Positions 1 through 64,000 of a DNA stretch of 64,000 bases are shown one piece after another (position 1 is the first letter of the stretch; each line of letters opens with the position of its first letter). Both the position numbers and the translations under genes were made by a program. The DNA lies in contig JAJFFJ010000043.1 of the NCBI GenBank assembly GCA_021776685.1, forward strand, positions 1 to 64,000, written 5' to 3'. Source of the DNA: Alphaproteobacteria bacterium (GTDB lineage Bacteria; Pseudomonadota; Alphaproteobacteria; Bin65). Under the pieces are notes generated by a model. The model made no database searches and had not been told where the DNA came from. It was given only the letters and a program-made list of their open reading frames with translations.

Positions 1-1
1 C

Positions 2-739
2 GCCTGGAACTGTAGCGGCGGATTTCATCGCAAGATCGACGCCCTGATGGCCCTGCGGCCCGATGTGGCCGTCATTTCTGAATGCGCCGAGCCAGCGCTG
101 CTTGCCCAGCGTGGCCCCCTGCCGGAGATGTCCTGCCCGCCGGCGTGGCTGGGCCGAAACCCCAACAAAGGGTTGGGCGTGTTCGCCTTTGGTGACCAGA
201 CCCTTCGCACGATTCCACGTATCAATGCCGGCCTTGTCTGGATTCTGCCGGTGGAGATACTGGGGCCGGTGCGGTTCAATCTGCTTGCGGTCTGGGCCCA
301 TAACGCCAACGCGGGTATCCGGAAAAAGCCAAATCCCGGCCCGCTCCGCCAGCCGCTGGATTTCTACCGTGACTTCCTGACCGACGCGCCGGCAATGGCC
401 GCGGGCGATTTCAACAATCACCTTATCTGGGATAAACCCGGCTGGGCCATGAACCATGCGGATGCCGTCGAGGCGCTGGCAGATCTGCGTCTGGTGAGTG
501 GCTATCACGCTCACCGCAACCTCGCCCAAGGCGATGAGACCGACCCGACGATCTACTGGCGGGACCGCAAGAAGGACGGCCCCGTCTATCACATCGACTA
601 TATATTCTTGCCGGAGGTCTGGCTGCCGGCCATGACGGCATTCGAGGTGGGCAGCTTTGAGGATTGGTGCGGCAACGGTCTCAGCGACCACGTGCCCTTG
701 ATCGTGGACATCGATCCACGCCGCATCCCGGCGGCCTGA
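2..739 (+). CDS. endonuclease/exonuclease/phosphatase family protein (5' partial)
   Basis: The reading frame is already open at base 2 and runs to TGA at 737-739, so the start lies outside the window. The first visible residues (WNCSGGFHRK) match the opening strand of the EEP fold. Further on are GDFNNH (metal/active-site GDFN motif), DYIFLP, and a closing SDHVPLIVDI, which carries the catalytic His of this superfamily. EEP proteins cleave phosphodiester or phosphomonoester bonds in DNA, RNA, lipids or inositides; the substrate cannot be read from the sequence. No signal peptide can be assessed because the N-terminus is missing. Family assignment is secure, substrate unknown. Confidence 0.85.
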   Translation, partial: AWNCSGGFHRKIDALMALRPDVAVISECAEPALLAQRGPLPEMSCPPAWLGRNPNKGLGVFAFGDQTLRTIPRINAGLVWILPVEILGPVRFNLLAVWAHNANAGIRKKPNPGPLRQPLDFYRDFLTDAPAMAAGDFNNHLIWDKPGWAMNHADAVEALADLRLVSGYHAHRNLAQGDETDPTIYWRDRKKDGPVYHIDYIFLPEVWLPAMTAFEVGSFEDWCGNGLSDHVPLIVDIDPRRIPAA

Positions 740-792
740 TCGGGATTCTGGCCATGTATAGTGCCGGGGTCTTTCAGCTTATGAGGCTCCCC

Positions 793-1302
793 ATGTGTGC
801 ATCCGATGATCACGGCCTTCCTACCCGCAAGGCTCCCGCCCGCAAGATCGACCGCCGCTTGGTGCTCGCCGGCGCCGTGGCCGGCCTAGTTGCCCCATCA
901 GTCGCGCCGGCAGTCGCCCGTGCCGCCGCGCCAAAGCCAATCCCACAGCCGAGCACGCCCGGCCCCAAGGCCTTCATGCGCAGGGCGGAGCGGATGCGTG
1001 AGCTGGCAAGCGCCGCCGGCGACCAGGGTTACGGGGCGGTGATCGTCAAGAATAACAAGATCGTCGGCCAGGCGCCCAGCCGGGTGGTCACCGGCAAAGA
1101 CCCCACCGCCCATGCGGAGGTAGAGGCGATTCGCGACGCGGCCAACCGGCTCGGCACCCGCGATCTCTCTGGCTGTGTCATGTATGGCACCTTCAAGGCC
1201 TGTGCCATGTGCGAGACCGCGGCCTACTGGGCGCAGCTCGACCGGGTCTATCACGGCAGCGCCATCACCGACGGCGGCAAGCCGAAATATGGTGGGTGCT
1301 AG
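793..1302 (+). CDS. nucleoside deaminase-like protein with twin-arginine signal
   Basis: A 169-residue protein of the cytidine/deoxycytidylate deaminase fold. The zinc and catalytic motif HAEVEA is present, followed by CAMC, the Cys-x-x-Cys that completes the zinc site; the usual proline before the first Cys is replaced (KACAMC). About 20 residues from the start is DRRLVLAG followed by an alanine-rich hydrophobic stretch ending VARAAAP, which reads as a Tat signal peptide with a signal peptidase I site. ATG 793 has GAGG six bases upstream; ATG 781 is an in-frame alternative four codons earlier. Most deaminases of this family (guanine deaminase, tRNA adenosine deaminase) are cytosolic, so export would be unusual. 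Substrate not predictable. Confidence 0.75.
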   Translation: MCASDDHGLPTRKAPARKIDRRLVLAGAVAGLVAPSVAPAVARAAAPKPIPQPSTPGPKAFMRRAERMRELASAAGDQGYGAVIVKNNKIVGQAPSRVVTGKDPTAHAEVEAIRDAANRLGTRDLSGCVMYGTFKACAMCETAAYWAQLDRVYHGSAITDGGKPKYGGC

Positions 1303-1483
1303 ACACCTGCTCCTGTAACTCTCGCTTGAAATGCCGGAAAAAGGATATAAATCCTATATTGGTTCTTTGAAAAGTGAATACCTGAAGGATGGATCGTGTG
1401 TCGTTATGATGAGGCGGCCTGAGCGCACTGAGGCTTTTCCTGAGCAGCTTAGGGGCCGTGCGACTTGCAACGCGCAGTCGGCG

Positions 1484-1544
1484 GCTAACTGAAGCTAACC
1501 CATGCTAACCAAAGCTAACCGTTGACGGCGCAGCGGAGGTTAGC
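1484..1544. repeat. four helically phased GCTAACY repeats plus one inverted copy
   Basis: The heptamer GCTAAC(T/C) occurs at 1484, 1494, 1504 and 1514, exactly 10 bp apart, separated by three variable bases. An inverted copy (GGTTAGC) lies at 1538-1544 and runs over the stop codon of the minus-strand gene. The array sits between two convergent genes. It could be a protein-binding array or a product of slippage. Confidence 0.6.
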
Positions 1545-1833
1545 GTCCACGCAGCGAATTAAAGGCAGATTTCACCGCCTCGTAGGCGTCGGTGATGCCT
1601 GCGGCGGTCATCCAGTCCTGCCAGGTGTAGGCCAACGGGATCAGCGGGTCGGTCAGGTCGTGTTCCGGTAGGGACTGCGCCACATTGACGACACCGGCGG
1701 GAAACAGCGCCGCCAGCGTCACCACCAGCACTGCCATGATGCCGCCTGCACGCCAGGCGGTGGCAGGCGTCATGCCGGCGGTCAGATCCGGGTCGTCCGG
1801 CGGCGGCGTTTCGGCGATGTGTGGGTCAGTCAT
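1540..1833 (-). CDS. small single-pass membrane protein of the O-acetylation operon
   Basis: A 97-residue protein starting at ATG 1831-1833, eight bases after the MBOAT stop codon and so very likely translated from the same message. It has an acidic, proline-rich N-terminus (about 25 residues), one hydrophobic segment (about residues 29-52, GGIMAVLVVTLAALFPAGVV) and a C-terminal amphipathic part containing WQDWM. I do not recognise a named family. By position it may be an accessory or anchoring subunit of the acyltransferase. Confidence 0.65.
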   Translation of the reverse strand: MTDPHIAETPPPDDPDLTAGMTPATAWRAGGIMAVLVVTLAALFPAGVVNVAQSLPEHDLTDPLIPLAYTWQDWMTAAGITDAYEAVKSAFNSLRGR

Positions 1834-1841
1834 TCTGTCAC

Positions 1842-3281
1842 CTAGAACTGGAAGTAGATGAAGGGTGCGGTGCCGTCCATTCCGAACGCGCGGAACAGCG
1901 CCAGGAGCAGGCCGCCGAGGATACCCAGCACCCACCAGGGCAGGCGGCGGGCCCGCGCCTCCACCCGGTTGAGGCTGTCCCGGGGGATGAAGTTGATGCC
2001 GACGCCAAAGGCCACCAGCGCTATCGACAGCGGCGTGAACAGCAGCGGCGCCGCCTGCCAGTTGCTGAACAGGCCGCCGATAAAGCTGCCGGCAACGGCC
2101 ATGTCCTGGGCGCGGAAGAATATCCAGCAGAAGCAGACGAAGTGGAACACCAGGAGCGTCGAGAGCATCGGCGAGCGGAAGATGGGTGCGCCGCCGCGAG
2201 CTATCTGGCTGTCCGTGGCGCCGCGCTTTGCAGTCAGCATGCGCTCCAGGGCAAGCGCGCCGCCGTGCAACGCGCCCCAGATTACGAACCGCCATGCCGC
2301 CCCATGCCACAGGCCACCAAGGAGCATGGTCAGGGACAGGTTGATATAGGTGCGGACCCTGCCTTTGCGGTTGCCGCCGAGGGGGATGTAGAGATAGTCG
2401 CGCAGCCAGCTCGACAGCGAGATGTGCCAGCGGCGCCAGAATTCCGCGATGCTCTGAGACCTGTAGGGCTGGTCGAAATTGCGAGGGAAGCTGTAGCCGA
2501 GCAGGGCGGCGACGCCGATGGCGATGTCGCTGTAGGCGCTGAAATCGCAATAAATCTGCACCGCATAGCCATAGAGCGCGAGCAGCAGATCGGCACTGTG
2601 GTAGGCGTCCGGGTCCATGAACACCCGGTCCACCAGGTCCACCGCCAGGTAATTGGCGACAATGGCCTTCTTGAAGAGGCCCCAGGCGATCAGCAGCACG
2701 CCAAAGGTCACCAGGATGCGCCGCGGGTCTGGCTGGCGGTCGAGCTGGGGCAGGAACTGCTGGGCGCGGACGATAGGCCCCGCCACCAATTGCGGGAAGA
2801 AGGAGATGTAGAGCATCACGTCCAGCAGCGAGCGCCGCGCCGTGACATGGCCGCGATAAACGTCCGCCACGTAGGAAATGCCCTGGAAGGTGAAAAAGCT
2901 GATGCCGACCGGCAGGATGATCTCAAAAAGCGGCAGGTCGCGCGCAAAGCCGAGGGACGTGAGCGCGCCCTCCAGGGACGCGATGAAAAATTCGTAATAT
3001 TTGAAAAAGCCAAGGATCACGAGGTTGAGCGCCACCGTCAGGCCAAGCGCCCATTTTCGCGCCCGCGGCACGCCCGCCCGGGCGATTGCCAGCCCGCCCA
3101 CATAGTTGATCAGACTGCTGGCGAAGAGCAGCGCCATGAAGCGCCAGTCCCACCAGCCGTAGAAGAAATAACTGGCGGCTGTCAGGAAAAGCTTGCGCGG
3201 TGTCGCCTGTGCAGACAGCGCCCAGGCGACCGCGAAGACGATCAGAAAGAAGAGCAGAAAGTCGAAGGTGGGGAAAAGCAT
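1842..3281 (-). CDS. MBOAT family O-acyltransferase (AlgI-like)
   Basis: A 479-residue polytopic membrane protein with many hydrophobic segments. It has the MBOAT core: HISLSSWLRDYLYIPLGGN (about residues 285-305) and GGLWHGAAW (about 325-335), whose His is the conserved catalytic residue. AlgI-type proteins move acyl, usually acetyl, groups across the inner membrane for O-acetylation of exported polysaccharides such as alginate. It is the third gene of a four-gene minus-strand operon whose first two genes are SGNH-fold hydrolases/transferases, the usual periplasmic partners (AlgJ/AlgX-like). The polysaccharide acetylated is not specified here, though a large polysaccharide locus lies elsewhere in the window. 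Confidence 0.93.
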   Translation of the reverse strand: MLFPTFDFLLFFLIVFAVAWALSAQATPRKLFLTAASYFFYGWWDWRFMALLFASSLINYVGGLAIARAGVPRARKWALGLTVALNLVILGFFKYYEFFIASLEGALTSLGFARDLPLFEIILPVGISFFTFQGISYVADVYRGHVTARRSLLDVMLYISFFPQLVAGPIVRAQQFLPQLDRQPDPRRILVTFGVLLIAWGLFKKAIVANYLAVDLVDRVFMDPDAYHSADLLLALYGYAVQIYCDFSAYSDIAIGVAALLGYSFPRNFDQPYRSQSIAEFWRRWHISLSSWLRDYLYIPLGGNRKGRVRTYINLSLTMLLGGLWHGAAWRFVIWGALHGGALALERMLTAKRGATDSQIARGGAPIFRSPMLSTLLVFHFVCFCWIFFRAQDMAVAGSFIGGLFSNWQAAPLLFTPLSIALVAFGVGINFIPRDSLNRVEARARRLPWWVLGILGGLLLALFRAFGMDGTAPFIYFQF

Positions 3282-3322
3282 GCCGCCGGCGGAATGAGGG
3301 TTCGCCGGCGGAGGTCCGGCGT

Positions 3323-5062
3323 CTACCGGCCCTTATAATCCCTCATGATCGCCTCGTAAAAGGCCTGGGCGCTGACGTCATAGCCCGCGGCGGTCATATG
3401 CACCCGGTCGGCATAGGCCAGCGGCTTGTCTTTGCGCGCCCAGCGGTCGGTGCCGCACTGGCCCCCCATCACCCGCGACCAGGCCCAATAGTACATGCCC
3501 AGCTTGCGCGCGGTGCGGAACTGGATACGCCGAATCTTGGGGAGCGTCGGCGGCGAATGCCAGTAGCAGAGCGCCTTGCTCTTCTTGTCGATCAGCCTTT
3601 CGTAGCGGCTGGCATGGGCTTCGCTCAGGCGGTGGCACTTGGCTTTCTCGCGCAGCGCCTTGCGCCGGCGCCAACTGCGTGAGCGCACGCACCATGAGGG
3701 CAAGCGCGCCGCATCCGGCGCGCCGACCAGCACGATCGTGGCATTTGGCGCCCACCTGCGCAGGTCGCCGAGCCGCGCTTCAAAGCGCTCCTGATATTCC
3801 CGTAGCTTGAGCTTGTGATCGAAGCCCTCGTTGGTGCCAAAGGCGACCAGGATCAAAGCAGGGTTGAGGTGGGCGATCTGCCACTTGGCAATCTTCGGGT
3901 CCCACCGCTCAAGGATGTCGATGGTCTCGCCGCTGATGCCCTGATTGACATAAACCAGGCCGCCGCCCTTTTTGTAGGTGGACCATGACAGCAGGCGCAC
4001 CATGCCATTCCCTTTTGGCCGGATCGCAACGAACCAGGCATCCCGGGGCGCCCGGATCACCGCCCGGGCCATGCCCTTGCGGCCGCGGGTGCTGATCGTG
4101 CGCACGATCTTCTTGTTGATCTGCACGGTGAAGGCGCCGCCGCGGCGGCTGGTGAGGTATTCAACCTCCAGAGTGCGGAAACTCTCCGTGCCGCGCATGG
4201 ACAGGGAAATCACCTCGTCGGGGCTGTCGCTTTCCACCAGATAGCCGGTGATGCCAAACGGGCCGGTATCGTCTTTGCGACGGCTACTCAGGACCTTCCA
4301 GCCCTTTGTCTGGCTGGCGCGCACCTGGAACGGCTGGAAGAAGCGGTAAGGAACACCCGCCGCCAGCATGCCACGGCCACCGTTGCCAAAGCGCCGCTGC
4401 AACCGCTGGCGCACAAAGCCGCTGAAATTATCGCTGGCCGTGTGGCTGTCGCCGATCTGAAGCACCACGAGACGGCTGCGGCCACCGCCGGCCGAATGGG
4501 CGCGAAGCCGGGCGTGGAACGGGGCCAGATAGCTGCGTTCGCGGCTGGCCAGGCGGCTCCGAAAGCCGCGCAGCGCGCGCAGCTGGGTCGATGTCAGGCT
4601 GGCCCGGAACTTGCTTTGCTCCCGGTCATTTTCCCGCCGCACGGTGCGAAGGTTCTGCCGCGCCTCACGCCGGCGCTTGTCGATGCGGCGCTGGCGGTCG
4701 CGCTGGTCCTTGGCGCGGTCGTGGTCGGGCAGCTCAGCAAGGTCGCCTTCGCCGCCCGCACGTTCGGTGGGGCGTTCGGCAAGACGGTCGGGGGGACGCT
4801 CGCCAGAGGGGCGGGAGGCCGCAGTGGCCGTGCCGTTTGTGGAAGCGGCTTTCGCAGGTGTGCCGGCGTCCGCGGTCTTGGTCGGGCCGGCTGGGTCGGT
4901 CGCAGGCTTGGCCGCCGTTTGAGGGCGCTTGGCGCGGGCAGCAGATTTGCCCGCAGCCGACGCACCCGGTCGGTCTGCCTGCTGGTCGTTGTTCTGGCCG
5001 GCGCAGCCACTCAGCCCGGTAAGGCCGATGACGACGCCGGAAATCAAAAGTCGTGAGGTCAT
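3323..5062 (-). CDS. SGNH/GDSL hydrolase-type lipoprotein
   Basis: A 579-residue protein. The start at 5062 is supported by a 4-base ATGA overlap with the upstream gene stop and by a lipoprotein signal (MTSRLLISGVVIGLTGLSGC). A long Ala/Pro/Thr/Arg-rich, low-complexity linker (about residues 20-135) precedes the catalytic domain. SGNH blocks are visible: VLQIGDSHTASDN (nucleophile Ser), VAFGTNEGFD (block III Asn) and HMTAAGYD near the C-terminus (block V His). Envelope proteins of this type often act as O-acetyltransferases or esterases on polysaccharide, here presumably with the MBOAT protein. The linker may reach across the periplasm. Family certain, acetyl-transfer role inferred from context. 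Confidence 0.88.
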   Translation of the reverse strand: MTSRLLISGVVIGLTGLSGCAGQNNDQQADRPGASAAGKSAARAKRPQTAAKPATDPAGPTKTADAGTPAKAASTNGTATAASRPSGERPPDRLAERPTERAGGEGDLAELPDHDRAKDQRDRQRRIDKRRREARQNLRTVRRENDREQSKFRASLTSTQLRALRGFRSRLASRERSYLAPFHARLRAHSAGGGRSRLVVLQIGDSHTASDNFSGFVRQRLQRRFGNGGRGMLAAGVPYRFFQPFQVRASQTKGWKVLSSRRKDDTGPFGITGYLVESDSPDEVISLSMRGTESFRTLEVEYLTSRRGGAFTVQINKKIVRTISTRGRKGMARAVIRAPRDAWFVAIRPKGNGMVRLLSWSTYKKGGGLVYVNQGISGETIDILERWDPKIAKWQIAHLNPALILVAFGTNEGFDHKLKLREYQERFEARLGDLRRWAPNATIVLVGAPDAARLPSWCVRSRSWRRRKALREKAKCHRLSEAHASRYERLIDKKSKALCYWHSPPTLPKIRRIQFRTARKLGMYYWAWSRVMGGQCGTDRWARKDKPLAYADRVHMTAAGYDVSAQAFYEAIMRDYKGR

Positions 5063-5808
5063 TTCCCTGCGGACGGTGGTGGCACCAATCCGGGCCATTT
5101 TTCCCCGGCTACCTTGATTACGTGCTGGGCGACCAGGTCATACCCGAAGTCCGAGAAGTGAATTCCGTCGTCGTGACGAAAGCGGCGCCGCCGATTCCGC
5201 TGGTCGCGCTTGAAGGCCACATAGTGGCCTTTCTCGCCCTGGGTGAGCGCACGGCTGGACAGAAAGGCGATGCGGTCGTTGGCCTCGGCAGCGGCTTTGT
5301 AGATCAGGTTCATGAACTGATAGTCAGCGTCGTATCGCTTGGCGCGGACAATCGGCAGCCCCACCCAGACCGTGGGGATCTTCGCCTCGCGCAGCCGGGA
5401 CATGAATTTCTCCACCCGCTCGCGGTATCCTTTTACCCAGCCATCGGAGCGGAAGCTTGGCCAACGCTGACGGCGAATAATCAACCGCTGCCGGTCGTTG
5501 GTGCCCATCTGTGCGACGATCAGATCGATCCTCGGATATTTGCGCAGGATCACTTCCAGCTTGGCCTGCCAGTTATAGGCTGTAAATCCGCTTGAATTGA
5601 GGGTTTCCCGGACGACCCTGACGTAGCGCTTTTTGATGTAAGCCCGATAGAGCGACGCCCATAGCCCGTCTGCCAGGGAATCGCCGACAACCACGATAAT
5701 GATCGGCTTGGGCTTGGCGGCCTTGGAGTCCGTGGCATGGGCAGGCGCGTGGGTGGCCAGCGCCGCGGTCAACAGGGTCAGGGCGAAAGTGAAGGATTTC
5801 AGGCGCAT
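5059..5808 (-). CDS. SGNH hydrolase, DUF459-like, secreted
   Basis: A 249-residue protein with a Sec signal peptide (about residues 1-25, ending APAHA). The SGNH motifs are VVVGDSLADGLW (nucleophile), QMGTNDRQ (block III) and DGIHFSDFGYDLVA (Asp-x-x-His of the triad). This resembles the DUF459/periplasmic SGNH group of alphaproteobacteria. It is the first gene of the operon and overlaps the next one by ATGA, so translation is coupled. It may be the periplasmic acetyl-transfer partner of the MBOAT protein or a deacetylase; the sequence does not decide which. Confidence 0.88.
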   Translation of the reverse strand: MRLKSFTFALTLLTAALATHAPAHATDSKAAKPKPIIIVVVGDSLADGLWASLYRAYIKKRYVRVVRETLNSSGFTAYNWQAKLEVILRKYPRIDLIVAQMGTNDRQRLIIRRQRWPSFRSDGWVKGYRERVEKFMSRLREAKIPTVWVGLPIVRAKRYDADYQFMNLIYKAAAEANDRIAFLSSRALTQGEKGHYVAFKRDQRNRRRRFRHDDGIHFSDFGYDLVAQHVIKVAGEKWPGLVPPPSAGK

Positions 5809-6373
5809 TGTGCCATTCTGGTTGTTGGTTTGGGGACGGGTACGGGTGCAGGTCTGAGAATAAGTTTGGAGGTGGAAAGCAGGTTCCGGATCGCGCGGGC
5901 ATGATGCCGCCGGGCCGTTGGAGGTTCAACTGTTCGGCAGCGTCAGCGTCAAGATATCCCGGCGGTCTCCCCAGCGGCTTCCCAGGTGGATTCACTAGTG
6001 GGTTCCCTGGAGGTTTCATTGTCTACGCCGCGCCGCCCGCTAGCATCCTTCCGAATGACTGTGTTCCGGTGTGGCATTGTCCCAGAGTGGTTGGCCCCGG
6101 AATGGTTGGCCCCGGAATGGTTGGGTCGGATGGTTACCAGGCCGCCAGCGCGCTTTCGCGAAAACATTGCCCGATCACCGGCCGGATTACCGTAAACGAT
6201 CACTGGACGCGATCACTTACCCTCATCACCTTGTTTGATCATTCGGCCAGAGCCTGATACCCGAGGCCGTTGCCGGTCGGCGGTCTCCTCTGGTTGCTCC
6301 AGCGGGCCATGGCGGCTTGCCGCCGCCGGGCGGCTTCACTATCTATGAGCGCCGACCACAGTTGGTCCTGGTG
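5809..6373. other. gene-free stretch with short tandem repeats upstream of the tRNA
   Basis: No convincing gene. The promoter of the minus-strand O-acetylation operon should lie near 5809-5900. The segment 5958-6020 has degenerate GG-TTCCC-GG repeats, and 6088-6125 is a 15-bp tandem repeat. Open frames here on both strands translate mostly repeats and are not credible genes. Confidence 0.6.
6088..6125. repeat. 15-bp tandem repeat, about 2.5 units
   Basis: The unit TGGTTGGCCCCGGAA occurs at 6088-6102 and 6103-6117, with a partial third copy at 6118-6125. It is non-coding and has no obvious function. Confidence 0.8.
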
Positions 6374-6450
6374 GGGCCCGTAGCTCAATTGGTTAGAGCC
6401 GACCGCTCATAACGGTCTGGTTGCAGGTTCGAGTCCTGCCGGGCCCACCA
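6374..6450 (+). tRNA. tRNA with CAT anticodon, probably tRNA-Ile2 (k2C modified)
   Basis: A 77-nt cloverleaf including encoded CCA. Acceptor GGGCCCG pairs with CGGGCCC at the 3' end, followed by A and CCA. D-stem GCTC/GAGC, anticodon stem GACCG/CGGTC with loop CTCATAA (anticodon CAT), T-stem GCAGG/CCTGC with loop TTCGAGT. CAT can be elongator Met, initiator Met or lysidine-modified Ile2. The GGGCCC acceptor and overall sequence look most like alphaproteobacterial tRNA-Ile2, but this is recall, not a search. It is the last stable gene before a run of mobile elements. Confidence 0.93.
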
Positions 6451-6462
6451 CTCTCTTCACTT

Positions 6463-6651
6463 CGAACCCAGGCTCAGACCATTGTCGGGCAAAAGCCCGC
6501 AGTACCGGGCGCTTTTCGGAACCGGAGACGCGCCAGAGACGCAGAATCAGAGACCAAAGGGGCGATTTTGCCGAAAATCTCTGTTCCGCCTTTGTTGTGT
6601 CCAGACTATAAAGAAGTGGATGGGTCGGCGTGCGATTCTAGAAGCCAAGCA
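6463..6651. repeat. dispersed repeat R1 next to IS6 copy 1
   Basis: This stretch is similar over about 150 bp to 7756-7911. Shared blocks include CGAACCCAG, GGCAAAAGCCCGC, GGAGACGCG, GTCTCTG/ATCTCTG, and CAGACT before the IS end. Both copies sit directly left of an IS6 element. A third, partial copy lies right of IS copy 3 (16664-16755). Confidence 0.6.
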
Positions 6652-7457
6652 GGCATTGTCAGACCAAATGGGTAAGCCAGCGAAGGGCTTCCGACTAGCA
6701 AAAATTTAGGACGCTAGTTGGCGCCATTCGGCCAGCGCAATGGCGCGTCCTTTCTTGAAGCTAATTCGGCAGGTTAAGTGGCGATCAAGGTTGAAGTGGT
6801 TGTGGATCGAGGCGTGGGCAGACGCAAATTTCTGAAGGGTTTTGACGTCGCGAAACTTTGCCATCGTCCGCTCACGTCGTCGAAACGGCTGGTGCGAATT
6901 CTCAGCTCGGTTGTTTTTCCACCGCCCACGCTCCTGAGATGCCGCATTCCCTATCACCGTCATTGCGGCTCGATATGATCGGAGGCGATCGGTAACGATC
7001 TCGTTCGGCCGGCCGTAGCGTTTCATCGCCCGCTTCAGAAACCTTAGTGCGGCTCGGCGATCTCGCTCCTTCGTGACGAAAACTTCCAGCACCTCGCCTT
7101 CGTGATCTACGGCCCGCCACAGATAGTGCGTCTCTCCGTTGATCCTCACGAAAACCTCGTCCAGGTGCCATCGCCAATTCGAAAACGACCGATGGCGTAT
7201 ACGCCGCTTTCTGATCTCCGCAGCAAACAGAGGACCGAAACGGTTCCACCAGAATCGCACGGTTTCGTGGCAGATATCGATACCGCGCTCAGCCAGTAGA
7301 TCTTCGACTTGACGCAATGAAAGCGGGTAGCGGACGTACATCATCACAGCGAGGCGAATGATTTCGGGCGAGCTGTTGAAATAGCGGAATGGGTTGGTCA
7401 TCGCCGGACGCTACGGACCGCCGCTAACGGGCTCAAGCAATTTGCTCTGACAATGCC
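6652..7457 (-). mobile_element. IS6-family insertion sequence, copy 1 (806 bp)
   Basis: The element is bounded by terminal inverted repeats: left GGCATTGTCAGACCAAAT (from 6652), right end reverse complement GGCATTGTCAGAGCAAAT (to 7457), one mismatch in 18. It holds a single transposase gene on the minus strand. The flanking octamers (6644-6651 and 7458-7465) differ, so no target duplication remains, which fits replicative IS6 movement or later rearrangement. Confidence 0.88.
6706..7401 (-). CDS. IS6-family DDE transposase (apparently intact)
   Basis: A 231-residue transposase with an N-terminal helix-turn-helix-like region (about 10-50, SLRQVEDLLAERGI) and a DDE catalytic core. Asp81 lies in HLDEVFV, Asp138 in IVTDRLRSY, and Glu167 in NNRAENSHQPFRRRE. 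All three acidic residues are present and the length matches IS26-type proteins (about 230-240 residues), so this copy could be active. It is about as similar to the other two copies here as separate members of one IS group. Confidence 0.95.
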   Translation of the reverse strand: MTNPFRYFNSSPEIIRLAVMMYVRYPLSLRQVEDLLAERGIDICHETVRFWWNRFGPLFAAEIRKRRIRHRSFSNWRWHLDEVFVRINGETHYLWRAVDHEGEVLEVFVTKERDRRAALRFLKRAMKRYGRPNEIVTDRLRSYRAAMTVIGNAASQERGRWKNNRAENSHQPFRRRERTMAKFRDVKTLQKFASAHASIHNHFNLDRHLTCRISFKKGRAIALAEWRQLAS

Positions 7458-7508
7458 ACAAAGACGGTTGCGAGCCCCCGATTTGAACCTACAACCTGGC
7501 TGTTCAGG

Positions 7509-7705
7509 CGTTCCCTGCTCGGCTCCTATAATTCCCTGTAATCGCAATAAAATTACCTGTTCGGTCGAAAAATTTCCCTGTTATCTCCTTTAGGGAATTC
7601 ACCTCGTAGCCCCGGCATTTCTGGGCGTACTGGCTGGGGAAAAAGCCCGATTCCCTCGAAATTTCGAAAAATTCCCTGTATTTTCCCTGTTTAGCAGGGA
7701 AATCC
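7509..7705. repeat. cluster of TTCCCTG direct and inverted repeats
   Basis: TTCCCTG or one-mismatch forms occur near 7509, 7531, 7551, 7569, 7650 and 7684-7695, and the complement AGGGAA near 7593 and 7697. The last two form an inverted repeat with a 5-nt loop. The spacing is irregular, so this is not a CRISPR array. Confidence 0.55.
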
Positions 7706-7755
7706 GGCGGAGACGGGTTCGCCTGAGACTGCGTCCACCACCACTCCATTCGCCA

Positions 7756-7911
7756 CGAACCCAGATCCAGACCACCTTCCGGCAAAAGCCCGCGGAATAC
7801 GGCCATTTTGCAAGGCTTCTCGTAGGGCGGAGACGCGCAATCGGAGGCACAACGCCCGTTTCCAGAAAAAGTCTCTGCTGGCCCTTTTTCGCATACAGAC
7901 TGTCAGGGAGG
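7756..7911. repeat. dispersed repeat R2 next to IS6 copy 2
   Basis: Second copy of the R1-like segment (see 6463-6651), ending exactly where the left inverted repeat of IS copy 2 begins. Shared order of blocks: CGAACCCAG, GGCAAAAGCCCGC, GGAGACGCG, GTCTCTG, CAGACTG. Confidence 0.6.
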
Positions 7912-8719
7912 GGCAATGTCAGAGCAAAAAGGCTTGAGCGGGTAGAGGACATTTCATAGCGTCCTTTGATGCGCAATCCGTTCCGATATTTCAACAACTC
8001 GCCTGATGTAATCCGCCTAACGGTGATGATGTACATTCACTGTCCGCTGTCGCTCAGACAGGTCGAAGATCTTTTGCACGAGCGCGGCATCGATCTTTGT
8101 CCTGAGACGGTGCGGTTCTGGTGGAACCGCTTTGGTCTGATGTTCGCCGCCGAAATTCGGAAGCGGCGGGTTCGAAACCGGTCCTTCTCGCGCTGGCGCT
8201 GGCACCTGGATGAAGTGTTCGTGAGAATCAACGGCGAGACGCAACATCTGTGGCGTGCGGTCGACCATGAAGGCAAAGTCCTTGAAGCGTTTGCGACGAA
8301 GCGTCGGGATCGCGAGGCTGCGCTTCGGTTTCTAAAGAAGGCGATGAAGCGCTACGGCCGGCCGAAGGCCATCGTAACCGCTCGCCTTGGCTCTTATCGG
8401 GCAGCCATGAAGTCGATCGGGAATGCGTCGTCCCAGCAGTGCCGGCGCTGGCGGAATAATCGGGCAGAGAATTCGCATCAACCGTTTCGACGAAGAGAGC
8501 GTGCGATGGCGAAGTTCAGGAATGCCAAGACCCTGCAGAAATTCGCCGCCGTCCATGCATCAATCCACAATCACTTCAATCATCAACGTCATCTCACAAG
8601 CCGCGCAGATTTCAAACGCTACCGATCATCGTCTCTGACTGAGTGGCAAAATCTCATGGTGTGAATAATCAGAGATTCAGGCAGCTTCTTGGCCTAGCTC
8701 AAGTTGCTCTGACACTGCC
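7912..8719 (+). mobile_element. IS6-family insertion sequence, copy 2 (808 bp)
   Basis: Terminal inverted repeats: left GGCAATGTCAGAGCAA from 7912, right end reverse complement GGCAGTGTCAGAGCAA ending at 8719. The transposase is on the plus strand, the same direction as copy 3, and the two bracket the operon at 8872-15669. No matching 8-bp target duplication is visible (7904-7911 versus 8720-8727). Confidence 0.88.
7969..8664 (+). CDS. IS6-family transposase with a lost catalytic Asp
   Basis: A 231-residue protein from ATG 7969. The frame is intact and aligns along its whole length with the other two copies. The first Asp (HLDEVFV, residue 81) and the Glu (NNRAENSHQPFRRRE, 167) are present, but residue 138, which is Asp in IVTDRL in the two other copies, is Ala (IVTARL, codon GCT at 8379-8381). 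Loss of a DDE acidic residue should abolish strand transfer, so this copy is expected to move only with a transposase supplied by another copy. The lesion is a substitution, not a frameshift. Confidence 0.93.
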   Translation: MRNPFRYFNNSPDVIRLTVMMYIHCPLSLRQVEDLLHERGIDLCPETVRFWWNRFGLMFAAEIRKRRVRNRSFSRWRWHLDEVFVRINGETQHLWRAVDHEGKVLEAFATKRRDREAALRFLKKAMKRYGRPKAIVTARLGSYRAAMKSIGNASSQQCRRWRNNRAENSHQPFRRRERAMAKFRNAKTLQKFAAVHASIHNHFNHQRHLTSRADFKRYRSSSLTEWQNLMV

Positions 8720-8816
8720 TGCTAATAGCCATAAGCGGCCAAGGCGGGTGAGTGATGAAATGAAATCTTCCCACAATCGGTTTTCTACGTTCATCCACGC
8801 ATTGTCTATGACCCCT

Positions 8817-8833
8817 CCCCCCCCCCCCCCCCC
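8817..8833. repeat. poly-C tract of 17 bases upstream of the oxidoreductase
   Basis: An uninterrupted run of 17 C starts at 8817, preceded by ACCCCT. It lies 38 bases upstream of the ATG at 8872, probably inside the promoter/leader of the following gene. Homopolymers of this length are prone to slippage and to sequencing error, so the exact count is uncertain. Confidence 0.75.
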
Positions 8834-8871
8834 AAGTGGCGCTGTCGCTTCCTGAGCTGTAGTTTGATTGG

Positions 8872-9843
8872 ATGAAAGCCATCTTCTGCACGCGCCTGGG
8901 CAGTCCCGCCGAATTGACCCTTGAAGAAATTGAGCCGCCGCCGCGTATGCCGGGCGGGGTGCGGATTGCGGTGCATGCGGCGGGGCTCAACTTCGCCGAT
9001 CTCCTGATGACCCGCGGTGCCTATCAGCACGCACCCGAGGTGCCCTTTATTCCCGGTTTCGAGGCGGCCGGTGTGGTCGAGGAAGTTGACGGCGATGAAG
9101 CGCGCCTCAAGGTCGGCGACCGGGTCCTGGCCCTCACTTACGGCGGCGCGTTTGCCGAACAGATCGTGGTCGAGGCGCCGCGGGTTATGCCGGTGCCGGA
9201 CGACATGCGCTGGGACGTTGCCTGCAAGTTTGGCGGCGCCTATTGCACCGCCTGGATCGCACTCAATCGCCGGACGAGCCTCGAGCCAGGTGAGCGCCTG
9301 CTGGTATTGGGCGCAACGTCCGCGGTCGGCCTCGCTGCCATCGATGTTGGTCGGACACTGGGCGCGGATATTTATGCCGTGGCGCGAACCGAGGACGCAG
9401 CGGCGGTACTGGCCGAACGGGGTGCTCAGCCTGTCATTGCGGCCACGCCGGAAGCCTTGCGCGATCTGGTTTTCGAGGCCACCGGCGACGGCGTTGACGC
9501 CGTGTTCGATCCGTTGGGTGGCGCCTGGTTCGATGCGGCCCTGCGTTGCTGCCGATGGGGCGGGAGACTCCTGGTGGTTGGGTTTGCCGCTGGGGACATT
9601 CAGCAGATTCCCGCGAACCTCCTGTTGGTCAAATCACTCTCCTCGGTTGGCGTATTCTGTAACAGCCATGTGGAGCAGGAACCCGACGTGGTGCACCGGG
9701 CCATGGCGGAGCTATCCACGTTGTGGAGTGATGGGAAGTTGGCGCCGCTCATCCGGGCGACATTCCTCGCGGACGACATCGACGCTGCAATGGCAGCGCT
9801 GGCGTCAAGGGAACAACCTGGTGGCATCTGCCTGACCTTCTAG
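8872..9843 (+). CDS. NADPH:quinone oxidoreductase family protein (zinc-free MDR)
   Basis: A 323-residue member of the medium-chain dehydrogenase/reductase superfamily. The N-terminal GroES-like part includes LNFADLLMTRGAYQ and PFIPGFEAAGVVEEV. A nucleotide-binding Rossmann part follows with LLVLGATSAVGLAAI (about residue 142-156). It lacks the zinc-binding cysteines of alcohol dehydrogenases, as expected for quinone oxidoreductases, which reduce quinones or enones with NADPH. It is the first gene after IS copy 2 and is separated from the next gene by about 170 bp, so it may be its own unit. In this setting it could reduce an enone or quinoid intermediate of the pathway. Confidence 0.92.
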   Translation: MKAIFCTRLGSPAELTLEEIEPPPRMPGGVRIAVHAAGLNFADLLMTRGAYQHAPEVPFIPGFEAAGVVEEVDGDEARLKVGDRVLALTYGGAFAEQIVVEAPRVMPVPDDMRWDVACKFGGAYCTAWIALNRRTSLEPGERLLVLGATSAVGLAAIDVGRTLGADIYAVARTEDAAAVLAERGAQPVIAATPEALRDLVFEATGDGVDAVFDPLGGAWFDAALRCCRWGGRLLVVGFAAGDIQQIPANLLLVKSLSSVGVFCNSHVEQEPDVVHRAMAELSTLWSDGKLAPLIRATFLADDIDAAMAALASREQPGGICLTF

Positions 9844-9978
9844 ATCCAGGCCTTTAGCTCTCGAGTCTTCGCGGTTCATTTCCCTACCGACAACCTGGTT
9901 GCAACCTCACCTCGGACGATTAGGCCGACGAAGTTTCTCCTTGGCGGCAAAAGAGTCATTGTGTTAAATGAGAAATTC

Positions 9979-10000
9979 GACCGACTGGTCGGTTTTTTTG
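9979..10000. promoter_or_regulatory. inverted repeat: TetR operator or short terminator
   Basis: ACCGAC-TG-GTCGGT (9980-9993) is a perfect 6-bp inverted repeat of the kind bound by many TetR-family proteins, and the operon downstream encodes a TetR regulator. The repeat is followed by seven T, so it could instead act as a weak terminator for the preceding gene (stem ACCGA/TCGGT, 4-nt loop). It ends about 20 bases before the GTG start at 10012. Confidence 0.45.
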
Positions 10001-10011
10001 AGGGAGAGATT

Positions 10012-11091
10012 GTGGTCGACTTCAGCCTGTTTTCAGTTCTGGAATGCCCCAACGGTCGCCCTGCCCAGGATGTCTATCGCGAAACCCTTGATCTGTTTGC
10101 CTATGGCGAAACCCTGGGTGCGCGGGCTGGCTGGGTGGCTGAGCACCATTTCTCCGACTACGGGACGCTCGGCGGGCCGGCGGTTTTCCTCTCGGCGCTG
10201 GCGGCTCGCACACAGAAGCTGCGCCTCGGCGCGGCAATCTCTGTGCTGCCCTTCCATGATCCGATCCGGGTTGCCGAGGATTATGCGGTCGTCGATCTGA
10301 TCTCCGGCGGCCGGCTGGACTTCGGCGTCGGACGCGGCTACCAGCCGAAGGAATTCGCTGGCTTCGGTATCGATATGGCCGAGGCACGCGGCCGCTTCCT
10401 GGAAAGCCTCGACATCATCCAGCAGGCCTGGCGCGAGGGCCGGGTTGACTACCAGGGTGAATTCTACCGCTTCGACGACCTGTTGTTCCGGCCGCCGCCG
10501 GTGCAGTCACCCATTCCCACCTATGTCGCTTCGGTCAGCCCAGAGACCTTCGACATGGTGCGGACGTGGGGCTACGGCATCATGGGCTCGCTGCTGACAA
10601 ACTCGGTGGGGCAGTTGGGTCCGCGCCTGACGGAATTCCGGGACGGTCTGCCTGAGGCCAGCCGCTGGGCGAAGCCGATCCCCGTCATGACCCCGGTCTA
10701 TGTGGGCGAGACCATGGATTCTGCCTTCGAGGAAAGCCTGGCGGAGTTCACCTGGTATTGGGAAACCGTTGGCAAACTGCTGCCCGCCAAAGGCGAAGTG
10801 CTGGACAAGTCCTACGCCTATTTCCAGAAACTGGGCGAGCGTACAGGCGGCGATGCGGACATCCCTCGCGCCATGTCCCGCTGGCCGGTCGGTGACGTTG
10901 ACCATGTTGCGGCATATCTGACGGATCTGTGCCGCCGCACCACGGCGGACGAGATCATCTGTTTCGCATCCATCGGCGCCATGCCCTACGCTAAGGCAGC
11001 CGCCAACGTCGAACGTATCGCTGGCGAGGTTATGCCCAAGGTTCGGGCCGCCCTTGCCGAAGACAGCCCTCTGGAGGCCCAACCCGCATGA
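10012..11091 (+). CDS. LLM class flavin-dependent oxidoreductase
   Basis: A 359-residue protein of the bacterial luciferase-like monooxygenase superfamily, which uses reduced FMN (sometimes F420) to hydroxylate or cleave organic substrates. The chosen GTG at 10012 follows GAGGGAGAG and gives the family-typical start VVDFSLFSVLECPNG; an upstream in-frame GTG at 9961 would place the coding region across the inverted repeat. Conserved parts include WVAEHHFSDYG (about 46-56), RLGAAISVLPFHDP, GGRLDFGVGRGYQPKEF and RFLESLDIIQQAW. Its stop overlaps the next start by ATGA. The substrate is unknown. The neighbouring acyl-CoA ligase and hydratases suggest a catabolic role on a carboxylic or ring substrate. 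Confidence 0.93.
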   Translation: MVDFSLFSVLECPNGRPAQDVYRETLDLFAYGETLGARAGWVAEHHFSDYGTLGGPAVFLSALAARTQKLRLGAAISVLPFHDPIRVAEDYAVVDLISGGRLDFGVGRGYQPKEFAGFGIDMAEARGRFLESLDIIQQAWREGRVDYQGEFYRFDDLLFRPPPVQSPIPTYVASVSPETFDMVRTWGYGIMGSLLTNSVGQLGPRLTEFRDGLPEASRWAKPIPVMTPVYVGETMDSAFEESLAEFTWYWETVGKLLPAKGEVLDKSYAYFQKLGERTGGDADIPRAMSRWPVGDVDHVAAYLTDLCRRTTADEIICFASIGAMPYAKAAANVERIAGEVMPKVRAALAEDSPLEAQPA

Positions 11092-12185
11092 CTGGTAGCG
11101 ATCCCAAGCCCGATTTCGGCAGCGACCGGTTCCCGAAACCGCACTATGTCCCCTGGGCTGGACTCTCCGCGCAGGACAGCGAGCCCTGGCCGGAGCCGCT
11201 GATCGCGCCGGACGCGATGCAGCCCCTGTCCTGGGACGATGGCGACCCCAAAATCTGGCAGATCTTCCAGACGGCGGTGCGCGATTCCTATGACCTGTTT
11301 ACGGATGTCGCCTGGGACGAGCTTGACCCGGAGGCCTTTACCTACGAACAGAGGCTCGGGCTCGCCTACTGGTTTACCATCGATTCGGTTTTCGAGCAGG
11401 CGGGCACCACAGTCTTCGCCCGCGCTATGATCGGCGCCTACGAGGAGCGTGAGGAAGATGGCCTGCGCCGCATGCTGCAAACCATCGTTCGTGACGAAGG
11501 CAATCACGACCTGATCGGCAAGCTGGTCACCCAGCGTCTGCTGCCGGGCTTTCCCTACAATTTCGAACCTAAGACAGAGATGGAATGGGCGGCGATGCGC
11601 AATGTCGCCTGGACCCAGGAAAGCGTGCAGCGCTTCTGGGCGGGCTACAAATCCGCCTACGACCGCTACCGCTTCCAGGTGCTGCTCTCCAGCTTTGCCT
11701 CTGGCGAGGCGGTCGGCACGCTTACCTATGGCAACCTCGCTAAGAAGTCCGCCAATCCGGTATTCGCCCAGCTCATGGGCTATATGGCGAAGGACGAGAG
11801 CCGCCACTTCACGGTTGCTGCCTATCTGATCCGCCGATACATGCCGCATATGCGGGAGGATGAGGTCGCCGCCGCCGTCAAGAATCTCGGCGCCTCCTAT
11901 GCGTATTTCTCACTCTTCATGGCATCGCGACCCAACCCGATATTCTGGGGTCACCTGCCTGATTCCTGGTTTCAATGGCACGATAAGCTGGAGGAACATG
12001 CCCGGTCGGCGGGCCTCGCGATCGCCAGCGCCGAAGAAAAGGACGACTATTGGCGGCAGGGTCTGTTGCGGGTCAAATCGATTACCGACCAGCAGGGGGT
12101 GGAATTCCTGGCGATCCCTGAACTGGGGATCGACGGCCGCGAGATGCCGATTTCCGCCGATGACGTTCTGGTCGTCGGTTTGTAA
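11088..12185 (+). CDS. ferritin-like diiron domain protein (putative oxygenase/desaturase)
   Basis: A 365-residue, mostly helical protein. Two Glu-x-x-His motifs typical of ferritin-like diiron carboxylate enzymes are visible: RDEGNHD (about residues 141-147) and KDESRHF (about 233-239). EEREEDG (about 119-125) and SGEAVGTLTYG (about 204-214) may supply further Glu ligands. Relatives include acyl-ACP desaturase-like and AurF-like N-oxygenase proteins, so O2-dependent chemistry is likely. It is translationally coupled to the LLM monooxygenase by an ATGA overlap, which suggests the two oxygen-using enzymes act in one pathway. The exact reaction cannot be assigned. Confidence 0.8.
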   Translation: MTGSDPKPDFGSDRFPKPHYVPWAGLSAQDSEPWPEPLIAPDAMQPLSWDDGDPKIWQIFQTAVRDSYDLFTDVAWDELDPEAFTYEQRLGLAYWFTIDSVFEQAGTTVFARAMIGAYEEREEDGLRRMLQTIVRDEGNHDLIGKLVTQRLLPGFPYNFEPKTEMEWAAMRNVAWTQESVQRFWAGYKSAYDRYRFQVLLSSFASGEAVGTLTYGNLAKKSANPVFAQLMGYMAKDESRHFTVAAYLIRRYMPHMREDEVAAAVKNLGASYAYFSLFMASRPNPIFWGHLPDSWFQWHDKLEEHARSAGLAIASAEEKDDYWRQGLLRVKSITDQQGVEFLAIPELGIDGREMPISADDVLVVGL

Positions 12186-12236
12186 AACAAAAAAGAAAAA
12201 CAAGAACACCACACACGCTGAGAGAGGAAAGGGCCG

Positions 12237-13787
12237 GTGTCCACTGCGACGATTGCCGAGAGTCTGAGAAGCGCGGCGCTCCGGCGCCCCGATCACCTGG
12301 CCTATGCCTATGACCAGCTCGAACATTCCTGGCGGGAGGTCGACCGGCGGGTTGACCAGTTGGCCAATGCGCTGATCGCCGAAGGGATTGGCAGAGGCGA
12401 TGTGATCGCTAGCTGTTGCATGGATGGCCCGGTCCTGGTCGAGGTGATCTTCGCCGCCGCCCGCATCGGCGCGGTCCGCGTCGGCCTCAACTATCGCTAC
12501 GTGCCCGCAGAAATGGCCCGCGTCGTCGCTCATTGCGGCGCGAAGCTGGTGATTACCCAGAATGACTTCGCGCCCTTGATGGCGGAACTGCCCCGCGGCG
12601 TCCGTGTCCTGTCCTGTGGTGATGCCCAGGTAGACCTGGCGGAATATGGATCGCTGCTTGCCGGCGGCGTCGCTTCGGATCCGGAGATTGCCGTTACGGA
12701 GCAAGATGTCGCCCAGATTTGCTATACGACCGGGTCGACTGGTGTGCCCAAGGCAGCCGTCTGGACACACCGCAACTATATGCACTCGACCGCACATACC
12801 CAGCTCGATCTGGGCATGCACGCGGGTGACGTCTGGCTGCACTGCCTGCCGGGCGCAGGCGTGCCCTGCCTGCTCGACACCTGGAACGTCGTGACCGGGT
12901 TCACAAACGTCATTCTGAAAGCGTTCGACCCTGTCGCCTGCCTTGATGCGATCCAGAAATATTCAGTCACCAGAACTGTCTGGGTGCCGACCATGCTACT
13001 GGCGGTCTGCAACGTGGCGGAGCAGGGCGGCCACGACGTGTCATCGGTGCGGCGCATCTCCTACGGCTCGGCGCCGACGACTACCGCGCTGATTCGGCGC
13101 GCGCTGGAGACCTTTGACGGTGCGGAGTTTGACCAGTGGTACGGCTCCACAGAGGGCGCCGGAGGTTGGTACACGCATCTGACGCCGGATGATCATCGCC
13201 GGGCGCTGGCGGGCGATGAACACCTGCTGCAGTCCTGCGGCAAGCCCATGCACCACACTGACGTGAAAGTCACCGGTGAGGACGGCGAAACCCTGCCGGC
13301 CGGAGAGTTCGGCGAGATCTGCGTGCGCGGAAAATTCGTCATGAAGGAGTATTTCAACGCGCCGGAGCAGACGGCAGAGACCCTGCGCGACGGCTGGCTA
13401 CATACCGGCGATATGGGCCGGCAAGACGACGAGGGCTACGTCTATCTCGTTGATCGCAAGCAGTTCATGATCATCACCGGTGGTTACAACGTTTACCCGG
13501 TGGACGTTGAAAACCGGATCGCCGAACACCCGGATGTCAGCGAAGTTTGCGTCTTCGGCATCCCGGACGACAAGTGGGGCGAGGCGGTCCATGCGCTGGT
13601 GGTGCTGCGTGACGGCGCGGATGCGTCGGACGCCGATATAATTGATTTTTCCAGGGATGGCCTCGCCAGCTTCAAGGTGCCAAAATCCATCGAGTTCAAG
13701 GACGAACTGATGCGTGGCCCCACCGGCAAAGTCCTGAAGCGCGCTCACAAGGAGCCCTACTGGGCCGAACGGCCTCAGGCAGGGTGA
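12237..13787 (+). CDS. acyl-CoA synthetase / AMP-dependent ligase
   Basis: A 516-residue class I adenylate-forming enzyme that activates a carboxylic acid to its CoA thioester with ATP. The core motifs are YTTGSTGVPKAAVWTH (A3, about 163-178), YGSTEGAGGW (A5), HTGDMGRQDDEGY (A7), DRKQFMIITGGYNVYP (A8) and PTGKVLKR with the catalytic Lys (A10). The start is GTG 12237 with AGAGAGGAAAGGG upstream. The 51-bp gap before it is A-rich, with no terminator. With the hydratases downstream it makes a standard CoA-dependent catabolic module; the acid substrate is unknown. Confidence 0.94.
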   Translation: MSTATIAESLRSAALRRPDHLAYAYDQLEHSWREVDRRVDQLANALIAEGIGRGDVIASCCMDGPVLVEVIFAAARIGAVRVGLNYRYVPAEMARVVAHCGAKLVITQNDFAPLMAELPRGVRVLSCGDAQVDLAEYGSLLAGGVASDPEIAVTEQDVAQICYTTGSTGVPKAAVWTHRNYMHSTAHTQLDLGMHAGDVWLHCLPGAGVPCLLDTWNVVTGFTNVILKAFDPVACLDAIQKYSVTRTVWVPTMLLAVCNVAEQGGHDVSSVRRISYGSAPTTTALIRRALETFDGAEFDQWYGSTEGAGGWYTHLTPDDHRRALAGDEHLLQSCGKPMHHTDVKVTGEDGETLPAGEFGEICVRGKFVMKEYFNAPEQTAETLRDGWLHTGDMGRQDDEGYVYLVDRKQFMIITGGYNVYPVDVENRIAEHPDVSEVCVFGIPDDKWGEAVHALVVLRDGADASDADIIDFSRDGLASFKVPKSIEFKDELMRGPTGKVLKRAHKEPYWAERPQAG

Positions 13788-13791
13788 CAGC

Positions 13792-14421
13792 ATGAACGCC
13801 GCAAAACTCTACGAGGACGCTACCGCCCCGGGACCCGCGCCCAAGGCGACCAAGCGTATGGACAAGGTGGCCCGCGCTGCTGCCCGCCTGTTCAGCCGGC
13901 AGACCTATCTGGCGACCTCAATGGATGAGATTGCTGCCGCAGCCAAGGTCAGCAAGGGCGGCATGTACTACTATTTCACGACCAAGGCCGACGTATTGTT
14001 CTACATCGTCGACAGGGTTCTGGACGACCTGATGGATGGCCTGGCCGAAGACCTGCGCGCCCAGCCCGATGCCCACGCCCGCCTGCGCCAACTGGTCACT
14101 CGCCAGGTCGGCTACTACCAAGGGCACCTGAACGAGGTGCGCACCCTGCTGAATGACCGGCGCTGTCTCGACGGCAAGTTGGCGGACCGGGTCGCGGCAA
14201 AGGAGCAGGCGTATTTCGATGTCGCAGCCAGCGTCATTGCGGAGTGGCTGGGCCCCAAAGACCCCCGGAGGGCGCCGGCAACATTCGCCCTCTTCGGCAT
14301 CCTCAACTGGATTCCCGGCTGGTACCGTCAAGGCGGCCCGGCATCCATCGAGACCCTGACCGATCTCGTCTACGACCTCTTCGTGGGCGGGATCGACAAC
14401 ATCGGAAAGGCACGTCCATGA
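13792..14421 (+). CDS. TetR/AcrR family transcriptional regulator
   Basis: A 209-residue regulator. The N-terminal helix-turn-helix (about residues 20-70) reads ARLFSRQTYLATSMDEIA, then VSKGGMYYYFTTKADVLF, the TetR signature. The C-terminal ligand-binding part is TetR_C-like. It sits inside the operon, four bases after the acyl-CoA synthetase and overlapping the MaoC gene by ATGA. It probably represses this operon and responds to a CoA ester or the substrate; a candidate operator is the inverted repeat at 9980-9993. Confidence 0.93.
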   Translation: MNAAKLYEDATAPGPAPKATKRMDKVARAAARLFSRQTYLATSMDEIAAAAKVSKGGMYYYFTTKADVLFYIVDRVLDDLMDGLAEDLRAQPDAHARLRQLVTRQVGYYQGHLNEVRTLLNDRRCLDGKLADRVAAKEQAYFDVAASVIAEWLGPKDPRRAPATFALFGILNWIPGWYRQGGPASIETLTDLVYDLFVGGIDNIGKARP

Positions 14422-14885
14422 GCAAACGGCTGCTGGAGCACTGGTTCGACGAAATGCATCTTGGCCAGGAGGAGATCACCCGTGGCCGCACGGTGACGGA
14501 GACCGACGTGGTGCAATGGTCGATGTTCACAGGCGACTGGTTCCTGATGCACACCAATAAGGTCTATGCCGAGGACAGTATGTTCGGCGAGCGCATCGCG
14601 GCGGGCCTGATGGTGCTGGCGATCTGCGGTGGTCTGGTGCTGCCAGCAGAGACCAACACGGTTATCGCCAACTATGGCTGCGACCGCATCCGCTATCCAC
14701 GCCCCACTTTCATCGGCGACACGATCAATGTGCGGGTCGAGATTACAGAGTTGGAGGACAGGGAGGACGGCACCGGGCTCATGGCCATGCGGTGGCACAT
14801 TCTCAACCAGAACGGCTCGGACGTCTGCGTCGCCGACTTCAAGGCGCTGATGGCTCATTCCCCAGACGCCCAGAAGGATGCGTGA
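14418..14885 (+). CDS. MaoC family dehydratase (hot-dog fold)
   Basis: A 155-residue single hot-dog domain of the R-specific enoyl-CoA hydratase (MaoC) type, which adds or removes water on acyl-CoA substrates. The start ATG 14418 overlaps the TetR stop as ATGA. The catalytic pair is recognisable in TGDWFLMHT (Asp-x4-His, about 33-41), although the following IAHG-type motif is changed to IAAGLM. C-terminal strands include GDTINVRVEITELE. It lies between the TetR gene and an enoyl-CoA hydratase gene, as in beta-oxidation-like operons. Confidence 0.92.
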   Translation: MSKRLLEHWFDEMHLGQEEITRGRTVTETDVVQWSMFTGDWFLMHTNKVYAEDSMFGERIAAGLMVLAICGGLVLPAETNTVIANYGCDRIRYPRPTFIGDTINVRVEITELEDREDGTGLMAMRWHILNQNGSDVCVADFKALMAHSPDAQKDA

Positions 14886-15669
14886 GATGGCGGACTATAA
14901 GACTCTGATCGTTTCGCTCGACGACGGCCTCCTAACAGTCCTGCTCAACCGGCCGGACAAGATGAACGCCGTCGACCCGCAGATGCTTGGAGACCTAGAT
15001 GCTGTATTCACCGATGCGGAAGCTTACGATGACGTCCGCTGTGTTCTGATTGGCGGTGAGGGCCGGGCATTCTGCGCCGGGCGAGACCTCTCCTCCGCCA
15101 AGCCGGACGAGGACGCCTACGCAATCATCACCGAAGAGATCAATCCGGTACTGGCGAAGATTTATCATTGCCCCAAGCCGACCATCGCGGCGGTCAATGG
15201 TGCGGCAATGGGAGTGGGGCTCGGCATCGCGCTCGCCTGCGATGTCATCTACGCAGCAGACAATGCCCGGCTTTCCTCGCCTTTCGCCAACCTGGGTGTC
15301 GCGCTGGATTCAGGCGGCCATTTCTTCTTGCCGCGGCTGGTCGGCTACAATCGGGCCATGGAGATGGTCTACACCGCGGACATCATCCGCGGTCGGCAGG
15401 CGGCCGATTGGGGGCTGGTCAACCGCTCGGTGCCAGGCGCCAAACTTCGCGAACGGGCCACCGCCCTCGGCAAGCGCATCGCTGCCGGTCCGCTCCGGGC
15501 CTACATGGGGCAGAAGGAACTGATGAAGAAGTCGCCCTACCTGGAATACGCTGACGTCATGGACAAGGAAGCACGCTTGCAGGCATCGCTGGTTGGCGGG
15601 CCGGAATATGAGGAAGGATTGGCCGCATTCTTCGGAAAACGCCCCCCCGATTTTCAGGGCAAGGGGTAA
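14878..15669 (+). CDS. enoyl-CoA hydratase/isomerase family protein
   Basis: A 263-residue crotonase-fold protein. The oxyanion-hole regions GEGRAFCAGRDLS (about 61-73) and NGAAMGVGLGIALACDVIYAADNA are intact. The active-site region reads LGVALDSGGHFFLPR, closer to PaaG/isomerase-like members than to classical hydratases with two Glu. The gene overlaps the MaoC gene by eight bases; ATG 14887 is an alternative start with GAAGGA upstream. It is the last gene of the operon before IS copy 3. The probable role is hydration or isomerisation of an enoyl-CoA intermediate. Confidence 0.92.
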   Translation: MREMADYKTLIVSLDDGLLTVLLNRPDKMNAVDPQMLGDLDAVFTDAEAYDDVRCVLIGGEGRAFCAGRDLSSAKPDEDAYAIITEEINPVLAKIYHCPKPTIAAVNGAAMGVGLGIALACDVIYAADNARLSSPFANLGVALDSGGHFFLPRLVGYNRAMEMVYTADIIRGRQAADWGLVNRSVPGAKLRERATALGKRIAAGPLRAYMGQKELMKKSPYLEYADVMDKEARLQASLVGGPEYEEGLAAFFGKRPPDFQGKG

Positions 15670-15849
15670 CGCCAAAACCCAGGAAATCGCATTATCGGCG
15701 TTGTCCGCGTTGGGTCAAAAGTAGACGTAATCGTTGCCCGCTGATAACGTCCGCTCCTGGAGCAAGATCGGATAAAGTCGCTAGGATGACCGCTTCACCA
15801 CTTGGAGCGGACAAAATCTCGGTCGGGCTGGATGTCAGGGCCTCCCGTA

Positions 15850-16655
15850 GGCGTTGTCGGACTAATCCGGCTTGAGGCGGAGAGGGGCGGTGCGTAGCCT
15901 CGGCGGATGAGAAATCCGTTCCGCTGTTTCAATAGCTCCCCTGAGATCATTCGCCTCGCCGTGATGATGTACATCCGGTATCCGTTGTCGCTGCGCCAGG
16001 TCGAAGATCTCCTCGCTGAGCGCGGCATCGATCTTTGTCATGAGACGGTACGGTTCTGGTGGAACCGATTTGGTCCGATGTTCGCAGCCGAGATCCGAAA
16101 GCGGCGCGTGCGAAATCGGTCGTTTTCGCATTGGCGCTGGCACCTTGACGAGGTGTTCGTGAAGATTGGTGGCGAGACGCACTATCTGTGGCGTGCGATT
16201 GATCACGAAGGCGAGGTTCTCGAAGTCTTTGTGACGAAACGTCGAGACCGCAAAGCCGCAATTCGCTTTTTGAAGAAGGTCATGAAGCGTTACGGCCGGC
16301 CGAAGATCATCGTGACCGACCGCCTTGGTTCATATCGATCAGCCATGAAGTCGATTGGGAATGCGTCATCCCATGAGCGCCGTCGTTGGTTCAACAATCG
16401 CGCAGAGAATTCACATCAGCCGTTTCAACGACGAGAGCGAGCGATGGCCAAGTTCCGGAATTTCGAAGCACTGCAGAAGTTTACTTCCGTTCACGCCTCA
16501 ATCCACAATCACTTCAACCAGCAACGGAACCTGGCAACACGAGCCGACTTCAAGCGGGACCGAGCATTCGCCATGGCGGAATGGCGTCAGCTGGCAACCT
16601 GATACCTCGAGCCGTCAAGATTTGGTGCGCCGTACTCGATTAGTCTGACAATGCC
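15850..16655 (+). mobile_element. IS6-family insertion sequence, copy 3 (806 bp)
   Basis: Terminal inverted repeats: left GGCGTTGTCGGACTAATC from 15850, right end reverse complement GGCATTGTCAGACTAATC ending at 16655. It is in the same orientation as copy 2. No matching target duplication is visible in the flanking octamers. With copy 2 it brackets the 8872-15669 operon. Confidence 0.88.
15907..16602 (+). CDS. IS6-family DDE transposase (apparently intact)
   Basis: A 231-residue transposase that aligns without gaps to the other two copies. Asp81 (HLDEVFV), Asp138 (IVTDRLGSY) and Glu167 (NNRAENSHQPFQRRE) are all present. ATG 15907 gives the start MRNPFRCFNSSPE shared by the group. It is a likely source of transposase for the mutated copy 2. 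Confidence 0.95.
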   Translation: MRNPFRCFNSSPEIIRLAVMMYIRYPLSLRQVEDLLAERGIDLCHETVRFWWNRFGPMFAAEIRKRRVRNRSFSHWRWHLDEVFVKIGGETHYLWRAIDHEGEVLEVFVTKRRDRKAAIRFLKKVMKRYGRPKIIVTDRLGSYRSAMKSIGNASSHERRRWFNNRAENSHQPFQRRERAMAKFRNFEALQKFTSVHASIHNHFNQQRNLATRADFKRDRAFAMAEWRQLAT

Positions 16656-17002
16656 TTTTCGGGCAATTGTCTCCGTGGCCCTTTTTGCGTTTCCAGACTT
16701 TCGAAGAGATTGTTGCGTGGCCGGGTGGGACTAGAGACTAAGCAGGCATTTTTTGCCAACCAAACAGTCGGCAAATTGGAGCCACGCCTGAGGGATGTTG
16801 CTGTTATCTTGACTGGCTGCCCATGAATCCAGGTCGATCTGGCCATATTTGCGCTTGCTGCTTTGGTTCGACAATGCCGTTTCAAGGATACGTTTGAACT
16901 TGTTGGGGGTCAGGGGGGATGATCCTATACTTGACGCCCTTTTAGAAAAGCCGCAACAAACGCCGTCTGAATCGGTTATCCGGTTTGGATACGCACCGAG
17001 CT
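16656..17002. other. spacer with partial repeat R3
   Basis: No gene seen. 16664-16755 resembles the right part of R1: GGCCCTTTTTGCG, TCCAGACT, then a GGTGGGACTAGAGACTAAGCAGGCATT stretch that parallels R1 up to the IS end (AAGCCAAGCAGGCATT). GGCATT is the tip of the IS inverted repeat, so this may be the scar of a lost IS copy. Confidence 0.4.
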
Positions 17003-18448
17003 ATGAATCCAGAAAGCGCAGATGGCAACGGCATGACGGATGATCGTGGGAACTCGGAAAAGGGAGCCTCTGTCGAACCAGGTGGTCTCGGGAAATTCAA
17101 CCAGCGCATCCAAACAAAGAAGCCATCCGAAGCCGTTCCGAAGGAAATATTTGCACCAGACTTTGCAGATGAACCAAGTGTGCAGGAGGCGTTGGCGGCG
17201 ATTGATTCCGGGTCCAGCTGTGTCTTCATCCTAGGCCGCGCTGGCACCGGAAAGACAACGCTGGCGCGGTATATTATGCAATCGCATGCGGATACCCGGC
17301 AGGTGGTTCTGGCGCCAACCGGAATTGCCGCAATAAACGTGCGCGGACAGACAATTCACTCATTTTTTCGTTTGCCGCCCCGGCTCCTGGACAGGGACAA
17401 TCTGGAACCTTCTCGTCCGAACAAGCTTTGGCGTCGTATCGAGCGGATTATCATCGATGAAATATCGATGGTCCGGGCTGACATCATGGATGCCATGGAT
17501 GTGGTGCTGAAAAATGCCCGCGGGAGTGACAAGCCGTTTGGAGGGGTCCAGATGGTATTTGTCGGGGACTTTCTCCAGCTTCCGCCCGTTGTTCCTTCCC
17601 AGGAAGAAGAGATGCTTTTTCAAATGGGATATCCGTCCCCTTATTGCTTCAGCGCCAAATCTCTGGCCGGCACCGACATCGATGCCAAATACGTACAGCT
17701 CCCCACGGTGCGTCGGCAGTCGGACCCAATTTTCATTGATTTACTGGGAAATCTCCGGGGCGCAGACGAGGTCGAAGATGCGATAGCTGCACTGAACCAG
17801 CATTGTGCTGGCCCACACCGGGAGGGCGCGGAACCTATGCTGCTGACTGGCACCAACGCCCGGGCCAATCACTACAATCAGGCTGGTCTGGACGCGATCG
17901 AAGCAATGCCAGAGGAGTATGTTGCCAAATCGACAGGAAAATTCGACCAGGGCGCCGACAGGTTGCCGGCCCCAGAGACACTTGTTCTGAAACCGGGTGC
18001 CCGGGTAATGGCATTGAAAAATGATCCGGACGGGCGATGGGTCAATGGTTCAATTGGTACTGTCACAGAGCTGGAACCCACCCGCGTATCGATGCGTTTG
18101 GATAGCGGCCGCAGTGTTGTTGATGTTGATCGCACGACTTGGGACAAGGTCAGCTACAAGTGGGATGAAGCTGGCAAGAAAGTGGTCACCGAGGTCATCG
18201 GATCATTCAATCAAATGCCGCTGATTTTGGCGTGGGCCGCAACCATTCATAAAGCACAAGGACTCACCCTGGACGATGTTCGGATCGATCTTGAAGGCGG
18301 AGCCTTTGCCTCTGGTCAGGCCTACGTGGCCTTATCTCGAGCACGTTCCCTTGCTGGGCTCTCTTTATCGCGACCGCTCCGACCAGGTGATGTTTTCATA
18401 GACCCCCTGCTGGCAGAGTTTGATGAGTGGACTCAAACTGCCCAGTAG
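17003..18448 (+). CDS. Pif1-like SF1B helicase / AAA ATPase
   Basis: About 481 residues from ATG 17003; an in-frame TTG at 16985 and ATG at 17033 are alternatives, and no clear ribosome site decides. A disordered N-terminus (about 60 residues) precedes the helicase core: Walker A GRAGTGKTT, motif Ia APTGIAAINV, Walker B IIIDEISM, motif III FVGDFLQLPP, and the C-terminal motifs TIHKAQGLTLD and AYVALSRAR. These are the Pif1/RecD2-type 5'-3' helicase signatures. It stands alone between an IS and a catabolic block, which suggests a mobile-element or replication-maintenance role, but no partner gene shows which. Confidence 0.9.
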   Translation: MNPESADGNGMTDDRGNSEKGASVEPGGLGKFNQRIQTKKPSEAVPKEIFAPDFADEPSVQEALAAIDSGSSCVFILGRAGTGKTTLARYIMQSHADTRQVVLAPTGIAAINVRGQTIHSFFRLPPRLLDRDNLEPSRPNKLWRRIERIIIDEISMVRADIMDAMDVVLKNARGSDKPFGGVQMVFVGDFLQLPPVVPSQEEEMLFQMGYPSPYCFSAKSLAGTDIDAKYVQLPTVRRQSDPIFIDLLGNLRGADEVEDAIAALNQHCAGPHREGAEPMLLTGTNARANHYNQAGLDAIEAMPEEYVAKSTGKFDQGADRLPAPETLVLKPGARVMALKNDPDGRWVNGSIGTVTELEPTRVSMRLDSGRSVVDVDRTTWDKVSYKWDEAGKKVVTEVIGSFNQMPLILAWAATIHKAQGLTLDDVRIDLEGGAFASGQAYVALSRARSLAGLSLSRPLRPGDVFIDPLLAEFDEWTQTAQ

Positions 18449-18604
18449 GCGCTGACGAGGGACACAGGAATGGCAGTGTCAGGGCGAACTGGGTTAGCGG
18501 AGAGGGGCTTTGCGCATTTGGGTAGTCTACGGATGGGCAACGTTTGGCACACGCAGGTTTACTCTGACAACGCGTGCATGGATTACATAATAGTCGGTTT
18601 TCTC

Positions 18605-20107
18605 TCACCGATCTTCTGCAACACTCCGAGCGGCCAGTCGCCCGGTTGTGAATGCCCAACCAAGGCCATGGCCGTGGCCGGTAATCGTAAATCCTCCCTG
18701 GCCGGCGCCCCCTGCCGCATAGAGGCCTGGAATGGCGTCTCCTGCCTCGTTCAAAACTTCAAAGCGGGTATTCACCGCCAGCCCAACCTGAGCGACCATC
18801 GTATAGAGCATAACCGGACCGAGAGCGTAGTAAGGCGGAGCCGTGAGGTTTTTGCCCGGCGTCCGATCCTCGTTGGCAGCAGCCACTGCTGCGGCCAACC
18901 TGCCGCCGTCGATCCCAACCTTCCCGGCCAGGTCATTGATGGTTTTGCCTTTGTTGAACAGGTCAGGCCGGGTGGCGCGATAGTCACCGAGAAAAGCGAA
19001 GGCCACGCCCGGCGCGGTGGAGATGAAGTATGGCCATTTTGTAAACTGCTTTGCAAAGCGGTCATCAAATACAAGATACGCCTTACCCGCCGGCTGGGCG
19101 GCCACCAAAAGGTTGGGATTATTCAGCTCGTCGGCGAAACGGTCTCCCTCCATGTTCACCAGAATGGCGCCTTCCTGATAGACAATCTGGTCAGGGCCCA
19201 GGGTGGTGGTGAGAAACTTCATCGCGAACGGCCTGATCAACCACTTCGGCAGCCAAGCCATCGCCCAAACCAACGCACGGGTCAGCCACGGGTAAGGCGG
19301 TATCTTGTGATAAAGAGAGCGGCGCGGCGGGACAAAGCGGAGATGGGCGGTGATTGCGGGGCCCATGTCTCTGCGCGATGCAATCTTCGCTCCCGCCTTG
19401 GCCGCCATCTTTTGGCCGTCGCCGGTATTCATAGGGTTGTAAACCTCGATACCATCCACCCAGTCCGTTGTATGCGCATGCATCAACGACGAGTTTCCAC
19501 CGATGTCGCCTGAAGCGAGGAGGGTGCCTTTCCGCGCGGTGACTGCGATCCCCCCGTCGGGACTCTCTGCCTCGACACCAATGACCCTGGTTGCCTCAAC
19601 CATCAGCCTTGTCGCCCGTGTTGATACGCGAAAGTCCACGCCCAGCTTGCGGCAGTGGCGCTCAAGCCGGGCGATATAGGCGCGGGACGTGGGCATGACC
19701 TGATGCAGGCGCGGTGCGGTGTGCGGTGGCTGCGGCAGGGGCCCAAGGAAATTAACGCCGATCGAGCGTAGGAACGCGACGGTTTCAGCCACATTCTCTG
19801 TCAGAACCCGCCTGAGTTCGGGGTCATCCTCTATGCCGTATGCTCGCCGGATATCGTCAAGGTCCTTGGCGTGGTCCGCCGGTGTGTCAGCAATGCCGGC
19901 CTGTAATTGCGCGCGGCTTTGGGCGGCCATGATCGAGCCGACCGACATTGCTGTGGTGCCGCCCACCTGGGCAGCCTTTTCCAGTACGATCACGCTGAGC
20001 CCGAGGCGGGCGCCTTCAGCGGCTGCGGCCAAGCCTGCGCCGCCTCCGCCGACAACAACCAGATCTGCCTCGATTTCCGTCCTCGCCGGATCAACCATGT
20101 TGGTCAC
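18605..20107 (-). CDS. FAD-dependent oxidoreductase (fumarate reductase/ketosteroid dehydrogenase-like) A
   Basis: A 500-residue FAD_binding_2-type flavoprotein. The dinucleotide-binding motif is DLVVVGGGGAGLAAAAEGARLG near the N-terminus, then GTTAMSVG. The C-terminal end has GGAGQGGFTITGHGHGLGWAFTTGRLAA, closing the FAD site. Relatives are fumarate reductase flavoprotein chains, tricarballylate dehydrogenase and 3-ketosteroid delta-1-dehydrogenase, which dehydrogenate next to a carbonyl or carboxyl group. The start is GTG 20107 in a 4-base GTGA overlap with the upstream paralogue; ATG 20098 is an alternative. Substrate unknown. Confidence 0.9.
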   Translation of the reverse strand: MTNMVDPARTEIEADLVVVGGGGAGLAAAAEGARLGLSVIVLEKAAQVGGTTAMSVGSIMAAQSRAQLQAGIADTPADHAKDLDDIRRAYGIEDDPELRRVLTENVAETVAFLRSIGVNFLGPLPQPPHTAPRLHQVMPTSRAYIARLERHCRKLGVDFRVSTRATRLMVEATRVIGVEAESPDGGIAVTARKGTLLASGDIGGNSSLMHAHTTDWVDGIEVYNPMNTGDGQKMAAKAGAKIASRRDMGPAITAHLRFVPPRRSLYHKIPPYPWLTRALVWAMAWLPKWLIRPFAMKFLTTTLGPDQIVYQEGAILVNMEGDRFADELNNPNLLVAAQPAGKAYLVFDDRFAKQFTKWPYFISTAPGVAFAFLGDYRATRPDLFNKGKTINDLAGKVGIDGGRLAAAVAAANEDRTPGKNLTAPPYYALGPVMLYTMVAQVGLAVNTRFEVLNEAGDAIPGLYAAGGAGQGGFTITGHGHGLGWAFTTGRLAARSVAEDR

Positions 20108-21468
20108 GTGGTCACGGCCGACCGGCCGGCAACATAGCCCGTCACCAGAGACCAGCCGAGGAAGCCGCCATAGGTCCGGCCAAAGACACCGCCAGCATCA
20201 ACCCCGGCGGCATAGAGGCCGGGAATCGGCTGACCGTCTGGCGTTGTGATCCGGCAGCCAGTGTCGATCGCAATGCCACCGGAGGTCGCCGTGATGCCGG
20301 CGCGGCAGCGCAATGCGTAAAATGGCGGAGCGGCGAACGGGATCAGGTTGGCCGACCGGACAGTATCGAGGTCATCCGCCGAGCCCTTTTGGCACGCCGC
20401 GTTATAGGTCTCGAACTCGTTGGTGAGTGTTTCAACAGGGAGGCCTGATTCGCCGAGCTTGGAAATCAGCCCAGGTAGAGTGTCCGCCTGCATAAGCGGT
20501 GCGCCGTATTCTTTGGCCAGCGCAAACCAGTCGACATCCGGCAGGCTCGCGACCGTGCCCTGATCGGCGCCAATGCCACGATACATCGCATCGTCGAAGA
20601 GCAGATAGAAGATGCCGCCCGGCTGCTGGCAGGCAACCTGCGGATTTGTCTCCTCCAGCAGACTTTCGGATTCGTTGGCGAAGCGGCGACCGTCCAGGTT
20701 CACGAGAATACCGAGGCGGGCGAAATAGGGGGTGATGGGCTGCCACTTCTCGGGCGGCACCGGACAGTCCGGCATAACATGCCCGTAAAAGCAGGAGAGG
20801 TTGGCTGAGGTGCCAGCGCCGAGACCATTGGCAAGTGTCAGGCCGTCGCCCATGGCACGGGGGTGGCTCCGGATCATCAGTGCCTCCGCGGCCTCTTTCC
20901 CCAAATAGGTCGCCAGCAGCTTGCGGTTGGCCTGAAACCCGCCTGTGGCGAAGGCTACCGCTTGCGTCAAGAATTTCGCGCCTTGGCTGCCGTTGTCGCC
21001 GGATTCGACCAGGAAGCCGCGATCTGTGGCTGTTACACTTGTTACTGGCGAAGATCTCAGGATGGTCACGCCCAGGGCTTCCGCCGTGTCTGCCATCAGT
21101 CGCAAAAAGGGTTGCCGCCGGCCCGGTGCGCCCAATCCCATCGGCCGGACAAAGCGAAAATCGCTGAAGTCGAACAAAGGGTCGAGCGGCAGGCCGAGTG
21201 CCTCCAGCCAGGCAAAGACCTCGTCATAGCGGCCGCACAACAGCTCCTGCAGGGCGAGATCGCCATCGGGAATGTAGTCATGCAGCGCTTCGGCAGATTT
21301 TGCGCCAAGGAGCATGCCCGCCGAATATCGAGCATTGCCGCCGATATCGTCGGATCTCTCAAGGAGCGCTACTTTGGCGCCTGTCTCCGCAGCCGCCAGC
21401 GCAGTGGTAAGACCCGCTATTCCTCCACCAGCGACAACCAGATCAATCTGCTCTGGTCCTTCGCCCAT
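20104..21468 (-). CDS. FAD-dependent oxidoreductase (same superfamily) B
   Basis: A 454-residue flavoprotein. The N-terminal FAD motif is DLVVAGGGIAGLTTALAAAETGAKVALLE, then NARYSAGM. The C-terminal part has GLYAAGVDAGGVFGRTYGGFLGWSLVTGYVAG. It is clearly related to gene A downstream but not a close duplicate. The overlapping stop/start indicates joint translation, and the two may act on successive intermediates or as a heteromer. Its promoter should lie in 21469-21650, which otherwise holds nothing I recognise. Confidence 0.9.
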   Translation of the reverse strand: MGEGPEQIDLVVAGGGIAGLTTALAAAETGAKVALLERSDDIGGNARYSAGMLLGAKSAEALHDYIPDGDLALQELLCGRYDEVFAWLEALGLPLDPLFDFSDFRFVRPMGLGAPGRRQPFLRLMADTAEALGVTILRSSPVTSVTATDRGFLVESGDNGSQGAKFLTQAVAFATGGFQANRKLLATYLGKEAAEALMIRSHPRAMGDGLTLANGLGAGTSANLSCFYGHVMPDCPVPPEKWQPITPYFARLGILVNLDGRRFANESESLLEETNPQVACQQPGGIFYLLFDDAMYRGIGADQGTVASLPDVDWFALAKEYGAPLMQADTLPGLISKLGESGLPVETLTNEFETYNAACQKGSADDLDTVRSANLIPFAAPPFYALRCRAGITATSGGIAIDTGCRITTPDGQPIPGLYAAGVDAGGVFGRTYGGFLGWSLVTGYVAGRSAVTT

Positions 21469-21649
21469 TGTAGCCCTCCAACATCACCGCCGACCCGGTG
21501 CGCCTCTATCCGTTGCCGCCACCATAGCGAAATCGCCTGCGCTCACAATCGGCCGATGGTCGGTGGGCAATTCTTCGACGTTGAGCAGGCTGAGCGTAAA
21601 ACGTGCATTCAACTTCATCGAATGGCCAATGATGAAAGGCCAATCGGCG

Positions 21650-22630
21650 CTAAGCCATCGCCTGAGCCAGCAGCTCGTAGGAGCGCACGCGCGAATGATG
21701 GTCCCAGATCGCCGCCGCCACCATCAGTTCGTCCGCACCGGTGGCCTCGATCAGCGGTGCCAGCTTGGCCTTGATCGTCGACGTCGAGCCGTAGAACGAG
21801 CAGGCCAGCATCGACGACGCCTGCGCTTTCTCTACCGGTGACCAGAAGCTCTCGATGTCGTCAACCGGCGGCGGTAACTGGCCGCGGGTGCCGCGCACCA
21901 TGCGCGTGAACTGCTGTTGCGGCGTGGTGAACAACCGCCTTGCCTCATCCTCCGTGTCGGAAACGATGGCGTTGCAGCCGACCATCACATAGGGCTTGGC
22001 GAGTTGCGCCGAGGGTTTGAACTGCTCTCGATATATGGACACCGCCTGCATCAGCGCTTGAGGCGCAAAGTGCGAGGCGAAGGCATAGGGCAGGCCGAGC
22101 ATGGCGGCGAGCTGTGCGCCATACAGGCTGGAGCCGAGAATCCACAGCGGCACGTTGGTATCCTCACCGGGAATGGCGTGGATCGCCTGGTTTTCCTGAG
22201 GTGGTCCGAGCAGGGCTTGCAGCTCGACCACGTCCTGCGGGAAATATTCTGACGATTCCGGGCCGCGCCTCAGCGCCGCAAGCGTGCGCTGGTCGGTGCC
22301 CGGCGCCCGGCCCAGTCCAAGGTCGATACGGTCAGGGAACAGCGTCGCCAGCGTGCCGAACTGCTCGGCGATCACCATCGGTGAGTGGTTCGGCAGCATG
22401 ATCCCGCCGGCGCCGACGCGGATCTTCTTGGTACCGCCAGCGACGTGGCCAATGCACACGGCAGTGGCAGCGCTGGCGATGCCGGCGAGGTTGTGGTGTT
22501 CGGCCAGCCAGAAGCGCGCGAAGCCAGCGGCCTCGGCGTGCTGCGCCAGGTCGAGGGCGTTGTTCAGCGCGTCGGCCGGAGTGAAGCCTTCACCGATATA
22601 TGCGAGATCGAGTACGGAGAGTTGCATCAT
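21650..22630 (-). CDS. LLM class flavin-dependent oxidoreductase, MsnO8-like
   Basis: A 326-residue luciferase-like protein. The start (ML or [14 protein letters not shown], second Met at 22627) and the sequence [17 protein letters not shown], then [23 protein letters not shown] and [11 protein letters not shown], are typical of the MsnO8/oxidoreductase group 1 branch. It is more distant from the other LLM enzyme at 10012-11091. It is transcribed away from the alpha/beta hydrolase, with a shared 137-bp promoter region. The FMN-dependent reaction is presumed; substrate unknown. Confidence 0.92.
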
Positions 22631-22767
22631 CGCGCCAGTCTAGCCCACCCGCGGGTATTATCATCCAGGTACGCCATGCAGCAGGCGAATAGGCGGCATA
22701 GTATTCTGGCTTGGGCCTAGGTGATACTCTGCCTTGAGTTGATTTCTTAATCTTGGAGTAAACACCG

Positions 22768-23598
22768 ATGCCGATCGCGACTGTCGACGATGCCGAAATA
22801 CATTATGTCGTATCCGGCGGCGGTGAGCCATTACTGCTGATCCCTGGTCTCGGACTGGATCATCAGTATTACCGGCGGGCAATTCCGAAGCTTTCTGAAA
22901 GCGTCAAGGTCCATGCGGTCGATCCTAGGGGTATTGGCAAGTCGACCAAATCCGACCCGCCTTACACAGTGGAAGCGTGGGCGGACGACTTCGTCAATTT
23001 GATCAAGGAGATCGACACGGGGCCAATGCACATTCTCGGCTCATCTCTCGGAGGGTCGATGGCGCTGGCGCTCGCCGAAATGGCGCCGCATCTCGTCAAG
23101 TCGCTTATTGTAGTCGGCGGCTTTAGCGAGCTGGACCGCGCCGCGCAGATGAATTTTGATCTGCGCATGCGTCTGATCATGAAACTCGGTCTGAATGCGG
23201 AAGTCGCCGACTATATGGGTTTGTGGACGCTGAGCCGGGAATTCGTCAATTCCGACGAGGGTTACGAGCAGATGATGGCGAACCAGAAGATTATCAAGCA
23301 AAACTCGTCCGACATGTATCTATCGTTTGTGCAGTCCGTACTGGCCTGGGGTCGCTGCTTGCCCGAGCAGTCCGGTGAAGCGAAATTTACCGAGAAGCTT
23401 GGCAACATCACAGCGCCGACCCTGGTCATCGGTGCTCCCAACGACAACCTTATTCCTCTGTCGCTGAGTGAATTGATTGCCGAACGGATTCCAGATTCGG
23501 AACTGCGGGTAATGCCGGACGGTGGACATATACCGTTCATTGAAAAGCCGGATGAAGTCAGCGACATCGTCCTCGAGTTCATCGCCCGCCATGCGTAG
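22768..23598 (+). CDS. alpha/beta hydrolase (enol-lactonase-like)
   Basis: A 276-residue alpha/beta hydrolase. The nucleophile elbow is GSSLGG (Ser about residue 93), the acid is probably in APNDNLIP (about 218), and the His in GGHIPF (about 252). An oxyanion HG-like motif IPGLGLDHQYY is near residue 28. The overall pattern resembles 3-oxoadipate enol-lactonase (PcaD) and ring-cleavage hydrolases. It is followed at 50 bp by the molybdenum hydroxylase genes, so it may hydrolyse an ester or lactone produced in the same pathway. Confidence 0.9.
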   Translation: MPIATVDDAEIHYVVSGGGEPLLLIPGLGLDHQYYRRAIPKLSESVKVHAVDPRGIGKSTKSDPPYTVEAWADDFVNLIKEIDTGPMHILGSSLGGSMALALAEMAPHLVKSLIVVGGFSELDRAAQMNFDLRMRLIMKLGLNAEVADYMGLWTLSREFVNSDEGYEQMMANQKIIKQNSSDMYLSFVQSVLAWGRCLPEQSGEAKFTEKLGNITAPTLVIGAPNDNLIPLSLSELIAERIPDSELRVMPDGGHIPFIEKPDEVSDIVLEFIARHA

Positions 23599-23648
23599 GG
23601 CTGACTCCCCCGCATCGACGCCCACCACCGTTCGATGAAGTCGCGGAA

Positions 23649-25988
23649 ATGAGCCTTTTCGGAAAGCGCCAGGTGCGGGCAGAAGACGACGCACTCCTCA
23701 TGGGGCGTGGCCGTTTCATCGACGATATTCGCCTGCCGGGTATGCTGCATGTCGCGATTGTGCGAAGCGCTGCGGCCCGGGCGAAAATCCGCGTGAATGT
23801 GGAAGCGGCGCGGGCCTCGGATGATGTTGTCGCCGTCATCACCGCCGGGGACCTGCCGGCCTCTGCCCGGGTGCTTCCGGATTGTCATCCAAACCCGGCT
23901 TTGCCCGATCCACGGGAACCGCCCGTCCTCGCCGACGGTGAAGTCCGCTATGTGGGTGAGCCGATTTGTGCCGTTGTTGCCCGCGACCGGTATCTGGCTG
24001 AGGACGGCGCCGACCTCGTTGAAGTCGAGTATGAAACAATGCCCGCCATCATCGATATCGAGGCGGCTCTGACTGCGGCGTCACCCCTGGTCCATACCGA
24101 TGTGCCGCTCAATCGCGCGGCACAGATAAAGCTGGCGACCGGTAATACAGATCAGGCCTTCGGGGCTGCGCACCATATCGTTCGTGACAGGCTCACGATT
24201 CAGAGGGGCGCCGGGCAAGCAATGGAAACCCGTGGCATCGTTGCCAATTGGGACCGGTATCAGCAAAAGATGGTGGTCTGGAATGTATCCCAGGTGCCCT
24301 ATGTGCATCGCGCCGCCATTGCGAAGGCCCTGAAGCTTGACGAGATTTCCGTCCAGGTCCTGAACGGCGATGTTGGCGGCGGGTTCGGTTACAAAGGACT
24401 GACTTATACCGAAGACCTTCTGATCCCTGTCATCGCGCAGATGCTTGAGCAGCCGATCAAATGGATCGAGGACCGGGCCGAGCACCTGATTGCCTCCTAC
24501 CACGAACGCACCCAGATTCATGAACTGGAAATGGCGCTGGATGCAAACGGCAGGATACTTGGCGTTCGCGGCCGTTTTCTGCACGACAACGGTGCTTACG
24601 TCCCCTGGGGCCCGGTTGTCCCGCTGCTGACCGCGGTCAACATACCCGGGCCCTACAAGGTCCCGAATTTTACGGTCGAGTGCGATATCGTCTACACGAA
24701 TACAGTGCCAGTAGCGCCGGTCCGCGGCGCGGGCCGGCCTCAGGCCTGTTACGTCATGGAGCGCCTGCTCGACGCCGCCGGCCGTGAGATGAATATCGAT
24801 GCGGCCGATCTGAGACGGCTCAACCTGATCCCGCCTGATGATTACCCATATGAGCTTGGCTTCATTTCCCGTGACGGAACGAGGCGTACCTACGATAGCG
24901 GCAACGTGCCGGCGCTGCTGGAACGGGCGCTGGACCTGGTCGACTATACCGAGCGGAGGCAACTGCAGGCCAAAGCACCCGCCGACGGACCCATGGTGGG
25001 CATCGGCATCGCCTGTTGCGTCGAAGACACTGGCCTTGGCCCCTATGAAGAAGTCGGCATGTCGATCGAAGCCGATGGATCTGTCACTGTGCGCATGGGC
25101 ACGCCGTCTCAAGGGCAGGGCCAGCGCACCGCGTTCGCCCAGATCGCCGCGGACGCGTTCGACATTCCATTCGACAAGGTGCGCGTGGTCGCCGGCAACA
25201 CAGAAGAAGTGCGCTACAGCATCGGTACATTTGCCAGTCGTGCCGGCGTGGTTACGGGGTCAGCGGTTCATCAGGCCGCCCAACAAATGAAGGATCGTGC
25301 GCTCGGTTTTGCCGCGGCCCTGCTTCAGACAAAGACCGACGCATTGATGTTCAGGGATGGCGCCGTTGTTCTGGCCGATGACACCTCGCGCGGTGTGACG
25401 CTATCGGAAATCGTTGAAACATCCCTTGGCGAATCCGGCGCGCCCTTGGCGCTGAGAGAATTTGGCCCTGGAATGAGCGTCACCGGGAGTTTTTCACCTG
25501 CGACGAACACCTTCGCCACGGGCTGTCACGTAGCGGTTGTCGAGGTCGATTTGCAGACCTGCAAAGTGAACATTATCAAATATGCAGCCGTTGAGGATTT
25601 CGGAAATTTGGCCAACCCGCTGATCACCGACGGACAGGTGCTTGGTGGTATCGCACTTGGCATCGGCAATACGTTCTTTGAAAAAGTCGAGTATGACGAG
25701 GACGGACAGATTCTGACGGGTACGTTCATGGATTACTTGATGGCGACCACCATGGATATGCCCCGGGTCGACATCGACTATGTGGCGACTCCCAGCCCGC
25801 TCAATCCCCTGGGCATGAAGGGCGCCGGCCAAGGCGGCACTATTCCCGTGCCGGCTGTGTTGTCCGCAGCGATTGACGACGCCGTCAGACGGGAAGGATT
25901 TCGACTGCGTCACGCTCCATTTTCCGAAAGCGACCTTTTCCAATTGTTGGCGGAGAGCGGCCCCCCGCTCACAAAGGGTGCCAAATGA
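23649..25988 (+). CDS. xanthine dehydrogenase family, molybdopterin-binding subunit (CoxL-like)
   Basis: A 779-residue large subunit of the molybdenum hydroxylase family. The N-terminal aldehyde oxidase/xanthine dehydrogenase a/b hammerhead domain starts at KRQVRAEDDALLMGRGRFIDDI. Later cofactor motifs include GDVGGGFGYKG and GMGTPSQGQGQRTAF-like glycine/glutamine-rich loops, and GMKGAGQGGTIP near the end. The active-site loop reads PVRGAGRPQA (about residue 356), the form II type, not the form I AYxCSFR loop of true CO dehydrogenase. It therefore probably hydroxylates an organic substrate. The stop overlaps the FAD-subunit start by ATGA. Confidence 0.94.
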   Translation: MSLFGKRQVRAEDDALLMGRGRFIDDIRLPGMLHVAIVRSAAARAKIRVNVEAARASDDVVAVITAGDLPASARVLPDCHPNPALPDPREPPVLADGEVRYVGEPICAVVARDRYLAEDGADLVEVEYETMPAIIDIEAALTAASPLVHTDVPLNRAAQIKLATGNTDQAFGAAHHIVRDRLTIQRGAGQAMETRGIVANWDRYQQKMVVWNVSQVPYVHRAAIAKALKLDEISVQVLNGDVGGGFGYKGLTYTEDLLIPVIAQMLEQPIKWIEDRAEHLIASYHERTQIHELEMALDANGRILGVRGRFLHDNGAYVPWGPVVPLLTAVNIPGPYKVPNFTVECDIVYTNTVPVAPVRGAGRPQACYVMERLLDAAGREMNIDAADLRRLNLIPPDDYPYELGFISRDGTRRTYDSGNVPALLERALDLVDYTERRQLQAKAPADGPMVGIGIACCVEDTGLGPYEEVGMSIEADGSVTVRMGTPSQGQGQRTAFAQIAADAFDIPFDKVRVVAGNTEEVRYSIGTFASRAGVVTGSAVHQAAQQMKDRALGFAAALLQTKTDALMFRDGAVVLADDTSRGVTLSEIVETSLGESGAPLALREFGPGMSVTGSFSPATNTFATGCHVAVVEVDLQTCKVNIIKYAAVEDFGNLANPLITDGQVLGGIALGIGNTFFEKVEYDEDGQILTGTFMDYLMATTMDMPRVDIDYVATPSPLNPLGMKGAGQGGTIPVPAVLSAAIDDAVRREGFRLRHAPFSESDLFQLLAESGPPLTKGAK

Positions 25989-26854
25989 AGCCGCCACCGT
26001 TTGAATATGCGGCGCCGGAAACCATCGAGGAAATATCTGCGTTGCTGGCGGAATATGGCGACGAGGCACGCATTATCGCCGGCGGCCAAAGCTTGATGCC
26101 GTTGCTAGCGCTTCGCGTCGTCCGGCCGACCGTGCTGATCGATATTGGCCGTGTGTCTGCCCTGGACGGCTGGCGCCAGGAAAATGGAATCCTTCGGGTA
26201 GGCGCGAACCTGCGCCAGCAGGATTTGCTCGAAGATGAAGACCTTAAATCGGCGCTGCCCCTCTGCGCAGAAGCGGCGCCGCAAATCGGCCACCCTGCCA
26301 CGCGTAGTCGCGGCACCATTATCGGCTCAATCTGCCATGCCGATCCGGCGGCCGAATTGCCGGTCTGCGCCCTTGCCCTGGGCGCGCTAATGACGGTGCG
26401 ATCTGCGGATGGTGAAAGACAGATTGCTGCCGCCGATTTTTTTGACGGAGCGCTTTCCACAGCGGTCTCAGATGAAGAGTTTGTCCCTGAAGTCCACATA
26501 CCTTTGCCAGACGTGCTTACTGGATTTGCTTTTTGCGAGTTATCGCGGCGCCATGGCGATTTTGCTTTGGTCGGGGTCGGCTGCTCGGCATCACTCGACA
26601 CAGATAAACGCATCGTGACCGCCAGAGTGGGCATTGGTGGCGTGGATGATACGCCCCTATGCTTTGATCTCGATTCCGCCGCAAAGGAGCAGATATCTGA
26701 CGGCCAGTCCGTCGGCGACGTGGCTGAATCGATTGCTAGCCAGCTTGATCCGGGCACAGACCTCCACGCGACATCGGACTATCGGCGGGCGATGGCAGCG
26801 TTGCTGATCGATCGGGCCCTTCAAACGGCCGTCAGCCGCGCTAGCGAGGGATAG
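25985..26854 (+). CDS. molybdenum hydroxylase FAD-binding subunit (CoxM-like)
   Basis: A 289-residue subunit that carries electrons through FAD between the Fe-S centres and the final acceptor. The start MKPPPFEYAAPETIEEISALL and the FAD motifs ARIIAGGQSLMPLLALR (about 31-47) and ATRSRGTIIGSICHADPAAELP (about 100-121) are typical of the CO dehydrogenase M-chain family. It is coupled to the large-subunit gene by a 4-base overlap. Gene order L-M-S differs from the classical coxMSL order. Confidence 0.94.
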   Translation: MKPPPFEYAAPETIEEISALLAEYGDEARIIAGGQSLMPLLALRVVRPTVLIDIGRVSALDGWRQENGILRVGANLRQQDLLEDEDLKSALPLCAEAAPQIGHPATRSRGTIIGSICHADPAAELPVCALALGALMTVRSADGERQIAAADFFDGALSTAVSDEEFVPEVHIPLPDVLTGFAFCELSRRHGDFALVGVGCSASLDTDKRIVTARVGIGGVDDTPLCFDLDSAAKEQISDGQSVGDVAESIASQLDPGTDLHATSDYRRAMAALLIDRALQTAVSRASEG

Positions 26855-26857
26855 ACT

Positions 26858-27358
26858 GTGGGCGCACCTAAACAAATCCTTCACGTAGACCTCGTCGTGA
26901 ACGGGACCGCCTATAGCCGGGACGTGGAAGCGCGTCGGACCCTGGCGGATTTCCTGCGGGACGACCTCAATCTTACGGGCACCCATCTAGGCTGTGAGCA
27001 CGGTGCGTGTGGCGCCTGCACGGTGATCGTTGACGGGCAGCCCAATCGCGCTTGCCTGGTTCTGGCTGTGCAAGCAGATGGGAGCGAAATTCAGACGGTT
27101 GAGGGGCTGGCCGCAGGCGAGCAATTAAATCCTGTGCAGGAGGCGTTCAAGAAACATCACGCGCTGCAATGCGGCTTCTGTACGCCAGGGTTCCTGATGG
27201 CCGCCTCGGCGCTCTTGCAGACGAACTCCGACCCCACCGAGCTTGAGGTCAGAGAATATTTGAGCGGCAACATCTGCCGATGCACCGGGTATCAATTCAT
27301 CATCGACGCTGTCCTGTCAGCCGCCCACAAGATGCGCGAACCGGGAACAAGCGATTGA
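26858..27358 (+). CDS. molybdenum hydroxylase 2Fe-2S subunit (CoxS-like)
   Basis: A 166-residue small subunit with two [2Fe-2S] centres. The plant-ferredoxin-type cluster is held by GCEHGACGACTV and NRACL (about residues 46-68). The second cluster is held by QCGFCTPG and ICRCTGYQ (about 104-146). The start is GTG 26858, three bases after the previous stop. It completes the three-subunit hydroxylase. No maturation genes (XdhC, CoxD/E/F or MobA-like) are present nearby, so insertion factors must come from elsewhere. Confidence 0.94.
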   Translation: MGAPKQILHVDLVVNGTAYSRDVEARRTLADFLRDDLNLTGTHLGCEHGACGACTVIVDGQPNRACLVLAVQADGSEIQTVEGLAAGEQLNPVQEAFKKHHALQCGFCTPGFLMAASALLQTNSDPTELEVREYLSGNICRCTGYQFIIDAVLSAAHKMREPGTSD

Positions 27359-27572
27359 GCACCGTAGTGTCTATTTTTTGCTGACAAACGACCATCGTTG
27401 GGTCGAACCACTGGCGAGCGCATTGCATGGGTGAGTTGACTACACATTGATCTGTGGCTCGATGTCGATATCGGGCAAAAACAATGCGGGCCTTTCGGCG
27501 GCCGGCGTTCATTGACGCGCAACACTGGTAAAAATGTAGGTATTGTGGGCATATTTTGGGCGCATTTGGTGA
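27359..27572. other. short gene-free segment
   Basis: No gene or clear signal; GTGTCTATTTTTTGCTG at 27367-27383 has a T6 run but no good stem before it. Confidence 0.4.
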
Positions 27573-27749
27573 TCATTGCATGGCCTCCCTGACAGTAAAG
27601 GCGCCATTACGGGCCCGGGTGACTCTTACGCCGTAGCCTGCGGCTAGCTTTACATCATCCGCAACCAATTCCTTGAGCCCTATTGTGGCCGTTGTGAAGC
27701 GGCCGGCGGCGCGGCGGTTTTCGGCCAGTCGGCGGCTAGGGCAGCTCAC
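27573..27749 (-). CDS. possible 58-residue phage-type small protein
   Basis: A GTG-start frame (27747-27749) ending at TGA 27573-27575. It encodes a sensible mixed sequence with AENRRAAGRFTTATIGLKEL and AAGYGVRVTRARNGAFT. It overlaps the 3' end of the broken YqaJ gene by 14 bases, as small genes in phage recombination operons often do. I do not recognise the family, and being next to a pseudogene it may itself be a relic. Confidence 0.4.
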   Translation of the reverse strand: MSCPSRRLAENRRAAGRFTTATIGLKELVADDVKLAAGYGVRVTRARNGAFTVREAMQ

Positions 27750-28284
27750 GGCTGTAGCTCGTCATCCCATCGGTGCGTAGGTCATCCAGGGCAATAGGCG
27801 TGGATTGGGCCTGTTCATCGACAGGCGGGAGGTCTTCCTCCACATGCCACCATAACAATAACTCGCGCGCGATGAGAGCTCGATGTAAGGGGCGTCTCGG
27901 TCGATCTCGTAGAATTTCCAGCGGTGGTTGCCATAGATCACTGAGAAAAAGATCCGCGGCGCTCCGGTTACGGAAGGATAATGCTGGAGCTGGGGGTAGT
28001 AGTGGCTGACAAACTCTTCGTCCTTGGCAAAGCCGGAGACATGCTTGCACTCAATGACGCCGTCGAGAACCCAGCCGTCGATATTGCTAATCACCTATGG
28101 GGGCTGGGTGGACAAGGTCAGTGGATCCCAATCGGGCGACCTCGTGGCCGCTGGTTCGTTCGAACCACACCCGGTTCAGCTCCTCGCTGACAATGTCTAG
28201 CTGCACCTGCAGTACGGCGGAAAGGTCTTCCGGCTGGCGGCGTCCGGTCTTCTCTTCCCACAACGCCAGCCAGTCGCCGGACAT
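27736..28284 (-). pseudogene. YqaJ-type phage recombinase/exonuclease, frameshifted
   Basis: Three pieces in three frames join into one YqaJ-like protein. The N-terminal piece (28284 down to about 28090) reads ALWEEKTGRRQPEDLS and LNRVWFERTSGHEV. The middle piece (about 28094-27880) holds the catalytic core IDGWVLDGVIECKHVSGF and YYPQLQHY. The C-terminal piece (to 27736) reads LLLWWHVEEDLPPVDEQAQ. At least two frameshifts, near 28090-28110 and about 27860-27890, break the gene. YqaJ enzymes are lambda-exonuclease-like and come from phages or prophages. This is a relic of a former prophage or integrative element. Confidence 0.7.
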
Positions 28285-28555
28285 AACCCGCGCTGCATCC
28301 GATCCGCCAATTCATTTGTTCGGTCCATTTGTATCCGCTCCATAATTCACCGGTACATAATACAATAGACGAAGTCAAAATAAACAAAAAATATGATGTT
28401 TATATATTTTTTTACTTATTATATGATTAAAAACCTAATTAGATCTCAGAGTTTGCACCGATCAATGAGGCTGGAGATTCAAAGGGCTTGGGCAAGAGAT
28501 TGATGCTGCGCCAAAATTTGGGCTTAACTGGCAAGAAACCTAGGAGGGCGGGCGC
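28285..28555. promoter_or_regulatory. AT-rich upstream region of the XRE gene
   Basis: 28370-28440 is strongly AT-rich (runs such as ATAAACAAAAAATATGATG and TATATATTTTTTTACTT) within a GC-rich setting, as expected for a promoter or a silenced foreign segment. No coding sequence is supported. AGGAGG at 28542-28547 is the ribosome site of the next gene. Confidence 0.45.
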
Positions 28556-28789
28556 TTGATATCTCCGGCTCAAAGTCGCGCGGCGCGGGCATTGCTTGGT
28601 TGGCCACGCAAAAAACTCGCCGAGGTGGCTGGGGTAAATGAACGTACATTGATCGATTTTGAGCGAGGGGCACGCAAGCCCCATCCGAAAACCCTAATCT
28701 CCATCAAGCACGCGTTTCAAAAAGCTGGAGTTGGTTTTATTGCGGCTGACAACGTTGGTGGAGTGGGCGTTAGATTTGTCGTTAGGTGA
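28556..28789 (+). CDS. XRE/Cro-type helix-turn-helix regulator
   Basis: A 77-residue protein. The start is TTG 28556, placed by a strong AGGAGG eight bases upstream. Residues about 4-60 form an HTH_3-like domain: AQSRAARALLGWPRKKLAEVAGV, then TLIDFERGARKPHPKTL. The tail FQKAGVGFIAADNVGGVGVRF is typical of a widespread alphaproteobacterial group of small XRE regulators. It lies next to the broken phage nuclease, suggesting prophage origin, but the frame is complete. Confidence 0.87.
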   Translation: MISPAQSRAARALLGWPRKKLAEVAGVNERTLIDFERGARKPHPKTLISIKHAFQKAGVGFIAADNVGGVGVRFVVR

Positions 28790-29152
28790 CGTCGAGGATA
28801 TTTATTCGTCTGCTACGGCCACAAAATTGATCGATTGCGATTAGCATCGCGACAATACCGTCAGGCAGCACGGCTCGCCGGGCTACATGCACATCCACGT
28901 TAAAATCTGTCACTGGTGTAGGCCGACCTTGCCAGGTTAGAAGCATGGTGAGGCGGTCTGGCGGCCGATGCACCTGATTTCAGCGAGGATGCTGTCGAAG
29001 TTGGTGGCCTGAAACACCGCCTGAGAAGGAAATGGATACCCACTGGCTGGCCAGATGCGCTTTCGAAATGCGGCCGGATGATCCAGCCTGTTGTTTCCTC
29101 GCGGAAGCATGGCACGTAGGATTGACAGCGAAAAGCCTGCTCGAGGGCGAGA
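28790..29152. other. 363-bp stretch without a recognised gene
   Basis: Short minus-strand frames exist (for example 28782-28973), but none has a ribosome site or family features I can name. The promoter of the methyltransferase at 29153 should be at its right end. Confidence 0.4.
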
Positions 29153-29839
29153 ATGATGAAAAACCGCCAAATGCGCGACCCCGTGAATCAGCCAAATGTC
29201 GAATTTGTCACAAATCGGGGTGAGGTAAGCCTTGGTCTGCTTAAGAGCCGGGAGTGGATCGAGGACCCGAGGCGGTTCCTGTTTTCACTTTCTCGCTACA
29301 AGTTCGTGGCGAAGTTGCTGTCTGGAAGGCGCAATGTGCTAGAAGTGGGTTGCGGTGACGCCTTTAATGCACCGTTGGTCATGCAGGAAGTTGCGGCGCT
29401 GACCGTCACCGACTTCGACCCCGAATTCATCGCTGACGCTAAGCGCCGGATTCAGCCTGAATATTGCTACTCTGCCATTACGCACAATTTCTTGGACGGC
29501 CCCATGGAAGGTGCCTTCGACGCCATCTATTCCCTCGATGTGCTCGAACATATTGTGGCGACCGACGAACATCGTTTCCTCGAGAACATGATGCAGTGTC
29601 TGACCACGGAAGGAGTGATGATCATCGGCATGCCGTCCCTAGAATCTCAAACCTACGCGTCAGAGGGCAGCAAACGCGGTCATGTGAATTGTAAGACAGC
29701 ACCGGATCTGAAAGCTCTGATGGAGAGTTTATTCCACACGGTTTTCATGTTCAGCATGAACGACGAAGTAGTACACACAGGCTATCACAAAATGGCGCAT
29801 TACATATTTGCAGTCTGCGCCCAGCGACGGCCAGCCTGA
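29153..29839 (+). CDS. class I SAM-dependent methyltransferase
   Basis: A 228-residue Rossmann methyltransferase. Motif I is NVLEVGCGDAFNAPL (about 61-75), motif II TVTDFDPEFI, and motif IV AIYSLDVLEHI (about 123-133), followed by GVMIIGMPS. It resembles methyltransferases of surface-polysaccharide and lipid clusters. ATG 29153 follows a GAGGGCGAG ribosome site. The gene is convergent with the ABC exporter genes. The acceptor may be a sugar of the exported glycan. Confidence 0.9.
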   Translation: MMKNRQMRDPVNQPNVEFVTNRGEVSLGLLKSREWIEDPRRFLFSLSRYKFVAKLLSGRRNVLEVGCGDAFNAPLVMQEVAALTVTDFDPEFIADAKRRIQPEYCYSAITHNFLDGPMEGAFDAIYSLDVLEHIVATDEHRFLENMMQCLTTEGVMIIGMPSLESQTYASEGSKRGHVNCKTAPDLKALMESLFHTVFMFSMNDEVVHTGYHKMAHYIFAVCAQRRPA

Positions 29840-29866
29840 CACCAAACTGTTCTAGTGTCACAGGCT
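29833..29866. terminator. imperfect stem-loop between convergent genes
   Basis: AGCCTGACAC (29833-29842) pairs with GTGT-ca-CAGGCT (29855-29866), a 10-bp stem with a 2-nt bulge, between the methyltransferase stop and the ABC gene end. It lacks a strong T-run, so termination by it is uncertain. Confidence 0.4.
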
Positions 29867-29892
29867 AACGGTATCTCCAATTTGCCTGCCGA

Positions 29893-30654
29893 TCACAAAG
29901 ACGCGCCTTGCGTATCTTTCTGATAGCGCTCGATCACGTCTTGCACACCGCCATCGTACAACAGCCGCCCGTGATTCATCAGGATTGCCCGGTTGCATAG
30001 GCGCTCGATCGTCTGGGTCGAATGGGTGGCCAGAAGTAAGATGCTGGCACGCCCCATCATTGCCTGCATCCGCTCGTGCGCCTTCTGCAGGAAGCTCGCA
30101 TCGCCGGTACCGATATTCTCGTCAGCGACCAGGATTTCCGGGTGAATTCCTGTGACTACCCCGAAGGCAAGGCGGGTGATCATTCCGGCCGAATAGGTGG
30201 CGACCGGAAGATCGAGGAAATCTCCCAGCTCCGTAAAGGCTTCGACATCGGGATGAAGCTCGGCAATCTCCACACTGGTCAAACCGTAGAGCATCGCGAT
30301 CTGCCTGATGTTTTCGCGCCCAGTCAGCTCCGGATCTAGACCCACCGACGGGTTGATTACGGCGACTGTTTTTCCGGTGCGCGCAATGCGCCCGCGGTTC
30401 GGCCGCAGAATTCCTGCGACTACCTTCAGCAGCGTCGTCTTACCGGCCCCGTTAGGACCCAAGATTCCGATCCGGTCCCCGTCCTCCGCGGCAAGCGAAA
30501 TATCCGCGAGCGCTTCGACCTCGAGCCGTCCCCAATGGCCCCGACCGATCGTGCCGCCCGCCCTTGCCAGCGTCAGCGCGCCGCCGGATAAATATGATCG
30601 CGCGCCGTAAACCGGATAGGTAAGTCCCACATCACACAACTCGAGCTTAGCCAT
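29893..30654 (-). CDS. polysaccharide ABC exporter, ATP-binding protein (Wzt-like)
   Basis: A 253-residue ABC ATPase. Walker A is GPNGAGKTT (about 69-77). The signature is the variant YSAGMITRLAFG of the polysaccharide exporters, and Walker B is ILVADENIGTGD. The sequence lacks the C-terminal carbohydrate-binding domain of O9a-type Wzt, so substrate recognition would not be of that type. It lies 13 bases downstream of the permease. Together they flip or export a lipid-linked glycan across the inner membrane. Confidence 0.94.
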   Translation of the reverse strand: MAKLELCDVGLTYPVYGARSYLSGGALTLARAGGTIGRGHWGRLEVEALADISLAAEDGDRIGILGPNGAGKTTLLKVVAGILRPNRGRIARTGKTVAVINPSVGLDPELTGRENIRQIAMLYGLTSVEIAELHPDVEAFTELGDFLDLPVATYSAGMITRLAFGVVTGIHPEILVADENIGTGDASFLQKAHERMQAMMGRASILLLATHSTQTIERLCNRAILMNHGRLLYDGGVQDVIERYQKDTQGASL

Positions 30655-30667
30655 TGAAGCTTTCCAC

Positions 30668-31564
30668 TCAGATCCAGTAGACGACGCGGTCCTTGGTCAG
30701 GCAGTGCGTCACGACCGCCATGCACCAGCATAACGCCGTGATGGCGAGGCTGATCACGAGGGAGAGTGTTGGCGGTGGCGAGCCCATTAGCGGATCGCGG
30801 ACAATGGCCAAAAAATGCGTGAAGGGGTTCACGAGCGCAATCATCACGTTGTTGCCGAGCATTCCTTGCGGCCAGAGAACGGGTGATGCCAGAAACGCGA
30901 TCAGCATGAGCGGAGAAACAATCTGGTTGAGGTCACGAAAGCGTGCACCCAAAGGTCCGAGAAGCAGGACTACGCTGAAACCGCAGGCAACGAGGATGGC
31001 GAGTCCTGGGATGGCCAGAAAGGCATTTTCATTCATGGGCAACGCCACGTAGATAGCCGCCATTGCGAAAACCGCAAACTTCACGAGCAATTCCACGAAG
31101 TAACGGAACACGAACCGGAATGCCGAGAGGGCTATCGGTAAGTTCCTTTCCGTCAGGACCCCCCGAGCGCCCTGATAGACCGTCAGTCCACCCTGTATGC
31201 ATCCGGCAATGAAAAACCAGAGTACCAGACCGCCAGCGATGTAAGGAAACGCGGGTGCTTTTTTGAAATCGAACACCGCGCCGTAGACATAGCCTAGGAC
31301 AGCGACTGTCACCGCGGTGCCGAAGATCGACCACAAGGGCCCAAGGACTGTCCGGCGGGTTTCCCGGCGAAAGTCCAGCCAGCCGAGGGTGATCCAAATC
31401 CGCGACATCGACACTGCGGCCCGGAGATCGCCGAGGCCGTCCACGAACTGCACAGCCAAACCACGATCGGCGTCGAACTCATATCGTTCCTTCGAACTAT
31501 TCTCACTGCCGGTCGAATCGCATCCGAGCGTCCCGCCCGGATTTTTTTTGGTGCCCGCAGGCAT
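30668..31564 (-). CDS. polysaccharide ABC exporter permease (Wzm-like)
   Basis: A 298-residue ABC-2 type permease. A polar N-terminus (about 50 residues) is followed by LGWLDFRRETRRTVLGPLWSIFGTAV, the typical cytoplasmic entry helix, then about six membrane segments (for example LVLWFFIAGCIQGG, LAIPGLAILVACGFSVVLLLGPLG, MLIAFLASPVLWPQ). The start ATG 31564 overlaps the upstream methyltransferase stop by ATGA. It pairs with the ATPase at 29893-30654. Confidence 0.93.
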   Translation of the reverse strand: MPAGTKKNPGGTLGCDSTGSENSSKERYEFDADRGLAVQFVDGLGDLRAAVSMSRIWITLGWLDFRRETRRTVLGPLWSIFGTAVTVAVLGYVYGAVFDFKKAPAFPYIAGGLVLWFFIAGCIQGGLTVYQGARGVLTERNLPIALSAFRFVFRYFVELLVKFAVFAMAAIYVALPMNENAFLAIPGLAILVACGFSVVLLLGPLGARFRDLNQIVSPLMLIAFLASPVLWPQGMLGNNVMIALVNPFTHFLAIVRDPLMGSPPPTLSLVISLAITALCWCMAVVTHCLTKDRVVYWI

Positions 31565-32820
31565 CAGGCCACAACCTTGAGTTCGGGCAGCGGCACCAAG
31601 AACCGGCCGCCGTCTGAAATGTATCGGCCTTGCTTGGCCATGATAGGCTCAGCATACCGCCAAGCCAGAATGATCACGAGGCCGGGATGCAACTGGGCGA
31701 GCCGTTCACCAGGATGAACCGGCAGATCGTAGCCGGGTCCAGCTAGTCGCGATTTGAACGGCGTGTCGTCAAACAGGCAATCAAGTTGCGCTTCTAGTTC
31801 GAACTGGTGAATGAGCGCTGCGCACCCTACGGACGTACCATAGGCGGCCACCGCCTGGCCCTTGGACCGTATCTCATCGCAAACATTCCGCAGCTCCTGC
31901 TTCAGGTGCTCGACATGGTCACCGAACTCCTCATGGTACCCTGGATCGTAGAGACGTGCCGTCATCTCCTGTTCGATCAGCTGGTCCACTCGATCTGCAC
32001 GGAGACGCGGCCCATCACGGTGTTGCAGCCAGAAGCGGACAGAGCCGCCTTTCGTATCAATCCGTTCAGCATCGAACACAGCAAGTCCGAAGCGTTTTGC
32101 AGCAAGATCGATGGGCCGAACGGAAAAGCACGAGATGTGCTCATGGTAGATGGTGTCGATAAGCTTCTTTTCGAAAACATCGAGTGCGTACTGAGTCTCA
32201 AAGACGAACGCCCCGTCCGGCGCCAGGAGTGTCTTGACACCATGTAGGGCATCAGCGAGGTCGTCGATGTTTGCCATTGCATTGTTGGCGATGATGGCGC
32301 GTGCCGAACCGCCGTCCGCCAAGAGGGAATTTGCCAAGGATTGGCCGAAGAAATCGCAGACCGTAGGAATGCCACTGGCCGTCGCTTCCGCGGCGATCCC
32401 TTTCGCGGGATCGACGCCCTGCACGTCCATGCCGGCAGCCGCGAAGGCCCCTAGCAACGTGCCGTCATTGCTGCCGAATTCCACGACTCGGTCGCCTGGC
32501 ACGAGCGCTAGATTCTCCATGATCGCCTCCGCGAGTCGACGGAAATGCTCTGGCAGGCCCAAGGATATCGACGTTCGATAGAGGTAGTTCTGGTAAATCA
32601 GGCTAGGATCGACGACATGAACCAGCTGGATCAGGCCACAGGTTCGACACAGGTAATTGTCCAGCGGCGCTGTGACAATCTCCAGGTCCTTGCCCTCACC
32701 GGTGTCTGAAATGCCGACATTAGGTGAGATGATCGGCACATTGGCGAGAGGCACACTTCGGATCAGATCTGGCGAACCGCACAAACGGCAACTTTCGCGT
32801 ACCTTGACCGGTCCGGTCAT
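31564..32820 (-). CDS. NDP-sugar C-methyltransferase-like protein
   Basis: A 418-residue protein with the three-part build of TylC3/TcaB9-type C-methyltransferases. The zinc domain has CRLCGS and CRTCGL (about residues 9-60). The SAM domain has VVEFGSNDGTLLGAFAAAG (about 100-118). The catalytic-region signature is DTIYHEHISCFS. A C-terminal Rossmann-like domain includes VAAYGTSVGCAALIH. The start ATG 32820 overlaps the upstream Gfo/Idh gene by ATGA. Such enzymes add a methyl branch to a keto-sugar nucleotide. The neighbouring epimerase and oxidoreductase genes would make and finish that keto-sugar. Confidence 0.88.
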   Translation of the reverse strand: MTGPVKVRESCRLCGSPDLIRSVPLANVPIISPNVGISDTGEGKDLEIVTAPLDNYLCRTCGLIQLVHVVDPSLIYQNYLYRTSISLGLPEHFRRLAEAIMENLALVPGDRVVEFGSNDGTLLGAFAAAGMDVQGVDPAKGIAAEATASGIPTVCDFFGQSLANSLLADGGSARAIIANNAMANIDDLADALHGVKTLLAPDGAFVFETQYALDVFEKKLIDTIYHEHISCFSVRPIDLAAKRFGLAVFDAERIDTKGGSVRFWLQHRDGPRLRADRVDQLIEQEMTARLYDPGYHEEFGDHVEHLKQELRNVCDEIRSKGQAVAAYGTSVGCAALIHQFELEAQLDCLFDDTPFKSRLAGPGYDLPVHPGERLAQLHPGLVIILAWRYAEPIMAKQGRYISDGGRFLVPLPELKVVA

Positions 32821-33872
32821 TGGAGTTGGATCCGGCGCCAAATAGTCTCAATCAGTTCCATGTCCGCCATGCCTTCAATTCCGGGGTTCCGCAGCGGCGC
32901 TTCCCCTGTAAGCGCGGACACAAACCCCTCTGCCTGGCGGGCAAAGCTCCAGCCAGAATCGGTTTTACCAATTTTTTCCGAACCGTCCTCCTCCTCGAGT
33001 CGAACCTGCGTAACGCCGGTTTTATCCATCGGTGAGGGCACTGAAAACGCAAGTCTGCCTTTTTCGAAAAGAAACTCGCCACCCTCAAGCCACCTGCCGG
33101 CTGCAGTTTTGGCAATTTCAAGCATGACGGGAACCCCGTCCGCTTCCAACTGTGCCGCGATAGCACAATCCACATGCATGCGTGCGGCGACGACAGACAG
33201 GTTTCCACCCATGAACAGGTGCAGCAAGTTTATGTCATGGCAGCCGGCGTTCATGAACCACGAATAAGCCTCACGATGCTGTGCCTTCAGCCAATTAGGC
33301 CAGAGCGGCCACGTCTCGAAGCGCGTCTTCCGGCTTTCGGCCGGGCGCGTATGAGGTGGCGGTGGAACGGCATAGGAGCGTGAATAATCGAAGATTCGCG
33401 CGAACAGGAGTGCACCCAGCCGGTCAGAATCACGAAGTTGGCGCAACATCTCCGTCGCCCTCTCGATCCCCGAATCGAATCGTTTCATGTACCCGACGGA
33501 GTAGAGGACTCCCGCGTCGCGCGCAGCCGCTACAAGGCGTTCAGCCTGTTCGAACGTATGCGCCATCGGCTTCTCGGCGAGGACGTGCTTGCCTGCGGTC
33601 AGGGCCTCAAGGGTCAATGGCCCGGTTGCTGGCCGCGGCGCACTGATTACTACCGCGTCGACGGCAGGGTCTTCCAATACGCTGCGATAGTCATTGACAA
33701 CCCTGGCTTGCCCAACAACATGCCGGAGTGCCTCGACCAGCGACGGGCGGGACTCGGCGACGGCAACAACTTCGCAATACCGGTTGCCCAGGTAGAACGG
33801 GAGATGAGCGACCTGGCACATCATTCCCCCACCGATGAAACCGATCTTCACGCATCTCGACGACGTTGGCAT
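32817..33872 (-). CDS. Gfo/Idh/MocA family oxidoreductase
   Basis: A 351-residue NAD(P)-dependent sugar oxidoreductase. The nucleotide motif is IGFIGGGMMCQVAHLPF near the N-terminus, and the family signature HVLAEKPMAHTFEQAERL (EKP, about residues 93-110) is present. The C-terminal substrate domain contains the MNAGCHDINLLH motif. In nucleotide-sugar operons such proteins oxidise or reduce a ring hydroxyl/keto group. Here it lies between a C-methyltransferase and an epimerase/dehydratase. Confidence 0.92.
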   Translation of the reverse strand: MPTSSRCVKIGFIGGGMMCQVAHLPFYLGNRYCEVVAVAESRPSLVEALRHVVGQARVVNDYRSVLEDPAVDAVVISAPRPATGPLTLEALTAGKHVLAEKPMAHTFEQAERLVAAARDAGVLYSVGYMKRFDSGIERATEMLRQLRDSDRLGALLFARIFDYSRSYAVPPPPHTRPAESRKTRFETWPLWPNWLKAQHREAYSWFMNAGCHDINLLHLFMGGNLSVVAARMHVDCAIAAQLEADGVPVMLEIAKTAAGRWLEGGEFLFEKGRLAFSVPSPMDKTGVTQVRLEEEDGSEKIGKTDSGWSFARQAEGFVSALTGEAPLRNPGIEGMADMELIETIWRRIQLQ

Positions 33873-33901
33873 GCCTTTTTCTGTAATTCCTTCCCAAACT
33901 T

Positions 33902-34957
33902 CTAGTTCAAATCGATCGACTGCATCATTTTGATATTGAAATATCTTTCATCGGTCATGGTATCGGCCAGGCGGCCATCCTTGAAGGCAGAAAGAAGGTC
34001 CCGGACCGCATCACCGATTGTCTTTTCGGCGACAAATCCCCACTCAGCCGCAATCTTTTTGGACGTGACGCGGTAGGACCGATGGTCGTCAGTCGGGACG
34101 ACTTCAAGGTCAATGTCTCCGCCCAGTGTGTTGTCCCTGGAGACTATCTCGCGAACCGTCTCTGCCAGTTCGATCACCGACGCATTATCGTGGCCGACAT
34201 TGTATATCTTTCCATCAATCAGCGAATCCGGAAGCGACACCGACATCTCGTAGGCCCGAACCATGTCATCGATGTGGATGTTCGGGCGTGCTTGTTCGCC
34301 GCCGAAAACCTTGATGCTACGCTTCGACACGGCATGGTTTGTCAGAATGTTAACAATCACATCCATTCGCTGCCGGGGAGAATAGCCGCAGACAGTTGCC
34401 GGACGGATGGTCAGTGTTGTGAAGCCAGGCTCCCGTTCCTCCTCAAGGATCTGCTCGCAAAGCGCCTTGTAACGCGAATAGTCCGTCAACGGCTCGACGG
34501 TCAGGTCTTCCGTGACCTCTTCTTCTTCCTTGATGCCGTACACACTGGATGAAGAAGCGTAGACGAATCTTTTGACATCGGCGGCCTTGGCTGCCTGCAC
34601 CAGTGGCCGGAACGCGTCGAAGTTTATCGACTTACCCAAGTCAGGATCGAGTTCGAAGGACGGATCATTGGAGATACAAGCCAGATGAATGACCATGTCG
34701 CATCCCGCCATGGCCTTGTGTACTGCTGGCGCATTGCGGATATCGCCCTGGACGATGACGAGATTTGGATGATTTCGAACGGCGTCCAGGACATGGTGGC
34801 CATAGAGGAACAAGTCTAGGATGGTAACCACGTGGCCCCGTTGCAGCAATCTTGGCACCAGAACGCTACCAACATAGCCGGCACCGCCGGTCACTAAGAT
34901 GCTACGCGGATCAGCCATCGTTTCTATGGGTCCTTTGTTTAGAGTTGCTGCCGTCAT
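33902..34957 (-). CDS. NAD-dependent epimerase/dehydratase (extended SDR)
   Basis: A 351-residue extended short-chain dehydrogenase. The cofactor motif is ILVTGGAGYVGSVLVP, and the catalytic YxxxK is YSRYK (about residue 158), with SSSSVYG before it. PNIHIDDMVRAYEM is the typical UDP/GDP-sugar epimerase/dehydratase pattern. An acidic stretch KEEEEVTED follows the active serine region. The start ATG 34957 overlaps the SIS gene stop by ATGA. It probably epimerises or dehydrates the nucleotide sugar made by this operon. Confidence 0.92.
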   Translation of the reverse strand: MTAATLNKGPIETMADPRSILVTGGAGYVGSVLVPRLLQRGHVVTILDLFLYGHHVLDAVRNHPNLVIVQGDIRNAPAVHKAMAGCDMVIHLACISNDPSFELDPDLGKSINFDAFRPLVQAAKAADVKRFVYASSSSVYGIKEEEEVTEDLTVEPLTDYSRYKALCEQILEEEREPGFTTLTIRPATVCGYSPRQRMDVIVNILTNHAVSKRSIKVFGGEQARPNIHIDDMVRAYEMSVSLPDSLIDGKIYNVGHDNASVIELAETVREIVSRDNTLGGDIDLEVVPTDDHRSYRVTSKKIAAEWGFVAEKTIGDAVRDLLSAFKDGRLADTMTDERYFNIKMMQSIDLN

Positions 34958-35535
34958 GCAAATTTGCCGACGGTATCCAATCCCATATGCAGGTCAAGGA
35001 TACCGTGCAGAAGTGCAAGGTGACCGACCTCAACAAATCCATATTCCGATTTCGACATAAAGAAGTTTACGTCACCAAGTCTCCGTAGCGGGTTCTGGTC
35101 CGAAAAACCACTAAGTGTGTAGGACTTGCAACCACGATCCCTGGCAACCTCAACGGCGTTGAGTATATTTGCGGATTGGCCTGAACTGCTGATGGCAACC
35201 AGAATGTCCCCCCGTCGGGCATGCCATTCGATCTGCTTGGAAAAAACAAACTCGTAGCCATAGTCGTTGGAAATGCACGTCAACACGGATGGGTCATTCA
35301 GCGCTGTCGCGCGGATCCCCCCGTTTTTGCTGTAGTCAACGGCCATGTGACTACAGACACCTGCGCTGCCACCATTGCCAATGAACATCACGCGCCCGCC
35401 ACTATCGTGCACATTCTGCATTTCAATGCCGGCGGAACGGATTGCTTCATCCAGATCGATCCGGTCCCCTGACCGATCGGTCACAACAGTTCCGAGGACG
35501 CATTGCGCCAGATTGCGAATGTATTTTTCAATCAA
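34954..35535 (-). CDS. SIS-domain isomerase (GmhA-like)
   Basis: A 193-residue SIS protein. The phosphosugar-binding loop FIGNGGSAGVCSHMAVDYSKNG (about 51-72) and VAISSSGQSANILNAVEVAR match sedoheptulose-7-phosphate isomerases. GmhA-type enzymes convert sedoheptulose 7-phosphate to a heptose 7-phosphate. Its neighbour encodes a fused sugar kinase/nucleotidyltransferase, the next steps of that route. The metal-binding residues of GmhA cannot all be confirmed by eye, so another SIS substrate remains possible. Confidence 0.85.
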   Translation of the reverse strand: MIEKYIRNLAQCVLGTVVTDRSGDRIDLDEAIRSAGIEMQNVHDSGGRVMFIGNGGSAGVCSHMAVDYSKNGGIRATALNDPSVLTCISNDYGYEFVFSKQIEWHARRGDILVAISSSGQSANILNAVEVARDRGCKSYTLSGFSDQNPLRRLGDVNFFMSKSEYGFVEVGHLALLHGILDLHMGLDTVGKFA

Positions 35536-35552
35536 TGCTCATCCAATCGGCC

Positions 35553-37124
35553 CTATTTAAGAAGAGTGGTGAGGTAACGCTGAACCTCTATTTTCTCTAA
35601 CGGTCTCCTGTGCCCTACTATGCCAATTTTTATTGCGCCTGCGATATTCCCAAGAAAGCCAGCCAACTCACATGATGCGCCAGCAGCAAGTAGGGCTGAT
35701 GAGATTACGAAAAACGCGTCACCAGCCCCGATCGTATCGACAACGTCTTGTGAAATGGCCGGAATTTGTATGGTCTCTGAATTACCACCTTCCGATACGA
35801 TGCATCCTCGCGATCCATCTGTAACAATGATGTTATCCCAATTCGGTCGCGCATGACGCAGTTGTCCAACCAGTTCGGCGAGCGGCTCGTGTTTCCCTGA
35901 CGTCGCCAACCTCGCTTCAAGGGCATCGATACAAACCAAGTCTGCCCTGTTGTATTTGGTAACGAGGTTAAACCCGATGTTTCCGGCGTTCGACTGAGAG
36001 TTAACTGCCAGGTAGCCAGGCAGGCTTTCGATTATGCCCACCGTTTCGTCGTTGATTAGCCCATGCCCGAAATCACAGACGATTGTCAAATCTGCGGTAC
36101 TGCATTTATCTAGGATTCGCTCGTGTAGTTCCTTTCTATTCTCGTCATCAAGCGGCTGGTCATTCATGTCATAAACTTCGAAGAGTTTTCGGACGTAGGT
36201 TGGCTCGACGAATCGGGTCTTCCGGACTGTCGGTGCGTCTCCACGCCGTACAAATGATGTGCTCACAGATTCCGGCAGGGCCTCGTTGATTAGCTGCTCG
36301 ACTTCGTCTAACGCATCGTGCGCGCCGATCACAGAGATCACGTCGACGTTTTCGCAGAAGGATGCCAAGTGACCCGCCGCTGCAATGGCACCCCCCGCAA
36401 ATATCTCTTCATCCCGTCGCAATGTCGCGATGATGTTTTCTTTCGCTGCCTTCCCCAGCGCCTCCACATAGACGTAGTGATCGATGATCACCTCCCCCAC
36501 GACGGCGATCTTCATGCCGGCGACAACTTCGAGGAGTTCCGCCAGTGATGTTTCCGCGGCTTGGATAGATCCACGCTGTAGATATTCCCGCGCGGTCGCG
36601 CCAACCTTTCCGAAATGCCGGTTGAGCAATCTCGTTGAACTGTAGGTTTCTTCGTGGGTGAAGACGACGCGGCCGCCATTCTCTTCAACGGCAGCCCGCT
36701 CGACATCGATCATCCCGGTGATGTCGTCGGAGGCGTTCTCATATTCGCCGCCCTTGACATAGATGTCCGGACGAACGGCTTCGATTGCGGGAACGGCTGT
36801 TGGACCTTCCACTACAGCCACATAGTCGACAAGTTCAAGCGTTGCGAGCATCTCGGCTCGAAGCGCGGATGTGAAGGCTGGTCTGTCAGGCCCCTTTGTG
36901 ATGAAGGCGTCGGCGGTAATTGTGACTACTAGTAGGTCCCCGTGCCGGCGTGCCGCATTGAGATGACGAACGTGACCGACATGCAAGAGGTCGAAGGCGC
37001 CATGACACATGACGATCTTTCGCGAACCACGGTGAGGGTCCAAACTCGTCGAAAGCCATGCGAGAGATTGAATTTTTTCTTGAGCATCTCTCAATTTGGC
37101 AAAACCCGAGTTAGAATTGATCAT
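35553..37124 (-). CDS. nucleotidyltransferase-PfkB kinase fusion, reversed HldE order
   Basis: A 523-residue two-domain protein. The N-terminal cytidylyltransferase-like domain has GAFDLLHVGH (residues 42-51, HxGH) and a later TYSSTRLLNR. The C-terminal ribokinase/PfkB domain runs from about residue 190, with FAGGAIAAAGHLAS and the catalytic DTIGAGDAFF (463-472). HldE has the same two activities (heptose 7-phosphate kinase and heptose 1-phosphate adenylyltransferase) but with the kinase first; here the order is swapped. It lies directly upstream of the GmhA-like gene. Heptose specificity is inferred from context. It is the first gene of the operon that runs to 29893. Confidence 0.88.
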   Translation of the reverse strand: MINSNSGFAKLRDAQEKIQSLAWLSTSLDPHRGSRKIVMCHGAFDLLHVGHVRHLNAARRHGDLLVVTITADAFITKGPDRPAFTSALRAEMLATLELVDYVAVVEGPTAVPAIEAVRPDIYVKGGEYENASDDITGMIDVERAAVEENGGRVVFTHEETYSSTRLLNRHFGKVGATAREYLQRGSIQAAETSLAELLEVVAGMKIAVVGEVIIDHYVYVEALGKAAKENIIATLRRDEEIFAGGAIAAAGHLASFCENVDVISVIGAHDALDEVEQLINEALPESVSTSFVRRGDAPTVRKTRFVEPTYVRKLFEVYDMNDQPLDDENRKELHERILDKCSTADLTIVCDFGHGLINDETVGIIESLPGYLAVNSQSNAGNIGFNLVTKYNRADLVCIDALEARLATSGKHEPLAELVGQLRHARPNWDNIIVTDGSRGCIVSEGGNSETIQIPAISQDVVDTIGAGDAFFVISSALLAAGASCELAGFLGNIAGAIKIGIVGHRRPLEKIEVQRYLTTLLK

Positions 37125-37140
37125 TTATGCTTCGCTCGAA

Positions 37141-37171
37141 GCTCCATCAAATTTGGAGCAAATTTCCAAAT
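37141..37171 (-). promoter_or_regulatory. two mutually exclusive hairpins in the heptose operon leader
   Basis: GCTCCA (37141-37146) pairs with TGGAGC (37154-37159), and ATTTGGA (37151-37157) pairs with TCCAAAT (37165-37171). The two stems share bases and cannot form together. They lie 17-47 bases upstream of the ATG at 37124 on the minus strand. This could be a small leader switch or chance. Confidence 0.35.
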
Positions 37172-37731
37172 CGGCAAATGGAGTGGGCAGATGAAGCGGG
37201 AAGATCGATCAAACAGCCGTAGTCAAAACCCCAAGGAAATCGGCTTTTTCTACCACAATGCAGCATCTGGTCCATCGGCAAAAAATGCCCATAAACTGAA
37301 AGTGATAACCTAACCTATTTTGCTCTAGTTGGGTTCTCCGGTTCATGCCTCGGAGGGTAGAATGCTAGATTACATTAGCTAATAATCTTTATCCAATTAA
37401 TTGAATTTTTTAAATAGTTATAGAAAATTTCTAGGTAAAGATAAAGCTAAAATATAGAGTTCCTACAATATGAAGTTTTCTATTTCTATTATAGTACCTT
37501 GTAAATCTCAATCCAAATTCGAAGTAATTCCCTTACGTCGTCATGGAGCAAGTTATTCGCGATTTTAATTTGTTCGACAAATGCAGTCAAATGATTGAAA
37601 AAGGCAGCGATAAATGCGGGAATGTAGAGATATCGCCGTTCAGCCACAGTTGGTCTTCTCAAAGATGATTGGCTGTGATCAGAACCCCTGGTAACGAATT
37701 GTTGTTAACCCGATCCGCGGCACGGTTGTAG
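37172..37731. other. AT-rich intergenic region
   Basis: About 560 bp with no credible gene. 37318-37500 is markedly AT-rich. It should hold the promoter of the minus-strand operon that starts at 37124. The change in base composition sets it apart from the flanking genes. Confidence 0.5.
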
Positions 37732-38931
37732 TTAGGAGGGCAGGAAATTGCTGTTCGGCAGCAATTCCGTATCGCCCCACATTACGCGAAGATCGCTAAT
37801 CAAACCGTCGCCGGAGGTGCGATACAAGGCGATGTCGGCGAAGTTCACCTGACATTCGGCCTCTGAGGAAAGCTCAAGCCTGCTGTCGATCTCCAGGCTG
37901 AACGCGCCCGAGACCGTAAAGGATTCGACAAACTGGTGGCTTTGCGGGCTTGGATTGTTCCCGTCCCTCGGATGCGAAACCAGATGCGTGACAACCTGGA
38001 TCTCCGCGTCCCGTTCGCTTACTCCTGATATCGAGATTACAGGTGCGGCCAGTTCGGTGATATTCGCGACCCAGAATGTAAGCGTCTTATCGTGCAGGAA
38101 CAGCCGATCCGGTTTTCTCAGGATAACAAAGGCCGACCGCGCGCCCCGTGGCCGGAGTTCACTGTCGATGTCTTTGCCGACTTCGCGGGAGCCCGGCACA
38201 GGCAAGGTCAGATGAACCGCGACTCCTTCATAGCCTTCATTGTCTCTTAGAAAGTGCCGGCAGGCGTCCATGACACCAAGCTGCTCTGCATTGTCCCCGA
38301 TGATGATTCCTCCAGGCGCGAGAGTTTCATCGGATGCATATAGATCATGCAAGACGTTCGGGTAACGATGGTTCCCGTCGATAAACACCAGATCGAATCT
38401 GGGGTTGTTTGACAGCGGGTCCAGGAACTTGGTCGAGTATTTCGGCTGGAACACGACGCAATCGCCAAGCTCCTTCGGCCAAGCCGCAATCAGCCCCGGC
38501 GCACGGTCGGCGCCGTAGGGGTCAATTGTGTATACCCTGCCACTATCCTGATAGGCCGCACACGCCATCAACAGGGTCGTTCCTGCGGTGAAGGTGCCGA
38601 TTTCCAGCGTGTTTTTCGCCTTCATCTCGCGCATGAAATTATAGAGGAAGGCCCGTTCAGCCGCGCTGATGGTAGAGTCTTTCGGCGTCGCCCACAGCCG
38701 ATCCTCGAGATCGTTGAATGCGGGATTATCCAAATGGGCCTTCACCCAGTCACGCAGGGACGAGTGATGTTGGCGCTCTAGTTCCGGCGGACAAACGTAA
38801 TCGCTCACTGGAACGATCGAATCGAGGTTGAACGGTTTGGTCACCTCTGGCGCAATTGGAGCAGGCAGGGGCTGCGTTTTTCCTTTGAAGGGAGAAAATA
38901 AACCGAGAACGTCAGAGAGCCGAGGTGCCAT
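37732..38931 (-). CDS. class I methyltransferase with C-terminal beta-rich domain
   Basis: A 399-residue protein. The central methyltransferase part resembles the Methyltransf_24/CmcI type: NTLEIGTFTAGTTLLMACAAY (about 110-130), RVYTIDPYGADRA, FDLVFIDGNHRYPNVLHDL (about 178-196) and GGIIIGDNAEQ. About 150 C-terminal residues form a different, strand-rich segment with no motif I can name. The gene is monocistronic on the minus strand. The likely acceptor is a sugar or other part of the surface glycan. Confidence 0.8.
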   Translation of the reverse strand: MAPRLSDVLGLFSPFKGKTQPLPAPIAPEVTKPFNLDSIVPVSDYVCPPELERQHHSSLRDWVKAHLDNPAFNDLEDRLWATPKDSTISAAERAFLYNFMREMKAKNTLEIGTFTAGTTLLMACAAYQDSGRVYTIDPYGADRAPGLIAAWPKELGDCVVFQPKYSTKFLDPLSNNPRFDLVFIDGNHRYPNVLHDLYASDETLAPGGIIIGDNAEQLGVMDACRHFLRDNEGYEGVAVHLTLPVPGSREVGKDIDSELRPRGARSAFVILRKPDRLFLHDKTLTFWVANITELAAPVISISGVSERDAEIQVVTHLVSHPRDGNNPSPQSHQFVESFTVSGAFSLEIDSRLELSSEAECQVNFADIALYRTSGDGLISDLRVMWGDTELLPNSNFLPS

Positions 38932-39508
38932 AGTGAGGTGCTATAGTAATGTTGCTGAAGATGATCCTCAGCAATTTGTTAAGGTGTCGCGCTTTGCATA
39001 ACTATCGGGCTGTTTGCTTTTAGATATCACCGATTGCGCCCCCATCTCAATATCACCTTCGAATTTGCAATGTTGGATACAACCCCATCCATTTGCACGA
39101 ACTGGGCGGTCGGCTAAGTTTTTCGATATTGGCCGATATGCCCGCGGTCTGCGACCTAGGCGCCTAAGATTTTCATTTTCGCGAAGCAGGCCATGCTTCA
39201 GCTAGTATCTCGCGTTTTGCCAAAGCGTTCGGTCGATCCTGCCCCAAGCTTGTGCCAATACCCTTAGACCATACAGCTCGCTCGGCTAACGACAACTATC
39301 GGTCGTAACATGATCAACTTGCGGTGAAGAACTAGCGCCTATTGGCACAACGCAAGAAATGAGAAATTCCTCTCTCTGGTGGAATTTCTAAGTTTGGATC
39401 GTCGCGCGTCGCGGGTGCTTTTTTTTTGGCATCTTGGCTGCGCCGCGTGATGGCATAGCCATCTGTTTGCTGAACAACAGCGAGCAAGTTTGTTTGAGAA
39501 AATGCCGA
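38932..39508. other. 577-bp intergenic region without recognised genes
   Basis: No supported gene. A run of nine T follows a short GC-rich inverted repeat (CGCG-cgt-CGCG) near 39400-39429. That stem is too weak to call a terminator with confidence. Confidence 0.4.
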
Positions 39509-40957
39509 TTAGGTTTGACCGTCGTAACGATTGCGCCAGACACTCAAATCTCGGTCGATGAGTTGTTCGAGGCGATCGACATCAGCCCGGAAATACCTGT
39601 TAAAAATGTATTGCTTGTATTCTGAGGACGGCTTTTGTTGAAGGCGCCGTCCCAGGTTGATCGCCGATTCCACCAATTTCAGCTCCGGATTAGATTGGTC
39701 GATACTCAATTGTTCGGGATTGTCGGACCTCACGACGAGACGCGCGAAGCTTTCCTTCTGGAGGATTTCGGTTGATGTAGGGTTCTGAATTTTGCGGCCG
39801 TCATTGAAGAAAAGGTCGATCGACACTGTCGAGGGCGCACGGCTTGCCTGATGATAGCGTTCATGAGCGGACAGTGAGAGGCGCATTGCTTGATCGTCAT
39901 AGCAGGAGAGATAATCGAAAAGTTTCAGGAGCGTAACGCTGGTCTTAGCCCCGAGATCGGATTCCATTACTATGACGTGTAAATTTTCTGGACCAAATAC
40001 CGATTGGTATGACTCTATCACATTGGCGTATTTTCCGCGCTGCACATAGGCAAAGTGATTTCTGTATTCTCCAGGTTGCTCAGTCGACCTTTGTTCTTCC
40101 AATTCTATCGCTGCCCTAAAATCGAAATTCTCAACAAAGGTGCCATTTGGGCGCAACGTGCGGACTCGCATTTGGTACTCAGAGAACGCTCGCTCAACTG
40201 GGTCTCGCAAACAGATAATAATTCGTGGCCTATCGCATACTAGATCCCTGATGGTGTTCGCGCCGCCATCCTGAAAATAGCCATATCCCACTTCAAACTG
40301 CGCCACTATCGGGCACTCTTCGTTCACCGTATTCGCGATCTCATCGAATTCACTGAGGCATTTATCAAGGTGGAGCCGATCCAATGCAGCAATATCTTTT
40401 GGAAATGCGCTAATCGACGGATGGTCGCGGAAGATTGAGTAAAGAAAGCTCGTCGCTGTTTTTACCGAGCCAATACAAAAAACATTCGGATATCCGGGAC
40501 GCCTGGGCGCAGGGACCGGCGCCCGCCGTGGTCCGATTTTCCCTAGTTCAGCTCGGTAGTCCTTGCTGGATAAAAGAGTAACAATTGCGTTCTGCCATTC
40601 GCCTAGATGCTCTTTATTGATATTTCGGTCGGCTGCCGTGGTTTCGAAGGCATGGGACAGCTCTTCAACTCTTTCATCAAGGCGCGAAACATTTTCAGCG
40701 GCCACTTCTAGCTCTTGCGCCAGCCGATCTCGGTCCACTGCCGTGGTTTCGAAAGCATGGGACAGCTCTTCAACTCTTTCATCCAGGCGTGAAACATTTG
40801 CAGAGGCCACTTCTAGTTCATGCGCTAGCCTGTCTCGGTCCGCCGTGGTCGTCTCGAAGGCATACTTGTAGGTTTCTAGTTCCGTTTCTAGTTCCGTTTC
40901 TAGTTCCGCAGCCCTTCCTGGCTTCAAGCGACTGAGCATCTTCTTAATCACATTCAA
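39509..40957 (-). CDS. sulfotransferase with N-terminal repeat coiled coil
   Basis: A 482-residue protein. Residues about 17-110 are charged heptad-rich sequence with a 35-residue repeat (AFETT-ADRDRLA-ELEVA-NVSRLDERVEELSH, two full units and a partial third) and three short ETEL units before it. This should be a coiled coil. The C-terminal sulfotransferase domain has the PAPS 5'-phosphosulfate loop GSVKTATSFLYS (163-174) and the 3'-phosphate site ICLRDPVERAFSEYQ (about 254-268). It probably sulfates a glycan or lipid; the coiled coil may drive oligomerisation or anchor it to a partner. GSVKTATS replaces the more usual PKxGTT loop. Confidence 0.85.
   Translation of the reverse strand: MNVIKKMLSRLKPGRAAELETELETELETYKYAFETTTADRDRLAHELEVASANVSRLDERVEELSHAFETTAVDRDRLAQELEVAAENVSRLDERVEELSHAFETTAADRNINKEHLGEWQNAIVTLLSSKDYRAELGKIGPRRAPVPAPRRPGYPNVFCIGSVKTATSFLYSIFRDHPSISAFPKDIAALDRLHLDKCLSEFDEIANTVNEECPIVAQFEVGYGYFQDGGANTIRDLVCDRPRIIICLRDPVERAFSEYQMRVRTLRPNGTFVENFDFRAAIELEEQRSTEQPGEYRNHFAYVQRGKYANVIESYQSVFGPENLHVIVMESDLGAKTSVTLLKLFDYLSCYDDQAMRLSLSAHERYHQASRAPSTVSIDLFFNDGRKIQNPTSTEILQKESFARLVVRSDNPEQLSIDQSNPELKLVESAINLGRRLQQKPSSEYKQYIFNRYFRADVDRLEQLIDRDLSVWRNRYDGQT
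40630..40865. repeat. 105-bp in-frame tandem repeat within the sulfotransferase gene
   Basis: The marker CGAA(G/A)GCAT recurs at 40646, 40751 and 40856, exactly 105 bp apart. Two complete units and part of a third are present, with only scattered substitutions. The unit length is a multiple of three (35 codons), so unit gain or loss would keep the frame. Confidence 0.85.
40872..40907. repeat. 12-bp tandem repeat, three units, same gene
   Basis: GTTTCTAGTTCC occurs three times in tandem and encodes the ELET repeat of the coiled-coil region. It is frame-preserving like the 105-bp repeat next to it. Confidence 0.8.
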
Positions 40958-41232
40958 GATTTTCTAGGCCCTCCATTGTCTCGGTCCAGCCTCATGCAAA
41001 ATGCGATTGAGTGCTGAAATAATTTCATGATCGATATTAGACGTATAGATATGTGTGTAGCTTATTTGGTTGCGCTCGATTTGTACTTGGCCTTTGAAAT
41101 GTTGCCCGCCGTACCAAGAATCGTATTCCCGATTTTATTGGGCGCAATCCTCTTTGTGGCGGCAACCAACGGGTTCGCCCTCCTAGGGCGAGTTTGATTT
41201 TCAGTGCTTTGCAAGCGGTTTTGGCTCGTCCA

Positions 41233-43113
41233 TCAGACCGCTTTAGTTGCAGGTACTTTCTTCTCTAGCTTATTTTCTGCTGCCTTTCGCATCCTCCCTA
41301 CGGTGGGCGACAAACGATACCCAGGCAACGCAATACCAAGGTAATCAGCGATAGGCTTGTCGAGTTCAGCACCTCGTTCTTTCAGTTCGACACATTTGGC
41401 TTCGACGGATTCACGAAACGACACTTGTTCCGGAGTCATGGCCTTTTCCGGCTCCCTGACCCACTCGATCATGTCCTCTACTGCCGCGAGCACTTCCCCT
41501 GGTCGAGCTTCTTTCACCCGGATTCCGGCGGATCGAAAGTGGAAGGCGTTGTCAAAGTGCTGAGCATTGTTTGAGAGAGCGTCCTCAAGAGCAATGGGCA
41601 CCCATCGCCCAGCCCGCCTCTGTTCATACCGTTTGAAGCAGGCCATTTCCATCGGCGCCGGAAGGAGCGTGTAGTGCAACACCGCGTTCACCGATAGCAG
41701 CGGCTTACCCAGTGCACGCGCGTACGCGCAAGGGCCCGATTGACAACCAATCATGAAGTCGGCGTGGGCAATGAAGAAGGGGTCGTACTCGGGTCGATAC
41801 CGCCGTTCAAATGGCAGCTCGACATACCGCTTGTTTCGAATTTTTAACCTAGGCATTTGGCCATCTCCAATTCGAACCACTTGGTATCCCTGGTTGAGCA
41901 GATGCCGGATTGCTGGAACATAGTTCCTGATTTGGGTGTTTCGAAAGGCTTGGGCGCCTAATCGATGATAGGCGTCGTGGCGCGCGTGGAGGACAACCAA
42001 TGGCTGATCAACATCAACCTTTATTCGACGCGCAAATTCTTGGCCCCGCCTCTCAAGGCCGGCTGGCAGCATCATACTCCACTCATTATGCCGGAAAGAG
42101 TCGTCTGGATCGCGCGTTCGGTGAACCGCTTCACGTAGTAAGCTCCAATAATTCTCGAAACAAAGATTGATCGACCCTTCACTCAATGTCCCAAAGTGCA
42201 TCCACGAGGCATTCAATATTGGGTCGTCGGTGACAGGAATATATTGGGCGTATTCGTCGATGATCCGGAGGCAAGCTGCAGACCCTGGACGATACGTGGC
42301 GCGGCTTGGCCCCAAGAGGAAGACCTGATCATATTCTTGTCTTCGGAGTGCAAGGAAATAGTACGGATCCAAAATAGCATGGCCGAGGGCTTGGGTTGAC
42401 GAGTGGAAAAATACTCCGTAACGGCGCGACCAATCTTTACGTGCCAAATCAAGGATAACCCTGACCGCCAATGGTCCAGAACAACGTTCCATGATGCGCA
42501 TATGCAACTGATCTTTAGTTTCCTTGTCGTCGAGCGGTTTTTCCGCATCGACCATCTCGTAGAATCGCCCGAAGTGCGCCTTTGCCCTTTCAACGTCAAG
42601 CAGGTGCCCATTAGCAAAAGCCGCGTTAAGCCCTAGGATTGGGATCGAAAGAATTCCAGGATCAAGGTCGTGTGCGATGGAAAAGCTGGCCGCCGACTTG
42701 GAGAGGTTACCCGCTGTGTAGTTGGCAACTGCAGCGGCTAGATGAAGGCTGGCGTTCTCAGGATATCGGAGAAGAAGGGCCTGAAACGAATCGGATGAAA
42801 ACGCCCTGGCGCTTACTTCAGGGCGTGAGGCAAATCCACGAAACAGCCACAGCACCTCAACTACTGATTGCAAGGGAATGAGGTGCCTGACCCAAACGGC
42901 GCCCCAAACAATCATTCGTTGTCCAAATGCACCTACTATGAACTCCATCGCACGCGCGGATCCCAGGCGCCGTTGTTGCCGACCGACATTCGCAAGAATT
43001 AGGACCAGCAAGATACCTCCCAAAGGCGTTAGGCATAGCAACTTGGCGAAGCCGCGAAAAAAAATGTTCCCTGCAAGGCTTTTGATTGTCTGATAGAGGG
43101 CTTCCGCAATCAT
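41233..43113 (-). CDS. putative glycosyltransferase, TIGR04372-like
   Basis: A 626-residue protein. A hydrophobic N-terminal segment (FAKLLCLTPLGGILLVLILANVG, about 22-44) suggests membrane association. A tetratricopeptide-like part follows (about 95-190). The C-terminal catalytic region has VVLHARHDAYHR, AFRNTQIRNYVPAIRHLLNQGYQVVRIGDG and FFIAHADFMIGCQSGPCAYARALGKPLL, the pattern I recall for TIGR04372-family glycosyltransferases of surface polysaccharide loci. Donor and acceptor are unknown. A degraded copy of its C-terminal end lies near 56860-57120. Confidence 0.75.
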   Translation of the reverse strand: MIAEALYQTIKSLAGNIFFRGFAKLLCLTPLGGILLVLILANVGRQQRRLGSARAMEFIVGAFGQRMIVWGAVWVRHLIPLQSVVEVLWLFRGFASRPEVSARAFSSDSFQALLLRYPENASLHLAAAVANYTAGNLSKSAASFSIAHDLDPGILSIPILGLNAAFANGHLLDVERAKAHFGRFYEMVDAEKPLDDKETKDQLHMRIMERCSGPLAVRVILDLARKDWSRRYGVFFHSSTQALGHAILDPYYFLALRRQEYDQVFLLGPSRATYRPGSAACLRIIDEYAQYIPVTDDPILNASWMHFGTLSEGSINLCFENYWSLLREAVHRTRDPDDSFRHNEWSMMLPAGLERRGQEFARRIKVDVDQPLVVLHARHDAYHRLGAQAFRNTQIRNYVPAIRHLLNQGYQVVRIGDGQMPRLKIRNKRYVELPFERRYRPEYDPFFIAHADFMIGCQSGPCAYARALGKPLLSVNAVLHYTLLPAPMEMACFKRYEQRRAGRWVPIALEDALSNNAQHFDNAFHFRSAGIRVKEARPGEVLAAVEDMIEWVREPEKAMTPEQVSFRESVEAKCVELKERGAELDKPIADYLGIALPGYRLSPTVGRMRKAAENKLEKKVPATKAV

Positions 43114-43558
43114 TCTGTCTGTTACCTCGAGTAGCCTAACGTAAATCGGAGTTGCCTAGATCGCTGGCGATCCAGGTTCCAATATAGGCCTGTGGTTGCT
43201 TTAAAAAGCCAATGAACCGCACGGCTCCACGCAAATATGATCCGCGGCCAAATTTTGTACAACTCGTTGAGTATGCGTTGTAGGTCTCAGGAACAGGGGC
43301 CAAGGCTGGAGCTGGGTGACGCGAGAAATCCAGTCATGAGTCCGTCGGCCGGCTAGGAAGCTCGGAGAGCGGGCGGCCCGTTGCCGATATCCGTCCGATA
43401 TAGGCATGTTAAGCAGTGCGCCATTAGCCCCCCTCTTCGAGGCAGTGTGGCAGCGCGATTGCGACGGCATTTTATGCTGCGCTTGGTCCCTTAATGACTA
43501 TAAGCTTGGCCTATCTCCTGCTGGCTTTGGCCCGGTAATCGCGCTGCATGGAGCTATC
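43114..43558. other. divergent intergenic region
   Basis: Upstream region for the minus-strand glycosyltransferase and the plus-strand methyltransferase. An ATG at 43406 is open in frame with the methyltransferase, but the segment lacks family-like sequence; GGAG before ATG 43559 supports the later start. Nothing else is seen. Confidence 0.4.
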
Positions 43559-44725
43559 ATGGCGGGGCACCTTGCGTTTTATAAAGAATACGGCATTTCG
43601 CCGGTTCGCTATGCTATGTCCCGGGTTGGCGAACACTTTGAACGCCGCGATGCGCTTTATCGCTCGCTCGGTCTGCCAGCAGTAGCATTCTCAGGCGTGC
43701 GTGTGTTGGAGGTGGCGCCTGGGTCTGGGCAGAACAGTCTTTACCTCGCGGCATGCCGTCCCGACGAACTTGTGCTAGTAGAGCCGAATCCTGCTGGACT
43801 TCGGGATATCGAGGCGGCCTATGCTGGCTTCGATCGGCCACATACGTCGCCATCCATTCATTCTGTCCGTTTCGAGGAATTCGAAGCTGACAACCTCTTC
43901 GATATCGTGCTCTGTGAAAACTGGCTCGGTTCGGAGCCAAACGAACTCGGCCTGATCGGCAAATTGGCAAGTTTGGTTGCGCCGGGCGGGGTTCTGGTAA
44001 TTACCGCTGTGCCGCTCGCGGGATTTTTTCCCAATGTAATGCGTAAGCTGCTCGCCCTTCGTCTAATGCAGCCTGGGTCGGACATCTATCAGACTACAAC
44101 CCATCTTCTCACCGCATTTGCTTCACATCTGGCCACAATACCCGGTATGACCCGTAGCGCCGAGGACTGGGTACAGGACTGTATGGTCAATCCCCACTAC
44201 TTGCGGGTGGCTCTGCCATTCGAAACACTTCTGGAGGTAGTAGGAGGGTCACTGGATGTACTCTCGACCTCCCCCCGTTTCTTTACTGACTGGCGCTGGT
44301 TTAAGGCGATATCCGGCGCTGATCGAACTTTCAATAAGCCATTTCTTGAATCTGTGTCGGCGAATTTGCCTAATTTTCTTGACTACCGGCGATTGTTCGA
44401 AACCCAGGCGGCAAGCGCGGATGATTCGACGCTGTCCGAAATGTTTGAACGGGCCTATCAGACAGCGCTCGAGTGGGAGGACGCCAATACTTCAAGCGAT
44501 ATGGCGGCTCGTGCGGCAGCAACTGTCGAATTGGGAGAGTTCATCATTGCAGTCGGCCGGAACATGGCTCGGTTCGATCCGTCCTATGAGGAGACCTTCA
44601 TAGAGCTTGCGGCTGTCTGGGCTCAACCTGACCTATTACCATCCGATGTGGCCGGCATGAAAAAATTTGCCAGCCTGTTCGGCCGGGAGACGGTGTATGT
44701 TTCCTTTACCCGGCGTGCTACCTGA
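43559..44725 (+). CDS. SAM-dependent methyltransferase of the polysaccharide locus
   Basis: A 388-residue protein from ATG 43559. The family start MAGHLAFYKEYGISPVRYAM is followed by HFERRDALYRSLGLP and the SAM motif VRVLEVAPGSGQNSLYLAA (about 46-64), then LVLVEPNPAGL. The C-terminal half (about 200 residues) has no known motif and may bind the sugar acceptor. The next gene, a GT2, starts 26 bases downstream. Extension to 43406 would add 51 residues of low plausibility. Confidence 0.82.
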   Translation: MAGHLAFYKEYGISPVRYAMSRVGEHFERRDALYRSLGLPAVAFSGVRVLEVAPGSGQNSLYLAACRPDELVLVEPNPAGLRDIEAAYAGFDRPHTSPSIHSVRFEEFEADNLFDIVLCENWLGSEPNELGLIGKLASLVAPGGVLVITAVPLAGFFPNVMRKLLALRLMQPGSDIYQTTTHLLTAFASHLATIPGMTRSAEDWVQDCMVNPHYLRVALPFETLLEVVGGSLDVLSTSPRFFTDWRWFKAISGADRTFNKPFLESVSANLPNFLDYRRLFETQAASADDSTLSEMFERAYQTALEWEDANTSSDMAARAAATVELGEFIIAVGRNMARFDPSYEETFIELAAVWAQPDLLPSDVAGMKKFASLFGRETVYVSFTRRAT

Positions 44726-44751
44726 CCCCGCACACGGCAGCTCGACGACCA

Positions 44752-45726
44752 ATGTTACCGCCAGCCGAACTATCCTGGAGTGGCAAAACGACAAACATCC
44801 CAGCACTCACAATCGTTACGTCGGTTCTGAACGGTCTGCCATACGTGAGCGACATGCTGGCATCGATCCCAGTCAGATCCGATGTCGAACATCTGGTCAT
44901 TGATGCCGGATCCACCGATGGCACCGTCGAATTTCTGGAAGGGCAAAAGGGCCTCCGGTTGGTTCGCCGGCCGTCCCTTCCGCTTTATGACGCGTGGAAT
45001 CTTGCCCTGGCGGAAATGCGCGGTGCGGCCGTTTGGTTCGTTAACGCGGACGACCTCGTTGCGCCCGGGGCAGTCAAAGCCGTACTGAAGGGCCTATCCA
45101 AGTACACGGCGGCTGAGGTAATCCAGGGTCGATCAGAGGCATTCAAGAATTGCGAATCTAGGGACGGGCCTTCGACACCGTATCCAGCGCCTGGAGAAAT
45201 CCTCCACCTCCTGGATGTCATATTTGGCGCGCCGGTGATAAATGGACGCATATTTCGCCGAAGCCTTATGGAGCGGGCGGGGCCCTTTGATACACGCTAT
45301 CAATTTGCGGCGGACCGGGAATGGCTGTTGCGGCTCGCGACAGCGCCATCCTCACCGGTTTGTCGGGACCTTGGCGTACTGCTTTACCGCTATCGCATTC
45401 ATGAAGGTTCAATGACTTTGGCCCAGACACCGGCGAGGCGACTGGCAATTGCCGACGAGCACCGGCAGGTGGCCGCGCGGGCATCAAGGCAGTTGAAAAT
45501 GCGGTCAAATGGAGATCAATATACAATGCGTATGCTACAAGCCTGGAGCGCAAGGGAAGCCGTTGCTGGCTTGTGGTCGGCGCTGCGTGCATGTCGATTA
45601 TGGGCAATTACCCGCCTGTCCTTCGTAATCGGCATCCAGCCGGCATTGGCCGTTCGGCTCGCACGCGCGCGAAAATGGCAGCGTGCCTATTTACGCCGCG
45701 CGAGAGCGGTTTCACCTAAATGTTGA
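44752..45726 (+). CDS. glycosyltransferase family 2
   Basis: A 324-residue GT-A fold enzyme. The N-terminal part is LTIVTSVLNGLPYVSDMLASI and HLVIDAGSTDGTVEFL (nucleotide-sugar site), with VWFVNADDLVAPGA as the DXD-like metal site (about residue 98). The acceptor region RYQFAADREWLLRLA matches the WcaA/PglI-like group. A basic, helical C-terminus follows. It transfers one sugar of the repeat unit; specificity unknown. Confidence 0.9.
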   Translation: MLPPAELSWSGKTTNIPALTIVTSVLNGLPYVSDMLASIPVRSDVEHLVIDAGSTDGTVEFLEGQKGLRLVRRPSLPLYDAWNLALAEMRGAAVWFVNADDLVAPGAVKAVLKGLSKYTAAEVIQGRSEAFKNCESRDGPSTPYPAPGEILHLLDVIFGAPVINGRIFRRSLMERAGPFDTRYQFAADREWLLRLATAPSSPVCRDLGVLLYRYRIHEGSMTLAQTPARRLAIADEHRQVAARASRQLKMRSNGDQYTMRMLQAWSAREAVAGLWSALRACRLWAITRLSFVIGIQPALAVRLARARKWQRAYLRRARAVSPKC

Positions 45727-45736
45727 GACGGATGAG

Positions 45737-46354
45737 ATGGCGGCAGCGATGTGTCATATCGGTCTGGATCTCGACAATACGATAATCGACTACAGCGAAG
45801 CCTTTGGTTCCGTAGGTATTCACCATGGTCTGCTCCCTAGAGAGCAGGTCATGGTCTCAAAAAATGCGGCGAAGGACTATTTGCTGGCGCAGCCGAATGG
45901 CATGCACGACTGGATGCGACTGCAGGGGCTTGTGTATGGACCGCAGATCCATTCTGCACGCCTGTATGACGGCGTGGAGAAATTCGTCCTCGAAGCCGAT
46001 CGGCGTGGCCACCGGATTTCCATCGTCAGTCACAAAACCGAAAAGGGGCACTTTGATACCAGCGGCACCAGCCTTCATGATGCAGCCCTCTCTTTTCTGC
46101 GAGCTGCGGGGTTGGTTGGTCGCGACGGCACTATTTCGGAAGACGATGTTCACTTCTTGTCAACGCGGGATGCGAAGGTGCGCCGCATTGGCGAGATCGG
46201 TTGTGATGTGTTTGTCGACGACCTGCCGGAAGTCTTGCTTCATCCGGAATTCCCGCGGGGCACAAAACCGGTTTGGTTTGCCGAACCTACCGAGAACCAA
46301 ATGGGGTTGACGGCTGTCAACAACTGGGATCGCCTGCATGCCTTGCTTGAATAA
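45737..46354 (+). CDS. HAD-superfamily phosphatase-like protein
   Basis: About 205 residues from ATG 45737 (ATG 45749 is an alternative). The HAD motif I is GLDLDNTIIDY with the Asp nucleophile; motif II may be ISIVSHKT and motif IV DVFVDDLPEVLLHP. It lies after the GT2 gene and before the split transketolase. A sugar-phosphate phosphatase role in making the unusual sugar is possible. The frame upstream of 45737 overlaps the GT2 gene and is unlikely to be translated. Confidence 0.82.
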   Translation: MAAAMCHIGLDLDNTIIDYSEAFGSVGIHHGLLPREQVMVSKNAAKDYLLAQPNGMHDWMRLQGLVYGPQIHSARLYDGVEKFVLEADRRGHRISIVSHKTEKGHFDTSGTSLHDAALSFLRAAGLVGRDGTISEDDVHFLSTRDAKVRRIGEIGCDVFVDDLPEVLLHPEFPRGTKPVWFAEPTENQMGLTAVNNWDRLHALLE

Positions 46355-46469
46355 CCCCGGACCGTGATGTTCGGCAATTTACGCGCCTAAGACTGGTGCA
46401 TTAAACTAATATGGGCTTGGTATTTTTGGTGTTCACGTCCGAGCCACATTCTACAGAGGAATTTCAAAC

Positions 46470-47291
46470 TTGCCTGACAAACCGCTGGATGATCGTTCCA
46501 AATTTCTCAGACGGCTTGTTGTCCGGGGTCTGGAGGGGGGAAACCGGGGCCATGTCGGCTCATCCATGTCGCTGGTGGAAATTCTCAGGGTTCTCTACGA
46601 TTCCGTCCTCCGGTTCGATCCGAAGACACCGGCCGATCCTGCCCGTGATCGTTGTATCCTGAGTAAAGGGCACGGTTGCCTCGCCCTCTACGCCATCCTT
46701 GTCGACAAGGGATTTGTGGATCCAAAAGAACTCGACCGCTTTTGCCTGCCCGGCGGTATGCTCGGCGGCCATCCCGAGCGGGGGAAGGTGCCGGGTGTGG
46801 AAGCATCCACTGGCGCATTGGGGCATGGTCTCTCGATTGGCCTTGGGATGGCGCTTGCGGCCCGGGCACAATGTCGGGACAGCCAAGTTTTTGTTGTGAT
46901 GGGCGATGGCGAGATCAATGAAGGCTCGATCTGGGAAGCCGCACTCTGTGCAGGCAAGCATGGACTGTCAAATCTCTGGGCGCTCGTCGACTACAACAAG
47001 ATCCAATCGGCCGGACCAACCCGCGATATTCAGGATCTGGAACCCTTGACGGACAAATGGCGCGCTTTCGGATTTGAGACGCTTGAGGTGGACGGGCACG
47101 ATGTAGATGCTCTCGAAGCCGTGCTGGGCACCGGTGCTCCGAATCTAGATAAGCCGACCGCGATCGTCTGTCATACGGTCAAGGGAAAGGGCATTCCTTT
47201 CGCCGAGAACGATCCGAAGTGGCATCACCACTCAAAGTTTGATCCTCGGGTACTCGAGGAAATGTACGCAGCGCTGGAGCCAGGCTCGTGA
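46470..47291 (+). CDS. transketolase-like, N-terminal (ThDP-binding) subunit
   Basis: A 273-residue subunit carrying the thiamine diphosphate-binding half of transketolase. GHVGSSMSLVEILRVLY (about 26-42), SKGHGCLALYAIL, STGALGHGLSIGLGMALAA and the ThDP/Mg motif VMGDGEINEGSIWEAA (GDG...N, about 142-157) are all present. The start is TTG 46470 with AGAGGA upstream. With the next gene it forms a split enzyme that moves two-carbon ketol units between sugars. Finding it in a polysaccharide locus beside 2OG-oxygenase and LIC12192-like genes points to biosynthesis of a special sugar and not central metabolism. Confidence 0.93.
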   Translation: MPDKPLDDRSKFLRRLVVRGLEGGNRGHVGSSMSLVEILRVLYDSVLRFDPKTPADPARDRCILSKGHGCLALYAILVDKGFVDPKELDRFCLPGGMLGGHPERGKVPGVEASTGALGHGLSIGLGMALAARAQCRDSQVFVVMGDGEINEGSIWEAALCAGKHGLSNLWALVDYNKIQSAGPTRDIQDLEPLTDKWRAFGFETLEVDGHDVDALEAVLGTGAPNLDKPTAIVCHTVKGKGIPFAENDPKWHHHSKFDPRVLEEMYAALEPGS

Positions 47292-48235
47292 GAAAAACCT
47301 GTATCAAAATGATCCACGAGCTAGCCCAGAGAGACGAACGGGTTGTATTCATCGGGTCCGATCTCAGCCCCGGTCTCCTTTCCGAGATGAAGGAGGAAAT
47401 GCCGGAGCGCTACTTCATGGAAGGCGTCACCGAAGCCAATGTGATCGGCATGGCTGCAGGAATGGCCATGGACAACTTTGTTCCCTATGTGAACACGATT
47501 GCCACATTCATTACGCGACGTTGTTACGAGCAGGTGGCCCTTGATCTCTGCCTGCACGATTTGCCCGTCAGGTTGATCGGGAACGGCGGCGGGGTTGTTT
47601 ACGCCCCCCTTGGCCCTACACATCTTGCTGTCGAAGACATGGCGATTATGCGGGCCCTACCCAACATGACGGTTGTTGCTGTCTCTGACGCTGAAGAAAT
47701 GGTCCGGCTCATGGAGGCGAGCCTAAACTGGCCGCACCCGATATACATCAGGCTGGGTAAAGGTGGCGATCCCGTCATTTCGAGGGAGGAGCACGGCTTT
47801 GAGATTGGTCGTGGAATTGTCTTGAAAGCGGCAGCGCGGCCTGGGGCAGCGCTTCTGATTTCAACCGGCGTCATGACCGCCCGGACGCTCGCGGCCGCCG
47901 AATCTTTGGCTGGCGACGGGCACGATGTCGAAGTGCTGCACATGCATACTGTGAAACCACTCGATGCGGAACTGCTGCTGGAACGCGCTCGACATGTTCA
48001 CTGTATTTGCACGGTCGAGGAGCATTCGGTGATCGGCGGGCTTGGCAGCGCCGTTGTCGATGCTCTGGTCGATGCCGGCCGTTTCAGCCTGCCCGTTATG
48101 CGGCGACTCGGCCTGCCGGACAGATTTGCCGATTCCTACGGTGTTCAGGATGATCTGCTGGAGCGTTTTGGGCTTCAGCCGGAGCAGATCGCAGAAACCG
48201 TAGGCGAACTCATGCGCCTGGATCGCGTGGCATGA
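47288..48235 (+). CDS. transketolase-like, C-terminal (PYR plus C-domain) subunit
   Basis: A 315-residue partner of the preceding subunit. The pyrimidine-binding domain includes the activating Glu in YFMEGVTEANVIGMAAGMAM (about 39-58), then FITRRCYEQVALDLCLHDLPVRLIGNGGGV. The C-terminal domain follows with CICTVEEHSVIGGLGSAVVDAL. The start is GTG 47288 in a GTGA overlap with the first subunit, and its own stop overlaps the 2OG-oxygenase start by ATGA. Split transketolase pairs of this size are common among specialised sugar and metabolite clusters. Confidence 0.93.
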   Translation: MRKTCIKMIHELAQRDERVVFIGSDLSPGLLSEMKEEMPERYFMEGVTEANVIGMAAGMAMDNFVPYVNTIATFITRRCYEQVALDLCLHDLPVRLIGNGGGVVYAPLGPTHLAVEDMAIMRALPNMTVVAVSDAEEMVRLMEASLNWPHPIYIRLGKGGDPVISREEHGFEIGRGIVLKAAARPGAALLISTGVMTARTLAAAESLAGDGHDVEVLHMHTVKPLDAELLLERARHVHCICTVEEHSVIGGLGSAVVDALVDAGRFSLPVMRRLGLPDRFADSYGVQDDLLERFGLQPEQIAETVGELMRLDRVA

Positions 48236-49050
48236 ATGCGCACCCGCTTGGGTTCGCTGATGCCGGTGACAACACGGCATGCAGGGCCTTTCTTCGCGAC
48301 GGATTTGTCATCGCAGCGGCAGAAGACCGGTCATCGCTCGACCGAATTAGGTCACACATCGCCTCGGCTGTACGCCATCACCTCGATGCCGGCGAGGATG
48401 ACGACGACGCTGCCCTCCTCAATCAGGTCCATCGTTATGTCGATAAATCGGGGCTGAATGAGCTTCGGCTGGCGGTCATTAATGGGCTCCGGGCGCAAGA
48501 CTGGTTCCGGCCCACCTATTTCTCGGTCGCTCGGGGGCTGATTGAGAAGATCGTCGGCAACGAACTGGTCATGCAGCGCGGAGCCGGACTAAGCGTTCAA
48601 CTTCCCGGCGATCAAAGCTCGCTGTTACCGATCCACACGGACGTCTGGGATGGTGATTCGCCTTTCGAGGTAGTTCTGTGGGTGCCTATGGTCAACTGTT
48701 TCGCGACCAAGAGCATGTACATCCTGCCTCTGGATGTAGACAGGGACTATCAATCTCGTGTCGCCGATTTCCGGGAACAAGGCAGCGAGGCGCTTTTCGA
48801 GGCCGTAGAGAAAGATGCCCAGTTCCTTAAGATAGATTATGGGTCGGTCCTCTTATTCAGCCAGACGCTAATGCACGGAAACCGTGTCAATGAGGAAGAA
48901 ACGACGCGGTGGAGCATAAATTGCCGCTTCAAGAGCGTGATGTCGCCCTATGCGGACAAGCGGCTAGGCGAATTCTTTGAACCAATATCGGTCCGGCCAG
49001 CGACCCATATAGGTCTCGCCTACGAAATGCCGGGCGGATTTGGTGACTAG
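48232..49050 (+). CDS. 2OG-Fe(II) oxygenase, sporadic carbohydrate cluster type
   Basis: A 272-residue non-haem iron oxygenase. The facial triad is visible as IHTD (His135, Asp137) and MHGNR (His215), with Arg226 (ETTRWSIN) placed to bind 2-oxoglutarate. I recall this sequence type as the 'sporadic carbohydrate cluster 2OG-Fe(II) oxygenase' family (TIGR04324); that is recall without a search. It is translationally coupled to the transketolase pair and overlaps the next gene by 11 bases. It could hydroxylate or desaturate a sugar or its carrier. Confidence 0.85.
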   Translation: MNAHPLGFADAGDNTACRAFLRDGFVIAAAEDRSSLDRIRSHIASAVRHHLDAGEDDDDAALLNQVHRYVDKSGLNELRLAVINGLRAQDWFRPTYFSVARGLIEKIVGNELVMQRGAGLSVQLPGDQSSLLPIHTDVWDGDSPFEVVLWVPMVNCFATKSMYILPLDVDRDYQSRVADFREQGSEALFEAVEKDAQFLKIDYGSVLLFSQTLMHGNRVNEEETTRWSINCRFKSVMSPYADKRLGEFFEPISVRPATHIGLAYEMPGGFGD

Positions 49051-49480
49051 TCGCCATGGCCATCGCGGCTATATCGGTTCGCGCCGCTACTTGGGCGACC
49101 GAGCGCCGCAACATGTACAGAACCTTGTTATTCGGGACTTCTGCGCCCGAAACGGGCACACCTACCTTCTCTCCGCGACCGAGTATGCGATGGAAGGTTG
49201 CTTCATGATTTTGGAAGATCTTGTGGAGGAAGCGCCGGCCCTGGAAGGGGTCGTCCTGTACTCGATCTTCATGCTGCCGGAGAGCCGGAGTAGCCGGACC
49301 CAATACCTCCATCGGTTCCTCTCGGCGGGTGTGACCATTCACGGGGCCGTCGAGAATTTCGATCTGCTCACCGAGACAGGACTGCTGGAGCTGGAGGCAC
49401 TCTGGAAGTTGCGGCAACTTTCTGACCGCGCCGGACCGCTTGCCGGGGTTAGCCGTGAACTCAGAGATTTGATTGGCTGA
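49040..49480 (+). CDS. sporadic carbohydrate cluster protein, LIC12192-like
   Basis: A 146-residue protein from GTG 49040. RGYIGSRRYLGDRAPQHVQN (about 9-28), VIRDFCARNGHTYLLSATEY, and VVLYSIFMLPES followed by FLSAGVTIHGAVE match what I recall of TIGR04323. The biochemical function of that family is unknown. The order of motifs looks like a resolvase N-terminal fold (see findings). It overlaps the 2OG-oxygenase gene, so the two are made together. Confidence 0.78.
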   Translation: MVTSRHGHRGYIGSRRYLGDRAPQHVQNLVIRDFCARNGHTYLLSATEYAMEGCFMILEDLVEEAPALEGVVLYSIFMLPESRSSRTQYLHRFLSAGVTIHGAVENFDLLTETGLLELEALWKLRQLSDRAGPLAGVSRELRDLIG

Positions 49481-49578
49481 AAGGCAGAAGAACAGGGAAA
49501 CCTGCGATTTGAACCGATAACCTTGAACGATCCCCCGGCTCCTTGACATTCAATCCGCAACCGGACATGGCATAGGCC

Positions 49579-50448
49579 ATGTTTGAAATAAGCGTCATAG
49601 TGCCAGTCTACAATCGGTCGGAATTGCTCCGGAGAGCGCTGGAGAGTGTGGCGGCGCAGACTCTCCCGCCCGATGAAGTCATTGTTGTGGACGATGCGTC
49701 GAGCGAAGATATCCGGGAGGTGGTCGCCGGTATTGGCCTCGACGCGGCGCGCGTCCTCAGACTGCCGCACCGGAGCGGTCCTTCTGGCGCTAGGAATGCC
49801 GGGATCTGTGCCGCAAAGGGTAAATATGTTGCTTTCCTCGATTCCGACGACCAGTGGACGGTCGACAAGCTCGCCCTCCAGATGGAACATCTCCTCAGGT
49901 CGGGAAACTTCGCATTGTCTTGCACAGCCTATCATTTTCACAATGGAGACGGGTCGGGAACTGTTCGCGCGTTTCGCACCGGCGAGTTCAGGACGCCTGA
50001 TCTAGCATTCGGCTGCGGCCTCAGCCCCGGAAGCACGCTAGTTGCGCGCCGCCAAATATTTGACGAGGTTGGCCTGTTTGACACGCGATTGGCGCGACTC
50101 GAGGACTGGGACTGGTTGATTGGCGCTGGGAAAAAATACTCAATTGGAATCGTTAATGAACCGTTGTCGCATATCTACAGAAGTGCGCCGCCGGACGGAC
50201 GGCGTGTGGTTTGCTCGTGCCGCCGGATCAGATCACGGCACAAGCAGACCTTCAGGAACTTTGGAGTTCGGTATTCTCTGCGGTTTTCCGCGGCGATCCA
50301 CCACGAGATCGCAGTCGCAAGATTCAACGACCGGCGATATCTGGCTTCTCTTAGATCGTTCATGATCTCGATAACTATCTACCCCTTTCGGGAAAGCAGC
50401 TTTTACAGCCGAATCTTCTCTAGAGTAATGCGCGAACTGTTCAGGTAG
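49579..50448 (+). CDS. glycosyltransferase family 2
   Basis: A 289-residue GT-A enzyme. ISVIVPVYNRSELLRRALES, VIVVDDASSEDI and YVAFLDSDDQWTVDKL (DXD) give a standard GT2 core. RLEDWDWLIGAGKKYSIGIV is the acceptor-side motif. The C-terminal helical tail includes HHEIAVARFNDRRYLASL and SITIYPFRESSFYS, a tail also seen in the fragment at 61567. It ends directly against the convergent fcl gene with no spacer. Confidence 0.9.
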   Translation: MFEISVIVPVYNRSELLRRALESVAAQTLPPDEVIVVDDASSEDIREVVAGIGLDAARVLRLPHRSGPSGARNAGICAAKGKYVAFLDSDDQWTVDKLALQMEHLLRSGNFALSCTAYHFHNGDGSGTVRAFRTGEFRTPDLAFGCGLSPGSTLVARRQIFDEVGLFDTRLARLEDWDWLIGAGKKYSIGIVNEPLSHIYRSAPPDGRRVVCSCRRIRSRHKQTFRNFGVRYSLRFSAAIHHEIAVARFNDRRYLASLRSFMISITIYPFRESSFYSRIFSRVMRELFR

Positions 50449-51420
50449 TCAGCCTGCGCCGGCGTTGTCTGCAGCATTCTCCCGGAACCACCGATAGGTG
50501 GTTTCGAGTCCGGTCCACAGAGTGATTTGCGGTGACCAGCCTAGTGCTGACAGGCGCTCTGTCGACACCAGTTTGCGCGGGGTGCCGTCCGGTTTCTCGA
50601 CGTTAAATTCGAACTGGCCGGAGTAGCCAACGATTTCGGCGATCATGGCGGCCAGATCGTGGATAGAAATTTCTTCGCCGCTGCCTACATTCAAAGCCTC
50701 GCCGGCACGGTCCGAAACTAGCAGGAAGACACACGCATCGGCGCAATCGTCTACATACAGAAATTCGCGCATGGGCCGTCCCGACCCCCAGATTTCTACA
50801 GGCGAACGGCCCCAAATTTTCGCTTCGTGGATCTTGCGCATCAGGGCGGCGACGACGTGACCACTTTCCAGATCGAAATTGTCGAATGGGCCGTAGAGGT
50901 TGGTCGGTATAGCCGTTACGGTGCTGAGGCCGTGCTGGAGCGTCGCGGCTTCCGCCAGCATCGTCCCGGCGAGCTTCGCCAGGGCATACCATCTATTTGT
51001 CGGTTCAAGCGCCCCGGTAAGGAGTGCCTCTTCCGCCATTGGCTGGTTGGCGAACTTGGGGTACATGCAGGACGAGCCTAGGAAGAGGAGGCGCCCCACA
51101 CCGACCGTGCGGGCGGCTTCAATGATGTTCGATTCGATTGCAAGATTGTTGAACAGGAACTCGTATGGCCGTGACTGATTGGCATGAATTCCGCCAACGG
51201 TGGCGGCCGCGATTACAACGGCATCCGGGTTGTTCTGAGCGGCCCATTCGTTCACCGCAGCCTGGTCGCGCAAGTCAAGCTCTTGCCGATCAGCATACAG
51301 GAGGTCGCATGGTTCCTCGCGCAGGCGGCGCATCAGCGCCCGGCCCATCATGCCGAGATGCCCGGCAATCCAGACTTTCTTACCTTTAAGATCGAATGGC
51401 GCGGGTTGGACTACCTTCAT
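50449..51420 (-). CDS. fcl: GDP-L-fucose synthase
   Basis: A 323-residue SDR enzyme. The start ATG 51420 overlaps the gmd stop by [22 protein letters not shown] (cofactor), [21 protein letters not shown] and WYALAKLAG (catalytic YxxxK), and [17 protein letters not shown] are characteristic. It performs the 3,5-epimerisation and 4-reduction of GDP-4-keto-6-deoxymannose to GDP-L-fucose. With gmd (upstream) and manC (60093-61508) the whole GDP-mannose to GDP-fucose route is present. Activity on a heptose analogue is conceivable but not indicated. Confidence 0.94.
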
Positions 51421-52484
51421 GGACCAGAAAGGCCATTGGCCCGTTCGCGCTGGGCAAGGTCTATGTCGGTTTCTATCATCATGCGGACCATTTCTTTGAA
51501 CCCCGTCTGGTGGCGCCATCCCAATTCCGCCGACGCCCGCGCGGGGTCGCCGATCAGTGAATCGACATCCGTGGGCCGGAAATACCTCGGGTCGATTTGG
51601 ACCAGGCACTTGCCACTTCTGGCGTCGATACCAAGCTCTTCCTCGCCAATCCCTTCCCAGTTCAGGCGAATGCCAATTTCCTCAAAGGCGACATTAACGA
51701 ATTCACGCACGGTATGGGCCTCGCCAGTCGCCAGGACATAGTCCCGGGGCGTGTCCTGCTGCAGCATCAACCACATGCCCTCAGCATAGTCGCGGGCATA
51801 ACCCCAGTCCCGAAGCGCTTCGAGGTTGCCGAGGTACAAGCAGTCCTGCATGCCAAGAAAAATACGCGCCACCGCGCGCGTGATCTTCCGTGTGACGAAA
51901 GTCTCACCCCGAGTGGGCCCTTCGTGGTTGAAGAGGATGCCGTTGACAGCGAACATGTCATAGGCTTCCCGGTAGTTGATAGTCATCCAATACGCGTAGA
52001 GCTTGGCGACCGCATACGGGCTTCGGGGCTTGAAGGGTGTGTCCTCGTTCTGTGGCGGCGTGCTTGCCCCGAACATCTCCGAGGAGGACGCCTGGTAAAA
52101 GCGAATGTTATTCTGGAGGTCGAGGACGCGGGTCGCTTCCAATATGTTCAGGGCGCCTAATGCGTTTACCTGCGTCGAGTAAACGGGCGTCTGGAAGCTA
52201 ACTTGGACGTGGCTCTGTGCCGCAAGATTATAGATTTCATCCGGCTGGATTCGACGGATGAGGTCGATCATGTTGCTACTGTCGGTTACGTCGCCATAGT
52301 GCAGGCTGAATCGTGAGCCTTCGTCTTGGGGCTCCCGGTAGAGGTGATCGATCCTGGTGGTCGAAATGGTTGAGGTTCGGCGTTTGACGCCATGGACCTC
52401 GTACCCCTTTTCGAGAAGGATTTCAGCCAAATGGGCGCCGTCTTGCCCAGTTACACCGGTAATGAGTGCGGATCGATTCTTCAT
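51417..52484 (-). CDS. gmd: GDP-mannose 4,6-dehydratase
   Basis: A 355-residue [25 protein letters not shown] (cofactor), [22 protein letters not shown] and the catalytic [29 protein letters not shown], and [17 protein letters not shown] are classic Gmd motifs. It converts GDP-mannose to GDP-4-keto-6-deoxy-mannose. Because heptose genes are in the same locus, a GDP-heptose dehydratase role (as in WcbK/DmhA of other species) should be kept in mind. A 23-bp tandem repeat lies in its leader. Confidence 0.94.
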
Positions 52485-52485
52485 A

Positions 52486-52531
52486 TACAGGTACAGGCTT
52501 CTCGTTAGTACAGGTACAGGCTTCTCATTAG
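52486..52531. repeat. 23-bp tandem repeat in the gmd leader
   Basis: Unit TACAGGTACAGGCTTCTC(G/A)TTAG at 52486-52508 and 52509-52531, two copies with one difference, beginning just upstream of the gmd start. Each unit itself contains a doubled TACAGG. Confidence 0.85.
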
Positions 52532-52558
52532 GGCCGCCGGCTGGGTAGTTGGGTATTT

Positions 52559-53554
52559 CTAATTTGAAAGACGCTCAAACCAGGTATGCGTCGCTTCGGC
52601 GATTTTTTCTGGCGTCCAGACAGGTGCGTCGCGCCAATATTCAATGTGCTCGAGCATTTTTCCGACGCCTGTTTCGAAATCGATCACGGCGCGCCAGGCT
52701 AGATCCCGTTCGATTTTAGAAGTGTCGGCCCAGGTACAGTCGGGCTCTCCCGGTCGTTTTGGGATATGGATCGTTTCTGTTGCACCAAGTTTCTCCACCA
52801 ACTGGTTTATACTGTAGGTACCGCCGCTGCCGACGTTGTAGATTTCGCCGATCCTGTCTGACGCGGCCGCCGTTATGAAGGCGTCAACAATATCGCTGAC
52901 AAAGGTGAAATCTCGCGTCTGCTCCCCGTCGCCTACAACCGTCAACGGTTCGTTGTTGAGCAATTGGGCGAGGAAGACGCCGAATACAGCGCCGTAGGTG
53001 CCGCTCGTCCGCGCGCGCGGTCCATAAACGTTGAACATCCGCAGTGATACTGCAGGCATCTGGTATACTTGGGCCCAGTGCATCACGATCTGCTCACCCA
53101 GATTCTTCGTCAGCGCATAGGGGTACTGGGGCCGGATCGGCGCCTCTTCTGGCGTGGGGAAAGAATCAGGTAATCCGTAGCAGGTCGATGACGCCGCGTA
53201 GAGAAATCGACGGACATTCGCGTTACGCGCCGCCTGAAGGGTATTGAAAGTACCGTTTACGTTGGAACGGAAATACTCCGCCGGGCGTTCGATCGACGGG
53301 ACGATATCGGCGAGCGCAGCGAGGTGGAAAACCCGCTCCGCACGATCAAAAAGTCTATCGACGTCGGTAGGATCAGCAAGGTCTGCAGTAACCACCTCTA
53401 GGGAAGGGTGTGCCCTCAGGTGCTCAAGGTTTCGGGGATCGCCATTGCTGAAATTATCGATCACCCGGACGTCGCGGTTTTCGGTCTGGATTAAACGGTC
53501 GACAATATGACTACCGATAAATCCGGCCCCTCCCGTAACTATATCTAGTCCCAT
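52559..53554 (-). CDS. NAD-dependent epimerase (UDP-sugar 4-epimerase type)
   Basis: 331 residues from ATG 53554, which gives the proper start [21 protein letters not shown]; longer frames add unlikely sequence. The catalytic region is YAASSTCYG and [12 protein letters not shown] (YxxxK), followed by [17 protein letters not shown] and [14 protein letters not shown]. This is the UDP-glucose/UDP-N-acetylglucosamine 4-epimerase (WbpP/GalE-like) pattern. It supplies another nucleotide sugar to the locus. It is divergent from the WbuC gene. Confidence 0.9.
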
Positions 53555-53695
53555 GACCTGCAATTCCCTTCGGCTGGACACTTGGAGTCTCGGTCCATCG
53601 TTGGTCGATATGATCATTCACGCTTTCATACCTGCTTGGCGTACTTATGCCAAACCGGACCTCGCCTGCGGGGGCGCTGTGCGTTACATTCGCAT

Positions 53696-54253
53696 ATGAG
53701 TTTTCGTCCAGATCAGCTTCGGGAAGTTGCTTCCGGTATCTTCTATCCGCCCAATCCAGAAGACGTCGTCAGCGCCGATGATTCCTTGGTCGCACATTTA
53801 AAAGATGTCGCGGCGTCAATTCCACTGCGCCGGGCGCGCCTGTGCGCTCACCCGGACAGCGAAGCAATTCAGCAGGATATGCTGATTGTTAGCCATCGCG
53901 ACACTTATGTTTGCCCACATCGCCACCTGACGAAGGCAGAGACGATGCTAGTGATTGAAGGATTGGCGGATGTCTATTTGTTCGGTGATTCTGGAGAACT
54001 GAAGCGTGTGCTCGGGATGGGGCCACTGGAATCTGGCCGCACCTGTTTCTATCGGATGCCACACCGCCGGTTTCATGGTCTGCGTATCGAAAGTGAGTTT
54101 CTCACCTTCGTCGAAAGCACGCGGGGGCCATTTCGCCCGGCGGAGTCCGAGGACGCGCCATGGGCTCCGCCCAAGGAGGACATTGAGGCGGGCCGCAAAT
54201 TCCTCGAGGAGGTCGCGCGAAAGGGTTCAGCCATATCGCGCCGCCTTTGCTGA
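53696..54253 (+). CDS. WbuC-family cupin metalloprotein
   Basis: 185 residues from ATG 53696. The cupin core has PHRHLTKAETMLVIEGLADVYLF (His residues of the metal site, about 81-103) and YRMPHRRFHGLRIESEF. This matches the WbuC family found next to GDP-fucose genes in many O-antigen loci; its function is not established. Here too it is near gmd and fcl. It ends 10 bases from the convergent methyltransferase-like gene. Confidence 0.85.
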   Translation: MSFRPDQLREVASGIFYPPNPEDVVSADDSLVAHLKDVAASIPLRRARLCAHPDSEAIQQDMLIVSHRDTYVCPHRHLTKAETMLVIEGLADVYLFGDSGELKRVLGMGPLESGRTCFYRMPHRRFHGLRIESEFLTFVESTRGPFRPAESEDAPWAPPKEDIEAGRKFLEEVARKGSAISRRLC

Positions 54254-54263
54254 CCCGAGGATA

Positions 54264-55496
54264 TCAGTTCTGTCCCAGTTCGCGAACCGAGCGAGGGCTA
54301 GCAGCAAAGATCGAAAAGAATTCGCCCCCGCATTCAATAAATGGCGCGTTATTGGCAATGATCCGGTCCTCCAGTTCCGGCGATAGGCCGAATAAACAGG
54401 CCGTTACGCCGGACACGGGCAGACGGTCCCGTGGCACAATTTCAATTCCTGTGCCTGGTAAATACAATCCCTGTTTCTCGGGCATATCATCAACGATGAA
54501 CGCAAAATATTTGGCCAGCCGATGAATCGAGACGAACGTGCATGTGAGATGCCCGGCGCCATAGAGGGCTAGCTGTCCGCGGGAGCGCAGAGCCGTGAGA
54601 ATCTTTTCAAGGCGTTCGGTCTCTTGCTGGAAGCTTGCGGCAAAAACTTTTGCCGTCTGAAGTGAAGGACCCGACGCGGCGGCCTCGCCGATCCCCGTTG
54701 ATGATTGATCAATTACACCATCGAACTGCTGTGCATAGAGCACGAGTACATCCTCGAAGGCGTAGGTGTGACGCTCGACCGACCGAATGCGAAAGCCGCG
54801 GCCTTTGAGGGCCTGGGGTAATGTGTCTTCAGTAAAATAAAGGCTGTGTTCTTCCCAGAGCATTGTAAAGTCTTTGAGCGCGAGACTCCGTGCACAGTCC
54901 GGCACCTCGATCACTAGCAAACCGCCAGGTCGAAGCATTTCCTCCACCGAATCGAGGAATTTCGCAGGTTGGCCTGCATGTTCAAGGATGTGCCTCGCCA
55001 CAACGATGTCTGCTGGCCCATGGCGGGCGACTAGCGACCGGGCCGCGCCTTCACTGATCAATTCCTGAATCGTTTCGACACCGGCATTCCGGTCGGTAGC
55101 ACCAAGGTCCGTCACGGGATGAATCACCGCAATTCGACCGGCGCCGCGGGCCACCAAACGGTCCAATGTTGACCTGTCCTTGAAGGACAGGCCGTAAGCG
55201 AATGTCCCTTCTGCAATTTCGGTCAGGCCACCTATGGTCTCAGCCACATCATCCAGATGGTCTTCCGGCTCCCGGTAGCTTACCCACTCGTAGGCCGGAA
55301 CGAGGAGGTCCCGTGGGAATGGTGGGGCCAGCTGGATAATGCCGCAGCCATCACAGACCGCAAGCCCGAGACCGGCCGAGCCAAAAGGGCCTTCCGCTGC
55401 CTCAGTGAAGTGGCTGGCGACCGGTTGGTAGCCAAAGTCGACCAAACAAATGATCTTTTTTTTGGCGCAGACGAGACAACGGGAATGTTGAGGCAT
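54264..55496 (-). CDS. C-methyltransferase-like protein with atypical SAM site
   Basis: 410 residues with the build of NDP-sugar C-methyltransferases: a zinc N-terminus (CLVCAK and CDGCGI, about 7-50), a methyltransferase domain, and a C-terminal domain with LALYGAGHLTCTFVS. The usual SAM loop (E-x-G-x-N-D-G) is missing; in its place is TFAYGLSFKDRSTLDRL. The YHEH catalytic signature is also altered (WEEHSLYFT). HILEHAGQPAKFLDSV and GGLLVIEVPD remain. It may bind SAM differently or have a non-methylating role in sugar synthesis. Confidence 0.78.
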   Translation of the reverse strand: MPQHSRCLVCAKKKIICLVDFGYQPVASHFTEAAEGPFGSAGLGLAVCDGCGIIQLAPPFPRDLLVPAYEWVSYREPEDHLDDVAETIGGLTEIAEGTFAYGLSFKDRSTLDRLVARGAGRIAVIHPVTDLGATDRNAGVETIQELISEGAARSLVARHGPADIVVARHILEHAGQPAKFLDSVEEMLRPGGLLVIEVPDCARSLALKDFTMLWEEHSLYFTEDTLPQALKGRGFRIRSVERHTYAFEDVLVLYAQQFDGVIDQSSTGIGEAAASGPSLQTAKVFAASFQQETERLEKILTALRSRGQLALYGAGHLTCTFVSIHRLAKYFAFIVDDMPEKQGLYLPGTGIEIVPRDRLPVSGVTACLFGLSPELEDRIIANNAPFIECGGEFFSIFAASPRSVRELGQN

Positions 55497-55514
55497 GATC
55501 AGGCTTGTCCCGTG

Positions 55515-56468
55515 TCAGCGTCCGCGCCGCAACCGACGAACCAAGGTGGCGAGGGCGCCCGGGCGCTTTCCGTTCGCCACTTGACCCATCCACCACAAAA
55601 GCAGCCGCGCGAGGCGCCCGTAGCGAGCAGGCCGCAAGGCCAATGCAGTCAATGTTGGACGCATGAACGTGGACATGGCATTTGGTGCCCGCATCACGGC
55701 AGCGTCGAAATCGCGAAATTCTGGTGTGTTCAGCTTCGACTGAATGCCAAGCGAAACTTCCCTCTGTGCCCGGCGGTCACGCATTCCCTGCCTGGAATAA
55801 GAGGCAAAAACCACGCGGTTCTGGGCAAGTGATCGTGGAATGGCACAGAAGCCGTGCCGGAATGCGATCGCGTAGATGGCAAACCAGTCCGCATGCCACT
55901 TCAGCCCCGCATCGAAGCCGCCGACTTCCACAAGTTCTTTACGGCTAATACAGGCGGTATTCGCGGCGAGGCCGACGTAACGCTCGCGCATCAGGCATTC
56001 CAATTCGTTCGTCGTGAAATAGGCAGGATCGTTACCATCGTGATACCACATGCCCAGGTCCGAATCCGGTCCATGCACCAGTTTTCGGTCGTCTTCCGGC
56101 CACCATTCAGTGAATTTCGATATGACTAGCTTCGCCTGCGAAAAGGTGGCCACAGCTTGATGGTAGAACGCACAGGCATTTGGATCGATCCGGTCATCTG
56201 CGCTGGCGAGGAAAACGAAATCACCGCTGGCGGTCTCGATACCTCGCTGCACTGCAGCAGCGACGCCTATCTGGTTGTTCAAGGCTACAACCTTCATGGA
56301 TTGTAAGCGCGGCCGGAAAGAATTGATGATCGAGAGGCTGTCGTCGGTAGATCCATCGTCTACCACAATAATTTCGTATGGTTCCTCCGTTTGCTCAGCC
56401 AGCGCGCCCAGGGAGGTCGGCAAAAAGGAAGCGTGATTGTGATTTGGCAGAACGATCGAGATTCGCAT
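55515..56468 (-). CDS. glycosyltransferase family 2
   Basis: 317 residues from ATG 56468 (MRISIVLPNHNHASFLPTSL); ATG 56486 is an alternative. EIIVVDDGSTDDSLSII and DFVFLASADDRIDPNA (DXD-like) give a GT2 core. GLKWHADWFAIYAIAFRHGF is the acceptor-side region. A basic C-terminus ends GALATLVRRLRRGR. It begins 18 bases downstream of the C-methyltransferase-like gene region and is read in the same direction, so the two may form one unit. Confidence 0.9.
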   Translation of the reverse strand: MRISIVLPNHNHASFLPTSLGALAEQTEEPYEIIVVDDGSTDDSLSIINSFRPRLQSMKVVALNNQIGVAAAVQRGIETASGDFVFLASADDRIDPNACAFYHQAVATFSQAKLVISKFTEWWPEDDRKLVHGPDSDLGMWYHDGNDPAYFTTNELECLMRERYVGLAANTACISRKELVEVGGFDAGLKWHADWFAIYAIAFRHGFCAIPRSLAQNRVVFASYSRQGMRDRRAQREVSLGIQSKLNTPEFRDFDAAVMRAPNAMSTFMRPTLTALALRPARYGRLARLLLWWMGQVANGKRPGALATLVRRLRRGR

Positions 56469-56859
56469 CGAACCTTCCAAGCTCATAGATTTTTCTGTTG
56501 GATGTCCCACAGCTAGAATGCTGTGCTGACACCGTTTGCGCGATGCTGGCGGATCCGGAGTATCGACAATGTCTACCCGCTAAGCCAGCGACAACGAAGG
56601 TTCCGGGTGATAGGCAAGTCGTTTATTTTGCCTCTATGCGGATTACAAAAAAAATTGTCTTCCACTGGCCCCCAATTGGTAGTTTGTGGCGTCTTTTTTC
56701 CAGAGAGTACGGCGCTTTGGGTCGCAACTTAGCGCTGGTTCTTTCCGTAAATGTTGTTCCACACTAAACTTTCTTACTTGGGCCCATCAAAATGGCACGC
56801 TTCAATTGGTTTGGACGGCGGTCAGGCAACGGCTGGTGTCCCATGAACATGGAGCGCGC
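56469..56859. other. intergenic segment, probably degraded
   Basis: No supported gene. It holds the promoter side of the minus-strand GT2 gene, and the right part may include further decayed glycosyltransferase sequence that I cannot align with confidence. Confidence 0.35.
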
Positions 56860-57120
56860 AGCCGGAAGACGTGTAGCATTTCGACAAATCATTGCATTCA
56901 GGGTGGCTGGAACTCGCTTGGCAGGCTCCGGGTTGGAATTGATCCCTGGCGCCACCAACGACATGATCGACTGAATCAAGAAATTGGCGAAGCAGATGAT
57001 ACAAACCCGGCAGACATCCGCCAACAGATGGAACAGAAGTGCGCTAAACTGAAAGCCAAAAGCAGGGAACTGGATGGGCCGATTAGCGCCCTTCTTGGCA
57101 TCGCCTCCCATTGTTGTCGC
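56860..57120 (+). pseudogene. remnant of the 3' end of a TIGR04372-like glycosyltransferase
   Basis: Two frames together resemble the C-terminal end of the protein at 41233-43113. FRVAGTRL and GLELIPGATNDMID (first frame) match FRSAGIRV and RPGEVLAAVEDMIEW. MEQKCAKLKAKSRELDGPISALLGIA (second frame, 57030-57107; written here only to show alignment blocks) matches the EAKCVELKERGAELDKPI and DYLGIA blocks. A frameshift or stop near 56972 separates them. No N-terminal domain is present. Confidence 0.55.
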
Positions 57121-57200
57121 CACGCGCTCAGCAGTGCTGAAATTTGCCGAAGCAGATCTGCTTTCCGCATGCGCCGAAAATAGGAAATCAGTTCAACGCT

Positions 57201-57863
57201 ATGAATGAGCTAAATTTTCTCGAGAAATATCAGAAATCAACAGAGCGCAATTATGTCGAGCGTGTTATTTCGCACGACAAAGCCGAATGCGCGACCGTTG
57301 CTGGGCATTGGGGCCGGGATTACTGGGACGGCGAGCGCCAATATGGCTATGGCGGTTATACGTATGACGGCCGTTGGCTGCCAATCGCCGAGGACATTGC
57401 TGCCCACTATGAACTCAAGCCCGGCGACCGCATTCTCGATATTGGTTGCGGCAAGGCCTTTCTGCTCTACGAGTTCACTTGCGCAGTTCCCGGCATTGAG
57501 GTTACTGGCATCGATGTATCGAGCTACGGCATCGCGAATTCCAAGGAAGAAGTGCGCGGTAACCTGCGGGAAGGCGCCGCGCAGAACCTTCCTTGGGCGG
57601 ATAACAGCTTCGACTTTGTCTATTCGATTAACACCTTCCACAACTTAGGCCTTCCAGACCTTAAACAGGCAGTTATGGAAATGGAGCGTGTATCAAAGGG
57701 TAGTAGCTGGTTGTGTGTCGAATCCTACCGTAATGAGCGCGAGAAAATGAATCTTCTCTACTGGCAGCTTACCTGTCAGAGCTTTCACAATACAAATGCA
57801 TGGAAATGGCTACTCGCTGAGTGGGGTTTTTCAGGCGATTGTGGGTTCATCTTTTTCGAATAG
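57201..57863 (+). CDS. class I SAM-dependent methyltransferase
   Basis: 220 residues from ATG 57201 (AGGAAA upstream). GDRILDIGCGKAFLLYEF (about 74-91) is motif I, EVTGIDVSSYGI motif II, and NSFDFVYSINTFHNLGLPDL motif IV/V. The N-terminal GHWGRDYWDGERQYGYGGYTYDGRW is distinctive and recalls methyltransferases of polysaccharide loci. It is followed by the NUDIX and phosphotransferase genes in the same direction. The acceptor is unknown. Confidence 0.88.
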   Translation: MNELNFLEKYQKSTERNYVERVISHDKAECATVAGHWGRDYWDGERQYGYGGYTYDGRWLPIAEDIAAHYELKPGDRILDIGCGKAFLLYEFTCAVPGIEVTGIDVSSYGIANSKEEVRGNLREGAAQNLPWADNSFDFVYSINTFHNLGLPDLKQAVMEMERVSKGSSWLCVESYRNEREKMNLLYWQLTCQSFHNTNAWKWLLAEWGFSGDCGFIFFE

Positions 57864-57903
57864 GAGCGTTGGGATCCTAAAGTTTCGAAGCCGGCGAGGA
57901 AAA

Positions 57904-58590
57904 ATGGACTGGTCTTCTGATGGTGTCTGGCGGGATTACACGCTTTTCCGGAAAAGCAACCCAGAAATGTTTCGACCTGCGCCGAACGGCATCTCAATTC
58001 TGCGCAAATCCGATGAAATACGGTCGGCGCAGGCGGCTGTCGGACGGGAAAGAACCCATGCCGGCCACGCTACGTCAGACCTGCGTGTGGGCTTGCTAGC
58101 CACAGACCCCTACATGACGGTACTCAGGGACGCCGTCCGCTTTCCCGACGGTTCGGTTGGCCTCCACAATCGCATTATTGAGGGCCGCAGTATTGCTGTG
58201 CCGCCCATGCTGGAGGATCGAGTCGTGCTGATTCGTATCTTCAGGCATGGCCTTCAGGATTGGTCGCTGGAATTTCCGCGCGGCGGCGTGGCGTCGGGAG
58301 AGTCAGCGCCGGCGGCGGCCCGACGGGAGTTGAAAGAAGAAATCGAAGCGAACACGCATGAACTGATCGATCTCGGCCCGTTCACGCCAGGGGGGTCGTC
58401 GTTGTCGATCCGCTCCCAACTTTATTTCGCACAAATTGATGGGACGGGCGAACCACAAAGATCTGAAGGGATCAACGAGATCGTGCTGCTGGACTGTGCC
58501 GAGTTCGAAGCACGGATCTCGGACGGCACAATATTCGATGGGTTTTCGCTGTCCTTGTTTGCCAGGGCGCCCATCCGGAACCTACTCTAG
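57904..58590 (+). CDS. NUDIX hydrolase
   Basis: 228 residues from ATG 57904, which has CGAGGAAAA just upstream. The Nudix box reads GGVASGESAPAAARRELKEE (G-x5-E-x7-RE-L-x-EE, about 137-156). Such enzymes hydrolyse nucleoside diphosphates linked to another group, for example nucleotide sugars. In a polysaccharide locus it could remove or recycle a nucleotide sugar, although the length and the EFPRGG start resemble ADP-ribose-pyrophosphatase-like members. The N-terminal 70 residues lack a known motif. Confidence 0.88.
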   Translation: MDWSSDGVWRDYTLFRKSNPEMFRPAPNGISILRKSDEIRSAQAAVGRERTHAGHATSDLRVGLLATDPYMTVLRDAVRFPDGSVGLHNRIIEGRSIAVPPMLEDRVVLIRIFRHGLQDWSLEFPRGGVASGESAPAAARRELKEEIEANTHELIDLGPFTPGGSSLSIRSQLYFAQIDGTGEPQRSEGINEIVLLDCAEFEARISDGTIFDGFSLSLFARAPIRNLL

Positions 58591-58823
58591 GGACGGCGCG
58601 ACCACCGCCGTCACAAACCCCTGCAGACAAAGGAGCTACGACTCCAACTCCAAGATTTGTACCATGCATCGCGGCACCTTTGACAGATGGTCCTGCGTCG
58701 CCACAGTAGCATTGCGGTGGATGCCCATGCCTCTTTGGCCCTTTGGTTTGTAGGAACCGCAGCTCGTGCAATTTCATGAGGGTCCGTAAAAATGCTTCCA
58801 GTTCGCAGCCGGCAATTGCCTGA

Positions 58824-59819
58824 ATGGAACCGATGACTAGGGGTATCCCGGCAGAGGTCCTTTCCGTGGCCCAATCCTTGTTACCTTCAGCAGTGGACAG
58901 GGTTGCCTCGGCAGGATCTGGTGCAAATAGCCATGTATATCGTGTCGAGTGCGAGGGAGCGGTCTATGCGCTGAAGCAGTATCCCCGGCTGGACAAGGAC
59001 CCGCGACCACGCCAGGAAACAGAATGGCGCGCGTTGACCTTCATGCGCCTGCATGGAATGGAAAATGTGCCGCGCGCAATCAAGCGTTCTGACGACGGCC
59101 GCTTCACGCTTCTGGATTGGGTCGAGGGGCGGCCGATCGACAAGTATAGCGACGATGACCTCACTGCCCTGATCCGATTTGTCATTGGCGTGTTTAAACT
59201 GTCTGAAAAGGAAGGTGCGCAAGATTTCGGTCCAGCGTCCGAAGCCTGCCTATCCACCGAAGACATTATTGTCCAGGTCAGCTTCCGCTTGAGGCAGCTC
59301 CGAGATGTACCGTTTCTGGGGGATTTTATCGAAGGCAATTTGCGCACGGCGTTCGAATATTTATCCGCACGCACAAAACGTTCACGAACAGCAGGGGCGG
59401 TGGTTTCGCAGCATCGGCGCCTTGTTCCCGCTGATACAGGGTTTCACAATGCCTTGCGCCAGCGGCACACAGGCCGGCTTGTCTTTCTGGACTTCGACTA
59501 TTTCGGATGGGATGATCCTGTGAAACTAGCATCAGATATCATGCTTCATCCTGCGATGTTGCTAGAAAAACACGAGGCGATAAGGGTAGCCATGGTCCTC
59601 GGCGCAGCAGTGCCGGAAGATAGAGCCTTTCGTGACCGCCTTCAGGATCGACTAAAGCTCTTGGCTTTGCGGTGGGCCCTGATCGTCCTAAAGCCTTTCG
59701 CGGCTGCGGCTGGAGCCGTTAGTGGGGCCGAATTTCCTGCGGTAGAAATCGAACGCAGATTGGCGCTGGCAAACCAAATCCTAGATGCTGCCGACAAGAT
59801 TTGGGCGTCGCTCGAATAG
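58824..59819 (+). CDS. APH-family phosphotransferase
   Basis: 331 residues of the aminoglycoside phosphotransferase/choline kinase fold. GSGANSHVYRVECEGAVYALKQYP holds the nucleotide-site Lys (about 50). The catalytic loop reads VPADTGFHNALRQ (D-x4-N, about 206-218), and the metal-binding loop FLDFDYFGWDDPVKL. A variant of this family, with D-T-G-F-H-N, recurs in surface-glycan loci. It probably phosphorylates a sugar, lipid or other small molecule. It is 233 bases downstream of the NUDIX gene. Confidence 0.85.
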   Translation: MEPMTRGIPAEVLSVAQSLLPSAVDRVASAGSGANSHVYRVECEGAVYALKQYPRLDKDPRPRQETEWRALTFMRLHGMENVPRAIKRSDDGRFTLLDWVEGRPIDKYSDDDLTALIRFVIGVFKLSEKEGAQDFGPASEACLSTEDIIVQVSFRLRQLRDVPFLGDFIEGNLRTAFEYLSARTKRSRTAGAVVSQHRRLVPADTGFHNALRQRHTGRLVFLDFDYFGWDDPVKLASDIMLHPAMLLEKHEAIRVAMVLGAAVPEDRAFRDRLQDRLKLLALRWALIVLKPFAAAAGAVSGAEFPAVEIERRLALANQILDAADKIWASLE

Positions 59820-60092
59820 ACTCGCATTCCGAAAAATATCTTCGCCGCAAGCGCGTGCCGGCAAAATACACTGCCTTTTTGCTGCCTGTGCGGCACCGCC
59901 GGAAGCGCCAGTTTCGTACAGCGATAGGGCGTCCACACGCAGGCTAATCTAAATTGCCAACTTGAACGAAACCAAAATGCTGGGGAAGAGCATTTGGCTT
60001 CTGAGTTCGGTTTAGCGGGTAGCTCAACCCGGAAAGAAGATGAGGCCAAACATCAACACTTCACCGGGTAGCCTAATTGCGTATTTTTGGGC

Positions 60093-61508
60093 CTAACGAC
60101 CATAGGTGTCATCGATTCTCTCGATGTCATCTTCGCTGATTCGCAGGCCCAACTGAATCTCGATGAGGATCAAGTCTGTAGCACCAGCGTTGGCGATTCG
60201 ATGGAGTTCTCCTGCGGGAACATGGATTCTGTCGCCCTCACTTGCCGTGTTGGTTAGGTCGCCGACTTTCACTTCAGCCTCACCCTGAACAATCAACCAA
60301 TGTTCATCGCGGTGCTTGTGGCGCTGCAGGCTCATGGCGCTACGCGGTCGAACAATAATTTCCTTTATCTGGTATCTCTCACCCGCTCCCAGCTTTCGAA
60401 AGGTGCCCCATGGCCGCTGTTCTGCCAATGGCTCGTGTGTCTCCCGATGGTATTTGGGCTGAAGGTCATCCACCAAGGTTGACAGGTGGCTTGCTTGATC
60501 CCTATGGGCGACGAGCACCGCGTCCGGCGTTGCAACAACCGCGACATCACTGAGGCCAACGGCTGCAACAAGGGGGCCACTCGAAAACAATACGCTTGAT
60601 CGAACGTTAGAGAGGACAATGTTTCCTTGAGTGAGATTATCTTCGGCGTCTCTGGCCCCGGCGTGCCAAAGCGCGTTCCAGTTGCCTAGGTCAGACCATT
60701 CCAGATCCGTGGGCCTGCATACCACGGCATCAGTTTTTTCCATGATTGCGTAGTCGATCGAGATTGCTGGCGCTTGGGCAAAATTATTCTCGTCTATTCG
60801 AAGCCTGCCGTCGGCCACAGTTCCTGATGTGACCGCTCGTAAAACTGGATCCCAAATATCGCGAGCATGCCTTTTAAATTGGCGAATCATCGTGCTTGGT
60901 TTGAAGCAGAATATGCCTGTATTCCAAAATACGTCGCCATCTGAAATCAGCTGCGCCGCATCGTCGGAAGAAGGCTTTTCGATGAAGCGAGCAACCCTCC
61001 GTGTGTTTCCAACGCCATCTCGCGCTGAAAGCTTGATATAGCCAAGTGTTTCATCGGGGCGGTTTGGCTTGACACCGATGAGGCCGATATAGCCTGCGTC
61101 CGCAGCAGGTATCAGATCCGCAATGGTTTCGGCAAACTCGTCGACCTTGGGAATTAATTGATCACTGGGCAGCACAACGACCGGTTCATCGCGGCCGCCC
61201 AAGGCCAAGTACGCGCAAGCCGCCGCAATGGCAGGAGCGGTATTGCGTCCCGATGGCTCGCCAATAATCATCTCTGTGGTCGCCGCGGCGGCATCAAGGT
61301 GCTTCCTCACCAGATACTCATTCTCGACTGTCGAGATCGCGATAATGGAACTGAAAAGGTCACCACTAACTCGTCGAGCGGCTTGTTCGAGCAGTGAGGA
61401 GTCGCTCAGAAGGTTTTGGAACTGCTTCGGAGATCTAACCCGGGAAACTGGCCAAAGCCTAGTTCCCGCGCCTCCACAAAGAATGATTGGGGTCACTCGC
61501 ATACGCAC
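60093..61508 (-). CDS. manC: mannose-1-phosphate guanylyltransferase/mannose-6-phosphate isomerase
   Basis: 471 residues, full length for the bifunctional type. The pyrophosphorylase signature is IILCGGAGTRLWPVSRVRSPKQF at the N-terminus. FIEKPSSDDAAQLI and the GMP-side region EWSDLGNWNALWHAGA follow. The C-terminal cupin isomerase domain is RPWGTFRKLGAGERYQIKEI, then RHKHRDEHWLIVQGEAEVKVGD. It makes GDP-mannose, the substrate of gmd. The start is ATG 61508 or, two codons in, 61502. It is divergent from the fragment at 61567. Confidence 0.95.
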   Translation of the reverse strand: MRMRVTPIILCGGAGTRLWPVSRVRSPKQFQNLLSDSSLLEQAARRVSGDLFSSIIAISTVENEYLVRKHLDAAAATTEMIIGEPSGRNTAPAIAAACAYLALGGRDEPVVVLPSDQLIPKVDEFAETIADLIPAADAGYIGLIGVKPNRPDETLGYIKLSARDGVGNTRRVARFIEKPSSDDAAQLISDGDVFWNTGIFCFKPSTMIRQFKRHARDIWDPVLRAVTSGTVADGRLRIDENNFAQAPAISIDYAIMEKTDAVVCRPTDLEWSDLGNWNALWHAGARDAEDNLTQGNIVLSNVRSSVLFSSGPLVAAVGLSDVAVVATPDAVLVAHRDQASHLSTLVDDLQPKYHRETHEPLAEQRPWGTFRKLGAGERYQIKEIIVRPRSAMSLQRHKHRDEHWLIVQGEAEVKVGDLTNTASEGDRIHVPAGELHRIANAGATDLILIEIQLGLRISEDDIERIDDTYGR

Positions 61509-61566
61509 AAGTATAGGGCGTATAGCATCGTCCTGCTAATCCCATCAGATCCGTCGAAATAGCAGA

Positions 61567-61992
61567 ATGAATTTCTCATCTATCGGGCTCTGGACTGCTC
61601 ATCAGTGCATCGAGCCGGACTGGTTTGACACTTTCCGCGATCGCTATCGCGAGAGCACGCGCTTTGTGAATCAGCAACTGTATCTGGCGGCGCTCGAAAA
61701 CAAACTTACCGTCGCATATTACTGGCTCGGCCACCCACTCAAGGCAGTGGGAAGATTTTTACTTTCGATCGCAATCTATCCTCTTCGCCGGCCGCAGTAT
61801 TCTATCCCAATAGCGGTCGGCTTATGGGTTTATCGGCGTGCCCCGGATATCTCGCAGCCCAGCGGTCGAGGAGGTCAGTCCCCGAGATATCTAGGCCGGT
61901 TTGGCACGACGCGAATTCCGGCTCATCCAGACGCCAGCGGCGACAATCAATCCAACACCTGCCAGATACTCGAACTTCCAAACGCTGAATGA
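61567..61992 (+). pseudogene. 5'-truncated glycosyltransferase tail
   Basis: The frame encodes NQQLYLAALENKLTVAYYWLGHPLKA and FLLSIAIYPLRRPQYS, which align with the C-terminal tail of the GT2 at 49579-50448 (AAIHHEIAVARFNDRRYLASL, MISITIYPFRESSFYS). No GT catalytic domain precedes it; the upstream DNA is the manC gene. Beyond about 61842 the frame runs antisense into the O-antigen ligase relic and is not meaningful. Confidence 0.5.
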
Positions 61993-63087
61993 AGAAGATG
62001 AGATCACAGCAATGGTTGCCGCCAAGCTGCCCAGCAAGGCGCGGCCACAGGGCGTAGTTATCCTGCGCATCGCCGCCAACAATCCAAGAACCAATACTGC
62101 CAACCATATAGTCAGACCGATGAGTCCGGTCTCGATGGCGATTTCCAGCACGCCGTTATGGGGATGCAAAGGCATGCGTTTCGCGGAGTGGGTGATGGTG
62201 CGGCGGGGGGCGCCGCCGACCCGGATTTTAAGAGGCACTGCCTCTGCCCCGCCGGGGAGATGCCGGGAGCTGCCCAGTCCCAGCCAAACAACGGCCGATC
62301 AAGGAATCGCCCCTGCGAAAAATTCCAAACGATCATACGGTGCTGCAGCGAACCCGAAAGGTTGGTTGAAATATTCCACTCTGCAACGAGCCTAGCGGTA
62401 TTTCTGGACGGGAGCAGGGGCAATATAATTGTGGCGGCAACGACGGCGATGAGAGCAAGGGGCAGAAGTCGGGGAAACCAGAAGACAAAAATGAAGGCGA
62501 TGCCTCCCGCAGCAATAGCGATGGTGTTGGTTGCGCTTTCGAGAAAAAGGCTGAGCCCAAAAATCAGCGCTACAAACAGTCCCGTGCGCCATTTGCACCC
62601 AAGTTTCAGCAGGTGCGCTGCGGCTGCCCAGGTCATGAGTGCCAGCATACTCATTGGGAACCCCAGCCAAGCCATGGACACCGGTGGACGCTGATCGAGC
62701 ATTGGCCATTGCCATTTGGGGAGGCCCAGGTCGGTGGTCCGCTCAAAGGCGATGAGGGAAGCAAGCAGAAGGGTTGAGATTAGTGCCGCCCGACCGACTG
62801 CGATATCGCCGCCATCTCGCGCGGAGCTAGTTGAACTGAACGCGAGCGCAAGCGACACAAAGATCAGCGTCGATACTGCAAAAACAAACAGGCTTCGTTC
62901 CGGCTGGATCGACCAAAAACCAGGTCATTCCCTGCCACAGCACAACACCCGCGAGTAGAGCAGCAAGCGGCGCGGAAAATTGCGGCCGCCAGTCCCTGCG
63001 CACCAGGCTGTTGGCGATGAGCGCCAGCGGCAGTAGGCATACCCAAACCGCAATGAAACGCCAGGAATAAACAGCCATCGGCGCCAT
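61891..63087 (-). pseudogene. waaL: O-antigen ligase (Wzy_C), two frameshifts
   Basis: Three overlapping frames make one polytopic membrane protein. The first (63087 to about 62910) has AVYSWRFIAVWVCLLPLALI and ends WFLVDPAG. The second (about 62910 to 62260) continues PERSLFVFAVSTLIFVSLALAF, with several membrane segments and GSLQHRMIVWNFSQGRFLDRPLFGWDW, the Wzy_C motif. The third (about 62260 to 61891) has GGAEAVPLKIRVGGAPRR, then MPLHPHNGVLEIAIETGLIG. The shifts are near 62908 and at the GGGG run 62254-62257. The 5' end may also be lost: a stop precedes the first Met in frame. A sequencing error is possible at either shift. Confidence 0.8.
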
Positions 63088-63232
63088 GCCGACAAGCCAG
63101 ATGCAGAAAAATTTTCCTGATATGTATTGCGCGCAGAAGGTGGCGGACGGAGGCCATGTAAGTCACACAACGCTCTCCCAGGAAATGCGATTGCTGAGAG
63201 GTTCGGCCATTTGTTCGCCTATGGTCATGGCG

Positions 63233-64000
63233 TCAGGCGCCTTTTTCCTGCTCCCGCAGGCATTCTCCAACAAAGTCCAGAAGGCTGCCGCCGGAGTACA
63301 TATAGGCGGGAATACCGGCCGCGTTGCCGGCCGCGATGTCTGTCGGGCGGTCTCCAATGAGAAAGCTGCCCGCTCGGCGGACCGGCCATTCGTCCATTGC
63401 CCTCAACAGCATGCCAGGGTGTGGCTTCCGGCACTCACAATGCTGCCGGTAGGCGCCTTTTCCCTCTTCGGGATGGTGCGGGCAGTAATAAAAGGCATCC
63501 ACATGAGCGGCATCGGTGGTGAGGATTTCGTTCATCCAGCCATGCAGGCTGACCACGGCCTGCTCATCGTAATACCCACGCGCAATACCCGCCTGATTTG
63601 TAACAACGAAAACCAGGTAACCCGCGTCATTCAGCAGTGCAATCGCCTCTCCTGCCTGTTCGTTCCAATCGATTTGTTCGGGCAGGTGCGGATAGCCTGT
63701 ATCGCGATTGATTACCCCGTCCCGGTCCAGAAACGCCGCAGGCCGATGTCGCCAATCCCCAAGCAACCCCTCGGCCCGCGTCAGATCTTCTGGCGTGCCA
63801 ATATCGATGAACCTGCCGGAAAGCTCCATTGCTTCGATCTTCCGCCTGGCGACCAGATCGGGGAATATTTCATTCTCCAGCGAAACGGGTGGGTCCGATA
63901 CCAGATCCACAACCTCACGCCGCAACCAGTAAATGCCGCCATTAATCAGTCCTGATTGTCTCCCGATTTTTTCGGCGAATTGCACAACCCTGCCATCAGC
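63233..64000 (-). CDS. sugar nucleotidyltransferase fused to GmhB-like phosphatase (partial)
   Basis: The frame is open to the right edge, so the 5' end lies outside the window. The visible N-terminal part, NGGIYWLRREVVDLV, SLENEIFPDLVA and GRFIDIGTPEDLTRAE, is the C-terminal end of an HddC/RmlA-type nucleotidyltransferase. It is followed without a break by a HAD-IIIA domain: FLDRDGVINRDTGYPH (motif I), VVTNQAGIARGYY, and the zinc loop YCPHHPEEG...HCECRKPHPGM, then GDRPTDIAAGNAAG. GmhB removes the 7-phosphate of heptose 1,7-bisphosphate. Fusion with the nucleotidyltransferase would join two steps of NDP-heptose synthesis. Confidence 0.9.
   Translation of the reverse strand, partial: ADGRVVQFAEKIGRQSGLINGGIYWLRREVVDLVSDPPVSLENEIFPDLVARRKIEAMELSGRFIDIGTPEDLTRAEGLLGDWRHRPAAFLDRDGVINRDTGYPHLPEQIDWNEQAGEAIALLNDAGYLVFVVTNQAGIARGYYDEQAVVSLHGWMNEILTTDAAHVDAFYYCPHHPEEGKGAYRQHCECRKPHPGMLLRAMDEWPVRRAGSFLIGDRPTDIAAGNAAGIPAYMYSGGSLLDFVGECLREQEKGA

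Follow-up and report, generated by a model that had tools for sequence, protein, structure and literature searches.

The stretch of DNA analysed here (64,000 nucleotides of an alphaproteobacterial contig, hereafter the window) carries at positions 46470 to 49480 four genes for the two halves of a split transketolase (TK), an oxygenase and a small LIC12192-family protein, listed in Table 1 together with other genes of the same set. The coordinates of the reading frames bear out the overlaps described in the original prediction: all four genes lie on the same strand, TKN and TKC share four bases (GTGA), TKC and OX overlap at an ATGA, and OX and SP1 share 11 bases. Its reading of the products as a ThDP subunit, a PYR/C subunit, an oxygenase and a LIC12192-like protein agrees with the Pfam and TIGR profiles. 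A pattern scan found no excess of promoter or terminator patterns inside the four-gene unit, and a gap of 115 bases separates the upstream HAD gene from the TK.

Table 1. Genes of the set in the window; the fourth column gives the number of loci with a relative of the gene among 81 loci anchored on the oxygenase
Gene	Position	Strand	Loci (of 81)	Remarks
SDR1, NAD-dependent epimerase/dehydratase	33902..34957	-		galE-type SDR; conserved with HldE-like/HAD in relatives
GmhA-like SIS-domain sugar-phosphate isomerase	34954..35535	-	56	remodelled active site; gmhA model 100.5 bits vs cut-off 209
HldE-like fusion, nucleotidyltransferase (N) and PfkB kinase (C)	35553..37124	-	63	CTP_transf_like, then PfkB
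HAD-superfamily phosphatase	45683..46354	+	63	true start probably near 45737
TKN, ThDP/Mg-binding half of split TK	46470..47291	+	69	TTG start; AGAGG-like site upstream
TKC, Pyr and C-terminal half of split TK	47288..48235	+	72	GTG start; altered acceptor pocket
OX, Fe(II)/2-oxoglutarate oxygenase, TIGR04324	48232..49050	+		ATG start
SP1, TIGR04323 / LIC12192-family protein	49040..49480	+	80	TTG start
SDR2, GalE/LegB-type NAD-dependent epimerase/dehydratase	52559..53617	-	54	
WbuC-family cupin	53582..54253	+	50	TIGR04366 109 bits vs cut-off 42; often next after MT1 in relatives
MT1, SAM-dependent methyltransferase	57144..57863	+	76	Methyltransf_11; usually directly after SP1
APH/choline-kinase-type phosphotransferase	58824..59819	+	64	groups with the relatives' gene that lies between HAD and TKN

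TKN matches Pfam Transketolase_N (E 8.8e-46), and its best PDB match is 6yak, the N-chain of the split TK of Carboxydothermus hydrogenoformans (E 3.7e-67); TKC matches Transket_pyr and Transketolase_C, with 6yaj as best PDB match (E 2.4e-56). The layout is that of a split TK, with the PP domain in one gene and the Pyr and C domains in the adjacent one, and the C. hydrogenoformans enzyme, which is divided in the same way, is the best structural relative of both halves. Unlike that enzyme, the TK family of the window sits in sugar-nucleotide loci. OX and SP1, which are adjacent, pass the curated cut-offs of the two NCBIfam 'sporadic carbohydrate cluster' families: TIGR04324 with 307.5 bits (cut-off 150) and TIGR04323 with 126.8 bits (cut-off 55), respectively.

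The original prediction overlooked the APH-type kinase, and did not connect the GmhA-like and HldE-like genes at 33.9-37.1 kb to the unit. The window holds the gene set of its relatives in rearranged form, as blocks at 33.9-37.1 kb, 45.7-49.5 kb (HAD to SP1) and 52.6-54.3 kb, with MT1 at 57.1 kb and the APH kinase at 58.8 kb. The typical order in relatives is SDR2 - HldE-like - SDR - HAD - APH - TKN - TKC - OX - SP1 - (radical SAM) - MT1 - cupin, and the APH kinase, directly upstream of TKN in most of them, is displaced in the window.

Conservation of the gene neighbourhood

A scan of 84,980 genomes with an alignment of six oxygenases led to 236 confirmed relatives. The 81 loci of Table 1 comprise the best 80 of these plus one locus from a sample of Pseudomonadota; neighbouring genes were called from homology-weighted reading frames and tblastn. 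Since loci were ranked by oxygenase similarity, TK linkage is measured here among near relatives. Bradyrhizobium is over-represented (38 loci, against 43 others), and many contigs are short. In 72 of the 81 loci the TK C-half is no more than 10 kb from the OX/SP1 pair. Outside Bradyrhizobium it is present in 34/43 loci and adjacent in 30/43, while the TIGR04323 gene adjoins the oxygenase in 42/43. The original proposals that the TK is split, is part of a polysaccharide locus and is linked to TIGR04324 and TIGR04323, both physically and across genomes, are supported. Neither of the outcomes that would have spoken against them, failure of the two small genes in both family models or absence of TK relatives beside them, was seen.

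Cassette loci include contigs assigned to Cyanobacteria, Bacteroidota and Ignavibacteriota. Some contigs (one 'Chitinophaga', one 'Stygiobacter') are named after metagenome bins, so that their taxonomy may be incorrect. Two DegT aminotransferases stand between TKC and OX in Bradyrhizobium and Stygiobacter. TIGR04323 occurs in only 1 of 297 genomes of the phylum of the Geothrix genome, and a search of plasmids for the oxygenase gave no match.

The linkage can also be viewed from the side of the TK. A DNA pattern for its motif VYAPLGP[TS]H matches 24 of 398 Pseudomonadota genomes. TIGR04323 is found in seven of the 398, and all seven have the variant TK (six by the pattern, the seventh by tblastn): the co-occurrence has a Fisher p of ~2e-9, uncorrected for kinship, with five of the seven genomes belonging to one genus. 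The variant TK occurs without TIGR04323 in 18 further genomes. In 14 TK loci from genomes lacking TIGR04323, neither OX nor SP1 was found (0/14), and HAD (11/14), the APH kinase (12/14), MT1 (12/14) and a close radical SAM gene (12/14) were frequent. Nine loci have the oxygenase pair with no TK nearby; six of these genomes carry a close TK elsewhere (52-67% identity), and in the four whose TK loci were read, the order is HAD-APH-TKN-TKC with the same motif (4/4). In Thalassobaculum (L142), a second OX/SP1 pair, itself divergent, stands next to a TK that has diverged too and carries the motif GGGVIYSTLGGTH.

The linkage is therefore asymmetric: OX and SP1 are an add-on to a TK core, not half of a four-gene unit, and the original view of the TK and the two 'sporadic carbohydrate' genes as the basic unit does not hold. 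The closest partners of the TK are the HAD phosphatase and the APH-type kinase, together with the divergent GmhA-like and HldE-like genes and the methyltransferase gene, all of which are present in the window. The involvement of the HAD gene had been suggested, and it is a regular member of the set.

Such a separation may also be read in another way: TK, kinase, HAD, OX and SP1 would make a small non-sugar substituent for the polysaccharide, next to an independent heptose from the GmhA, HldE and SDR genes. OX/SP1 and the TK core can indeed be split between contigs of the same genome, and in two Microcoleus loci OX, SP1 and MT1 occur with no variant TK, in genomes that hold ordinary TK relatives only. 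However, many lineages have the HldE-like and SDR genes next to HAD-APH-TK in an operon, and we consider this explanation improbable.

Active sites and predicted folds

We compared 24 members of the TK family with the host's housekeeping TK, encoded separately in the genome, and with the C. hydrogenoformans enzyme, leaving out S385 and H261, whose columns are not reliably alignable (E. coli numbering). The residues for ThDP, metal and donor required of a canonical TK (EC 2.2.1.1) are in place: H26, H66, H100, D155 and N185 of TKN and E411 and H473 of TKC are kept in 24/24. The acceptor and phosphate residues are not: H461 is replaced by G (24/24), D469 by L (23/24) and R520 by K (23/24), in a pocket with the motif NGGGxVYAPLGPTH. 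The C. hydrogenoformans split TK, by contrast, keeps the equivalents of all three residues. In a midpoint-rooted tree with long branches, the variant TKs group in a single clade with support 99/96.

H461 is described as a residue usually linked to phosphate binding in natural substrates (PMC3657141), and changing D469 and R520 (together with S385) in E. coli TK shifted its preference from phosphorylated to non-phosphorylated, aliphatic and aromatic aldehydes (PMC5073344). Engineering by laboratory evolution at the pocket positions altered in the variant TK has turned the E. coli enzyme from phosphorylated towards non-phosphorylated and apolar aldehydes (PMC5073344; PMC3657141), which would explain the need for an extra kinase. 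Arg358 is kept and R520 becomes Lys, so that phosphate binding is not clearly lost, a point that counts against the pathway proposed below.

The window has, like the NDP-heptose pathway (GmhA, HldE, GmhB, HldD), a GmhA-like protein, an HldE-like protein, a phosphatase and SDRs, but its GmhA-like residues are changed, its HldE-like domain order is reversed and both scores fall below the equivalog cut-offs. The GmhA-like protein keeps the phosphate loop (S119/S121/S124); D61 becomes I or V, E65 becomes D and R69 is missing in 20/20 sequences (E. coli numbering), so that the residue set of GmhA is incomplete. The HldE-like protein scores 163 bits against a cut-off of 521, and in 27/27 relatives HxGH lies in its N half and GAGD in its C half, the reverse of the order in HldE, where the kinase comes before the adenylyltransferase. 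Canonical gmhA and hldE lie on another contig of the host genome (hldE as a separate gene, on contig C47), and the copies in the window are therefore dedicated paralogues.

These observations bear on a rival explanation for a TK in a polysaccharide locus, an ordinary extra enzyme raising sedoheptulose-7-phosphate for heptose synthesis. It would account for the linkage to GmhA-like and HldE-like genes, sedoheptulose-7-phosphate being the natural substrate of GmhA. Yet the TK acceptor residues are changed throughout the family, the GmhA-like protein lacks D61, E65 and R69, and the host already has a housekeeping TK and canonical GmhA and HldE, all of which makes this supply role quite improbable.

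Catalytic residues are intact in the HAD phosphatase, the APH kinase and the oxygenase. The HAD motifs DxDNT, S-H-K, K146 and DD are invariant in 19 relatives. In the APH kinase, whose cluster includes a member (from locus L061) that matches PF01636, K51, E67, D204, N209 and D223 are invariant. The HxD...H triad announced for the oxygenase is confirmed, H135, D137 and H215 being invariant in 27 oxygenases along with the 2-oxoglutarate-binding R226. An AlphaFold model of OX (pLDDT 87.7) has Fe/2-oxoglutarate oxygenases as its top Foldseek hits in the PDB, including AviO1, EvdMO1 and HygX; of the matches listed, AviO1 scores highest by target-normalised TM-score (0.60), and the likeness to these three, at ~14-17% identity, is one of predicted structure.

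For the AlphaFold model of SP1 (pLDDT 91.7), each of the top 16 Foldseek hits in the PDB is a serine recombinase (best E 1.3e-5, with probability 1.00), at moderate TM-scores of ~0.46-0.65. HMMER searches of the SP1 sequence against the PDB and Pfam, including Pfam Resolvase, gave no match, and HHalign to a small resolvase alignment reached a probability of only 16% (E 0.0016, versus 0.015-0.5 for controls); the fold assignment therefore rests on structure prediction. No resolvase-family match was found in the host genome. Unlike serine recombinases, SP1 is too short to include a DNA-binding domain, the profile alignment places FMLPE opposite the DRLxR motif, and the Ser site is not conserved. 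SP1 is thus predicted to reuse the fold of the serine-recombinase catalytic domain without its catalytic motifs. In the model, its invariant residues R15, Q27, R32, E48, R86 and E105 fall near strand ends or in adjoining helices, a placement that would suit a ligand site.

A candidate sugar pathway

The computed facts are the gene set, its conservation, catalytic residues that are intact, and changes that run through the whole family in the active sites of the TK and the isomerase. From these we infer the order of steps, substrates, chain length and product of a candidate pathway. Our preferred reading, held tentatively and at slightly less than even chances, is that the window contains, partly scattered, a cassette dedicated to making a nucleotide-activated higher-carbon sugar for a surface polysaccharide. 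The split TK would transfer a C2 ketol unit from a ketose donor to an acceptor aldehyde other than the usual phosphorylated aldoses, and so lengthen it to a ketose. This ketose would be phosphorylated by the APH-type kinase, in a role fitted to the model, and the GmhA-like isomerase would convert the ketose phosphate to the corresponding aldose phosphate. The HldE-like protein would add a 1-phosphate through its PfkB half, and the HAD phosphatase would strip the distal phosphate. The nucleotidyltransferase (N) half of the HldE-like protein would then form the NDP-sugar, which the SDRs, MT1 and the OX/TIGR04323 pair may tailor; elsewhere that pair may give way to a radical SAM enzyme or to two DegT aminotransferases. 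This is the simplest scheme giving every gene one job, and within it the chemistry first put forward for the locus, ketol addition followed by oxidation, is plausible. Further points count against it: the TK comparison does not extend to S385 and H261, the GmhA-like, HldE-like and SDR1 genes lie 9-12 kb off on the opposite strand in the window, and only 18 of the 43 non-Bradyrhizobium loci have a GmhA-like gene within 10 kb.

The same logic of steps is known from the lincosamide octose pathway, in which a C-C transferase, isomerase, kinase, phosphatase and nucleotidyltransferase are followed by an oxidoreductase and aminotransferase (PMC4351081). The correspondence with LmbR, LmbN, LmbP, LmbK and LmbO is an analogy: LmbR is a transaldolase, not a TK, and the product is an antibiotic sugar. 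In the literature searched, we found no earlier description of the wider cassette or of the predicted TIGR04323 fold, and nothing relevant under the names of the TIGR04323 and TIGR04324 families, split TK with polysaccharide, or TK with O-antigen and heptose. In photosynthetic Bradyrhizobium, the bradyrhizose genes form an operon of 11 genes that includes gdh (PMC4743980); we saw no connection with the cassette, and the strains of that study are not among the 81 loci.

The TK may alternatively build a branched sugar, by attaching a C2 (hydroxyacetyl) branch at the keto group of a nucleotide-activated ketosugar that the SDR dehydratase would make, with MT1, OX and SP1 modifying the branch. C2 branches are added to such keto groups by YerE and by the split PDH-like AviB1/AviB2. 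In the window, SDR2 resembles GalE/LegB dehydratases, a TK pocket that is larger and less specific for phosphate would suit a bulky acceptor, and the predicted fold of OX is close to that of the sugar-modifying oxygenases AviO1, EvdMO1 and HygX. Split TKs, which lack the linker, take bulkier aldehydes (PMC7661550). Branch addition nevertheless leaves unexplained why HAD and the APH kinase are the closest partners of the TK and why there are dedicated GmhA-like and HldE-like proteins, and we regard it as unlikely.

If the higher-carbon sugar cassette is correct, a pathway can be assigned to two families, TIGR04324 and TIGR04323, that so far have names and no function. Nature would have used the same TK pocket positions as protein engineers redirecting transketolase, a fold known from DNA recombinases would probably have been put to use in sugar metabolism, and the gene set may guide the search for a new higher-carbon sugar among surface glycans, in Bradyrhizobium and magnetospirilla as well as in many marine alphaproteobacteria. 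A more specific version, which we hold to be doubtful, is that the variant TK is a previously undescribed natural class adding C2 to a non-phosphorylated or unusual sugar aldehyde and feeding an isomerase-kinase-phosphatase-nucleotidyltransferase line towards an octose-type NDP-sugar, with TIGR04323 as a serine-recombinase fold turned sugar-tailoring enzyme or oxygenase partner.

Associations of the OX/SP1 pair

In two Microcoleus loci (L030 and L047), the oxygenase OX, the LIC12192-family protein SP1 and the methyltransferase MT1 are accompanied by GmhA-like and SDR2 genes, and no close variant split transketolase (variant TK) was found in either genome. The OX/SP1 pair may thus serve a different backbone. 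A second subclass of the cassette is suggested by a Thalassobaculum locus (L142, genome G398), where an additional, divergent OX/SP1 pair adjoins a divergent split TK bearing GGGVIYSTLGGTH. A further related locus, L018, contains both the cassette and a second oxygenase-like gene (L018:4915-5682; 33% identity to the window OX).

Genes of the window

Features of the window
Feature	Position	Strand
Wzm/Wzt-type ABC exporter genes	29893-31564	-
HldE-like fusion (nucleotidyltransferase N-terminal, PfkB kinase C-terminal)	35553-37124	-
Sulfotransferase-like protein, repeated coiled-coil N-terminus	39509-40957	-
Large protein, TIGR04372 glycosyltransferase domain and TPR-like region	41233-43113	-
GDP-fucose genes	50449-52484	-

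Given the exporter type and the GDP-fucose genes (gmd, which scores over cut-off, and an fcl-like gene), the product is probably an ABC-exported O-antigen or capsule with a GDP-mannose-derived 6-deoxyhexose. Domain order in the HldE-like fusion is opposite to that of canonical HldE, as in all 27 relatives examined. The coiled-coil repeat units of the sulfotransferase-like protein are near-identical (HAFETTAxDRDRLAxELEVAxxNVSRLDERVEELS), and the TIGR04372 domain scores 113 bits against a cut-off of 45.
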